Of a DNA stretch of 43,950 nucleotides, positions 1-43,950 are shown one piece after another. A program made the position numbers and the translations under genes. Source of the DNA: a virus. Under the pieces are notes generated by a model. The model was not told the origin of the DNA. It did not search any database and worked only from the letters and a program-made list of their open reading frames with translations. The stretch's first letter is position 1; each line of letters begins with the position of its first letter. The DNA lies in IMG/VR virus record IMGVR_UViG_3300030110_002295, positions 1 to 43,950 of that record. One strand, given 5' to 3'.

Positions 1-91
1 AAGCTTTACCATCTACTCCTTGTTCTTTGCCTTGTTCGTTTTTAGCTTTTAAAGGAGATTTTTTACAAAATGAATTTGTGAAATTACTCAT
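1..91 (-). CDS. truncated ORF, N-terminal 30 residues of an unknown protein
   Basis: An ATG at 91 opens a frame that runs without a stop to the window edge. The visible start reads MSNFTNSFCKKSPLKAKNEQ and continues hydrophilic and Lys/Glu/Gly-rich. It lies two bases after the stop of the outer-membrane-type gene, so it probably belongs to the same transcript. The KSPLK near its N-terminus recurs at the start of the 290-residue protein at 34504-35376 (MARQNKSPLKQ). That suggests a shared N-terminal motif, but five residues are weak evidence. I do not recognise the protein, and nothing can be said of its function until the rest is seen. Confidence 0.55.
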   Translation of the reverse strand, partial: MSNFTNSFCKKSPLKAKNEQGKEQGVDGKA

Positions 92-93
92 AA

Positions 94-1281
94 TTATTTA
101 AGTGTTATGTTTAAACCAACTGAACTATTATATATTTTAGTATCCCAAAATTTAGTATACTCACCTTCAAAGAATACGCCTATGCTTTTGCTAAGCTTCC
201 AACCAAACTGAATTCCGGTTTGATAATCCTCCCATTGTTCTTTATCTGCATCTTCACGTAATCCACCGAGACCCCAATTGTTTCTATTGAAATAACTAAA
301 AGCTTCATCACCTTTTACATAGTTATGATAAGGTAATAAGTAAGACCCATAAGCATGTAACCAAAAATTATTTTTATAATGGTAATAGTCAAAACCGACA
401 ATAGGAGATACAACTCCAAAACCATCTATAGTATCCCATATCTCATTATTGTAACGATTCATAAGATCAGTAAATACTGTTTGTCTAAATTGTAAATCTG
501 TATAAGCTACAGTTTCACCTTCAGGATTTATCCAATACCAATCAGACACTGTTTCGCCTGAATAACTATCTTCATAAGTATAATATATGTCATCATACCC
601 GTAATAAAAACCAAGTGTATACCATGGGTTCATAGCATAACCGTCCTCATTAGTTTCATTCAACCATATTTCTACAGGATTATAACCATAAGGACGTTCA
701 TGAGTTCTATAAATGGCGCCTGCACTCAACGAAAATTTCTTTCCAATAGGTAATTTAGCTCTAACCTCAGCTGACTTATAATTAAAATTAACTTTACCTT
801 GTTTTCTACTTTCTACTTTAACAATGTGAAACTTACCACTATGTTTTAAAAAATATCTATGATTTTGAAACACATCATCTCTGACTCTTTCTTTTTCTGT
901 ATGAAATATATATTCAAACCCTTTAATAGCTGAGTTAGGAGCTGTCATAGCTACGTTAGATTCGTTACCATCATAGTATTGTTTACCTTTCATTTCATAA
1001 TCAAACCTTGCTATTTTACGAACACCAAATCCATAACGGTAATCATAATCATAATACTCTGTTCCATCAACCACAGCAGGCACGTCATACACATTTCCAT
1101 TAGGATTAGTTCTTACAAAATAATTAGGTGCGTTTTCTTTAGAGTTTTTAATATCTCCAGCTATATAAAACGTACTATACTTTAAAAAATCTTCATAAAC
1201 ACTTTTAAATAAATTCTTTTTATCTTGAGAATTTATATTAAAGGTTATGAGTATACAAATCAGTGTTAATAATTTTTTCAT
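94..1281 (-). CDS. exported outer-membrane beta-barrel-like protein
   Basis: This 395-residue protein begins MKKLLTLICILITFNINSQ. That is a short basic start, a hydrophobic core and a likely signal-peptidase I site before QDKK, the style common in Flavobacteriia. The mature part is rich in Tyr, Trp, Phe, Asp and Gly. It has many short alternating strands (for example YGFGVRKIARFDYEMKGK near residue 83) and ends in strands reading FFEGEYTKFWD and SSVGLNITLK, as expected of an outer-membrane barrel. It sits three bases downstream of the giant virion gene, at the end of the tail module. Inferred roles, in no firm order: altering the host surface to block superinfection, helping lysis, or an exported virion component. 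The export signal is well supported; the barrel is likely; the function is unknown. Confidence 0.65.
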   Translation of the reverse strand: MKKLLTLICILITFNINSQDKKNLFKSVYEDFLKYSTFYIAGDIKNSKENAPNYFVRTNPNGNVYDVPAVVDGTEYYDYDYRYGFGVRKIARFDYEMKGKQYYDGNESNVAMTAPNSAIKGFEYIFHTEKERVRDDVFQNHRYFLKHSGKFHIVKVESRKQGKVNFNYKSAEVRAKLPIGKKFSLSAGAIYRTHERPYGYNPVEIWLNETNEDGYAMNPWYTLGFYYGYDDIYYTYEDSYSGETVSDWYWINPEGETVAYTDLQFRQTVFTDLMNRYNNEIWDTIDGFGVVSPIVGFDYYHYKNNFWLHAYGSYLLPYHNYVKGDEAFSYFNRNNWGLGGLREDADKEQWEDYQTGIQFGWKLSKSIGVFFEGEYTKFWDTKIYNSSVGLNITLK

Positions 1282-1284
1282 ATT

Positions 1285-4200
1285 TTAATTTAGTTTTACT
1301 CCGTTAATTTTAACACCACCATTTATAACAGCTGGGTTAAATTTCTTTTTTCCTTTTCTACCACGTTTTTTAGGTGGTCGTATTTTTTTGTCCGCACCTA
1401 GCTCGTAAGCTTGCCAACCACCTAGCAAAAACAATCTTTCCCACATAGCTAAATCATTAGCCATAGAATCATCAATGTTTTTTGCTTTAATAATTAATCT
1501 ATCAATAGGTAAATTAAACGCTGCCGAGATAAGATTAGCAGCTGCTAAAAACCCTGGGTTTTGTATATCCCATCCCATTGCACTTACATCATCCATGTTC
1601 CACGATAGTGTTCTTCCAAACTGTCTAACTCTTGAAACCTTACTACTAAGCGGTGGGGATAGTTTTAAAAATTCATATACTATTTCTTCATACTCAGGTG
1701 TGTTTTCTTTACTTTCTTTAACTCCTTTTAGTATAGCATTTTTAATAACAGATGTTACGGCACCGGCAAATCCTAAACCTCTTAATAAAGAATCTAACAT
1801 ACTATTAGCTGATCTAGTTAATTTTTCTTCTTCATCTTCATCATCAAGATCTCCAAATCCAATAGCGAATAAAGCTTGTTGAGTTGCTGTAAATATTAGG
1901 TTTTGCATTAAAGTATAATGTATAACTTTAGAAACACTAGCTTTCCAATTACCTCTTCTATTTTTAATATCATCAATTGCTTTACCAATTAACCTAGCGT
2001 ACTGCATAGGTGTATTAGCAAATGCTAAAATTAATCTACCTAATGAACCGGCTTGCTGCATGGATATTCTATCAGGTCTGCTTGATTGTTGTGATTCTTC
2101 TGCTATTTCTCTAAAATCTAAAAACGCTTGTTGCTCAGCTTCTTTTTGTTCCATACCCTGCTTAAGATATGTGTTTAATCTATTTCTATAAAAAGATGCT
2201 CCACCTGAAGCAATGGCTAAACTATCTGCAAATTGAGTAGGTAAAAAACCTATTTGTAACAACTTAGCTATGATACCTCTCATACCATCTTTCTTAGCCA
2301 TGTCTGCTATATCACTTTCGTTTACATTAAATCTTAAACCTCCTCTTCTTTCTTGTAAGAATGGAGAGTTCATTATCATCATGAAGTCTTTATAAAACTG
2401 TTTTTGATTTGCAAATGCTTTACTAGCAGCTAGTATGTTATTATCTTCTAAGTTAATAAAGTTAACTGCAGATATAGTTTGAAGCATAGCTGATCTAGTG
2501 TTAAAGAACATTATTACACCAATACCATTTGTCATCCAATCCGTAAACTTACCAGTTAAACTATCACCTTTAAAATTTCTATTTATACCAGACTTCATTC
2601 TACCTAACATATTTTCTAATGCTATTCTGTAAGGCTTACCAAACGATGCTTCAAGTTTATTTAAATTAGCTTCAGAGAATATAACATCTACATTACGTTG
2701 CCAATCTTGCAGGTAAAAAGATCTAGTGTTTGTCATTAATGAATCAAGTAAATCTGTTGTAATAGTACCAGCCAACCAACCATCTTTTGGTTTAGCTAAC
2801 CCTTGACCTTTTAACACATTTAATATTTCATTACCAAATATTTCAAGATACTCGTTTTCGTTTATAAAATCTTTTATTTCTTTTAAATCTGCTTTACTTA
2901 TGCCTGGAATTTTATAACCTAACTTATCCCACATATATATTCTTACAGCGTTTTGTTTTGTATAAACTGAACCGGGTATAAGTTTTTTAAGATCTTTAGG
3001 TATAATATTTAAAGCTTGCTTTAATGCTTTATAATCATTTTGTAAAGTAATTCTAGATAAAGAAATGTTTTGCATTGCTATAGCAAATGGATCTAATAAG
3101 TTTTCTTTAATCCAAGCCATGTCAGCATCACCTTGTTTTCCTTTACCTAATACACTATATAATAATCCTACAAAGTCATCTGCTGAAGCAGGTATAAAAA
3201 AGTTTTTACTTCTTTTTGTAGCGCCTATTAATTCTGCTTTAGCTTTAGAAAACTCTTTAAATGATTTAATACCAGTCTTACGCTCAATCATATCATTAAA
3301 CTCCTTGTTCATTGAAACACTGTTTCTACGTCTAGCAACTTGAACTTTAGAATTTACATCTAAAACATTTAAAGCATCTCCTACAGCTTTAACATTTTTA
3401 ACCGCATCATCTACAAAGTAAAAATCATTATAACCTTCAGCTGCTCTTGCTATAATCCAATTTGCTTTAGATTGTGGGCTACCATCTTCTAATCCTATAA
3501 TATTTTCTAAAGGTAATTCCATTCCAATACCTTTTAAAAATTCATATATAGCTGGTGCTGCAGCAGAGGGTCTAGCTGTTAATACGAATATGTTTTTACT
3601 ACCAAACTTATCTATAGCTTTTTTAAGTCTATTAGCTAGTGGTCCTTTTCTACCGTCAACAACTTTATTAAACTCTGAAAAATCAAATGTAGCACCTTGC
3701 TCTTCTAGCTTTTGAGAATCCTTTGCGAATTTAGTAGCGTCGATTTTAAATGTTTTACCATTTAATGTTACTTTTATTTTACTCTTAGTTATAGCTAACG
3801 TATCATCAAAGTCATACACGCTTATTCCTTTCTTTGGGTTGTTAGGATTTTGAGCATATGTAAAAGCTTTTTGTAAGTTATCTAATCTGTTTAAAACCTC
3901 GTTGTTACTTACTGATTGTCTTTTTGGTTTGACTTGTTTAGGTGTAATCTTAAGATTATTTGGAACAGCTTTTGCTTTTGCTTTTTGTACCGCCACAGTA
4001 GTTGGTTGACCCTGCGCATCAATACCATATATATCAGCAAATGTTCTACCATCTAATCCTTTTATAGAACTAGGATCTATACCACCATCTTGAGCAAATA
4101 CTAAATCGTTGAAATATCTTTCCCAAAACTTACCTGTTATTACATTCCATGTATCAGGCATACGTTGTTGTAAGCTTTTACCACTTGCTGTTCTAGCATT

Positions 4201-7200
4201 ACGCAGCTTATCGTCCATTGCTTTATCTAAAACAATCATTTTATAGTTATCTATAATTAACCTATAAGCTGTGTTAAAATCTATACCTTCATTTAAAATA
4301 GCATCCATTAAATAAATGTAAGCCATTGTTGCAGGCATCGCGTGTTCAAACTCTATAGTTTTCCAACCACCTTTTGGCATCTTTCCTTTATCAGTAGGTT
4401 TTCTTTTAGTTATTGATTCAGAATAACCTATAAGTTGAGCTCCTAATCTATGCCAAGACGTCGCGTCATTAGCGGTTAGTTTTAAATACGAACCAATAAC
4501 AGGAGCGTATTTACTTTTAGTCTCAGGATCTTTCATTAACTCACTGAAAATCTTCCACATGTTCTTGTGAATTTTACCAACATTTTCGTTCCACTTTTCT
4601 ATATCTCCATTCTCAAGACCTTCTGCTATTTTCTCGCTATACTTTTCCTTATCACCAAACATGGTTTTATAATTCTTAGTTAGAGTCCAATCAACATCTT
4701 TCATTCCTTCACCAAACTTAGTATTTGGATCATTACCAAGAGCAAAGATTTTAGCTTTAAAATCATCATATGCTTTGGCTCCAGCTGGATCTTTAAACGT
4801 ACCTATTCTAGAATCACCTGCTTTTAATTTTTCACCATTAACTTTATCACCTACCGTATATGTAGACTTTGATAATCCATAACTAGCATTAGAATATGTA
4901 AACACAGATGTTTTAACTTTACCATTTTTATAAGTAAACCAGAAGTTTCTTCCTAATCCATTTAATGGTAGTAGATCTTCTTTTATTTTAAGTATAAAAT
5001 TATCTCTACCTTTTTGAGTTTTAAGATCAAAAGTTTTATTAGAGCCAGGTATTTCTTTACCATCTTTATCAAGTTGTTTATCAAGCCAACTCTCTAATAA
5101 TCCGTCAATACGTTTAGATTCATCAATATTAAATTGACCTCTCATAAACGCAGAATCTTCAGCTACAACTGAAAACCTAAGTAGTGGAGCTTTAGACGGA
5201 GCTGTTTTTTGTCTAGCAGTAGATTTTCTAGTTTCAGCTTGCTTTTCTGTAGTCTTACCTTCTTTAACATCTTTATCTTGTTGTTGATCTAATAGTTGAC
5301 CAAAAGAAGTTAACGCCATATTCCTAGCTAATAGTTCTAAAACTCCTTTTATATACTGAGATTCAGGACCTCTTGGAACATAACCCTTATCAACTTTATT
5401 ATTAGTTATACCAGAGTTAGTTAAAAATCTTTTTCTATCACCAGGTTTTATTTTATATTGAAGCTGGTTGTTTGTTTTCTTTTGCTTTCCAGTTTTTTTA
5501 TCTACAACTTTATCGTACTCTTCATTTAAAAAATTTCTTGAACGTATACCAGCTGATTGACCACCTTCTATCTTAGGTTTTATTTTACTACCTTGAACAC
5601 CTGTTGTTTTAACTAACGCTGCGTTTCCTTGAGGTCTAGTTCTTATTAATTTTTCTACGTTCTTTAAAATAAATCTTTGTATATTACTAATATCATCTCC
5701 CTTTCTTAAGTTATCCGTAGGCATTGTAATACGTGAAACAGGTATACCAAAGAACTTAGCTAATGTTTCATATGGAGCTATTTGTTGTAACTCTTTAAAT
5801 GTTAAGTTAGCATCACTTAGATCAATATTATTTTCTTTTATTTTTCTAGCTACTTCTTCTTGAGCTTCTTTTTTTACTTCAGGTGGTAGTATATCATATA
5901 TATCTATAGTTGCTTCTACTTCATCTTGAACTACAGTATCTATAGCGGATTCTGTGTCTTGAGATTCATCTATAACTTGTTTAGCAAACTCGCTATCAGT
6001 ACTTTCAGAATCTAAAGCTTGTTTATTATCTTCTAATATATTTGTTATATCAAAGCTTAATTGACTACCAGCGTATGTACTCCAATTATCATTTATACGA
6101 GGATTAAATTTATTTAATAAATTTCTTTCAGCAACTCTACCTCTTGCTGCTTTATAACCAGCTTCATATGATATATTTCCAAGTCCAGCTCTACTGTCAA
6201 AGCCCATTGTTTTTAAACCTACCTTAGCCGCGGCATCTATAAGTATATCTTCTATAGCATTTTTCTCGTTACCTGTAGCATTTTTTAATTTTCTTATAAG
6301 TTCCTCATTGGTAAATCTACTTCTTAACTCTTTACCTAGTTCTGTTTCTCTAGCATTAGTTTCTTCTACTTTAGATTCTCTACCTATAACTTCTTCTGCT
6401 ATTCTTTCTTTTTCTTCTTCTGGTATTACTCCCTTATTAACCTCACCCATCATTATCTGTTTACGAACATACTCTTTCATAAAATCAACCATTGCTTGGG
6501 GTGTAGCAAAAGGGTCAGTTAATTCTATTAAAGCTTTACCTAGATTACCAGTTGATTTTAAGAATATACTATTCATAAAACTTTGTAACCCATGCATGTT
6601 TGCTATATCGTCAGCTTGTATATAACCACCTAAAACTGCCTCTCCTAATGTAGTTAATATTTCACTAGCATCTACATTATCTTCTGCTGTAGTTTCGGAA
6701 TCTATATTGTATTTTTTTAAAACGTCCATCATTTTATTATAAATACTTACATCTAAATTCCCTTCATCTTTCATTGTGGTTAACCAATTGGTTACACCTA
6801 AAGCAGCGTTTTTAGCTTCTTTAAATATACCACTAAATACTTTACGCCTATCTATTTCATCATGCATTACCTCATGTAAAGGAGATACAGCGGCTCTAAA
6901 CTGTTCGAAATTACTAGCACTATTAAGAAACACTAATTCTTTCTTTTCTAATAAACTCGCCGCATCTAATACACCTACCATACTTGCGTTTATAGCCGCC
7001 ATGTTTAAATAGATATCACCTTTAGGATCATTATAGGCGTAGCCCATGTTTCTAATCTGCTCCGCAGTTTCACCATCTATGTCATTCTCTTCAAGATAAG
7101 CTTCCATTTCTTCTACAGTATTAAATTCTACTATAGTTTTTTCTGTTAAAAGATCAGCAATATCTTTAGCGGTGTTATGTAGCATACGATTTGCATTAGC

Positions 7201-10200
7201 AACTTCATCAACAACAAATTCAACAGAACTATCATTTTTATCATTTAACTTTTGAAGTTCTTTTCTTCGTTTCTTTAAATCACTTTTACCTTTGGTATTC
7301 TCAAACAACATCTCCAACTCAGAATTAGTTTTAATAACTTTTTTCTTTGCAGCTTCAAATTGTTCAGCAAAATCTTTTTCTCCAAATCTACCACTATTAG
7401 CTAAATCAAATAATTGTTTTTCTTGAAAATTTTGTCGAGCTCTTAATTCTAAATATTTCTCTCTAGTTTCAGGTCTCATTCTACCAAATCTAGCTAATCT
7501 ATCAGCGTTGTCTAATCTAACTAACTTATCTAATTGATTTTTTTCTTCTTCTAATTCTTTTCTTCTAGCTGGAGAAATATTTACATCATCTAATTGATTT
7601 TGTATTTTAGCACGTCTTTCAGCATAACCTACACTTCGCTTGTAATCCTTATATGTACTAGACTCATAATTCCACATCGCTCTAACTTGACTAGCTGAAC
7701 TAGGACTTTGCATTATTAAACTTGCAAAAGTTGTATTAGCAATTAAATCCATATTAACCTCTTTTAATATAGGATCTGTACTACCCATTACTAATCTTCT
7801 AATAGTACCATGTCCTGTAGCTGTAAGTATTTCTTCAATGTTTTCTACAGTTACACCATATCCTAAATTATAAGCACCAGCACCAAAATCTTTTGCTCTA
7901 TTTTTCCAATAACTAGATTTATTCCACCCTTTTACAAAAGTATCTTCTAATCCATTTCTTTTTGATAAATTTCTAGTAACACGTAGATTGTTAACATATC
8001 GTAAAGTACCCCATTTTTCTGCATACATTTCAGTAGTTCCAAATAATAAACCTTGGAAAGTTCTTTGCCAATTAGTACTTTCAGCTAAGTTAGTATAGTA
8101 ATCTATTTGAGATAAAATTTCTCGTTGTTCATTTGGGTCATTAGTAAGAGTTAAGGCTTCTTGTAATTTAGCTAACTGAGTTTCAGCTTGTTTATAATTA
8201 GCTTCTAACCTTCCCATTTCTCCACCTCCAGTAGCAGTAAAGAAGCTAGCCATTGTAACACGGTTAGCGTTTTGTAAAGCATTTTTTCTTATACTTAAAT
8301 CAAACAACCTACTATCTATATTTGATTCATCAAAAATTAATTCTTTACCAGGTTTCTTTTTATAATATCCTTTACCAGCACTTACTTTACCAGTAGCTGA
8401 TTGCTTTATTTTTTTCTTTAAACTCTCCTTCATCAACTTTGTACTAACTCTAGCAACTGCACTTGGTCCAAGAACTTGAGCTATAGTTAATCCATTTTCT
8501 GCCAACGCACCACTCATCCAATCACCAAAAGTTAAAGCTGATCTTTCATCAAATACATCTCCAATTTTTGCAGGTGGAGCAAATTCTTCTTGATAATCTT
8601 CTGTAACATCACTAAAATAATTAACCGCTCTACCTTCTAAACCAGTATAATCTAGAGGTGAAAGTAAAGTAGTACCTATATAATTTAAAGGATTGATATC
8701 TCCTTTTTCCACAAGTTTATTTAGTTCTATTGCTTTCAGCGGTGCTGCACTTGGTTGACCAAGCTGTCCAACAAAGTTTACAGTTTTAGCACCTAACACC
8801 ATAGCTGGTGCAAGTAATTCTGTTTCAATAGTTGCAGCAAATTTATCTAATTGATTATAGTTAAATTGAGAACCCCAAGCGGCAAGATTAACATTACCAG
8901 ACATGTCAGCTTGTTCCATTATATTATCTCCAACATCTTGAATATAATTTAATTCGTCCATCAATACTATACCTTCTGCTCTTAATGAACCTGTTTCATA
9001 ATCTTCTACAAATTCTTGATATGATTTTAATAAGCCATTATACCAATCAACATCTTTTTGAGTTGTTAAAGAATCTACATCTATCGCTTCTATTTGAGAT
9101 TTTAAAGTAGCTATTTGAGCTACAGCAGGTGCGTTTCTTTCAGTATAATCTTTTAGCTTAGAAGTCCATTCATCTCTACGTTCTCCTTGCATTGCAATTA
9201 ACCCATCAAAATAAGCTTCTTGTTCTTTTTGTGGGATAGCTTTCGTTGGATCTGTTAATTTAAATACATCATCTCGAAATAAAGAAGCATTTTTATATGG
9301 AGTTGTTTCATCAAACATTTGAGGTATTTTGTATTCTTTACCATATTCCATACCATTCGCCATAAGATTTGCCGTGTAAGGGTCAACACCAGCAGCTACA
9401 AGAGTTCCTCTATATTTATTTTTTATATCTGAATTTATTTGAACTACTTTATCTTGTCGTCTATTCCAATCTGGATTTGGTTGTGGTATAGCTAAAAACA
9501 TTTGTTCTGGGCTTAAAACATCCGACCATTTGTTTTGAATACTTATTGTTTCACTTTGTTTTTTATCCTCAACAAAATTTTTCATTAACTTCTTAACATC
9601 ATCATTAGTTGCTGCTAAGTCTTTAACCGCATTGTAATCGATGTTTTCTACATTAAAGTTTGCTTGTTCAAGAATATTATATAATTCAACAGGCATCTCC
9701 TGTTTTACTAAATCTCTAAACTTATTTACTTCTTCTTGAGTTCTATTTGCTTTATCACCTTTTATAATTCTTCGTCCCGTATTACCTAAGCTTATAGGTT
9801 TATTGAACTCATCTGTAAAACTTTCTCCTTCATTAATTTTAAAATCAACTTCAAATTCTCCTTGATTTTGTTCGTAAACATTATCAATATAACCATTAAA
9901 TATATAAGACAATGTTTCTGGTTTATACCTATCATTTGTAATAAGCTTCATGCGCTCTACATAGTCTTTAGCATAAGCTATTTTATTTCTACCAGTCTTA
10001 CCTTGTTTAACAGTTATTTCATCATCTTCTACAAGTTTAACTCCTGGTAAATCTTCTTCTTGCCTTACATTATTATTATCGTCAGTTTTTACTACTCTTT
10101 TTTGTTTGTCTCCTATAACTACCTCATCTAGTTTTCCTATAGTATCATCTTCTAATAAATTTCTTTGAAAATCAGCTTCATTACCAATCTCAGTTTTTAT

Positions 10201-10575
10201 AGTTCTATTACTTTTATTAGCCCATTCTTCAAAGCTCATTCCAAGTTCATCTCCATAACCACTAACATCCCATTCATCTTCCCAATAAGTATTAGTTGTA
10301 GGTTTACCTTCAATCCATTTACCAGCTTTATTACGTCTTCCTTTACCTTTTGTAGTAACTTCAACATATCTTCTATCATCTCTATCTAATGGATTTTTTA
10401 ATTGGGTAAGTGCTGGATCACCTTCAAAACTTGAATTACTTACTTGACTCTTTTTAAAATTAAGTTCATTAATCTCCTTTTTAGATCTAGCATTAGGAAA
10501 ATCATTTTTAAATTCCTGTAATCTATCTGGGGATACTTGATATGTAGTACCATCTACAATGTATTCTTCGAACAT
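1285..10575 (-). CDS. giant (3096 aa) polyvalent internal or ejected virion protein with zincin and HAD motifs
   Basis: One uninterrupted frame occupies about a fifth of the window. The N-terminus (TYQVSPDRLQEFKNDFP) is a short motif I associate with giant phage proteins. Charged, coiled-coil-prone helices fill roughly residues 1020-1180. A zincin signature HEVMH occurs at 1234-1238, with a possible third ligand in a downstream EILTTLGEAV segment. A HAD-phosphatase-like domain spans about 2250-2400: DFDDT at 2255-2259, VLTARP at 2331-2336, a Lys in SKANW, and VDD at 2388-2390. A helical, partly hydrophobic C-terminal region (about 2690-2900, containing NTRSAMLQTISAVNFIN) resembles domains of large polyvalent proteins. 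The tail is very basic (KKRGRKGKKK). It follows two smaller internal-virion-like genes, as T7 gp16 follows gp14 and gp15, so I infer packaging in the capsid and ejection into the host. Catalysis by either motif is unproven. Confidence 0.7.
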   Translation of the reverse strand: MFEEYIVDGTTYQVSPDRLQEFKNDFPNARSKKEINELNFKKSQVSNSSFEGDPALTQLKNPLDRDDRRYVEVTTKGKGRRNKAGKWIEGKPTTNTYWEDEWDVSGYGDELGMSFEEWANKSNRTIKTEIGNEADFQRNLLEDDTIGKLDEVVIGDKQKRVVKTDDNNNVRQEEDLPGVKLVEDDEITVKQGKTGRNKIAYAKDYVERMKLITNDRYKPETLSYIFNGYIDNVYEQNQGEFEVDFKINEGESFTDEFNKPISLGNTGRRIIKGDKANRTQEEVNKFRDLVKQEMPVELYNILEQANFNVENIDYNAVKDLAATNDDVKKLMKNFVEDKKQSETISIQNKWSDVLSPEQMFLAIPQPNPDWNRRQDKVVQINSDIKNKYRGTLVAAGVDPYTANLMANGMEYGKEYKIPQMFDETTPYKNASLFRDDVFKLTDPTKAIPQKEQEAYFDGLIAMQGERRDEWTSKLKDYTERNAPAVAQIATLKSQIEAIDVDSLTTQKDVDWYNGLLKSYQEFVEDYETGSLRAEGIVLMDELNYIQDVGDNIMEQADMSGNVNLAAWGSQFNYNQLDKFAATIETELLAPAMVLGAKTVNFVGQLGQPSAAPLKAIELNKLVEKGDINPLNYIGTTLLSPLDYTGLEGRAVNYFSDVTEDYQEEFAPPAKIGDVFDERSALTFGDWMSGALAENGLTIAQVLGPSAVARVSTKLMKESLKKKIKQSATGKVSAGKGYYKKKPGKELIFDESNIDSRLFDLSIRKNALQNANRVTMASFFTATGGGEMGRLEANYKQAETQLAKLQEALTLTNDPNEQREILSQIDYYTNLAESTNWQRTFQGLLFGTTEMYAEKWGTLRYVNNLRVTRNLSKRNGLEDTFVKGWNKSSYWKNRAKDFGAGAYNLGYGVTVENIEEILTATGHGTIRRLVMGSTDPILKEVNMDLIANTTFASLIMQSPSSASQVRAMWNYESSTYKDYKRSVGYAERRAKIQNQLDDVNISPARRKELEEEKNQLDKLVRLDNADRLARFGRMRPETREKYLELRARQNFQEKQLFDLANSGRFGEKDFAEQFEAAKKKVIKTNSELEMLFENTKGKSDLKKRRKELQKLNDKNDSSVEFVVDEVANANRMLHNTAKDIADLLTEKTIVEFNTVEEMEAYLEENDIDGETAEQIRNMGYAYNDPKGDIYLNMAAINASMVGVLDAASLLEKKELVFLNSASNFEQFRAAVSPLHEVMHDEIDRRKVFSGIFKEAKNAALGVTNWLTTMKDEGNLDVSIYNKMMDVLKKYNIDSETTAEDNVDASEILTTLGEAVLGGYIQADDIANMHGLQSFMNSIFLKSTGNLGKALIELTDPFATPQAMVDFMKEYVRKQIMMGEVNKGVIPEEEKERIAEEVIGRESKVEETNARETELGKELRSRFTNEELIRKLKNATGNEKNAIEDILIDAAAKVGLKTMGFDSRAGLGNISYEAGYKAARGRVAERNLLNKFNPRINDNWSTYAGSQLSFDITNILEDNKQALDSESTDSEFAKQVIDESQDTESAIDTVVQDEVEATIDIYDILPPEVKKEAQEEVARKIKENNIDLSDANLTFKELQQIAPYETLAKFFGIPVSRITMPTDNLRKGDDISNIQRFILKNVEKLIRTRPQGNAALVKTTGVQGSKIKPKIEGGQSAGIRSRNFLNEEYDKVVDKKTGKQKKTNNQLQYKIKPGDRKRFLTNSGITNNKVDKGYVPRGPESQYIKGVLELLARNMALTSFGQLLDQQQDKDVKEGKTTEKQAETRKSTARQKTAPSKAPLLRFSVVAEDSAFMRGQFNIDESKRIDGLLESWLDKQLDKDGKEIPGSNKTFDLKTQKGRDNFILKIKEDLLPLNGLGRNFWFTYKNGKVKTSVFTYSNASYGLSKSTYTVGDKVNGEKLKAGDSRIGTFKDPAGAKAYDDFKAKIFALGNDPNTKFGEGMKDVDWTLTKNYKTMFGDKEKYSEKIAEGLENGDIEKWNENVGKIHKNMWKIFSELMKDPETKSKYAPVIGSYLKLTANDATSWHRLGAQLIGYSESITKRKPTDKGKMPKGGWKTIEFEHAMPATMAYIYLMDAILNEGIDFNTAYRLIIDNYKMIVLDKAMDDKLRNARTASGKSLQQRMPDTWNVITGKFWERYFNDLVFAQDGGIDPSSIKGLDGRTFADIYGIDAQGQPTTVAVQKAKAKAVPNNLKITPKQVKPKRQSVSNNEVLNRLDNLQKAFTYAQNPNNPKKGISVYDFDDTLAITKSKIKVTLNGKTFKIDATKFAKDSQKLEEQGATFDFSEFNKVVDGRKGPLANRLKKAIDKFGSKNIFVLTARPSAAAPAIYEFLKGIGMELPLENIIGLEDGSPQSKANWIIARAAEGYNDFYFVDDAVKNVKAVGDALNVLDVNSKVQVARRRNSVSMNKEFNDMIERKTGIKSFKEFSKAKAELIGATKRSKNFFIPASADDFVGLLYSVLGKGKQGDADMAWIKENLLDPFAIAMQNISLSRITLQNDYKALKQALNIIPKDLKKLIPGSVYTKQNAVRIYMWDKLGYKIPGISKADLKEIKDFINENEYLEIFGNEILNVLKGQGLAKPKDGWLAGTITTDLLDSLMTNTRSFYLQDWQRNVDVIFSEANLNKLEASFGKPYRIALENMLGRMKSGINRNFKGDSLTGKFTDWMTNGIGVIMFFNTRSAMLQTISAVNFINLEDNNILAASKAFANQKQFYKDFMMIMNSPFLQERRGGLRFNVNESDIADMAKKDGMRGIIAKLLQIGFLPTQFADSLAIASGGASFYRNRLNTYLKQGMEQKEAEQQAFLDFREIAEESQQSSRPDRISMQQAGSLGRLILAFANTPMQYARLIGKAIDDIKNRRGNWKASVSKVIHYTLMQNLIFTATQQALFAIGFGDLDDEDEEEKLTRSANSMLDSLLRGLGFAGAVTSVIKNAILKGVKESKENTPEYEEIVYEFLKLSPPLSSKVSRVRQFGRTLSWNMDDVSAMGWDIQNPGFLAAANLISAAFNLPIDRLIIKAKNIDDSMANDLAMWERLFLLGGWQAYELGADKKIRPPKKRGRKGKKKFNPAVINGGVKINGVKLN

Positions 10576-10594
10576 AAAATTTTATTTATTTAAT

Positions 10595-12355
10595 TTAGTT
10601 ACCAGTAGGATTAGAATTATAAGTAGTAACTATTTTATTACCGCTTTTATCTATTAAATCTTCTTTAACATCAAACTCACCCCATTTCTGAACATCAAAA
10701 GCGTCTGGGTTTATATTGGTATTAGTATAATAATTAAGTACCTCTAATGCTTGCCCTACGTCTTTACCTGAAAGATAGTTAGTATTTTCTATAACTTCTT
10801 TTAATACAGAGTAAATATCTCCTTTTACTTTTGTAGGTTTCAATTGTCCTTTTCTTATTACAACTACATTTCTTGCTTTACCATCTCCTGGTGTTAAAGA
10901 TTTCACAGTTTCTCTTATAGCTTTTGTTTGAGCGTCTTTAAGGTTTTGCTTGTTCTGGTCTAAGGATAATTCTTTGTTGTAATACTCATTGTAATCACTG
11001 TCTGTGTTTGTAAAGTCTTCTTCAGTTAAATTGTCTATTATATTATGACCTTGAGAAACTAAATCCCCTATAGAATCATTATCTAACACACTGTAAAAAT
11101 CATCACCCGTACTATATCTTTGAAGGATATTAATAGATTCTTGAGGGTCTAAAGTAATACTCTCAGCTGTTAATTTTTTTCCTAAATTATTAGCTCCAGT
11201 AGCGCTTCCTTCACCTCCCTCAATATTTTCTCCTTCAATAGGATCTATAGCTTGCATTTCAATAAACTTAGTTATTGTAGGCGCTATATCAGCTAACAAT
11301 GTATTGACAAAACCACTACCTCCAACACCACTAAAGTTATTGTTATTTGTTGATCCCTTTACACTTTGAACATCTATTATTTCATCAGGTGGAATATTTC
11401 TAAGAATAGCTTTGTCAATCAACCATCCCTCCATCTTTTTTCTCATTTCAGTATTATTAGGATCCCATTGTTCAAAGGTACCAAGTTCTTGATTACCATG
11501 AACCATATCTGACCAAACAACTCCCATTTCTGGATCATTTAATAAATCAGCATACATACTAGATTTAACCATTAATTCACCTAATCTTTTAGGATTATAA
11601 ACTTGTTTAGTTTTAATATTACCTTGACTATCTGTATATTCATACGTATCCATAGCTCCTTTTAATAAACCTTTTTGAGCTTCAAATAATTCATCAATAC
11701 CTAAATCAGTAAAAGTTGGAATAGTTTTAATCATAGCAAAAGTATCATCACTAAGTAAATTACCAAGTTGATCAAGATTCATGGTGTAATTCCAGTCTTC
11801 TTTACCTGCAGTAGTGTTTATTTTACCATTACCACTAAGATACATTTTACCGTCTTTCTCTAATAATCTTACATCTCCACTTCCATTTGCTATAGCATCA
11901 AGCATAGCAGACATACCGTTATCATTAACCCTAGACAACGTACCATTTTGTTTAGCTTGATTATAATATTTTATTTGTTCAACAACTTTTGGTGCTAGGG
12001 TTTTATACTTAGTAATATAATTATTAGTTTCAGATATTATTTTTGCCCCTTCTTGTTGAGTTAAATATCCATCTGAAACAAGACTTTTAGTTTCAAATAT
12101 TTTATCAGCACCTTCGTTAAAAAATCTATTAACATTAGTATCAAAAGTATCCACGCCTGTTTGTGGAATAGTATTTATACTATCATAAACTGATTGATAT
12201 TTTTTGTTTTCCTCATCTAGTATAGCTTGTTGAAAATAATCTCTTTTTAATTTTTCTTCATAAGAAGTATTAAAAGCATCGACTATTCCTTTACCAATCG
12301 CCATTTGATCTGCTCTACCACCATAGGAAACAGGGTTTGTTATTTGTTCTGCCAT
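10595..12355 (-). CDS. probable internal virion protein (586 aa)
   Basis: A soluble, mostly helical protein with no signal peptide or membrane segment. The N-terminus (MAEQITNPVSYGGRADQMAI) is followed by a charged helix. The middle is Gln/Asn-rich, and a Gly/Asn-rich linker lies near residue 345 (STNNNNFSGVGGSGF). It lies between a small Ala/Gln-rich protein and the giant polyvalent protein, with gaps of 16 and 19 bases. That is the position of T7 gp15 in the gp14-gp15-gp16 internal core set. The assignment rests on position and composition, since I see no diagnostic motif. The start has an A/T-rich leader (AATAAATAAATAAAATG) and no Shine-Dalgarno sequence. Confidence 0.5.
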   Translation of the reverse strand: MAEQITNPVSYGGRADQMAIGKGIVDAFNTSYEEKLKRDYFQQAILDEENKKYQSVYDSINTIPQTGVDTFDTNVNRFFNEGADKIFETKSLVSDGYLTQQEGAKIISETNNYITKYKTLAPKVVEQIKYYNQAKQNGTLSRVNDNGMSAMLDAIANGSGDVRLLEKDGKMYLSGNGKINTTAGKEDWNYTMNLDQLGNLLSDDTFAMIKTIPTFTDLGIDELFEAQKGLLKGAMDTYEYTDSQGNIKTKQVYNPKRLGELMVKSSMYADLLNDPEMGVVWSDMVHGNQELGTFEQWDPNNTEMRKKMEGWLIDKAILRNIPPDEIIDVQSVKGSTNNNNFSGVGGSGFVNTLLADIAPTITKFIEMQAIDPIEGENIEGGEGSATGANNLGKKLTAESITLDPQESINILQRYSTGDDFYSVLDNDSIGDLVSQGHNIIDNLTEEDFTNTDSDYNEYYNKELSLDQNKQNLKDAQTKAIRETVKSLTPGDGKARNVVVIRKGQLKPTKVKGDIYSVLKEVIENTNYLSGKDVGQALEVLNYYTNTNINPDAFDVQKWGEFDVKEDLIDKSGNKIVTTYNSNPTGN

Positions 12356-12371
12356 TTTATTTATTTATTAA

Positions 12372-13100
12372 TTATCCGCCGAAAGCTTCTTGTCCAGCTG
12401 GAGAAGCTGCAAACATACCTACGTTACCAAACGCTCCTGATACAGCACCAAACGTATCTGACATACTCTGTTCTTGCTGTAATTGAGCACTTCTCATTTG
12501 ACCATATAAACGATCTATATGAGCATTATCTCTAGCTTCTTGTGCTTCAAACTCATACGCTAATCCTTGCGCTTCTGCGTTTTGTATTCTTTGAGCTTCA
12601 GATATTTCTACTCCCTGCATTCTTCTTTCTTCATCAATAACAGCTTGTATACGAGCTTGTTCACCTTGCGCTCTAAGTTTTTCATTCATTGCTTCTTGAG
12701 ATTCAATGCTAGCCGCAATACCTTGTTTAGATTTTAAAGCAGCTTGAGCTAAAGCAGTTGCTCCACCAGCACTTGCGCCAGTAGCTCTTAAAGTATCTAA
12801 AGTATTAGCTAAAGCAATATCAGCTTCTTCAGCTTGCATTTCAGCAGCTTGAGTAGCAACAGATAGATCAGCGTATGGATTAGTAATCATGCCAGATAGA
12901 TTTGTGGCCATGTCACTAAGGTTTTCTACCCCAGCATAAGGGTTTATTACCTCATCTCTATTGTTTTCAAAATTTGTTAAAGCGTTTTTTAAAGAAGCAG
13001 CTCTTCTACCTGCTCTTCCTGCTGACACACCAGCTCCTACTGCTGATGTTAAAGCTGATGCTCCCATACCTGCTAACGCGATCGTTGTTGCTGCTGCCAT
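12372..13100 (-). CDS. small internal virion protein, T7 gp14-like by position and composition
   Basis: The 242 residues start with a hydrophobic, small-residue segment (MAAATTIALAGMGASALTSA) followed by a basic patch (GRAGRRA). Long Ala/Gln/Glu-rich helices then run to about residue 205 (for example EAQRIQNAEAQGLAYEFEAQ), and the end is Gly-rich. This is the pattern of small podovirus internal proteins thought to enter the host envelope during ejection. The two larger internal-protein candidates follow directly. The start shares the leader ATTATAAATTATG with the gene at 15072. Function is inferred from family architecture and context only. Confidence 0.5.
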   Translation of the reverse strand: MAAATTIALAGMGASALTSAVGAGVSAGRAGRRAASLKNALTNFENNRDEVINPYAGVENLSDMATNLSGMITNPYADLSVATQAAEMQAEEADIALANTLDTLRATGASAGGATALAQAALKSKQGIAASIESQEAMNEKLRAQGEQARIQAVIDEERRMQGVEISEAQRIQNAEAQGLAYEFEAQEARDNAHIDRLYGQMRSAQLQQEQSMSDTFGAVSGAFGNVGMFAASPAGQEAFGG

Positions 13101-13103
13101 AAT

Positions 13104-13517
13104 TTATAATGTTAATTTTTTTGATACCTCATAAGATGGTTTTTCATCAACAAACCAACCTAATTTTTTATGTGTTTTTATTAAACTTTTACTTTGTAAA
13201 CTAGTAAACATGTAAGTATATCCCATACTTTTAATAAAGTTTTCTAACTCTGTAAGTAAGAATTCTATAGACTCTGGTCTATCGTCTTCTTTGTATTTTG
13301 GATTAGATATAATGTACTCTATCCAAGCCGCTTTAGAATTAGTGAAATAAACAAAACCTGCTACTATAGGTGTATTATTTTTTTCTACCATAAAACCTCC
13401 TGTTCCATGATTTGGTAAAAAATCTTTTGGTGGTGCGACCCAACCAGGCCACCAATCCCACCACTCTACTAGGGTATCCCAGTCTTTAGTGGTAAGAGCT
13501 CTTGCATTAAAATCCAT
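13104..13517 (-). CDS. GNAT-family N-acetyltransferase-like protein
   Basis: I place the start at 13517 (MDFNARALTTKDWDTLVEWW), giving 137 residues. The open frame extends upstream to an ATG at 13628, but that part would overlap the preceding tail gene by about 100 bases and reads as Gln/His-rich noise. The fold pattern fits GNAT: an N-terminal RALTTKDW strand-helix, a GTGGFMVEKNNTPIVAGFVY hairpin, a strand with AWIEYIISNPKYK, a helix after DDRPESIEFLLTELENFI, and a late strand-helix ending KKLGWFVDEK. The acetyl-CoA loop is not a perfect Q/RxxGxG/A. It lies between tail and internal-virion genes. The substrate is unknown; a phage virion protein or a host target are both possible. Confidence 0.6.
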   Translation of the reverse strand: MDFNARALTTKDWDTLVEWWDWWPGWVAPPKDFLPNHGTGGFMVEKNNTPIVAGFVYFTNSKAAWIEYIISNPKYKEDDRPESIEFLLTELENFIKSMGYTYMFTSLQSKSLIKTHKKLGWFVDEKPSYEVSKKLTL

Positions 13518-13527
13518 ATAATTAAAT

Positions 13528-15072
13528 TTAAATTGATGATACAACAAACTCTGACGATGCTGCAAATAATTCTTTTGTGCCGCCTGGGTTTGTTGTTCCG
13601 TCTGTAGACATTTTAACCGTGGCAACATATCCTTTTATACCACTAATATCCACACCAAACACAACTTCACCTGGTGCTACCGGCGAGTTGTTAATTAAGT
13701 TTGCTACGTACTTATTTTCTTTTCTATAAAAACCTGCATAATACTGGACATTGTCTTCTGTATAAGCTCCTTCATAATAACTTAAAACTCTAGGCGCAAA
13801 ATCTTGGGTTGAATCCCAAACCGCATTTACTAAGTCTAATCCTGTAAAATCAGATGTAATAGAATCTACTTGCCAACCATTATTACCTTCGTATGAAATA
13901 GTTTTAAATACTTTTTGAACTGAAGGATTTGGGTTTAATAAAAATTCTATACTAGACTGATAAGATATACCGTAAAAATTATTTCTATTAGTACCTGCTC
14001 CTTCAACATAATGCCTATATATATTTCCACCTGGATCAGGTAAATCAGAATCAGCATTGTAATCAGGTATTGAATACATTGTACCGTTCACACTAAATAT
14101 AAAGTTAGGATTATAAGTATAAAATGTTGGCCACCCTAAAACTGATTCATCAAAAGCTAATGTGCGAGAAGCTTTAGCCGAACCATCTTGATTAAAAGGT
14201 TTTATATTTAAAGTGTATTGTTTTGTGTAATTATCCCAACCACCAATTAATTGACCGAAGTCATCTATAGTGTCTACAGTTGCAAATTGATCTCTAAAGA
14301 AATCTGTCATACCATATCTTGATATTTCAGTTATTCCATCATGTGAAAGTCTTAATACACTTCCTTTGTTTTTATCAGTAAAGTATTTTCTAAACCCATA
14401 CACTGCAAAGCTTTCTGGATTATCACTAATACCATACTCACCAGCATAAGGAACTATTTGACCTATAACTACATTGGAAGAAGTAACAGTACCTCCACCT
14501 TCAGCTGAATATATAGCATCTTTATCTATCAATGCTCTATTAACTTTATTCTCTTGGAATATTATTAAATTTGTATCTTCTGCATAAATTTTCTGTATAC
14601 TACCATTTCTAGGATCTACACTTCTTATAATGTCTTCTCCTACTGGAAATTGGTTAGTATTATTAACTCCTGTTCTAGCGTTGTATATACCACTATAAAT
14701 CATAGAGTTAAATCTAATTGCTGATTGAGGATATTCTTCTTCTATATAAGCTCTAACTCCGTAATCAACATTTGTATTATTATAACCACCTCTTATTCTA
14801 GCCTCTTCAACACACCAATCTAGTAATGGTGGTATAAAAGGATCAGGTGTTAATCCAGCTACAGTAGCTGTACCGGCTTGAGCAAAGTAAGGGTAACCAC
14901 TTCCAGTAGTATTTGTTATAGGTGATATTACACCTGGAAATACATTATTACTAGGTAAAGTAGTGGGATCTATTATTGGATTAATTATTGTAGTTTGCGT
15001 TTGTGCTTTTCCATCTACTATCTTCTTTAACCAAAAAGAGTTAAAATAATTTACTTCTATTACTGCTGGCAT
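13528..15072 (-). CDS. tail nozzle or stabilisation-like structural protein (514 aa)
   Basis: A beta-rich, Asn/Gly/Tyr-rich protein with no signal peptide or membrane segment. The central part carries blocks such as VVIGQIVPYAGEYGISDNPE, a KYFTDKNKGSVLRLS strand pair and DGITEISRYGMTDFFRD. I associate these with crAss-like and marine podovirus tail proteins related to the beta-propeller nozzle (T7 gp12 type). It directly follows the 1542-residue protein, so the two probably form neighbouring layers of the same short tail. Its leader contains a 17-nt sequence repeated upstream of the chaperonin operon. The structural role is likely; the exact position in the tail is inferred. Confidence 0.55.
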   Translation of the reverse strand: MPAVIEVNYFNSFWLKKIVDGKAQTQTTIINPIIDPTTLPSNNVFPGVISPITNTTGSGYPYFAQAGTATVAGLTPDPFIPPLLDWCVEEARIRGGYNNTNVDYGVRAYIEEEYPQSAIRFNSMIYSGIYNARTGVNNTNQFPVGEDIIRSVDPRNGSIQKIYAEDTNLIIFQENKVNRALIDKDAIYSAEGGGTVTSSNVVIGQIVPYAGEYGISDNPESFAVYGFRKYFTDKNKGSVLRLSHDGITEISRYGMTDFFRDQFATVDTIDDFGQLIGGWDNYTKQYTLNIKPFNQDGSAKASRTLAFDESVLGWPTFYTYNPNFIFSVNGTMYSIPDYNADSDLPDPGGNIYRHYVEGAGTNRNNFYGISYQSSIEFLLNPNPSVQKVFKTISYEGNNGWQVDSITSDFTGLDLVNAVWDSTQDFAPRVLSYYEGAYTEDNVQYYAGFYRKENKYVANLINNSPVAPGEVVFGVDISGIKGYVATVKMSTDGTTNPGGTKELFAASSEFVVSSI

Positions 15073-15073
15073 A

Positions 15074-15090
15074 ATTTATAATCACTTGTT
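15074..15090 (-). repeat. 17-nt repeat copy A, just upstream of the 514-aa tail gene
   Basis: The plus-strand sequence atttataatcacttgtt is identical to 37985-38001. Read on the minus strand it is AACAAGTGATTATAAAT and ends two bases before the ATG at 15072. It may be a shared regulatory or leader element. At this copy it is too close to the start codon to act as a normal promoter for this gene unless the transcript is leaderless. Confidence 0.4.
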
Positions 15091-15106
15091 TTTTAATAAA
15101 TTAACA

Positions 15107-18100
15107 TTATATTGATTTAGGATATGAAAATCCAGTCTTAGCACCTGTAGCGCCAAACTCAGCCAACCATATTCTATCTGCTTGTGGATTAGAATTAGAG
15201 TTGTTAAAATTGTTAATTGTTACAGCGGCACCGTCGTTTCCATTAGGATTACCTGCCCCACCAATTCCCGCGCTAGGTCTTGCCTTATAAGCGTGCCACG
15301 TGTTAGTTCCTACTTGTGTTGGATTCCATTGCGTTGTTAATTCTGAATCAGTATAAAATTGAGTTACATATCTAAAAAATGGTTCTCTTGCAAACACCTC
15401 TGTCCATTGAACACCTGTATAATTAGATGCTGACACAACATCTGGTTCAGCTACAGTCATCACACTGTATCTCCATGTACGATTTGTAATACCAAATGGA
15501 TAATAAAAATCTCCATATGTTATACTAAGTTTACAGTTTTCATTTTTATACACACCTGTGTTACCTTCTGTGGTAGTTGGACTAGGCCACTCTGTTTGAG
15601 AACCTTGTAAGTTGTTTACCATAACCCTGTAATCTCCTGCGGCAAAAGGATTGTTAGCATCAAAAGCAAAAGTTCTTGTAGCAACAACTGTTAATTGATC
15701 GCTTGCATTAGACTGTGGTTTATCCATTATACCTTTCATAATATGATCTTCATAACCTATAGGATATCCACCTTGTGGATCAATATTTACTAAACTACCT
15801 AAGTTTAAAGAATAAAACGCGCTACCTTGATTAATAGGATAATTAACTTTCCATTCACCTCCAATTGGTAAACCGGTAGGACCTCCAACAACAAGGCCAT
15901 CTTTATCTATAGCGTCTTCCCAAGGGGTTGGTAAAGCACCACCTGATCTTCTTTGTATCCAAACACTAGCGGATAAATCTAAAAGAGGTGGTAGCTGTGT
16001 ACTGAAATCAAAAGGATTTATAGTTTGAACTAAAGATATTGTAATATAAGCAACACCTTTTCTTAAACCTCTATCAGTACCAGTTAATGTGCACCAACTA
16101 GGTCCATCAGATAAATCTAAAGATTTAACATTGTATGTAAACCCTGCTCCTGGAGTACCATATGAAACATTGTTAATATTAACTGGATTTTGAGGATCAG
16201 GTATTTGATTCCACACAGATGGGATGTAGTCAGGGTTGCTAGGATTACCAGCTGAACCAGGTCTTTGAGTATCATAATCTGGTACTGTTAAACCAGTAGA
16301 TTTATTAGACCACACTACTAACCCAGCATCTGAACCCTGTAAGAAGTTAATAGCTTCTCCAGAATCTATAAACGTACATGTTACTGATGCTTCTCCAAAA
16401 TCAAAGTTTAATTCTATTACTGTAGTTATAGCTCCTTCTGCACCTAAAGCGTCTGTGACAGCTAACCTAAGAAAATAAGGACCTGTCATTATAGTTTGTG
16501 GTAGTTGGCTTAACTCTCCTGTTTCAGCGTCTATATTAAAAATATTAACACTTTGGCCGTACTGTGATTGCTCTACTATTGCATACTGTAACTCTAGTTC
16601 TTCAGTAATAAGATCAGGATCTGCTGTTCCATTTTCACCTGAATAAGTTGGATTAGAACCGGGAGGTGGTGCCAAACCAAAAGCATTATAAGGAAAAATC
16701 CTGTAAGCTGAATATGGATCAAATGATGGCGCAGCATTACCTAAGTTTATATATTTTATTATAGTTGGACCTATATCACCTGTAGCATCATTTGTTGCCA
16801 CAAAATTAAATATCCAATTTCTAATCTGAGAATTAGACAGGTACACAAAATACTTGCTTATTTGAAGTGTATAGCTATCATAAAGATGTGTGTTACCGTT
16901 GGGAGTTACTACTCCTGCCGCTGTTTCAACTAATGTAATTCCTATAGTTGCGGTTACATCAGTGCCAGCATTATTTAAAATCGTCATTGTCATAGACGTA
17001 CTATTTATAGCTGACCCTAACGCGTCTTCTATATAAAAATCGTCTGTTATAATAGGTCCTTGTCCAGTAGTATATGCTTGAACAGGGTTTGTATAATTTC
17101 TATCTTCTGAAAAATTAACAAGAAAATCTTCAATTTCATCTGGAATAGACGGTATAGTTGTATTGATAGCATTATTTAAGTCTCTAATTTTACCACTAGT
17201 AGAAGTTTCCCAAAATAATTCTAACTTAGATTCAACAGGTTTTGTTTCATAAACACTTAAGAAAAATGGATAACCACTTGCAGGAGGTGTATTATCTCCT
17301 CCACTACCTATTAATTTTTGAGTAGATATTCGTGCTAAATAAGGGTTTGAATCAGAGTCATAAACATCATTTAATGTTATAAAACTTGATGCAACATTTT
17401 GATTCCAATAGTCAGAGAAAAACAAATCTGTTTGTCTTCCTATTTGAGTTGTAATATCCGCCACTAAATTTGGTAGGTATTGAGTGTTATATAGTGGAGT
17501 AACCACAGGTACTACATCTGGTGCTATAGGTAGTTGAGGACTAACTTTACCAAATAACTCTACACTGCTTCTAAATTGTGTTTGATCTGGTCCTACTTCT
17601 TTTAAATCTCTAGGAACCTTATTTATATTATCATTAAATAATGTAATAGTGGAGGTATATATTTCTCCATCAGGATAACCAGGTGAAGCCGCGGGTAAAC
17701 CTGTTAATATACCAGGTAAATAAACATTGTAATAATCTTGTTGTTTTTGCTTAACTACAACTTTATAAGTATACCAACCTAGTGGATTATAATTACTACT
17801 AGTTGGATCTCCATTGTATAAGCCCGGTGTACCTAGTTCAGAATCAAAAGCTGAATCTATAATATTATTGAAATATAGTTTTAAACTATTACCCGGCCAA
17901 TCTACTATGTTATTAAAATTTTGAGTATCATATTCATCTTGATATGGTACGTATATAGTATCAGCACCAAACTGAGGGTTAGGTGCGGCTGCTGCTACAA
18001 AATTTTGATTATTTGAAAGTAAAACCGTAGATGTTCTTCCATATCTATCAGATAAAACTATTCCTACTTGATAATATCTATTTTGTTTTACAGTGTGGTT

Positions 18101-19735
18101 TGGATAAGACGAATAAGAATAATTGCTATTTAATTCATCATAAGGAATTTTAGAAGATATACCAACATTGTAATCTAAAGACTCAGGTGGAGTGTGTTTG
18201 TTTTGAAAATTACTATATACTATTCTGTTGCTTATTATTTCTTGACCTAAAGCTTTTACAGGTACTTTATCATACACTCTAGTGGTTTGATCTTCAGGTA
18301 ATACTTTAAATGGTTCAGTGGCTAGATAATCATATTCATATGTGGTTACCGCACCAGCTGTATTTAATTGTTCTGTGGTTATTCTTTCAACTACAGCCAC
18401 AGCTAAACTATCAGATTCTTTATACAGTAATTCTATTTCTTCAATATTTAAAACTTCTAGTAATTGATTAGCGTTTAACTGAGTACCATCTATCGCGTCA
18501 GGCATTGGTATTTGAAGAAAAATTCTATTAACCAAGTTTTCCATAAAAGAAACTACAGTACTTTCATATGTTCTAGTTTCATCACTAACCTCCTCACCAG
18601 TTGGAGTAATAATTCCTTCTAAAAAATACCCAAACTGTTTAGGAATAAAACAAGCCTGTGTAAATGGAGCCATTAAAGAAAACTCTCCATCTGTAAATTT
18701 AAACCTATAACTAAATCTAACAAATTTATCTGTTAAAAAATCTTGATTACCAGGATACGTGGTTGCTCCACCAGTGTTATCCCAATTAGGATTTTCATAA
18801 CCAAAATATGCCATAACAGGGTTAGGACCACTAAACGCTTCAAATCTACATACAATGTTGCCTCCATCTCTTTGAGCAATAACAAATCTACCTGGAGATA
18901 CTACAGATACAATATACACGTTGTCTTCTGGAGTTATTTGACCATCACTTGTCCATATTTGTTTACCTACAGCAATAGCATCACTCATACCTGGAGTATA
19001 AGTTGCGGTATCTACTAAAATTTCTTGAGGCGCTGAAGGTAAAAGTATGTTAGCATCCATCTGTGCTTGAGCAATCATGGGTGATGTAGAGCTAACAGCA
19101 TCTACCATAGTAGTTTCAATAACACCCGCGTTATCTTTCCATACTTCAATAGGTTTGTATGGGTTATATTTACATACTGTTATTTGATCTTCAGTAATAT
19201 AAGGTAGATCAGCTATAGATGTAAAATTATTATAAAGAGTAGCATCTGGATTATTTATATTTATAACTCTAGGTTGGTTTCTATTATCAGTCCAAAACAT
19301 TAAATCCTCTATAACATTAATGTTTCGTATTTGATATCCTGTAGAAAAATTTAAAAACGTTCCAGCGGAATATATATAAATATCTCCATTATCTATATCA
19401 TATCTTATTATAGCATTTTGAGTAGTTTTAATATAACGTAGTGATTCATCAAAATTATTAGTTAAAAACAAATATATTCTACTATTTATTTCATCTGCAA
19501 ACTGACCAACAATAACTAAAGGAGTTGAACTTAATATATCCCCAACAATTTTACCTACATTTCCATTAAGTACTAGTCTATTTCCCTGTACATTTTCAGC
19601 AGCTCCAACGTTACTATCTTCTGACTTTGATATTGCTATATTCTGAGCGTCACGATATTCACCGTTAGGTAGTAATCTTTCATCTAAGTCTTTATTCATT
19701 TTAGACTTTAGAAAAGTATTTTTTATTTCTGCCAT
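15107..19735 (-). CDS. large tail protein (1542 aa), nozzle-type N-terminus with cadherin-like insertion
   Basis: The N-terminus (KSKMNKDLDERLLPNGEYRD, then SEDSNVGAAENVQGN) and the repeated beta-strand blades after it (IVGQFADEINSRIYLFLTNN, INVIEDLMFWTDNRNQPRVI) fit a propeller-like podovirus tail tube or nozzle protein. Around residues 1000-1110 there is a cadherin-like unit. Its motif FNIDAETGELSQL near 1066 is followed by RLAVTDALGAEG, the usual DxxTGxL and VTDxxG signature. The C-terminal third is Pro/Gly/Asn-rich and lacks recognisable motifs. It is six bases downstream of the connector gene at 19742. A role as the main tail body is well supported by size and place; the cadherin-like part may face the host surface. 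Confidence 0.6.
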   Translation of the reverse strand: MAEIKNTFLKSKMNKDLDERLLPNGEYRDAQNIAISKSEDSNVGAAENVQGNRLVLNGNVGKIVGDILSSTPLVIVGQFADEINSRIYLFLTNNFDESLRYIKTTQNAIIRYDIDNGDIYIYSAGTFLNFSTGYQIRNINVIEDLMFWTDNRNQPRVININNPDATLYNNFTSIADLPYITEDQITVCKYNPYKPIEVWKDNAGVIETTMVDAVSSTSPMIAQAQMDANILLPSAPQEILVDTATYTPGMSDAIAVGKQIWTSDGQITPEDNVYIVSVVSPGRFVIAQRDGGNIVCRFEAFSGPNPVMAYFGYENPNWDNTGGATTYPGNQDFLTDKFVRFSYRFKFTDGEFSLMAPFTQACFIPKQFGYFLEGIITPTGEEVSDETRTYESTVVSFMENLVNRIFLQIPMPDAIDGTQLNANQLLEVLNIEEIELLYKESDSLAVAVVERITTEQLNTAGAVTTYEYDYLATEPFKVLPEDQTTRVYDKVPVKALGQEIISNRIVYSNFQNKHTPPESLDYNVGISSKIPYDELNSNYSYSSYPNHTVKQNRYYQVGIVLSDRYGRTSTVLLSNNQNFVAAAAPNPQFGADTIYVPYQDEYDTQNFNNIVDWPGNSLKLYFNNIIDSAFDSELGTPGLYNGDPTSSNYNPLGWYTYKVVVKQKQQDYYNVYLPGILTGLPAASPGYPDGEIYTSTITLFNDNINKVPRDLKEVGPDQTQFRSSVELFGKVSPQLPIAPDVVPVVTPLYNTQYLPNLVADITTQIGRQTDLFFSDYWNQNVASSFITLNDVYDSDSNPYLARISTQKLIGSGGDNTPPASGYPFFLSVYETKPVESKLELFWETSTSGKIRDLNNAINTTIPSIPDEIEDFLVNFSEDRNYTNPVQAYTTGQGPIITDDFYIEDALGSAINSTSMTMTILNNAGTDVTATIGITLVETAAGVVTPNGNTHLYDSYTLQISKYFVYLSNSQIRNWIFNFVATNDATGDIGPTIIKYINLGNAAPSFDPYSAYRIFPYNAFGLAPPPGSNPTYSGENGTADPDLITEELELQYAIVEQSQYGQSVNIFNIDAETGELSQLPQTIMTGPYFLRLAVTDALGAEGAITTVIELNFDFGEASVTCTFIDSGEAINFLQGSDAGLVVWSNKSTGLTVPDYDTQRPGSAGNPSNPDYIPSVWNQIPDPQNPVNINNVSYGTPGAGFTYNVKSLDLSDGPSWCTLTGTDRGLRKGVAYITISLVQTINPFDFSTQLPPLLDLSASVWIQRRSGGALPTPWEDAIDKDGLVVGGPTGLPIGGEWKVNYPINQGSAFYSLNLGSLVNIDPQGGYPIGYEDHIMKGIMDKPQSNASDQLTVVATRTFAFDANNPFAAGDYRVMVNNLQGSQTEWPSPTTTEGNTGVYKNENCKLSITYGDFYYPFGITNRTWRYSVMTVAEPDVVSASNYTGVQWTEVFAREPFFRYVTQFYTDSELTTQWNPTQVGTNTWHAYKARPSAGIGGAGNPNGNDGAAVTINNFNNSNSNPQADRIWLAEFGATGAKTGFSYPKSI

Positions 19736-19741
19736 TTAATT

Positions 19742-20914
19742 TTAATGTTTAATCCATTTAGATTTACCACGCATCACTTGTACTATTTGATCTAATTTAA
19801 TATTAGATAATCTAATCTTAGCATTTCTTAGTTTTGCGCTTTTTTCTTTTTGATATCTTCTAACAACGTATTCAGGCATACGAGATCTTGTAGCTAGTAT
19901 CTGATAATTTATATACGCGTAAAGAGCTTCTTCAGCCATTTTAGGTATTCTAGTATCTAGATCATAAGCAAGTCCATCAGAAACATATTCTAACACTATT
20001 AATCTTCCAGATAAATTACTAGAAAAAGTAAACTTACCTTGTCTCTCATCTATTCCAAACCATCCATTTGTTTGACTTGTTTGAGGATTTAAACCATATC
20101 TTTGACCTACTATTTGATTCCAATATAAAGGAAAAGGAGTACTAAAATAATCAGTATAATAACTCCACCAATTACCACTCCACCCAGATATTAATCTATC
20201 GTTTGCTACTCTCCAAGCTTGTTTAGTTAATGAAGTTGTTTCTAGATTTTCATTTAAAGCGTCTTGTATTGGTAAACCATCTTGGTCTTGAGCTAAGCTT
20301 TCGTAGGGATTAGTTGTTAAACCATTATTAGGTTGTATAGTGTGTAACACTCCTAACTCATCTTTCCATGCTAACCTTACATGATTAACATAGTCTTGAG
20401 GTATAACTAAAGATAAACTTGCAGGTATTTGTAATTCTTGAGATCTAATACTTTTTAAAGTATCATAACTAAATTCTTGTAATCCTCTTTTAGCGTGAAA
20501 AATAACATCAGTTCTTTTAACACTAGGTATTAGTTTTCCAGCACCAACATAAGCAATCATATAGTTAGTGATTACATCATGAAGTTTTGTGTAAGAATAA
20601 CCACCATAATTTTGCCAAACAGTGTTTTCAGTTAATTGAACTTTTAAATAATTACCAGCAACTAAACCGCCTGTTACCGTAACAGTATTATCTACCACCG
20701 TGTAAGTGTTGTATAACGGGGTATATGTTACGCCACCATCTACACTAACCTCTAAATAAAAGTTATTTGCAGGCCAGTTAACACTAGTTGGATCAGCCGT
20801 CGCAAAAACTAAATTAGTGTTAAACGTGGTTGGAAAACTAAAGTTAACGCCATCTGCTATGAACGTTTGTGTTCCCGCGTAATACTGTCTGTTGTTTTCA
20901 GAAATTAGTGTCAT
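19742..20914 (-). CDS. head-tail connector or tail tubular-like protein (390 aa)
   Basis: The first 110 residues form a beta-domain (FIADGVNFSFPTTFNTN, then FYLEVSVDGG and NYLKVQLTENTVW). The rest is helical, with the segment FTFSSNLSGRLIVLEYVSDG and then RIPKMAEEALYAYINYQIL. I associate that second part with connector or ring proteins of crAss-like and marine podoviruses, analogous to T7 gp11 and P22 gp4. The C-terminus is basic (KSAKLRNAKIR and KSKWIKH). It begins four bases after the previous gene stops, inside the block running from capsid to tail. It likely joins the portal to the tail nozzle. The analogy is structural; I claim no sequence homology to T7. Confidence 0.55.
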   Translation of the reverse strand: MTLISENNRQYYAGTQTFIADGVNFSFPTTFNTNLVFATADPTSVNWPANNFYLEVSVDGGVTYTPLYNTYTVVDNTVTVTGGLVAGNYLKVQLTENTVWQNYGGYSYTKLHDVITNYMIAYVGAGKLIPSVKRTDVIFHAKRGLQEFSYDTLKSIRSQELQIPASLSLVIPQDYVNHVRLAWKDELGVLHTIQPNNGLTTNPYESLAQDQDGLPIQDALNENLETTSLTKQAWRVANDRLISGWSGNWWSYYTDYFSTPFPLYWNQIVGQRYGLNPQTSQTNGWFGIDERQGKFTFSSNLSGRLIVLEYVSDGLAYDLDTRIPKMAEEALYAYINYQILATRSRMPEYVVRRYQKEKSAKLRNAKIRLSNIKLDQIVQVMRGKSKWIKH

Positions 20915-20917
20915 TTA

Positions 20918-21664
20918 TTATATTTTTTCGTTTTGCTCATTCATTGCAGCTTCTTGAGCAGCCGCTTGTACTATCTGAGGATCTCTAATAATTATCCCAG
21001 CATACATTAATATTTTTATTACAACTTCACTTTGTTCAGAAGGATGAAGTTCAAATTGTGTAGAACCAGTTGGGTTTACCGCAGGTTCATAAACCGTACT
21101 ATTATATACGTATTGACCTTGAGGTCCAGTTTCATAACCCCATCTTACCGGAAGTGGTTTACGAACATAGTTCACCGTGACCCTACTAGTTATAGCAGTG
21201 GGTCTTACAAACAATAATTCGTTTTCATACAAGTAAGTTGGAAATTGTAAAGAAGCTCTAGTTAATTTAGATTTTTCTGCGTAGTAAAAATCATTTCTAT
21301 CTAGTCTTTGTAGTTCTACTTCTTCATTATATACAGCTGTTCCGAGTCTATAAAACTCAACTGTATTACCGTAGTAATCTACAGTAGGGAGGGTAAAATA
21401 ACCTTGTGGAGAAATATAGTTACATTCTCCAAAGGTTTTAAATATAGCTATTTTTTCGTCTATATTCATTTGCCTGTCAGCATAATCAGTATCAGTTTGC
21501 ATGACACGCAGTTGTTGATTTAAATCATCAAAGTATTTTTCAAATATATCTAACTGTACTTGTGTAGCTGTTTTATTAAATTCATCAGGTGTCATATATC
21601 CACGCTGCTCTTTATTTAAAATTAATAATACAGTTCTATATACAGAATTTACGTTTATAGCCAT
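20918..21664 (-). CDS. head-tail adaptor or ring-like protein (248 aa)
   Basis: The N-terminus is helical (VYRTVLLILNKEQRGYMTPD, then FNKTATQVQLDIFEKYF) and is followed by a beta-rich middle and a C-terminal helix (SEVVIKILMYAGIIIRDPQI). The opening block with EQRGYMTPDEFN is one I recall from connector-zone proteins of marine podoviruses. Position between the head genes and the tail tubular-like gene supports an adaptor role. A candidate hairpin terminator at 21687-21704 precedes it, so it may begin a separate transcript or depend on readthrough. Confidence 0.5.
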   Translation of the reverse strand: MAINVNSVYRTVLLILNKEQRGYMTPDEFNKTATQVQLDIFEKYFDDLNQQLRVMQTDTDYADRQMNIDEKIAIFKTFGECNYISPQGYFTLPTVDYYGNTVEFYRLGTAVYNEEVELQRLDRNDFYYAEKSKLTRASLQFPTYLYENELLFVRPTAITSRVTVNYVRKPLPVRWGYETGPQGQYVYNSTVYEPAVNPTGSTQFELHPSEQSEVVIKILMYAGIIIRDPQIVQAAAQEAAMNEQNEKI

Positions 21665-21686
21665 AGTATGTTATTGTTATAATAAA

Positions 21687-21704
21687 GGCGAGCGTTAACC
21701 CGCC
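21687..21704 (-). terminator. candidate intrinsic terminator after the 258-aa gene
   Basis: On the minus strand GGCGGGTTAACGCTCGCC can form a six-pair stem (one G-U pair) with a six-base loop, followed by TTTATTATAA. It lies ten bases past the stop codon of the 258-residue gene in otherwise A/T-rich spacer. The GC-rich stem plus U-rich tail fits a weak rho-independent terminator or attenuator. Confidence 0.5.
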
Positions 21705-21713
21705 TGTTTATTA

Positions 21714-22490
21714 TTAGTATAGTTTCTTTTCTATAGACTTCAGCACCATGATACCTTCATCAGTTTGTAAGAAACTTGCAAAGGCACTATATGGATTTTC
21801 TCCAAAAGGAACTTTAATTATAACTTCTTTATTTTCTGCCCATAAAAAATCTTTATTTTTATTAGACAAAGAAATTATACCTTGTTCAACTGCTTTTATA
21901 GATATGTTTCTTAACTGAACATTTTCATCATTTGCTAGTTTAATAAACAATGAAGGTTTATTTCTAGCAAACACTAGTATATCTCTTTTTAATTCTTTAG
22001 AACTTAAATTTGATACACCTGATCCTTTTTCCACTCTTAATATAGCTTCTGCTAAATCAATATCTATTTGTCTTGCAACATTCATAGCATCTAATTCAAA
22101 CTCTAATTTATCTACTTCATGTATAGCTGCTTGAACTGGTTTTCTTTCAGCATATTTCTTGTTTAAACCTGGGTGATATAATGACATTAATTTTTGTAAT
22201 GCTTGGTATTCTTTAGGAACTACCAATACACCATCTTTAAATTGTATATGCTTTAAAGTTACTTCTCCTTTTTGCTCATCAATAAATGGTGAGTTTTGAT
22301 TAGTAGCATATCTTAAAGCTCTTTGTTCATTAGTTTCAGGATCAAACCATAATAATGGGTATCTCTGCGTATGTCTTGAAGACAATGTATAAGTTATAGG
22401 TTCTCTACCACCTAATAAATAATATTGCCTGTCTTTTATTTCCCAAGAGTCGTTAACAACGACTTCTTTGTTTTTTTTGATTTTTGTCAT
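21714..22490 (-). CDS. capsid-region protein of unknown function (258 aa)
   Basis: Mixed alpha/beta protein beginning with a Lys-rich stretch (MTKIKKNKEVVVNDSWEIKD), then RQYYLLGGREPITYTLSSRH and a strand-helix block VTLKHIQFKDGVLVVPKEYQ. The C-terminal half is helical and ends FLQTDEGIMVLKSIEKKL. I do not recognise a family. It sits directly downstream of the major capsid gene and is bracketed by two hairpin terminator candidates, which would make it a small separately controlled unit. A head-completion, decoration or assembly role is possible from position alone. Confidence 0.45.
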   Translation of the reverse strand: MTKIKKNKEVVVNDSWEIKDRQYYLLGGREPITYTLSSRHTQRYPLLWFDPETNEQRALRYATNQNSPFIDEQKGEVTLKHIQFKDGVLVVPKEYQALQKLMSLYHPGLNKKYAERKPVQAAIHEVDKLEFELDAMNVARQIDIDLAEAILRVEKGSGVSNLSSKELKRDILVFARNKPSLFIKLANDENVQLRNISIKAVEQGIISLSNKNKDFLWAENKEVIIKVPFGENPYSAFASFLQTDEGIMVLKSIEKKLY

Positions 22491-22514
22491 AATATAATAT
22501 AATTAAATAAGTTA

Positions 22515-22547
22515 AAGGTATAAGGGCGCCGAAGCGCCCATAACCTT
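22515..22547 (-). terminator. UUCG-loop hairpin after the major capsid gene
   Basis: The core 22524-22539 reads GGGCGC-TTCG-GCGCCC on the minus strand. That is a perfect six-pair GC stem capped by the very stable C(UUCG)G tetraloop. Outer AAGG/CCTT arms (22515-22518 with 22544-22547) can extend it across a small internal loop. It starts about 10 bases after the capsid stop codon and is followed by an imperfect T-rich run (TTATACCTTTAACTT). It is likely an intrinsic terminator or a 3' mRNA stabiliser that raises capsid mRNA relative to downstream genes. Confidence 0.7.
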
Positions 22548-22557
22548 ATGAAAAGTA

Positions 22558-24039
22558 TTAAGAAGTCATTAATACAAAGTTGTTAGCACCTTGTACACAT
22601 AAACATCTTTCAGATAAGAAGTTAACTTCCATCGCATCTAGATCAGAAGTGTAAGCACCACCGACAGAACCAGTGATCCAAGACTTCATTCTTCTATCAT
22701 CCGTTTGAGAAGCTCTATATCTTACGTGTAAGAATGGACGTCTAATGTTAGTACCAAGAATTTGGTCATAAACAGTAGAAGTACCAGCAGGAATTAATAC
22801 TCCTTCAATGTCACTATTTTGAGTGTAGTTCTCTGAACCACCTCTTGTAGAAGCATCGTTTAAGTATTTCCAGCTTGTCTTATAGAAATCGTAAGATCCT
22901 CTTCTAAATCCTGAGAACTGTAAGTTAAGAGCCATTTCTTCAGAATTTTCAAATACACCGTAAGATGTACCACCGATACCGTAAGAGTTTTGAGAAGCAA
23001 GCATGTTGTCTATGTCAAGCTCTGTAGCTCTGTCTAAGAATAACATGTTTTCTTCAATAGCTCCTTGAGAATCTAAATTTTCAAGAATTGTATCGAAATC
23101 AGCTAATGCACCAGCGAAAGCAGAGAATACATTTCCTCTGTCAACGATAGCAGCGAATAAACCTTGAGTACCTAGTAAAGCAGCATTAGCAGCATTAAAG
23201 TCTGTAATTCCAGCTTGTGCTTGAGTATGGAATAGGTTAGCAGAAGCAGCGTTAATTTGCGCGTCTTCACCTTCAACCATAACCATTTCTAAGTAATCTT
23301 CGAATCTTAATCTAGTTTCTGATTCAGCTTTTAGATACCATAAGTATCCGTTTGTACCGTCTTCAGCAGCTACTTCAACCCAACCGATTTGTGCAGTATC
23401 AGAACCAGATACAACGTATCTATCTCTAATAATAACTGGTTTGTTTGAGAACTGAGTGAAAGATGGTTCAACGTTTTCTAATACTCCTGAACTTCCTTTT
23501 GGATATTCAGAACCATATACGAATACTTTGAATCCTACAGCGTCAGCAGGAATTAATCCACCACCAGCAGCGGTTTCACGGTAAGGAAATACTTGAATTT
23601 CATTAGCGTTAAGAGCAGATCCGGTAACAATACCAGAATCAGCAACATAAGCTTTGATAGCATCTCCACCAGACTTAGGCATAATTACTACAGTCATACC
23701 TGGAGTAATAACGTTTGCAAGTCCTGCTGTTGGAACTACAAATAAATCTAACACGTTTCCTGCAACAGCTAATGGCTGTACAGTATCGTAAGATATATGT
23801 AATCTATTTTGTTCTGACCAAACTACTTGATCAGATGTCATCGGCATTTCAGCGCCGACCATTCTTATAAAGCCAGAAAGAGTTCTGTTTCCATATCTTT
23901 CAACTTCAGCTTCATAAATTTCAGGTAGGTACTGTTGAGCGAAGTCATTAGTACCGTCTGTAAAACTAAGGTAGTTATCCGAAGTGATCTGTTGGATCTG
24001 CGACGGGTTTAACGTACCAAATAAAGGATTTAAGGGCAT
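22558..24039 (-). CDS. major capsid protein
   Basis: The 493-residue protein begins MPLNPLFGTLNPSQIQQITS. It has the mixed alpha/beta, Gly/Ala/Asn-rich make-up of HK97-fold capsid proteins, including VERYGNRTLSGFIRMVGAEM, TSDQVVWSEQNRLHISYD and a late HVRYRASQTDDRRMKSWITG. Its codon use looks smoother and richer in GC-containing synonyms than its neighbours, as expected for a highly expressed gene. The order scaffold-capsid-hairpin supports the call. It follows the scaffold-like gene by 17 bases and is followed at once by a strong hairpin. HK97 fold is inferred from size, place and composition. Confidence 0.75.
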   Translation of the reverse strand: MPLNPLFGTLNPSQIQQITSDNYLSFTDGTNDFAQQYLPEIYEAEVERYGNRTLSGFIRMVGAEMPMTSDQVVWSEQNRLHISYDTVQPLAVAGNVLDLFVVPTAGLANVITPGMTVVIMPKSGGDAIKAYVADSGIVTGSALNANEIQVFPYRETAAGGGLIPADAVGFKVFVYGSEYPKGSSGVLENVEPSFTQFSNKPVIIRDRYVVSGSDTAQIGWVEVAAEDGTNGYLWYLKAESETRLRFEDYLEMVMVEGEDAQINAASANLFHTQAQAGITDFNAANAALLGTQGLFAAIVDRGNVFSAFAGALADFDTILENLDSQGAIEENMLFLDRATELDIDNMLASQNSYGIGGTSYGVFENSEEMALNLQFSGFRRGSYDFYKTSWKYLNDASTRGGSENYTQNSDIEGVLIPAGTSTVYDQILGTNIRRPFLHVRYRASQTDDRRMKSWITGSVGGAYTSDLDAMEVNFLSERCLCVQGANNFVLMTS

Positions 24040-24056
24040 AATTAATTGTTTTTAAA

Positions 24057-25220
24057 TTATCGTTTTTTAATTTTTAATTTACTAGTATCAGAACCACTAA
24101 TAGCACGAACCTTTAAACCACCTATAAATACATCACCACTTGGAGACGTACGCGCCTCTGTAGATACATTTTTAGATTTATTAACCACATCTTTAACAGC
24201 ATCGGCTTTGCCTTGCTCATAAAAGTGATGTGCTATTTTGTCCGCGTTTCTAGCAGCAAAGATTGCTTTATGATAACCTTGAGTGTCTTGTACGTTGCCC
24301 TTATCGTCCAGAAACTTCTGAACAAAGTCTTGTAAATTACTCTGAGCCTTTGCAACTTCATTTGGATTTTTAACACCATATCTATATTTTTTTTCACCAA
24401 CCGCAAAATCAAAACCTTTGAATTCATTAGTGAATAAACTAGATGTTTTTTGTTTAAAATCCTCGTGTTGTTGTAAAGCAACTTCCTGATTTTTTTGGTA
24501 GCGGTTAAAAAAGTCAATAGCTTTTTGTTGTTCTCCAGTAACACCAGGTCTTAATCTGACTTGGTCATAATATTTACTTTTAACATCTTCTAAAAAGTTT
24601 TTAGCTTTTGCAACCTCTTCCTTATAAGCGAGTTTTTTTCTTTTGATGTCTCGCTCTTCATCATGGTCTTCATCATAGTCGAAATTTTCTTCCATGATAA
24701 ATTTTATTTCCTCATCATTAAGATGTGGTTTACTTTGTTTGTAGTATTCTTGAAGTAAAACACTAGAATCAATTGAAGAATAATCAGCATTTAACCTGAC
24801 ATAATCTTCCATTGTCCCATTAGTTTCCTCCATGAATTTAACCAGTTTTTCTATATTTTCTGGTAATACAATTTCTTTTTCTATAGATTTTTGAGGTACA
24901 GGCTCTTTTACTTTTTCGTCTGTAATCTCCTGTAAAGGAATTACTTCTTCTTCGGTTTCCCGTACGTCTTCAACCACTGTTTTGCTGTCTCCCTCGTCTT
25001 TGGGTTTTTCGACAGTAACATTGCTATCATCTGTCTTTGATGTTTGAACGGCATCTTCTTTGGGTTTTTCTGTTAAATCTACTTTAGCTTCTACAGTTGG
25101 TGCAACTGTTTCTTCTACTTTTTTACTTAAATCTACTTTAATAGGTTCTGTACTAGTAACCTGTTCTTTAATAGATTTTTTCTTGATCTTTAAAGATCCA
25201 GAATCTTTTTGTTTTGCCAT
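24057..25220 (-). CDS. scaffold-like head assembly protein (387 aa)
   Basis: A very charged protein. The first 110 residues are disordered, rich in Lys, Glu, Val and Thr, with repeated short units (VDLSKKVEETVAPTVEAKVD, then KPKEDAVQTS and KPKDEGDSKT). The middle is helical and acidic (EENFDYDEDHDEERDIKRKK). The C-terminus is short and basic, ending KLKIKKR, which echoes SLKIKKKSIK near the N-terminus. A long, polar, helical protein lying between portal and capsid genes is the usual picture of a scaffolding protein. No protease gene or cleavage motif is visible. Internal capsid protein is the main alternative. Confidence 0.6.
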   Translation of the reverse strand: MAKQKDSGSLKIKKKSIKEQVTSTEPIKVDLSKKVEETVAPTVEAKVDLTEKPKEDAVQTSKTDDSNVTVEKPKDEGDSKTVVEDVRETEEEVIPLQEITDEKVKEPVPQKSIEKEIVLPENIEKLVKFMEETNGTMEDYVRLNADYSSIDSSVLLQEYYKQSKPHLNDEEIKFIMEENFDYDEDHDEERDIKRKKLAYKEEVAKAKNFLEDVKSKYYDQVRLRPGVTGEQQKAIDFFNRYQKNQEVALQQHEDFKQKTSSLFTNEFKGFDFAVGEKKYRYGVKNPNEVAKAQSNLQDFVQKFLDDKGNVQDTQGYHKAIFAARNADKIAHHFYEQGKADAVKDVVNKSKNVSTEARTSPSGDVFIGGLKVRAISGSDTSKLKIKKR

Positions 25221-25250
25221 AATAAAATAATATAAAATTAATAAAAAATA

Positions 25251-27668
25251 CTACACAAACGCTTCTAGATCGAATGCTCCAGGTAATTGTTCATTGTTTT
25301 CAAAATCAACTGGCATTGAATCATTTTTTCTTTGTGAAATCATTTCACTTTGCTGTGTAGCTTGAATTTTTGTTCTGTTGTCTTTTCGGTCTTCTATCTC
25401 TTTTTCTTTTTCAGTTCTAGCTAATATATCCATTTCAGCTAACTTCATATCAAATTGATATTTAACCTGCATTAACTCTTTTTTAATTTGAGCTTCTTTT
25501 TCCATTCTTGCAATTTCAAATTGAGATTTACCTTGTTCAATTTGTAACTGAGTATTTGCTAATGCCTCTTGTTTTTGCACTTCAGACATTGCTGCTTGTT
25601 CAGCCGCTTTAGCATTTGCTTGAGCCTGCATTTGAATGTTTTGTTGTTGTACTTGTTGTTCGTAAGCTTGTTTTTGTTTACGTTTTAGTTTTAATAATTG
25701 ATTAGCTAGTTTGATATTATTAACTTCTCTAATATCTATAGCATCTTCTAAATTAATACCTCCTGATTTTAAAGCAATTTGTATACTTTGCTCTAATTGA
25801 GCTTTTTCTTCCGCATCTGGTTCTAGTTCTAAATAAATACCAAAATCAAAAAGATTTAAATTCTTAACTTCTTCTAAAGTACCTACATTAAAAGTACTAA
25901 TAGAATTTTTTAAAGATTCAGCTAGCAACTCATGATCTAAACAATCAGCTACTCTTAATGAAATATTTTCTGCAGTTCTAATGGCTAGATATAATGATCC
26001 TTGTAATATATGTCTTGTAGCTACATTAGAGTTATAAGCGGCTAGTTTCTGCAATCCTACTAATGAGTCAGGATCTGGAGTACTAGCGTCTCTAGCCTCA
26101 TTTAATCCCGTTACATCTCTAATCATCTGTAAATAGTATTGATAAGTAGTAATTAAACTTTTAAGTTTATCACCAGCATTTGAAGTTCTTAACTCTTGAA
26201 TAGGAACTTTACCTCTATTTGGATCACCATCTTGTGTTAATGATCTACCAACTATACTACCAGTTTGAAAATACATATTCAATGCTTCTTGTGGATTATA
26301 ATTAGTTCCATTACCTAAATCTACTTCTGCTAATCCATCTACATCTACATACACACCATCAGGTACCATACGAGATATAACTTGTTGCATTTTTAAATGT
26401 GTTAACTGTATCATATCTGCAAAACCAGTAACTCTACTTACTAATGATTCTACTCTACCATGATACATTCTCGGAGCGCATATTGAATAATTCATTCTAA
26501 CCTTAGTACTATCAGCAAAAGGCCTAGACATGTTTTCTGATAACTTCCAAGATATCATATTGTTTATACCTAATATTTTAGCACCAGTAAATAAAACTTC
26601 AATAGATCTTGAAACTCTATCAAAATTATCATTAGACTCAGGATTAAATGTATCAGGTTTTTCTAATGCTTTTTCTAAACCTTGATCAGTCTTTTTAATT
26701 TTAAAAACTTGATCCATATATGTTTTATATTCAAAAAACATTACAGAAACCACATCAGGTGCTTCATTCCAGTTTCTTAAATAATTTTGTTCACCAGGAA
26801 ACTTTTCAATTTGTTTTAACTCTTCTACTGTTAAATTAGGAAATTGTTTTTTAAGTTCTGATATACTAATCATTTTAACTTCACCTACATAATATAAATC
26901 TTCAAAATTAGGATCTTTAGTATATGAATAAACCATTTCAGCTGGGTCTACATACTCTACTGTAACTCCATTGGAAGTGTTAAAATTAGTTTTAACCGCA
27001 CCAATACCTAGTATTACTAAGTCTTGTATAATTCTACTCTTAGTTTCTTTAAATTTATTTTTAGCTAATACATTAGATATTACTTCTTCTTCAGCTATTT
27101 CTATGCTTTGCTTATAATCTAGCTGCATATGTAAAGATAACTCTTCTTTGTTTTCTGGTAAGTTTTCTTTATTTTGAGTAGAATATAAATCTAAACCTAA
27201 ACTATCTTTTGCTTCTCTTAAATAATCTCTAGCAGCTATATCACGTAATAAAGAAGTTGCATAATCAGTTCTTTTTTTAACTGAATCAGGATCTTGTGAG
27301 TATGCTTTAATATCGTATTCTCTATCTGATAAACCATTAACAACTATATCTACAAACTTAGATAAAATAGGAACTGGTTTCCAGTCTAAATTTAAATAAG
27401 ATAAATCACCGTTGATAGCTAGTTCATCTTTATATTTTTGTATTGATTGCTCTCCTCTAGCATACAGTCTTCTATTATGATATTCAGAATAATTAGTTTT
27501 AAATAATCCATAACCGCTAGCGCTGCCATTACCATATCTATTATTACTAAACCATTCGTTCTCAATTGCTCTAGCTACTTTTAGGCCGTATTCATATGTG
27601 TTCTTTTCCTCGAAAGGTACTACCTGACTAGGAAAGCCACTTAGATAATTAGTGTCTACACCGTTCAT
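25251..27668 (-). CDS. portal protein
   Basis: An 805-residue protein immediately after TerL (stop and start are adjacent, TAAATG). The N-terminal half shows portal-like features such as NLDWKPVPILSKFVDIVVNG, a strand reading GVTVEYVDPAEMVYSYTKD and the helical block VTGFADMIQLTHLKMQQVIS. These are followed by the crown-region helix MIRDVTGLNEARDASTPDPD. The C-terminal part, about residues 655-770, is a long Gln/Ala/Lys/Glu coiled coil (KRKQKQAYEQQVQQQNIQ), which could form a barrel inside the capsid. Size and order match portals of large podoviruses such as crAss-like phages. It should form the dodecameric DNA channel that docks TerL. Confidence 0.75.
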   Translation of the reverse strand: MNGVDTNYLSGFPSQVVPFEEKNTYEYGLKVARAIENEWFSNNRYGNGSASGYGLFKTNYSEYHNRRLYARGEQSIQKYKDELAINGDLSYLNLDWKPVPILSKFVDIVVNGLSDREYDIKAYSQDPDSVKKRTDYATSLLRDIAARDYLREAKDSLGLDLYSTQNKENLPENKEELSLHMQLDYKQSIEIAEEEVISNVLAKNKFKETKSRIIQDLVILGIGAVKTNFNTSNGVTVEYVDPAEMVYSYTKDPNFEDLYYVGEVKMISISELKKQFPNLTVEELKQIEKFPGEQNYLRNWNEAPDVVSVMFFEYKTYMDQVFKIKKTDQGLEKALEKPDTFNPESNDNFDRVSRSIEVLFTGAKILGINNMISWKLSENMSRPFADSTKVRMNYSICAPRMYHGRVESLVSRVTGFADMIQLTHLKMQQVISRMVPDGVYVDVDGLAEVDLGNGTNYNPQEALNMYFQTGSIVGRSLTQDGDPNRGKVPIQELRTSNAGDKLKSLITTYQYYLQMIRDVTGLNEARDASTPDPDSLVGLQKLAAYNSNVATRHILQGSLYLAIRTAENISLRVADCLDHELLAESLKNSISTFNVGTLEEVKNLNLFDFGIYLELEPDAEEKAQLEQSIQIALKSGGINLEDAIDIREVNNIKLANQLLKLKRKQKQAYEQQVQQQNIQMQAQANAKAAEQAAMSEVQKQEALANTQLQIEQGKSQFEIARMEKEAQIKKELMQVKYQFDMKLAEMDILARTEKEKEIEDRKDNRTKIQATQQSEMISQRKNDSMPVDFENNEQLPGAFDLEAFV

Positions 27669-29888
27669 TTATTGTATGATTTTTGAGTTATAACCCTCGT
27701 TTTTGTATTTTTTAAAACCTAAAGGGACAACATCCCTTTTAAAATCCGCAACTGGTTTATACTTATTTTTATTACAAGCCATTATAGCTAATCCAGAACT
27801 AATAGCAGCATCATATTTAGTTCTGTTGTTTATATTGAATTTAGCCCAATCTTCTAATGTTCTTTGGAAATACATGCTACCATAACATTCATTGTTATAT
27901 CCTACATAGTTTTCAATATACATTTCAATTGCTGCAGCGTGGGCTTGCTTTATATCTTCACTAGAGTTTGGTATACCACCAACTTCTTTTTCTGTTGTAG
28001 ATAATTTATTCCACATTTTATCAGGTCTATTCATAGAATAACCTCTATAACCTCTACGTTTTAAATAATAAAGTAATCTAGGTTTATTATTTTCTGCTAA
28101 CAATGGCATTCCGTAAAATACTAAAGCCATTAATACATCTTCAAAAAATATATCAGCTGTTTGAGGTCTTGCTATATATTCTAAAAAAAAATGATTAGCC
28201 GGAGAATCTTCCATACTAAATTTACTAAGACCATGCAAAGCTCCTTTAGAACCTCTATTATCTACTGTACCTGATATATCATAACTATCACAACCAAACG
28301 CGCCCATATGCTCGTTACCAGGATATTTTGTATTATTTTTTAATATAACTTTATTTTGTTGCTCTCTGTTTGGAACCCAAGAAATATTAAATCTACCATC
28401 TTTATTAGGCATAAATAAAACTTGAGTGTCTTTTATACCATTTTCCCATTGAAAATTACCTTGTGTAACTAATGGACTCATACCTAACACCTCTTCATTG
28501 TAATCTATTTGTTGATACAATTTAGTAAGATTAAATAATGATGCTTTTGTTTCATCTCTGAAAGCGTGTTTTTCAGTACGTGGAAATTGTCTATAATATT
28601 CGTTTAAAGCATCTTGATCGCCTTTTAAACCATCAACTTCATTTTGCCAATAATCTATAACACCTAGTGTTATTTCATAACCATCAGGTCCAAATGTTTT
28701 TGTTTTTGGAGTGTCAAAGACAGGTAAGCCATTAGAATCAATGTATCCTTCGTAGTTCCATTCCATAGGTATGAACAAATTATATAATCCCGAGCGAGTC
28801 TGTCCATTGGCGTTTCTTTTGGTAACATCTGAATCATAGTATAATTTTTTAAAGTTATCACCACCTTTGTCTAAAGCGTTTGATGTTGATCCCATCATGC
28901 ATTTTCCTACTACCTTACTACCTAGTCTTAATGTTGTTTTTGTTACCCTCCAATTATTTAATATATTGTTAGGTCTTTCCCATTTACCACTTTCATCATG
29001 TACTAATAGTTTTAGTTTTTCACCATCATAACTATTATCTCCTGTATTTTTCCAGTCTATTGTTGTATCTAATCCTTTTAAATCCTCTAAAGACTCATCA
29101 GGACCAGCTGCAATTTTACGTCTTGTAAATTTACTTGCAGGTACTCGATACGCTAATTCTGTTTTAGGACGATCCATACCATCTTGAGTAGGTTTAAAAA
29201 AGAAAGGGTAATTAACTGATATAGGTACTACCTTATCTGTAAACATACTTTTTGCGTCAGGACCAGATTTAGATAATATACCGTACCGTGAATCACTAGA
29301 TATAGTAGCTAAATTTACAACTTCACCAGATGCCATAAAGGAAAACCCGGAACGTCTATTTTTAAGATAACACATTCCGTAAGATCTATAATCAGCTTTA
29401 CAAGCTTCCCAAAAAATAAAGAATAATCTATTTGATTCTCTAAAATCTGGAGCACCCACGTCTATTTTAGACCATTGTAGATACATGTAATGAGTTCCAG
29501 TTAAATATGTAGGTTTATTGTTATTATAAAACCAAAACCCTGAATCTCTACGATTAAACTCATTATCAATGTAATCGTACCATTGTTCTTTAAAATCTTC
29601 TGGATATTGTTTAAAGTCAAATACAGTTTTTATTTTGCTTAACTGTTTAGGATATTCAACTTTTTTCCATTTACCATCTTTAAACTTACAAATATCTTTT
29701 GCTTTAGGTAAAGCTATTTTTAAGTTTTGTATTTCATATATTTCACCTATCGTACCGTCTTTACTAATTACAACTATATCATATTCTTTGTTGTAACCAT
29801 ATTTCCATTTTTTAGATTTATTTAATCTTTTAATTACTTTAGGGTTTATATGATCATCTATTATCTTGTATAAAGTTTGTTGATACAT
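27669..29888 (-). CDS. terL: terminase large subunit (DNA-packaging ATPase and nuclease)
   Basis: The 739-residue protein has an N-terminal ATPase part with a degenerate Walker-A-like loop KNRRSGFSF (176-184) and a clear Walker B, LLVHDE, with D298 and E299. A C-terminal RNase-H-like nuclease follows: first acidic residue in GCDSYDISG (D534), further acidics in YIARPQTADIFFEDV, and a late SSEDIKQAH. Adaptor-like aromatic segments (GFWFYNNNKPTYLTGTHYMY) precede the ATPase core. It is directly followed by portal. The start overlaps the stop of the 90-residue gene as TAATG and, unusually for this window, has an upstream AAAGGAG. It drives ATP-dependent packaging at the portal. Confidence 0.8.
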   Translation of the reverse strand: MYQQTLYKIIDDHINPKVIKRLNKSKKWKYGYNKEYDIVVISKDGTIGEIYEIQNLKIALPKAKDICKFKDGKWKKVEYPKQLSKIKTVFDFKQYPEDFKEQWYDYIDNEFNRRDSGFWFYNNNKPTYLTGTHYMYLQWSKIDVGAPDFRESNRLFFIFWEACKADYRSYGMCYLKNRRSGFSFMASGEVVNLATISSDSRYGILSKSGPDAKSMFTDKVVPISVNYPFFFKPTQDGMDRPKTELAYRVPASKFTRRKIAAGPDESLEDLKGLDTTIDWKNTGDNSYDGEKLKLLVHDESGKWERPNNILNNWRVTKTTLRLGSKVVGKCMMGSTSNALDKGGDNFKKLYYDSDVTKRNANGQTRSGLYNLFIPMEWNYEGYIDSNGLPVFDTPKTKTFGPDGYEITLGVIDYWQNEVDGLKGDQDALNEYYRQFPRTEKHAFRDETKASLFNLTKLYQQIDYNEEVLGMSPLVTQGNFQWENGIKDTQVLFMPNKDGRFNISWVPNREQQNKVILKNNTKYPGNEHMGAFGCDSYDISGTVDNRGSKGALHGLSKFSMEDSPANHFFLEYIARPQTADIFFEDVLMALVFYGMPLLAENNKPRLLYYLKRRGYRGYSMNRPDKMWNKLSTTEKEVGGIPNSSEDIKQAHAAAIEMYIENYVGYNNECYGSMYFQRTLEDWAKFNINNRTKYDAAISSGLAIMACNKNKYKPVADFKRDVVPLGFKKYKNEGYNSKIIQ

Positions 29889-30160
29889 TATTTAGATCTC
29901 CTTTCTGCAAAACCTTTAAAAGTTTTTTCTTTAACCTCTTTTGGTTTAGCTTCTAACATATCTTTTTCTTCCTGTATACGATTAAGTATTTCAAAAGCAT
30001 CGAATATAGCTAATTTTTTTGTAGCTGCAGCGTTCTTTAATCTATCTGCAGATATATCATCGTTTGAATCTACAATAGGTTCTTTAGCAACCTTTATTAA
30101 TTCTTCCACCGCCTTTTGCCCAGCGTGGATTATATTCAATTTCGTTTCCTTGGTTTTCAT
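29888..30160 (-). CDS. small helical protein upstream of terL, possible small-terminase analogue
   Basis: Ninety residues, nearly all predicted helix: MKTKETKLNIIHAGQKAVEE, then a helix around DRLKNAAATKKLAIFDAFEI and a Lys/Glu-rich end with FKGFAERRSK. It overlaps the tandem GroES-like gene by 77 bases at its start and the terL start by one base (TAATG). A short helical protein just before terL is where the small terminase subunit usually lies. I see no helix-turn-helix, so TerS is only a positional guess. The long overlap is unusual, but both frames are open and sensible. Confidence 0.5.
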   Translation of the reverse strand: MKTKETKLNIIHAGQKAVEELIKVAKEPIVDSNDDISADRLKNAAATKKLAIFDAFEILNRIQEEKDMLEAKPKEVKEKTFKGFAERRSK

Positions 30161-30683
30161 ACTTAACAGAGATATTTTTAGATTTCATACAATATAATAA
30201 TTCTTCATCAATTAAAAACCTCCATTCTCTACCAGGTGGATAACCTATTATATCACCTTGTTTTAAACCTTTTTGTTTTAATTGATTGTTATTAAATTTT
30301 ATAACACCAGTAAGATCTCTGTCTTTTAATGGTTTTATAAAACAATACTCACCAAACGCTTTCCATTTGTTTTCTTTATTAACTAAATATATTTGATCTG
30401 GTGCTGCAAAATATAGTTCTTCATTAAAGTAAGACGCAGAGTTTCTTTCTGCTCCTGTTTGATCATACCATCTTCTAAATATATTATGATGAACAACTAT
30501 TATATCACCAACGTTTATATTGGTTTGATACGCTGTTGGCACTGCAACAACTTTTGCAAATCTACTTATAAATTCAAATTCTTCTATAGATGCGTTTACT
30601 ATTAATTTTTTATTATCAACTCTTATTTCATTTTCATATCTTTCATCAAGAGGTGTGATAATAAAATTTTCAATACTTCTCAT
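30084..30683 (-). CDS. divergent cochaperonin-like protein with two GroES-like halves
   Basis: The 199-residue protein appears to hold two copies of the GroES beta-barrel pattern. Half one has ENFIITPLDERYE (5-17), a loop ending KKLIVN (25-30), a strand FAKVVAVPT (42-50) and NVGDIIV (57-63). It resembles the canonical GroES of this window (NLIITPMEQGVEE, GGLLLT, INEGDEI), with an insertion at about 68-90. Half two has GEYCFIKPLKDRD (111-123), GVIKF (126-130), LKQGDIIG (140-147) and the hairpin RFLIDEELLYCMKSKNI (155-171), parallel to KIEINKDTYHVIKSRDV in GroES. It joins its neighbours by TAATG on one side and a 77-nt overlap on the other, and lies next to terL and the head genes. By analogy with T4 gp31 it may be a capsid-specific lid for GroEL. 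The fold is inferred from motif order only. Confidence 0.6.
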   Translation of the reverse strand: MRSIENFIITPLDERYENEIRVDNKKLIVNASIEEFEFISRFAKVVAVPTAYQTNINVGDIIVVHHNIFRRWYDQTGAERNSASYFNEELYFAAPDQIYLVNKENKWKAFGEYCFIKPLKDRDLTGVIKFNNNQLKQKGLKQGDIIGYPPGREWRFLIDEELLYCMKSKNISVKYENQGNEIEYNPRWAKGGGRINKGC

Positions 30684-30910
30684 TAATATTCTAAATCATA
30701 CTCAACAGATATAGCCATGTTAGAATTAAATTTTTTCCATGGCAATACCTCATCATTTTTTTTAATAAAAATATTATAAGAACTATCAGTATCATCTAAC
30801 AATATACAAGATATCTCATGTCCTCCGTAAACCTGTTGGCCTAAAGAATAATGCATGGCATCGTTTTTATAGTCAGCGCCAATACTGATTTTTCTTATAT
30901 TTGAATTCAT
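30683..30910 (-). CDS. conserved-looking small protein (75 aa), unknown
   Basis: A compact beta-rich protein starting MNSNIRKISIGADYKNDAMH, with strands EISCILLDDTD and YNIFIKKNDEVLPWKKF and ending AISVEYDLEY. It has no signal peptide, membrane span or catalytic motif. Both ends are TAATG overlaps (30910 and 30683), placing it firmly in the cochaperonin-terminase transcript. I believe similar small proteins accompany such genes in marine phages, but that is memory and was not checked. Function unknown. Confidence 0.6.
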   Translation of the reverse strand: MNSNIRKISIGADYKNDAMHYSLGQQVYGGHEISCILLDDTDSSYNIFIKKNDEVLPWKKFNSNMAISVEYDLEY

Positions 30911-31170
30911 TAGTCAACTTTTTTTAATTCTTCTACTGGGATTTCAGTATAACTTCCATCTTTGACATTAATGTTGATTGGCCCGTATACTTCTTCTAGA
31001 TTTTTTTTAAGTTCATCCATTTCAGTTTTAACCTCTGGAATTCTATTTAAAACATCTTGCTTTTGAGCTTCTAATGCACCAACTTGACTAATTAATGTCG
31101 CCATATTGGCTTGACTTTCTTGAATTTTTGTTAATTCTTCTTTTTTAATTTTTTTAATTTCTTTACTCAT
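30910..31170 (-). CDS. small coiled-coil protein (86 aa), unknown
   Basis: A Lys/Glu-rich helical protein. Residues 1-60 form a heptad-like coil (SQVGALEAQKQDVLNRIPEV, then KTEMDELKKNLEEVYG). A short beta end follows, ININVKDGSYTEIPVEEL. It has a TAATG junction with the next gene. The leader is purely A/T (AAATAAAATAAAATTATG). It could be a scaffold or adaptor for the packaging genes downstream, or a spanin-like helper of the lysis genes upstream; nothing in the sequence decides. No transmembrane part is seen. Confidence 0.55.
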   Translation of the reverse strand: MSKEIKKIKKEELTKIQESQANMATLISQVGALEAQKQDVLNRIPEVKTEMDELKKNLEEVYGPININVKDGSYTEIPVEELKKVD

Positions 31171-31202
31171 AATTTTATTTTATTTAATTTAATAATTGTT
31201 TA

Positions 31203-31661
31203 CTATTTATTATTACCTATACTTTTGAATTTTTCCGCTCCTCGAGAACCAAAATAAGCTACATATACTGTTATTAATAAAGATTTAAGTAAATCTATCC
31301 AACCCATTTCAATTCCAAAATTAATATCGAAACCATCTAATAATATAAATAATACTAATGCTATTGTTAAAAATATAAGAGTCATAGGTCTAGTATTTTT
31401 AGAAAGCCATGAATCAGACTTCATATCGCTTTGCCAACGTTTTGATACTTCTTGCATTTCAACAATATCCATTTCTAAAAGCTTCATTGCTTTTTCTTTG
31501 TCTTCTGGTGGTAATGACTCGTCTTTGGATATAAGATTTTTAACCACTCCAAAAACTCCATTGTTTGGCAATACATCACCTACTGTATTTAATATACCTG
31601 GCGCAGCCCCTGTTAAAAACTGTCCGACTTTTGTTTCACTAAACTTTTTTTTCTTTTGCAT
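31203..31661 (-). CDS. holin-like membrane protein
   Basis: I start this at 31661 (MQKKKKFSETKVGQFLTGAA), giving 152 residues. The frame is open to an ATG at 31766, but that extension would overlap the zincin gene by far more and is unlike coding sequence. The middle is amphipathic (EKAMKLLEMDIVEMQEVSKR), then SDSWLSKNTRP. Two hydrophobic spans follow at about 93-108 (MTLIFLTIALVLFILL) and 121-138 (WIDLLKSLLITVYVAYFG), ending in a basic tail. The SDSWxSKxxRP lead-in before membrane spans is a hallmark of the 3TM holin family first described in gene transfer agents. It probably permeabilises the inner membrane at lysis. Confidence 0.6.
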   Translation of the reverse strand: MQKKKKFSETKVGQFLTGAAPGILNTVGDVLPNNGVFGVVKNLISKDESLPPEDKEKAMKLLEMDIVEMQEVSKRWQSDMKSDSWLSKNTRPMTLIFLTIALVLFILLDGFDINFGIEMGWIDLLKSLLITVYVAYFGSRGAEKFKSIGNNK

Positions 31662-31956
31662 AAGCTTCTTTTTCCCATGGTAGACTCTTACTTCCTTCTT
31701 GCATTTTAGAACGAGAATATTTTTTTCCTTTCCAATAAACACATTCATCATCATAAGACAAGTCACCTCTCAATATTTGATCAGTGTGTACTTTTTCATG
31801 ACTAATAGTGTTTTCTTCTTTATCTATAGGAAGATCTTCATTCAATACAATACAGCCAGTATTTAACGTAACTCCATGAACCGTTGGGTCTTCAAATTCT
31901 CGCCTATATACTGGTGTTGTATCTATTGTGTAAGGTGGTTTTATTTTAAAAGCCAT
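31639..31956 (-). CDS. small zinc metallopeptidase-like protein (HExxH)
   Basis: The 105-residue protein carries SHEKVH, giving zincin residues H53, E54 and H57 within HEKVHTDQILRGDLSYDD. A later segment LPWEKEAYAKEK offers E95 or E97 as a third zinc ligand, as in gluzincins. There is no signal peptide. It overlaps the holin-like gene by 23 bases, which hints at a lysis or maturation role. Candidate roles are a peptidase acting on host cell-wall or envelope protein, or one processing virion proteins. The HExxH reading is direct; activity and substrate are not known. Confidence 0.6.
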   Translation of the reverse strand: MAFKIKPPYTIDTTPVYRREFEDPTVHGVTLNTGCIVLNEDLPIDKEENTISHEKVHTDQILRGDLSYDDECVYWKGKKYSRSKMQEGSKSLPWEKEAYAKEKKV

Positions 31957-31965
31957 TTACTATAA

Positions 31966-32211
31966 CTAGTAAGATCTACCTCTATCTTGTGGCATATCTC
32001 CACCGATCTCTCTTTTAGCTTTTGCGCCTTTAATTTGATCAGTATCTGGAGTATCCTTTTGATATAAAGCGTCATCCTTTTTGTGTGGTCCTTTTTTATC
32101 GTATGCTTTTAAAGACTCGTCCATTTCATGAAGTTTGTGCTTTGCATCGTGTATTAATTCTCTTTCACGAATCATTCCCCATCTAGGGTGATTACCTGTG
32201 TATTGTCCCAT
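31966..32211 (-). CDS. small charged protein (81 aa), unknown
   Basis: A hydrophilic protein rich in Lys, Asp, His and Arg. It begins MGQYTGNHPRWGMIRERELI and continues with a helix HKLHEMDESLKAYDKKGP, then a polar, probably disordered end (GGDMPQDRGRSY). No motif, membrane span or export signal is visible. It is nine bases upstream of the zincin gene and follows a fibre-like gene by 25 bases. The leader is A/T-rich (AAAAAAACAATTATG). I can assign no function. Confidence 0.5.
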   Translation of the reverse strand: MGQYTGNHPRWGMIRERELIHDAKHKLHEMDESLKAYDKKGPHKKDDALYQKDTPDTDQIKGAKAKREIGGDMPQDRGRSY

Positions 32212-32236
32212 AATTGTTTTTTTAAACTGTTTTTAA

Positions 32237-33175
32237 TTAATTTAATCTTTCAAACGATATTTCTATCGGTCTGTTACCTGTATCTGATGGAAACGGTGTT
32301 ATTCCTCCGCCTGTAAACTCTACTTCTACTTGCACTGTATCACCAGCGGCAAAAGTTTCAATTAGTTCTCCATAAAATATTTTATCTCCTGTTAGTTCTG
32401 TAGATTTTTCATCTATAACATCAACAGTACTAGGTCCTGGTATAACAAGAGATACTCTAACTTCTACTTGATTTGTTTGATCAAACCAATGTTGGCAAGT
32501 ACCTACTTTCCAAGTTCCTCCTCCATCTGTTCCTAATGTAAATGTAGCTACTTGACCCGCTGTTCCACCTGCTGCATTAGCACATGTCCAACCATAAGTT
32601 GTAAAAGCTGTTGGGCCTGGAGCATTTTTTTGAGCTGCTACTCTAGCTGTAGTATTAAAAGGTAGTAAACTTGCAACACCACTTCCCCAGTTTGTATACG
32701 CTACTGGTGTACCATTTGGCCATACAAATACTTGAACCATGCTATAACCAGTTACGTTTATTCCTGGAACAAAAACAGCGTTCGTACCATCGCTTTGAAT
32801 AAGATCTCCTCCAGAAGAAGCGCCAGCGTTAGTTAACGCATTAATAGCTAATTGCTGTGTACTTTGTCCAGTACCTCCATTTGCTATAGGAACAACACCT
32901 GTAATATCGGTAGCTACATCTATACTAGCAACTGTTATAAAAGAACTAGTTAGTCCTGGAGATTTTAAAAATCCAGAAGCAAATGTTGAGTCACCTGTTC
33001 CGCCTTTACTTACTGGTAACGGAGTTCCAGTAAACAATAAACCTTCTAAGCTTGCAACTAATTCAGTAGGAGTAATACGAACATTACTAGGACCAGCTCC
33101 TTCATAACCCACTACGCATGTAAAATTGCTAAGGTCTGCTTCCGCGGTAAATTGTGAAAATTTTATATCTGCCAT
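32237..33175 (-). CDS. fibre-like structural protein with GGTG motifs (312 aa)
   Basis: Begins MADIKFSQFTAEADLSNFTC, with a likely attachment segment through NVRITPTELVASL. Two short repeats typical of phage fibre shafts follow, SKGGTGDST (57-64) and ANGGTGQST (98-106). After about residue 130 comes a globular beta-rich domain with strands such as MVQVFVWPNGTPVAYTNWG, GGGTWKVGTCQHWF and VEVRVSLVIPGPS, probably a receptor-contacting or capping domain. It is separate from the main fibre cluster at the right end and lacks that cluster's N-terminal segment, so it probably sits elsewhere on the virion. Confidence 0.6.
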   Translation of the reverse strand: MADIKFSQFTAEADLSNFTCVVGYEGAGPSNVRITPTELVASLEGLLFTGTPLPVSKGGTGDSTFASGFLKSPGLTSSFITVASIDVATDITGVVPIANGGTGQSTQQLAINALTNAGASSGGDLIQSDGTNAVFVPGINVTGYSMVQVFVWPNGTPVAYTNWGSGVASLLPFNTTARVAAQKNAPGPTAFTTYGWTCANAAGGTAGQVATFTLGTDGGGTWKVGTCQHWFDQTNQVEVRVSLVIPGPSTVDVIDEKSTELTGDKIFYGELIETFAAGDTVQVEVEFTGGGITPFPSDTGNRPIEISFERLN

Positions 33176-33182
33176 TTTTTAT

Positions 33183-33341
33183 TTAGTTTTCTCGAATCAT
33201 TAAATCTAATCCGTTTTCTGTTAACATTCTATCCACTCCATTTTCCATAATTATATAATTAGTCAAAGGACCTGGGGATATTTTATTTGCGTTAGGAATA
33301 GCTAATATAGCATTAGCATTACCTAAAATTGTAGGTGCCAT
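33183..33341 (-). CDS. very small protein (52 aa) with ENG repeats
   Basis: ATG at 33341 overlaps the stop of the spike-base-like gene by one base (TAATG), which decides the start. The product begins MAPTILGNANAILAIPNANK and ends with a nine-residue repeat, ENGVDRMLT then ENGLDLMIR then EN. ENG-type repeats of this kind are common at the ends of small phage structural proteins. The stop lies eight bases before the fibre-like ORF starts. It is probably a virion-associated peptide or a detached fibre segment; function unknown. Confidence 0.55.
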   Translation of the reverse strand: MAPTILGNANAILAIPNANKISPGPLTNYIIMENGVDRMLTENGLDLMIREN

Positions 33342-33838
33342 TATAATAAAGCTATTATATCAGTAGCTGTAGTATTAGATGCATTTACTCTTCCTGTATT
33401 AATAGGAATAAAAGATGCGTTACCAACGTTTTTTAACACTACTGAAGCTGCCGCTGAAGTTTCAATACTTATATCACCTCCTGTTCCCACATATAATAAA
33501 AAAGAATTAGGATTAGAATTACCTTGATAAATTTGATAATTCTGAGGTGTTGCTGTAAATATTGCCGCGCTTAGCGTTAATTGACTATCACTATCTACTG
33601 ATGCAACTGTTGCTACATCACCGGTTGTAGTATTATATACCACATCACCTTCTTGTATAGCTGCTACACGAGTACCATCACCTAAGAATTGACCACCTGC
33701 GTCTATAAGCGTAAAACCTATATTAGATGTATTTGCGCTTTGTCTTACTATATAAGGTTGAGGAATATTTATTGTATCACTAGGAATTACATTAATAGCA
33801 AAGCTAGCTTGATTTTGAGGGAAATTTGATATTGCCAT
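33341..33838 (-). CDS. spike-base or decoration-like protein (165 aa)
   Basis: Beta-rich, with no Cys, Trp or His that I can see. A segment EGDVVYNTTTGDVATVASVD followed by SQLTLSAAIF is a small beta-unit common in phage virion proteins. The C-terminal part, LLYVGTGGDISIETS through FIPINTGRVNASNTTATDII, resembles the conserved domain of small phage spike-base proteins, which usually end in TTATDIxAL as here. It is coupled by TAATG to the 52-residue gene. It is likely a head- or tail-surface protein; the exact location is inferred. Confidence 0.55.
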   Translation of the reverse strand: MAISNFPQNQASFAINVIPSDTINIPQPYIVRQSANTSNIGFTLIDAGGQFLGDGTRVAAIQEGDVVYNTTTGDVATVASVDSDSQLTLSAAIFTATPQNYQIYQGNSNPNSFLLYVGTGGDISIETSAAASVVLKNVGNASFIPINTGRVNASNTTATDIIALL

Positions 33839-33839
33839 T

Positions 33840-34007
33840 TTATTTTGCGATTTGTGTTATTGGACCTGGAGTGTAAGGTGTAGCTCCGAGTTTTAACTTC
33901 ATGCCAGTTATACCTCTACTGTCACCCATTCCCATAGGCATACCAGAAGGATCTAATGGTCCTTCCCATATATACTGCTGTCCTGATTGTTTTTTATTTG
34001 TTGCCAT
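33840..34007 (-). CDS. very small hypothetical protein (55 aa)
   Basis: ATG at 34007 with the A/T leader AACAAATTATG, stop at 33840, one base before the next gene's ATG. The product begins MATNKKQSGQQYIWEGPLDP, has a Gly/Met-rich middle (SGMPMGMGDSRG) and ends TPYTPGPITQIAK. Tight packing between real genes and the shared leader style support it as coding. No function can be assigned; small Gly/Pro-rich proteins here are often virion-associated. Confidence 0.5.
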   Translation of the reverse strand: MATNKKQSGQQYIWEGPLDPSGMPMGMGDSRGITGMKLKLGATPYTPGPITQIAK

Positions 34008-34036
34008 AATTTGTTTAGTTATATATTAGTAATTTT

Positions 34037-34504
34037 TTAACTGAATAAATTTGAGTATTGATCTGAAAACGGATTTGACGCGTTTATATCAATAAATTCA
34101 GTACCTCCTCCGCTTGCTTCACGAGCCATATCTTCTTGCGATCTAGTTGATGGCATGCGTATGTTTGAAGCTAGTTTTGGATGATTTATTCTTTCTTCAG
34201 TTATTCTTCTTGTATTACGAAAAGCTTGATCTCCATACATCATTCTTTGAGTTTCTTCTGGTGTGATCATAGCTGTCTCTCTATCAAACCTACCAGCTGT
34301 TCTTAAGTTACCCATAGAATAGTTTGATGTATCTTGAAACTCCCTTTCATTCGAATCTATACCGGTTGGTACATTAGCATTAATAGGTGTAATTGGTTGC
34401 CTAGGTGGCGTCATAACACTTGGAGTAGGTGGTACTAAAGCTGGTGGCATGTTCATGTCCACCGCTGCATTTGTTGCTGCTGAATACCAATTTTGATAAG
34501 GCAT
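34037..34504 (-). CDS. hypothetical Pro/Asn/Met-rich protein (155 aa)
   Basis: Low-complexity N-terminus (PPALVPPTPSVMTPPRQPIT), then polar, Arg-rich helices (TPEETQRMMYGDQAFRNTRR) and a Gly/Ser end (SQEDMAREASGGGTEFIDI). No membrane span or enzyme motif is visible. The start is coupled to the preceding gene by TAATG at 34504. The composition suggests a disordered linker or a virion-internal protein. I do not recognise it. Confidence 0.45.
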   Translation of the reverse strand: MPYQNWYSAATNAAVDMNMPPALVPPTPSVMTPPRQPITPINANVPTGIDSNEREFQDTSNYSMGNLRTAGRFDRETAMITPEETQRMMYGDQAFRNTRRITEERINHPKLASNIRMPSTRSQEDMAREASGGGTEFIDINASNPFSDQYSNLFS

Positions 34505-35376
34505 TATTTAAATTTTTTCATTAAACTACCAATAGGTTTACCAGCAGTTACAGAGTTAGTATGAGATATAAAAGGTCTTTTTTTATTTAAAGCGTTACCT
34601 TTTTGGGGAGGATTTTCTTCTAAATTACTAAGAGGCTTGTTGAAACTAATATTTAAAGAATCATATATATTAAATTGACTTGTAAGTCTAGATGGATTAG
34701 TTGTTGAACCTGAAATACTCCATGAAGGTTTTTGGTCTTTGTTGAGAACAAATCTTCTATCAAACACAGATGATGTTGATGGAAAAGTAAATGAATTAGT
34801 TGGTAATATTCCTGGTTTTGTTATTCTAGCATCTATCTCGGTTTGCTTTTTTTTCTCTGCTTCAAGTTTATCAGCAATCTTTTTGTTTCTATTATCAATA
34901 CCTTCATTATAAACTGATCTTCTATCTACTTCATCTACACCAACTATTCCTCTTAATTTTTGATCTCTATCTAAAAATCTATCAACTTGTTTTTTAGTTT
35001 TTCTTGCTTTATCACCAACACTTCCACCTGTATTTAGGTGTTCCATAAACTCAGTAGATATGTTACTAAAATCAGCATCTTCACCGTATTTTCTTATACT
35101 CTTTTTAATAGATTTTTTTTCACGATTAAAGTTTCTTTTATCAAGTTTTGCTGACAACCTTATGTGTTCTGGACTTCCTGGTTTTGTTTTGGATAATTTT
35201 AATTCTAATCCTTTTAAACCAGTGGAAGTTCTTTTTCTTTCTCTTGCATCATCCAAAGAAGCATCAACACTAAAATCCCCTACAAATGAATTGTATTTAA
35301 CTGGAGCTATTACATTTGCTTCGTCTGTTATGCTATTTCCCTCTTGTTTTAAAGGAGATTTGTTTTGTCTTGCCAT
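34504..35376 (-). CDS. hypothetical basic protein (290 aa) with N-terminal SPLK motif
   Basis: Begins MARQNKSPLKQEGNSITDEA, sharing KSPLK with the truncated ORF at 1-91. The middle is Lys/Arg-rich and helical (KRNFNREKKSIKKSIRKYGE, KARKTKKQVDRFLDRDQKLR). The last 100 residues are Ser/Asn/Pro-rich and probably disordered, ending PIGSLMKKFK. It overlaps the winged-helix gene by 28 bases. The high basic charge would allow DNA or RNA contact or packaging in the capsid, but there is no recognisable fold. Confidence 0.45.
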   Translation of the reverse strand: MARQNKSPLKQEGNSITDEANVIAPVKYNSFVGDFSVDASLDDARERKRTSTGLKGLELKLSKTKPGSPEHIRLSAKLDKRNFNREKKSIKKSIRKYGEDADFSNISTEFMEHLNTGGSVGDKARKTKKQVDRFLDRDQKLRGIVGVDEVDRRSVYNEGIDNRNKKIADKLEAEKKKQTEIDARITKPGILPTNSFTFPSTSSVFDRRFVLNKDQKPSWSISGSTTNPSRLTSQFNIYDSLNISFNKPLSNLEENPPQKGNALNKKRPFISHTNSVTAGKPIGSLMKKFK

Positions 35377-35819
35377 CTTGCTTTATCTTTATTAACATGA
35401 TCAATTGAGGTTTTTAAAACCTTATTCATATACGTGCCACCTTTCATTATAATGTTTCTTCTTTCGCTAGTTGGTATATCATCTTCACCTAGCATTATTC
35501 TATAAACTTTATTTATTAATTGTTTACCCTTAAAAGAAACTTTATATATATTGTATTTTCTTGTGGTTCTATTTCGGTGTCTCCACACTTTAATCCAATC
35601 GTTTTGAATTAACTTGTTCCACCTTCTATTATTCCAACTATAAGAGTATGTGCCCATTTTAAAATCTTTAATAGTAAACATGTCTATGCAGTCTAGATAT
35701 ATAAGAAGTTCTAAGTCAGCATCATTCAAGCCGTTGTTTTTACAAGCCCATTTGCGTATTATACGGTAATGTTTTAACAAGTTCAATTTTTTAATATCAC
35801 TTGCTTCTAGCTTTTTCAT
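35349..35819 (-). CDS. winged-helix (MarR-like) DNA-binding protein
   Basis: The 156-residue protein has the order expected of a winged helix: NGLNDADLELLIYLDCIDMF (helix 1-2), FTIKDFKMGTYSYSWNNRRW (recognition zone), then KLIQNDWIKVWRHRNRTTRK and YNIYKVSFKGKQLINKVYRI (wing and dimer helix). It is translationally coupled to groES (ATGA overlap at 35816-35819), so it is made with the chaperonin. It may regulate phage or host transcription. The final 40 residues (MKGGTYMNKVLKTSIDHVNK) look like an add-on. The family call is from pattern only. Confidence 0.5.
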   Translation of the reverse strand: MKKLEASDIKKLNLLKHYRIIRKWACKNNGLNDADLELLIYLDCIDMFTIKDFKMGTYSYSWNNRRWNKLIQNDWIKVWRHRNRTTRKYNIYKVSFKGKQLINKVYRIMLGEDDIPTSERRNIIMKGGTYMNKVLKTSIDHVNKDKARWQDKTNLL

Positions 35820-36076
35820 AAAACAACGACCACGTCTCTTGATTTAATAACGTGATATGTATCTTTATTTATTTCAATTTTGTGGCCTGCTCTTCTATCG
35901 AAGTATATTTCATCGCCTTCGTTTATACCTTTTACATCAACACCAAAAGTTAACACTTGAGCTTTTTCAAACCTTATATCTTCTCTTTGTCCGTGAGTTA
36001 ATAATAGACCACCTTTTGTTTCTTCAACACCTTGTTCCATAGGTGTTATAATTAAATTATCCCCTATCGCCTTCAT
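35816..36076 (-). CDS. groES: cochaperonin GroES (Hsp10)
   Basis: The 86-residue protein, shorter than the usual 94-97, follows the GroES layout. It has NLIITPMEQ at the N-terminus, a mobile loop with ETKGGLLLTHG (hydrophobic triplet L24-L26 in place of IVL), KAQVLTFG, the conserved INEGDEIYFDRRAG, and a C-terminal hairpin KIEINKDTYHVIKSRDVVVV. The mobile-loop triplet is kept, so GroEL docking is plausible. Its ATG lies inside the 3' end of groEL (20-nt overlap), and its stop overlaps the next start (ATGA). It should cap the GroEL ring encoded just upstream. Confidence 0.9.
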   Translation of the reverse strand: MKAIGDNLIITPMEQGVEETKGGLLLTHGQREDIRFEKAQVLTFGVDVKGINEGDEIYFDRRAGHKIEINKDTYHVIKSRDVVVVL

Positions 36077-37610
36077 GTATTCTAATATTATTAATTACAC
36101 AATCAGTTGATAAAATAGTGGTAGCTACAGAAGCCGCGTTTTTTAAAGCGCTTTTTGTAACCAATAGTGGATCAATAATTCCACTATCAATCATGTTTAC
36201 CATATTTCCTGTAACCACGTTTATACCATTCCCTTCTTTTAAGTCTGTATTAGATTTAATACCAGCGTTTCTTAATATAACATCGAATGGAGATTTAATT
36301 GCGTCAAATAAAACTTCTTCTGCTTTGTTTGCAGCTTTTATTTTTAACGCAGCATTAAGTAAGGCTATACCTCCACCTGGAACTATACCTTCTTTTATCG
36401 CGGCTTTTGTAGCACACACAGCATCTTCAACTCTATCTTTTTTTTCTTTTAATTCTACATCAGAATTAGCACCAACTTTTACGTTAGCAATTTTTGCGGA
36501 TAGTAATGCTAATCTTCTTTCAAGTCGTGTTATAGGACCAGGTTTAGTTTCTTTTAGTATATCTTTCTTTACTTGTTCAATAACATCTTCTACTTGTAGA
36601 GAAACACCTGCGACCTGTATAATGGTTTCATATTCTGTTGTTACCGACTTAACACATTCACCTAAATGTTCAGGTTGGATTAAATCTAAATCATCACCTA
36701 AATGCTCATTAATAACTGTTGCTCCAGTCATCATAGCAATATCATTTAATACTTGTTTTTTAGTAACTCCAAAATTAGGAGCATCAATTATATTTATTTT
36801 TATATTACCTTTTATTTTATTCATTGCTAATGCTGCTAATACTTTAGTATCTGCATCTCCAATAATTAACAAGGCTCTATTAGTTTTTATGACGTGTTCT
36901 AAAACTGATTGAATCTTACGTATGTTTTCTATTTTAGATTCTACAATTAAAATTAGAGGTTTGTTAAGTTCAGCTTTTTTACCACCTTTATCAGTGACAA
37001 AACTCATGTTTTTTAACCCTCTATCATATTGTATACCATCTACAATTTCTACATATGTTTCAGCAGTATCAGATTCTTCCATAGCAACCACACCGGTTTT
37101 ACCTACAGCTAAAAAAGCTTTAGATATTTTTTCCCCTAATTCTTTATCATTATTAGCTGAGATAGTTGCTACTTGTTCTACCATATCATCTACAACAGGT
37201 ATACTTATGTCATCTAAGTATTTTATTGTTTTGGTTACAGCAGAATCAATACCTTCTTTTAAAAATCTTACATTATTAATATTATGCTTTTTAGCTAAAT
37301 GTAAAATTGAATGTGCTAGTACTGTTGCGGTTGTTGTCCCATCTCCAGCTTCTTTTACGGTTTTACGCGCTGCTTCTTTTATAAGCATTGCACCCATATT
37401 TTCAACTGGATCTAATAACGTAACGCTTTCTGCTACTGTAATCCCATCTTTTGTTATAGTAGGTTTACCTAAATTATCTTCTAAGATAACACACTTACCG
37501 TTAGCCCCAAGTGTGGAGCTAACAGCTTTTGTGAGTTTATCTATTCCTTTTAATATCTTATCTTGAGCTTCATTGCCAAAGTTAAGATTTTTAACAAGTT
37601 TTTCTGTCAT
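36057..37610 (-). CDS. groEL: chaperonin GroEL (Hsp60), phage-encoded
   Basis: The 517-residue protein aligns with GroEL along its length. ATPase residues are intact: TKDG with D55, GDGTTTAT with D90 at 89-96, PGGG at 411-414 and RVED with D396, corresponding to D52, D87 and D398 of E. coli. The C-terminus stops at IHEGDRG and lacks the GGM-rich tail. In the apical domain several polypeptide-binding positions differ from E. coli: DRGYLSPYF is DRGLKNMSF (Y199 to L, Y203 to S), L234 is Q, and V263 and V264 are A and M; L237 is kept. It should fold proteins in the host cytoplasm with a GroES-like lid. It is followed, not preceded, by groES. Confidence 0.92.
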   Translation of the reverse strand: MTEKLVKNLNFGNEAQDKILKGIDKLTKAVSSTLGANGKCVILEDNLGKPTITKDGITVAESVTLLDPVENMGAMLIKEAARKTVKEAGDGTTTATVLAHSILHLAKKHNINNVRFLKEGIDSAVTKTIKYLDDISIPVVDDMVEQVATISANNDKELGEKISKAFLAVGKTGVVAMEESDTAETYVEIVDGIQYDRGLKNMSFVTDKGGKKAELNKPLILIVESKIENIRKIQSVLEHVIKTNRALLIIGDADTKVLAALAMNKIKGNIKINIIDAPNFGVTKKQVLNDIAMMTGATVINEHLGDDLDLIQPEHLGECVKSVTTEYETIIQVAGVSLQVEDVIEQVKKDILKETKPGPITRLERRLALLSAKIANVKVGANSDVELKEKKDRVEDAVCATKAAIKEGIVPGGGIALLNAALKIKAANKAEEVLFDAIKSPFDVILRNAGIKSNTDLKEGNGINVVTGNMVNMIDSGIIDPLLVTKSALKNAASVATTILSTDCVINNIRIHEGDRG

Positions 37611-37643
37611 TTGATTAAATTATATTATATTGTGGTTTAGATA

Positions 37644-37931
37644 TTATTCAAAGGTTTTAACCACCTTTGGTCCGTTTGCAAATTCTAATTTATTAGAATA
37701 ATGTTCAATTGAAGAATCTATAGCTTGTTCAGCTCCTTCTAATGTTTCTCTTCTAGTAACATCATGCCATACATCTTCATTAAGATCTTGGTACTCTGTT
37801 TGATAAAATCCATTAGGTAGTTGAACAATTCTCCATTTGCTTTTATTCGCAACATGTTTCCAAAGGTCAACGGTTTCTTTGGATACTTGTGGTTGACTAC
37901 TCCACGATTTAGTCGTGTAATAAAACGTCAT
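37644..37931 (-). CDS. small hypothetical protein (95 aa) leading the chaperonin operon
   Basis: A Trp- and charge-rich protein: MTFYYTTKSWSSQPQVSKET, then WKHVANKSKWRIVQLPNGFY, a block YQTEYQDLNEDVWHDVTRRE and a helix EGAEQAIDSSIEHYSNKLEF. The middle looks like a small alpha/beta domain with a QLPNGFYQTEY hairpin. No export signal. It is the first gene after the structured leader at 37964-38001 and lies 33 bases before groEL. I do not recognise a family. Co-transcription with groEL is likely; a functional link is unproven. Confidence 0.55.
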   Translation of the reverse strand: MTFYYTTKSWSSQPQVSKETVDLWKHVANKSKWRIVQLPNGFYQTEYQDLNEDVWHDVTRRETLEGAEQAIDSSIEHYSNKLEFANGPKVVKTFE

Positions 37932-37963
37932 TGGTTTTGGTTTTTAAAATTAATAATTGGTAT

Positions 37964-37983
37964 TGCTCTACCCGAGCAGGGTA
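37964..37983 (-). promoter_or_regulatory. interlocking 5-nt inverted repeats in the chaperonin operon leader
   Basis: The minus strand reads TACCC TGCTC GGGTA GAGCA. TACCC can pair with GGGTA, or TGCTC can pair with GAGCA. Each hairpin uses the other's arm as its five-base loop, so the two folds exclude each other. A further GGTA/TACC pairing with the following ATACC is possible. The element begins directly after TATAAATA and ends about 33 bases before the ATG at 37931. It may be a 5' mRNA structure or switch. It superficially resembles a tRNA D-arm but no tRNA follows. Confidence 0.45.
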
Positions 37984-37984
37984 T

Positions 37985-38001
37985 ATTTATAATCACTTGT
38001 T
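37985..38001 (-). promoter_or_regulatory. candidate late promoter, 17-nt repeat copy B
   Basis: On the minus strand AACAAGTGATTATAAAT is identical to the copy at 15074-15090. Here it runs on to give TATAAATA (37984-37991), the T4-type late promoter box. A small hairpin CACTT-TAAC-AAGTG (37994-38007) overlaps its upstream half. It lies in one of the longer intergenic gaps, between the fibre cluster and the chaperonin operon, where a promoter would be expected. In such A/T-rich DNA the box alone is weak evidence; the exact 17-nt repeat adds some weight. Confidence 0.35.
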
Positions 38002-38015
38002 AAAGTGTTAATTTA

Positions 38016-38582
38016 CTAAACTGCTACTTCTCTGTAAAGAATGCTAAGTACAAATGGTGAGTCTCCTTGCGATACTGTTATTCCACCACTAGCTTGAAGG
38101 GTAAAAGCAACATTTGGTTCAATATTAGTATTTGAATCACTATTTGGAAAGTCAAGACTTCCGTATTCATCAATAGCTGCATTTAATACACCAAATAGAA
38201 TATTTCTTGAAGGTTCTGTTCCTATGTAAAACTGAATGGTTTGTCCTAGAGCTCCCGCGTAATCATATGCAACTGAATTGAAATCTAATTTATAAACCAC
38301 ATTCATTACAGCTATTAATTTACCAGCTCCTGGCGCAGGAAGTAATTCTAAAGTTCCACCACCATTTAAGGTAAGCATTTGCGCAGCTGATAATGTTACT
38401 GTTGTTTGTTTTAAATCTGTACCGCCGCCGCCTGCAGAAACAGTATCGATTACATCCTGCATTGAATACTGAGTATCAAATGAGGTTGCTTTATTAACGT
38501 TGTTATTAGTATTAGATATTACTCCTCCTGGCTGCGAAGGATCATACCAGTCTAGTTTGTATGTTAAAGGTATTAATGCCAT
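38016..38582 (-). CDS. short fibre protein: shared N-terminal segment plus C-terminal beta-domain
   Basis: Residues 1-52 (MALIPLTYKLDWYDPS onward, ending MQDVIDTV and AGG) match the N-terminus of the 458-residue fibre at 42 of 52 positions. The shared segment probably attaches the protein to a common site on the virion. Residues 60-188 form a beta-rich domain with YKLDFNSVAYDY (97-108) and end SPFVLSILYREVAV. The last domain of the fibre at the window's right edge contains FKYDYNTVVYDY and a similar ending, so the two share a C-terminal module. It is the last gene of the fibre cluster. Probable role: minor receptor-binding or tip protein. Confidence 0.6.
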   Translation of the reverse strand: MALIPLTYKLDWYDPSQPGGVISNTNNNVNKATSFDTQYSMQDVIDTVSAGGGGTDLKQTTVTLSAAQMLTLNGGGTLELLPAPGAGKLIAVMNVVYKLDFNSVAYDYAGALGQTIQFYIGTEPSRNILFGVLNAAIDEYGSLDFPNSDSNTNIEPNVAFTLQASGGITVSQGDSPFVLSILYREVAV

Positions 38583-38614
38583 AGTTTTAATTTTTTAAAT
38601 TGTTTTATTTTTTA

Positions 38615-39991
38615 TTATTGTTTAATCATTACTATACCAGCTACGTTTAAAGGAGCTGCTCCAGCCCCAGTAGTTTGATATAGCATATTGGTTAATATAC
38701 CACCAGTTCCTGCAGCCGCATCATCATCAAATGACGGTAAGCTACCTGGAAGTCTAAATCTGTCGTGGTTAGTATTACCAATAGTAATTTCATTGTTAAC
38801 AGTACCACTTGGTTGAGCTTGATGACCTATAACTATATTGTTATTTCCTGGAGATGCTCCATTATTTGCTTGCCATCCAATAGCTATGTTTTCGTTATTT
38901 GAGACAAGGTTTTCTAATGCATAAGCACCTAAAGCTACATTAGCAAAACCATCTTGCATGTTTTTTAAACAAGATCTACCAACACCAACATTATTAGTAC
39001 TTTGGCCTGCATTTACACTTTTTATTTCTGCACCTACAAATGTATCAGCTAAACTTAATGTACATTCCATACCAGCTGCATAACCTATAGCGGTGTTTGA
39101 TGGTACAGCAAAAGCTGGACTTACGTTTTGATTACCTAAAGCTTTATAACCTATAGCGGTACATTGAACTTCGTTGTTTTCTAAATTCATTGCATTAAAT
39201 CCAAAAGCCGTATTACCACTGTCTCCAGATGCTCCACCAGATGTTGGTCCTAGATTTGCTCCAGCCCCGACACCAAAAGTTGTAACACCTACTTGAGTTG
39301 TTGCTGGGTTTTCACCTTGTAGAAGTGTCCCATTACCTACATCGTACTGATAAGGCCAAGGTATACCTCCTCCAGCTGTTTCAATTACATTTCCACTAGC
39401 ATCAACCGCTAAACTAAAAGCAGCTGTACCTGTGTAAGTACCGCTTCCATAATCTATAAACTCAACTTGTTTGTGTAGGTTTACACTTTCTGATCCTGGA
39501 GTTGTAACAACTTCAAGCATAGGATTGTTTCCATTAGCTCCAATTCTCCATCCATCACCAGCCCAGTTATATAGATAACCAAAGCCATCGCCATCATCAT
39601 CCCACCCCATAGAGACTTTATAATTAAATGCTTCATCTACAATTACAAATTCAGGATCACCACCTGCAGAACCCGCTTCTCTTGATAACACCATACTATA
39701 AGCGTCTCTTAATATCATATAGTTTGCTCCTGTTACAGATGGATAAGTAATTGACGCTGCGGAAGGTGCTAGCGTAAATTGACCAGGTGATGTTTCTTGA
39801 TACACAGGTATTCTATCATTTATTCCTGGAGTTGAGCCACCTGCTATTACTGTATCAATAACATCTTGCATTGTATATTGAGTATCTAAACTCGTAACCG
39901 TATTTACATTGTTATTTGTTGTTGTAAGTAATCCCCCTGGTTTTGATGGGTCATACCAATCTAATTTATATGTTAAAGGGATTAGCGCCAT
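38615..39991 (-). CDS. fibre protein with YadA-like head repeats (458 aa)
   Basis: Residues 1-52 are the shared attachment segment. Residues 259-405 hold about eight degenerate head repeats of the form N-x-A-I-G-x-x-A: NTAFGFNAM, CTAIGYKAL, NTAIGYAAG, NVGVGRSCL, NVALGAYAL, NIAIGWQAN, NIVIGHQAQ and EITIGNTNH. This is the left-handed beta-roll pattern of trimeric adhesins such as YadA, also used in phage fibres. The C-terminus has TTGAGAAPLNVAGIVMIKQ. The start is fixed by identity with the paralogue; it lies 26 bases inside the glycosyltransferase-like gene. It is likely a trimeric receptor-binding fibre. Confidence 0.7.
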   Translation of the reverse strand: MALIPLTYKLDWYDPSKPGGLLTTTNNNVNTVTSLDTQYTMQDVIDTVIAGGSTPGINDRIPVYQETSPGQFTLAPSAASITYPSVTGANYMILRDAYSMVLSREAGSAGGDPEFVIVDEAFNYKVSMGWDDDGDGFGYLYNWAGDGWRIGANGNNPMLEVVTTPGSESVNLHKQVEFIDYGSGTYTGTAAFSLAVDASGNVIETAGGGIPWPYQYDVGNGTLLQGENPATTQVGVTTFGVGAGANLGPTSGGASGDSGNTAFGFNAMNLENNEVQCTAIGYKALGNQNVSPAFAVPSNTAIGYAAGMECTLSLADTFVGAEIKSVNAGQSTNNVGVGRSCLKNMQDGFANVALGAYALENLVSNNENIAIGWQANNGASPGNNNIVIGHQAQPSGTVNNEITIGNTNHDRFRLPGSLPSFDDDAAAGTGGILTNMLYQTTGAGAAPLNVAGIVMIKQ

Positions 39992-40787
39992 TTCTACTTA
40001 ATTTTTTTAATTTACTCTTTACTTTTACTTCTATTTCTTTTTTTCTTTTGGATTGTGATATTAAATGAGTGTATCCATACTTTTTAGCATCTTGTTCTGA
40101 AACCCATTTATGACCGAGTGTTGTTATTGGTACTTTATAGTATTGTAATAAATTACTAATAAAATATTGTTCAAACATTATTGAAGGAACATTCAGAGGA
40201 TCTGCAATTTTACCAGCTGTATTAATGTAATCTAAAGCTAAATCATACCATTCAGGTATATGCTTTAAATTATTATAACCCATAAAACCACAACACACAG
40301 CGTTTAATACAACCTTAGAAAAATCTACATATTTATGCATTTTTAATTCAGGTGTTTCATAGCAGTCTTGTATTAATCTTCTATAATACTGATGACTATA
40401 CTCGTCTGTTTCCCAGTTTTGAAAACACGCTTCAGCATTTAATATATGAGCAGGAGGTTTTTTAAACCAAAAAGCATCCATATCTAAATGCATAAAAGGT
40501 TTATCTTGTAATATACACGCGTATAGTTTACCTATAGCCCAAAACCTTGTATCTATTTTGTTTAGTGTGTCTAGTTCTATCTTAACGTTGTCAAATGGGA
40601 GTTTTAAATCTTTCACTAATAACTCATAACCTTTTTTATCAGTCACTAATTCAATTTCATCAGCCCATTTTTTACTAGTTAAAATAGATAATTTAGCGCT
40701 ATCTGTAAATGCTTCTTTACTGTTAAATCCTACACAGTCATCTTTTGCTGGCTTAGACCAGTGACTGTAAACAACCTTTTTAATCAT
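39966..40787 (-). CDS. GT-A-type glycosyltransferase-like protein
   Basis: The 273-residue protein opens VVYSHWSKPAKDD, followed by a KLSILTSKKWADEIELVTDK strand-helix-strand and RFWAIGKLYACILQDKPFMH. It then has HLDMDAFWFKKP, where D102 and D104 form the DxD metal- and sugar-nucleotide-binding motif. The later part has VLNAVCCGFMGYNN and a VPSIMFEQYFISNLLQYY helix, and a Lys-rich end (KRKKEIEVKVKSKLKKLSRN). This order fits small Bacteroidota GT-A-like proteins. It lies inside the fibre cluster and overlaps the next fibre start. Possible targets are the fibres themselves or host surface glycans. The fold is likely; the donor and acceptor are unknown. Confidence 0.65.
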   Translation of the reverse strand: MIKKVVYSHWSKPAKDDCVGFNSKEAFTDSAKLSILTSKKWADEIELVTDKKGYELLVKDLKLPFDNVKIELDTLNKIDTRFWAIGKLYACILQDKPFMHLDMDAFWFKKPPAHILNAEACFQNWETDEYSHQYYRRLIQDCYETPELKMHKYVDFSKVVLNAVCCGFMGYNNLKHIPEWYDLALDYINTAGKIADPLNVPSIMFEQYFISNLLQYYKVPITTLGHKWVSEQDAKKYGYTHLISQSKRKKEIEVKVKSKLKKLSRNGANPFNI

Positions 40788-40902
40788 CTAACATGTTACT
40801 ATAACCTATTATGAAATCTTGATTATAATAAACTTGTTTTTTCTTAGTTTTTGTTTTAAACATTTTTTTAATTAAATTTAATATAAATAATAGTAGTTTC
40901 AT
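40780..40902 (-). CDS. possible 40-aa peptide upstream of the glycosyltransferase
   Basis: A short frame from ATG 40902 gives MKLLLFILNLIKKMFKTKTK and then a polar end IIGYSNMLDD. It has a hydrophobic N-terminus and a strongly basic middle. Its stop overlaps the glycosyltransferase start by eight bases, which would allow coupled translation. It fills an otherwise unused 120-base gap. It could be a membrane-binding leader peptide, or simply a chance frame in A/T-rich spacer. Confidence 0.35.
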   Translation of the reverse strand: MKLLLFILNLIKKMFKTKTKKKQVYYNQDFIIGYSNMLDD

Positions 40903-40907
40903 TTTGT

Positions 40908-42104
40908 TTAATCTAAATTACCTGTTCCAATACCATCACCTCCATAGTAGTAATATGAAGCAATACCTTCAGTAGGTCCAGCCCATGTAATTTTTACAAA
41001 TCCAGGAATTGAACTAACTGATTGATCTAAAGGACTCGCGGAATTAGCTACAAAATCTAAAACACCTCCGCTAACAAATCCATTTCCATCAACACTCATG
41101 TTAGGAAGTGTGACACCATTAACACGCACTGAGTCTGCTAGATCACTAAATTGTGAAAAACCTGAAGGGTTTGCAGCAACATTACCAACAATCATTGAGC
41201 CCGCACCACCATATAATCTAGCTGCTCCGCTAGGTCCAATACCACTACCTCCGTTAGCATATGTTTGTACATTCATATAACCCCAAGTCCAATTATTAAT
41301 TAATTGTTTATGTGACAGTTCGTAAGTATAAAAATCTGCGTCAGCAGTAAAAATAGTACCATCTGGTTTTGTTACATCTCTAGTAGCATATTCAGATTCA
41401 AACTTATTTGAACCTATAATTGTTTCGTTTTGAAATAAATCGCTAAAGGTTGTTCCATCTTCAGCACTCGCTTTATAATCAATTTGGTTGTTCTTACCAC
41501 CACCCATGGTAGTCATTAAAGTTATTGGTGTTTGACTTGTGCCGTCATGTAAATTTTTAGCCCAAGCAGAATATTGAACATTTACTTCAACTTCCCATAA
41601 ACCTTTTAACAACCATCCATTATTAACAAAACCTAAATTAATTACAGTAAAATAATCTGAATTAAATTGTCCAGTATCTGATACCGCATTTCCAAATAAT
41701 TGTGCATTTGTATATTGACTTCTGTTAATAATAATAGGTTTATCAAAATAAGCAGAAGCTCCAACACCTTCAAAACCAGGCATTGGGTCAACATAGTTAT
41801 TTGAGTTATTAGGACTACCACCACCTCTAATTGATTTTATAGGATATATTATAGATACATCACCTGGATTTACAGTTTCAGAAAGAGATTGAGCCACTTC
41901 ATCAGTGTATACTGCACCTGATAAAGAGGTTAATACCGTTTGTGTTTCTGAACTAACTGATTCCGATGCATTAACTGTATCTATAATGTCTTGCATGGTG
42001 TATGCCATATCAGTTAAATTAGCATTTGCCTGATTGGATGTTTTATAAAGTCTGTGATCTGGGTCGTAAAATATAACCCCTCTTGATGCTGGTATAATTG
42101 CCAT
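40908..42104 (-). CDS. fibre protein with divergent shared N-terminal segment (398 aa)
   Basis: Residues 1-50 (MAIIPASRGVIFYDPDHRLY, then a stretch ending YTMQDIIDTVNAS) match the attachment segment of the two downstream fibres only at key points: M-A-x-I-P, YDP, Asn-rich linker and MQDxIDTV. The rest is a distinct beta-rich domain with KGLWEVEVNVQYSAWAK, a TWGYMNVQTYANGG strand and a late VRVNGVTLPNMSVDGNGFVS. It ends ASYYYYGGDGIGTGNLD. The different body on a common N-terminus suggests a second receptor specificity on the same base. The N-terminal relation is clear; the body is unrecognised. Confidence 0.6.
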   Translation of the reverse strand: MAIIPASRGVIFYDPDHRLYKTSNQANANLTDMAYTMQDIIDTVNASESVSSETQTVLTSLSGAVYTDEVAQSLSETVNPGDVSIIYPIKSIRGGGSPNNSNNYVDPMPGFEGVGASAYFDKPIIINRSQYTNAQLFGNAVSDTGQFNSDYFTVINLGFVNNGWLLKGLWEVEVNVQYSAWAKNLHDGTSQTPITLMTTMGGGKNNQIDYKASAEDGTTFSDLFQNETIIGSNKFESEYATRDVTKPDGTIFTADADFYTYELSHKQLINNWTWGYMNVQTYANGGSGIGPSGAARLYGGAGSMIVGNVAANPSGFSQFSDLADSVRVNGVTLPNMSVDGNGFVSGGVLDFVANSASPLDQSVSSIPGFVKITWAGPTEGIASYYYYGGDGIGTGNLD

Positions 42105-42131
42105 TTTTAATTTTTTATTTTTTTAATTTTG

Positions 42132-43950
42132 TTAAACTACTGTCCAGGTTGATATGTTTAATACTCTATATCTTATATTTAATCTCATATTACCATCACC
42201 CTGTGTTGGATTTATTCCTGGTGTACTTAATATCATAGCAGTATTATCTTGTAATAAGTGTCCAGAATATACTCCTGCGCCATCATTATTTCCTTGATAA
42301 ATATCTCCAGCACCATTTACAAATGATTGTTTAAACATTGCTTGGTATGTATCAGTATTACCTATAGATCCATCTGGACATACTATTAAATCACTAGTAT
42401 AATCATATACAACTGTATTATAATCATATTTGAAAGCTACACTTAATATTTCTATAACTGTTCCTACACCTTGAGCTGGTATTAAAACCTTTTTTACAGT
42501 TGATAATGTAGCCATTTCTGCGGGATCTACTGAAACACTTATCTCTTGAGATCCATCATTTAATTTTGTTATATCTTGCCATTGGATATTTGCACCGGTA
42601 GATGTTAAAACTTGGTTGCTTGTTCCCGCGCTACCGCTTGAATCTCTTAACTCATTATCCATTCTAACATTACTTTGGAAATAATTTAAGCCAAAGTATG
42701 AATTAGTACCACCACCTGTTCCAATAATATTATCAACTCCTGTTAGATTAGCATTTGATGTTATATTAACTTGAACTGCAGGGCTAAGCGCCACTGTATT
42801 AGAGTCGTCTGTTATAGAGCTATCTCCTAATACTATTCCACTTGGAGTCCATTTAGCAACTGTATTTAAAGTACCACTACCACTTAAACCCCCTGCTATT
42901 GCCGAGCCATTTATCCATTGTACCGTACCCGCACCAGTTGAAGATAATACTTGACCAGCTGCACCAGTGCTAACGAAAGCATCGGTTACTGATCCAGTAA
43001 TAGTTGTTTGATTTGTTAGATTTACAACACTGTTAAATGTGGTTGGTGAACCTGTAACAATACCTCCACCACCAGCTACTAATGTTATTCCAGCTGAGGT
43101 GCCTTCTAATGCTAGTGCGCCACCAGCAACCATAGCTATATTAGTACCATCATCGGTTGTTTGAGAATCACCTAAAGAACTAGGTCCTGTCCATTTGGTC
43201 ATTGTGTTTGGGGTACCAGCGCCAGAGAATGTAGTTGAATTGTCTATTTCTTGCCAAGTATTAGCACTAGAGAATATACACCAGTCACCAATTTGCCATG
43301 AATTAAATCCGTCTAAGTTAGTAGTTCCAGGTACATCTACTATATAATAGTATCCTTGTGTTCCTACGCCTGATGCTAAAGGTCCATCAACTGATGTATT
43401 AGCATTTGCGTCCCAGGTTCCTCTGTATTCTATACCAGCCGGTAAAGCATCTATCCATTCTACACCTGTAACAGTAGAAGATAGTATTTGACCCGCACCA
43501 CCTGGTGATCCAAGTCCACTAGAATCAATTAATTCTCCATAAACTCTTATTTTAGAGTAAGCATTAACTCTATTCACGTTGATAGATGTTAAATCACCAA
43601 AATCTACTTGGTTGTTAAAAGCACAAACACCGTTGTGAGATTCTAAATTGTTATGATCTTCTACTCCGTTTACAATAAAAGTACTATTTACGGTTAAAGT
43701 TTTACCAGCAAGAAATTCTGCGCTTTCAGTATGTGTAGTTAATGGAGCTGGTGTTGCTACTTGTTTAATGTATGAATCTCCTAACTGTTGGTTAGTTACC
43801 CATACTGGCATAGTTCCAGGTGTACCTGAACCAAAACCTAATAAAGCAAGTATGTAATCAGCAATGCCATTAACATTTATGTTTATTGTTGGATTACCCG
43901 TGACAGTCATGTCCGATGCGATTATTCGATCGGTTCCTTTTACTGTGGAG
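42132..43950 (-). CDS. large fibre protein, truncated at the window edge, with alternating A-B repeats
   Basis: An ATG at 43910 gives 592 residues, but the same frame stays open to the window edge (…KGTDRIIASD before that Met), so the true start is probably outside. Numbering from 43910: unit A, GTPxTMxxWxxxxxLGDS, occurs at 29-46, 232-249 and 346-364. Unit B, GQxLSSTxxGxxWxD, occurs near 139-154, 318-334 and 432-446. They alternate A-B-A-B-A-B. Residues 160-225 (YRGTWDANANTS … IGDWCIFSSANTWQEID) form a small beta-domain seen in many phage fibres, perhaps glycan-binding. The last 130 residues share FKYDYNTVVYDY (493-504) with the 188-residue fibre. A long adhesin shaft with a receptor-binding tip is likely. 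Confidence 0.65.
   Translation of the reverse strand, partial: STVKGTDRIIASDMTVTGNPTININVNGIADYILALLGFGSGTPGTMPVWVTNQQLGDSYIKQVATPAPLTTHTESAEFLAGKTLTVNSTFIVNGVEDHNNLESHNGVCAFNNQVDFGDLTSINVNRVNAYSKIRVYGELIDSSGLGSPGGAGQILSSTVTGVEWIDALPAGIEYRGTWDANANTSVDGPLASGVGTQGYYYIVDVPGTTNLDGFNSWQIGDWCIFSSANTWQEIDNSTTFSGAGTPNTMTKWTGPSSLGDSQTTDDGTNIAMVAGGALALEGTSAGITLVAGGGGIVTGSPTTFNSVVNLTNQTTITGSVTDAFVSTGAAGQVLSSTGAGTVQWINGSAIAGGLSGSGTLNTVAKWTPSGIVLGDSSITDDSNTVALSPAVQVNITSNANLTGVDNIIGTGGGTNSYFGLNYFQSNVRMDNELRDSSGSAGTSNQVLTSTGANIQWQDITKLNDGSQEISVSVDPAEMATLSTVKKVLIPAQGVGTVIEILSVAFKYDYNTVVYDYTSDLIVCPDGSIGNTDTYQAMFKQSFVNGAGDIYQGNNDGAGVYSGHLLQDNTAMILSTPGINPTQGDGNMRLNIRYRVLNISTWTVV

Follow-up and report, generated by a model that had tools for sequence, protein, structure and literature searches.

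ATP-driven capture and release is established for the GroEL family, and in E. coli the two genes of this system lie in the order groES-groEL. Chloroplasts pair one group I chaperonin, Cpn60, which is made from alpha and beta subunits, with the single-domain Cpn10 and with the tandem Cpn20 or Cpn23, in which two domains are joined head-to-tail. The single and tandem chloroplast lids form seven-domain hetero-oligomers, and in Chlamydomonas CPN20 and CPN23 join a single-domain subunit (PMC5780408). Among phages, T4 encodes gp31, a single-domain lid that lacks roof loops and acts on the host GroEL (PMC6318259). Pseudomonas phage EL encodes a GroEL relative that works as single rings and shows neither binding to nor functional interaction with E. 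coli GroES (PMC7185714); another such relative is found in Bacillus phage AR9. Among isolates, the nearest layout to the one described here, i.e. GroEL with a short GroES, plus a long GroES in the vicinity of the terminase gene, is present in phi38:1/Calle (Cellulophaga), elemo (Flavobacterium), Panino (Maribacter) and ctfjg026.

The window, by which we mean the whole stretch of DNA analysed, is a 43,950-base IMG/VR virus record of a marine phage, and the groEL gene studied here lies on its minus strand (36057..37610, ATG to stop). Profile and structure matches identify the product (517 aa, 55.5 kDa) as a group I chaperonin. With the GroEL-GroES system of E. coli and Bacteroidota it shares the fold, the layout in three domains, the ATP site, the GroES loop and the contact residues F204, L237 and N265. 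It differs from that system in being about 42-45% identical to Bacteroidota GroELs, in five groove changes, in the lack of a GGM tail, in changed inter-ring residues, in a gene order in which groEL precedes groES, opposite to that of E. coli, and in the addition of a second, tandem lid.

The GroEL matches Pfam Cpn60_TCP1 (PF00118; E 3e-56, 191 bits, cut-off 34) and PHROG 5725, chaperonin groEL (E 4e-134). Solved GroELs align to its residues 7-507 and the fold is matched over the full length. It scores below the curated cut-off of the NCBIfam equivalog TIGR02348 (451 bits vs 582) and passes the broader GroEL subfamilies NF000592 (464 vs 397) and NF009487 (453 vs 352), so that by profile score it is a GroEL subfamily member outside the strict equivalog. 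In an alignment to E. coli K-12 GroEL, which served as the reference for numbering throughout, the nucleotide-site residues T30, G32, D52, G53, G86-T91, I150, S151, D398, G414-416 and D495 are all kept, with P33A and A480V as small exceptions. The intact ATPase residues described in an earlier note on this DNA were thus confirmed, and at the ATP site there is no variation between the window and its viral relatives.

Relatives of this GroEL, with 63-97% identity, were found on 80 IMG/VR contigs. The best matches in isolate phages reach 36-43% identity, and most of these phages belong to Flavobacteriia or other Bacteroidota hosts. A quick maximum-likelihood tree recovers the window clade as one group (support 99), which falls together with elemo, phi38:1/Calle, Panino, ctfjg026 and ctf1B273 and away from the hosts. 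The GroELs of phiKT1024, SJC03/DAC23 and a 735-kb phage nest among bacteria, as expected of separate acquisitions, and mostly retain Y203 and hydrophobic groove residues. The deep order of the tree is unreliable, since long branches meet there. A prophage or host origin of the window GroEL was also considered and rejected: among the listed matches, best first, in 196 Flavobacteriales genomes, none exceeded 45% identity, and thus no copy of the window type was seen there.

Next to groEL lies the short groES (35816..36076, minus strand), which overlaps it by 20 nt. Its product (86 aa) consists of a single Cpn10 domain (PF00166, 40 bits, cut-off 21.1) with a hydrophobic mobile loop, GGLLLTHG, and a shortened roof segment of 10 residues, compared to 14 in most hosts and 19 in E. 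coli. A reduced roof is a feature shared with T4 gp31; gp31 is a single lid used with the host GroEL, whereas the window phage encodes two lids and its own GroEL. The short GroES adjoins GroEL in 81/81 relatives, usually with an overlap of 17-20 nt. The loop T-x-G-G-L-[LFI]-L is present in nearly all of them, and G24, L25 and L27 are found in 81/81.

The second lid gene, the long groES (30084..30683, minus strand), is located about 5.4 kb beyond the short groES. It is followed by an ORF of 90 aa (29888..30160, minus strand), which overlaps the 3' end of the long groES by 77 nt and the next gene by 1 nt, then by the gene for the large terminase subunit (27669..29888, minus strand) and by the portal gene. 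A small ORF in a like position between long groES and terminase is also seen in ctfjg026 and phi13:2. Elsewhere in the record, the structural region contains two very long ORFs (1285-10575, 3096 aa, and 15107-19735, 1542 aa, both minus strand) and a pair with an overlap of about 100 nt (13104-13628 and 13528-15072, minus strand), each with a PHROG match. A 273-aa protein (39966-40787, minus strand) matches Pfam DUF6734 (E 9e-43), and a gene next to it matches tail-spike and virion-structural PHROGs.

The 199-aa long GroES matches PHROG 13932, named GroES, and gave no match in a Pfam search. An AlphaFold2 model built from 51 sequences (pLDDT 82, pTM 0.77), used in place of a poor 15-sequence model (pLDDT 54), has two beta-rich domains, with low confidence at residues 30-34, where the mobile loop would sit. 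The best Foldseek match of this model in the PDB was 7ekq chain R (7ekq_R; E 1.5e-4, probability 1.0, 207 columns), followed by chain Q of the same entry (E 3.4e-3, probability 1.0), both over the whole length. This entry is a structure of ClpP from an algal chloroplast. The similarity to 7ekq is moderate (TM 0.54, 10% identity), and nearly all the next strong matches are single-domain Cpn10s or gp31. The algal CLP core is capped by CPN11, CPN20 and CPN23 (PMC8889267), and we infer from their lengths (194 and 205 aa) that chains R and Q are tandem subunits. In hhalign comparisons, domain 2 of the long GroES family matches GroES with probability 93 (E 2e-7), and the homologues from phi13:2 and phi38:1 pass Pfam Cpn10 in this half. 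For domain 1 the match is weak, with probability 16 and E 1.5e-3 (E 0.07-0.8 after shuffling of columns), and its assignment as GroES therefore rests on the predicted structure. Each domain has conserved loop-like motifs, with L27 (90/94) and N30 (92/94) in the first and G126 (92/94) and K129 (91/94) in the second. Taken together, the long GroES is predicted to consist of two fused GroES domains in tandem, at about residues 1-104 and 105-178.

Both lids accompany this type of GroEL. The long GroES is present in 26/27 GroEL-bearing contigs of 33 kb or more, and of the long-GroES loci that have 7.5 kb or more of upstream sequence, 41/42 hold GroEL. Isolates carrying all three genes are elemo, phi38:1/Calle, Panino and ctfjg026. 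In elemo and Panino the long groES lies directly upstream of the large terminase gene; in ctfjg026 one small ORF separates the two, and in phi38:1 the gene after the long groES is an unnamed 2.6-kb ORF. In GenBank the long lid appears as 'co-chaperonin GroES', 'chaperonin cpn10' or 'hypothetical protein'. Because the phages with the long lid and a remodelled GroEL group together on long branches, their association counts as perhaps one event. The earlier note had postulated a matched lid; a cognate short GroES does lie beside every GroEL of the clade, but there are two different lids and not one.

The complete genome of Cellulophaga phage phi13:2 (NC_021803.1, 72 kb) encodes a short and a long GroES (88-336 and 10709-11311), and no GroEL was found in it by annotation, phmmer or profile (E<=1). 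Near-identical long lids are found in phi18:3, phi19:3 and phi46:3. The lid pair is thus separable from the phage GroEL, and in phi13:2 the lids may serve the host GroEL. This raises the alternative that in the window phage, too, both lids act mainly on the host GroEL, for which gp31 is the precedent, while the phage GroEL has a separate role and an apical face that drifted from, or was selected against, the host GroES. Such a division of labour seems unlikely to us, since in the window clade the genes for GroEL and the short GroES overlap and co-occur without exception, and the long lid is found on nearly all large contigs. In addition, position 28 of the GroES loop is P in 77/77 host-type sequences and A, T, G or S in the phage proteins, which hints at different partners.

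We next consider the binding groove of GroEL. In the window protein, RGYLSPYF is changed to RGLKNMSF (Y199L, L200K, S201N, P202M and Y203S; codons 199-204 of this segment, which underlies part of the polypeptide-binding site, at 36999..37016, minus strand). Further changes are L234Q in helix H, at a contact of the GroES mobile loop (PMC3514286; codon at 36909..36911, minus strand), and V263A and V264M in helix I (codons at 36822..36827, minus strand). F204, L237, L259 and N265 are unchanged. The five named substitutions and LKNMSF in place of YLSPYF were all as the earlier note had read them.

These positions were compared in 81 window-type viral GroELs (the window and its 80 relatives), 80 host GroELs and 17 GroELs from GenBank phage records. 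At position 199 the window clade has L in 72, V in 5 and I in 4 sequences, against Y in 79 and F in 1 of the hosts; at position 203 it has H in 66, S in 14 and N in 1, against Y in 80/80. The clade is uniform at the other three sites, with Q234, A263 and M264 each in 81/81, where hosts have L in 78/80, V in 80/80 and V in 78/80, respectively. Such invariance excludes chance or sequencing error. N265 and L237 are also kept in all 81 phage GroELs. The 80 host GroELs, mostly from Bacteroidota and their neighbours, had been chosen by similarity to an ancestral GroEL, and for this reason a second set was read, the 30 GroELs most like that of the window from the survey of 196 Flavobacteriales genomes. 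Here Y199 is present in 29/30 (one F199), and positions 203, 234, 263 and 264 are standard in 30/30. The same residues being typical of Flavobacteriia GroEL, i.e. a lineage explanation, is ruled out by these two sets: apart from one F at 199 in each and a few exceptions at 234 and 264, all 110 host GroELs keep the standard residues. In this alignment the groove changes are therefore phage-specific. The GroELs of phi38:1/Calle, elemo, Panino and ctfjg026 have likewise lost Y203 and are changed at L234, V263 and/or V264, but in the pairs measured GroEL identity is about 36-39%, the replacements at these sites are others, and the gene positions differ. Phage ctf1B273 (MW202497) has L199, L203, A234 and E263; a long lid was looked for in it and not found, and a nearby GroES annotation is absent. 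It is a possible independent case of a changed groove.

The earlier note had taken loss of function in polar E. coli mutants as a guide to these changes, which is not a fair proxy. Replacements at three of the five named sites are hydrophobic (Y199 to L, V or I, V263A and V264M), and only L234Q and Y203S/H are polar. Of the eight core groove sites in the window GroEL, 6/8 are hydrophobic, although 5/8 do not have the standard residue. L234, L237 and V264 of E. coli GroEL contact the IVL tripeptide of GroES, the N265A mutation blocks GroES binding, and V, L and L occur naturally at 234, 237 and 264 of human mHsp60 (PMC3514286). Given the mHsp60 residues, L234Q stands alone as a sharp change of chemistry at the contact with the lid. 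The predicted lid contacts of the phage GroEL would be Q, L and M opposite an L-L-L loop.

The apical changes might also reflect, for the most part, relaxed divergence in a phage protein that evolves fast, without meaning for clients or lid, in an otherwise ordinary GroEL. Among sites at which 95% or more of the hosts agree, the window protein departs from them at 49/86 in the apical, 34/102 in the equatorial and 10/42 in the intermediate domain. In the classical binding set of eight sites (199, 203, 234, 263 and 264 plus F204, L237 and L259) the count is 5/8, compared to 44/78 for the rest of the apical domain (Fisher p 0.52). Thus divergence extends over the entire apical domain, with no enrichment of changes in the binding set, and the idea of a specially remodelled binding surface, as put forward in the earlier note, was not borne out. 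This result and the hydrophobic nature of most named replacements speak for relaxed divergence. On the other hand, mean entropy within the clade is 0.33 bits at the eight binding sites and 0.99 bits at other apical sites (permutation p about 0.01). As evidence for constraint this is of moderate strength, since the permutation ignores phylogeny and covers just eight sites. Moreover, Q234, A263 and M264 are invariant down to 63% identity, where drift would leave them variable. We therefore regard relaxed divergence as an improbable account of the groove. The selection on the surface suggested earlier keeps support from the low variability within the phage clade, which fits it moderately well, and finds none in an excess of change at the binding set; a narrow phage client set is a conjecture. 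Co-variation between position 203 and the GroES loop was also examined (S203 with H29, H203 with E29), but S203/H29 is confined to one close clade and is not evidence of co-variation. A charge swap at D83-K327 was likewise discarded: the window has K/E, yet the pair varies across the clade.

The GroEL of the window ends in CVINNIRIHEGDRG followed by the stop codon (36057..36101, minus strand), without the GGM tail, as had been noticed earlier. This tail is present in 75/80 host GroELs and in 0/81 window-type viral GroELs, and the isolates elemo, phi38:1, Panino and ctfjg026 are without it as well. When the last 13 residues are removed, E. coli GroEL fails to replace GroEL in stringent strains (PMC11978752); earlier reports disagree with this finding on the need for the tail in E. 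coli, which makes the missing tail notable and not diagnostic. The loop around E434 is seven residues shorter in the phage protein (31 residues instead of 38 between positions 413 and 450). The inter-ring residues R452, E461, S463 and V464 are not conserved in the phage clade; R452 and E461 vary freely and V464 is mostly lost. A swap of the R452-E461 pair was not substantiated, the D/K pair being seen once and without consistent compensation. To judge from these residues, the altered contacts may weaken the double ring. The GroEL relatives of phages EL and AR9 likewise have an altered apical domain and lack a GGM tail, and a lid-independent single-ring chaperonin of their kind would fit the altered inter-ring contacts, but it is very improbable here, since these giant-phage proteins are far more distant (28% identity over 77% of the protein for EL and 23% over part of it for AR9), the window phage encodes two GroES-like proteins, one of them adjacent and with a conserved GroES-type loop, its GroEL keeps N265, and single rings are compatible with the use of a lid.

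With modest confidence, we favour a phage-encoded, active group I chaperonin system that combines a diverged but constrained GroEL with a single-domain and a tandem GroES in a mixed, chloroplast-like lid. In such a system, ATP-driven rings of seven GroEL subunits would capture phage proteins on the altered groove of helices H and I. Virion proteins are likely clients, a guess by analogy with gp31 and T4 gp23 (PMC6318259). A seven-domain lid of mixed single and tandem subunits, suggested by the co-occurrence of the two genes and by the Cpn10/Cpn20 proposal for chloroplasts, would then close the chamber, its hydrophobic loops inserting into the same helix H/I groove. The effect of the apical changes would be to tune the groove's affinity towards the lids and clients of the phage, at the expense of GroES and clients of the host. 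Compared to the chloroplast lids, close sequence kinship is not detectable, and co-assembly of the phage lids is inferred from co-occurrence; also, the phage GroEL is encoded by one gene, in contrast to alpha/beta Cpn60. More tentatively, it is possible that marine flavobacteriophages independently reached the chloroplast solution, with a mixed single and tandem lid and a groove re-tuned (Q234, A263 and M264) for this lid and for phage clients, and with the phi13:2-like pair working on the host GroEL.

One groove of GroEL serves both client and lid, which raises the question of how it can be retuned without loss of function. The phage clade is a natural set of GroELs that exchanged residues with an important part in binding by E. 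coli GroEL and then held the replacements fixed. The pair of single and tandem lids is the more informative finding than the groove changes. Within the literature and GenBank annotation compared, this would be the first time that such a pair is recognised outside systems of the plastid type. The pair opens to experiment, in a small phage system, the problem of fitting an even number of domains to a seven-fold ring, and phi13:2 provides a natural lid-only control.
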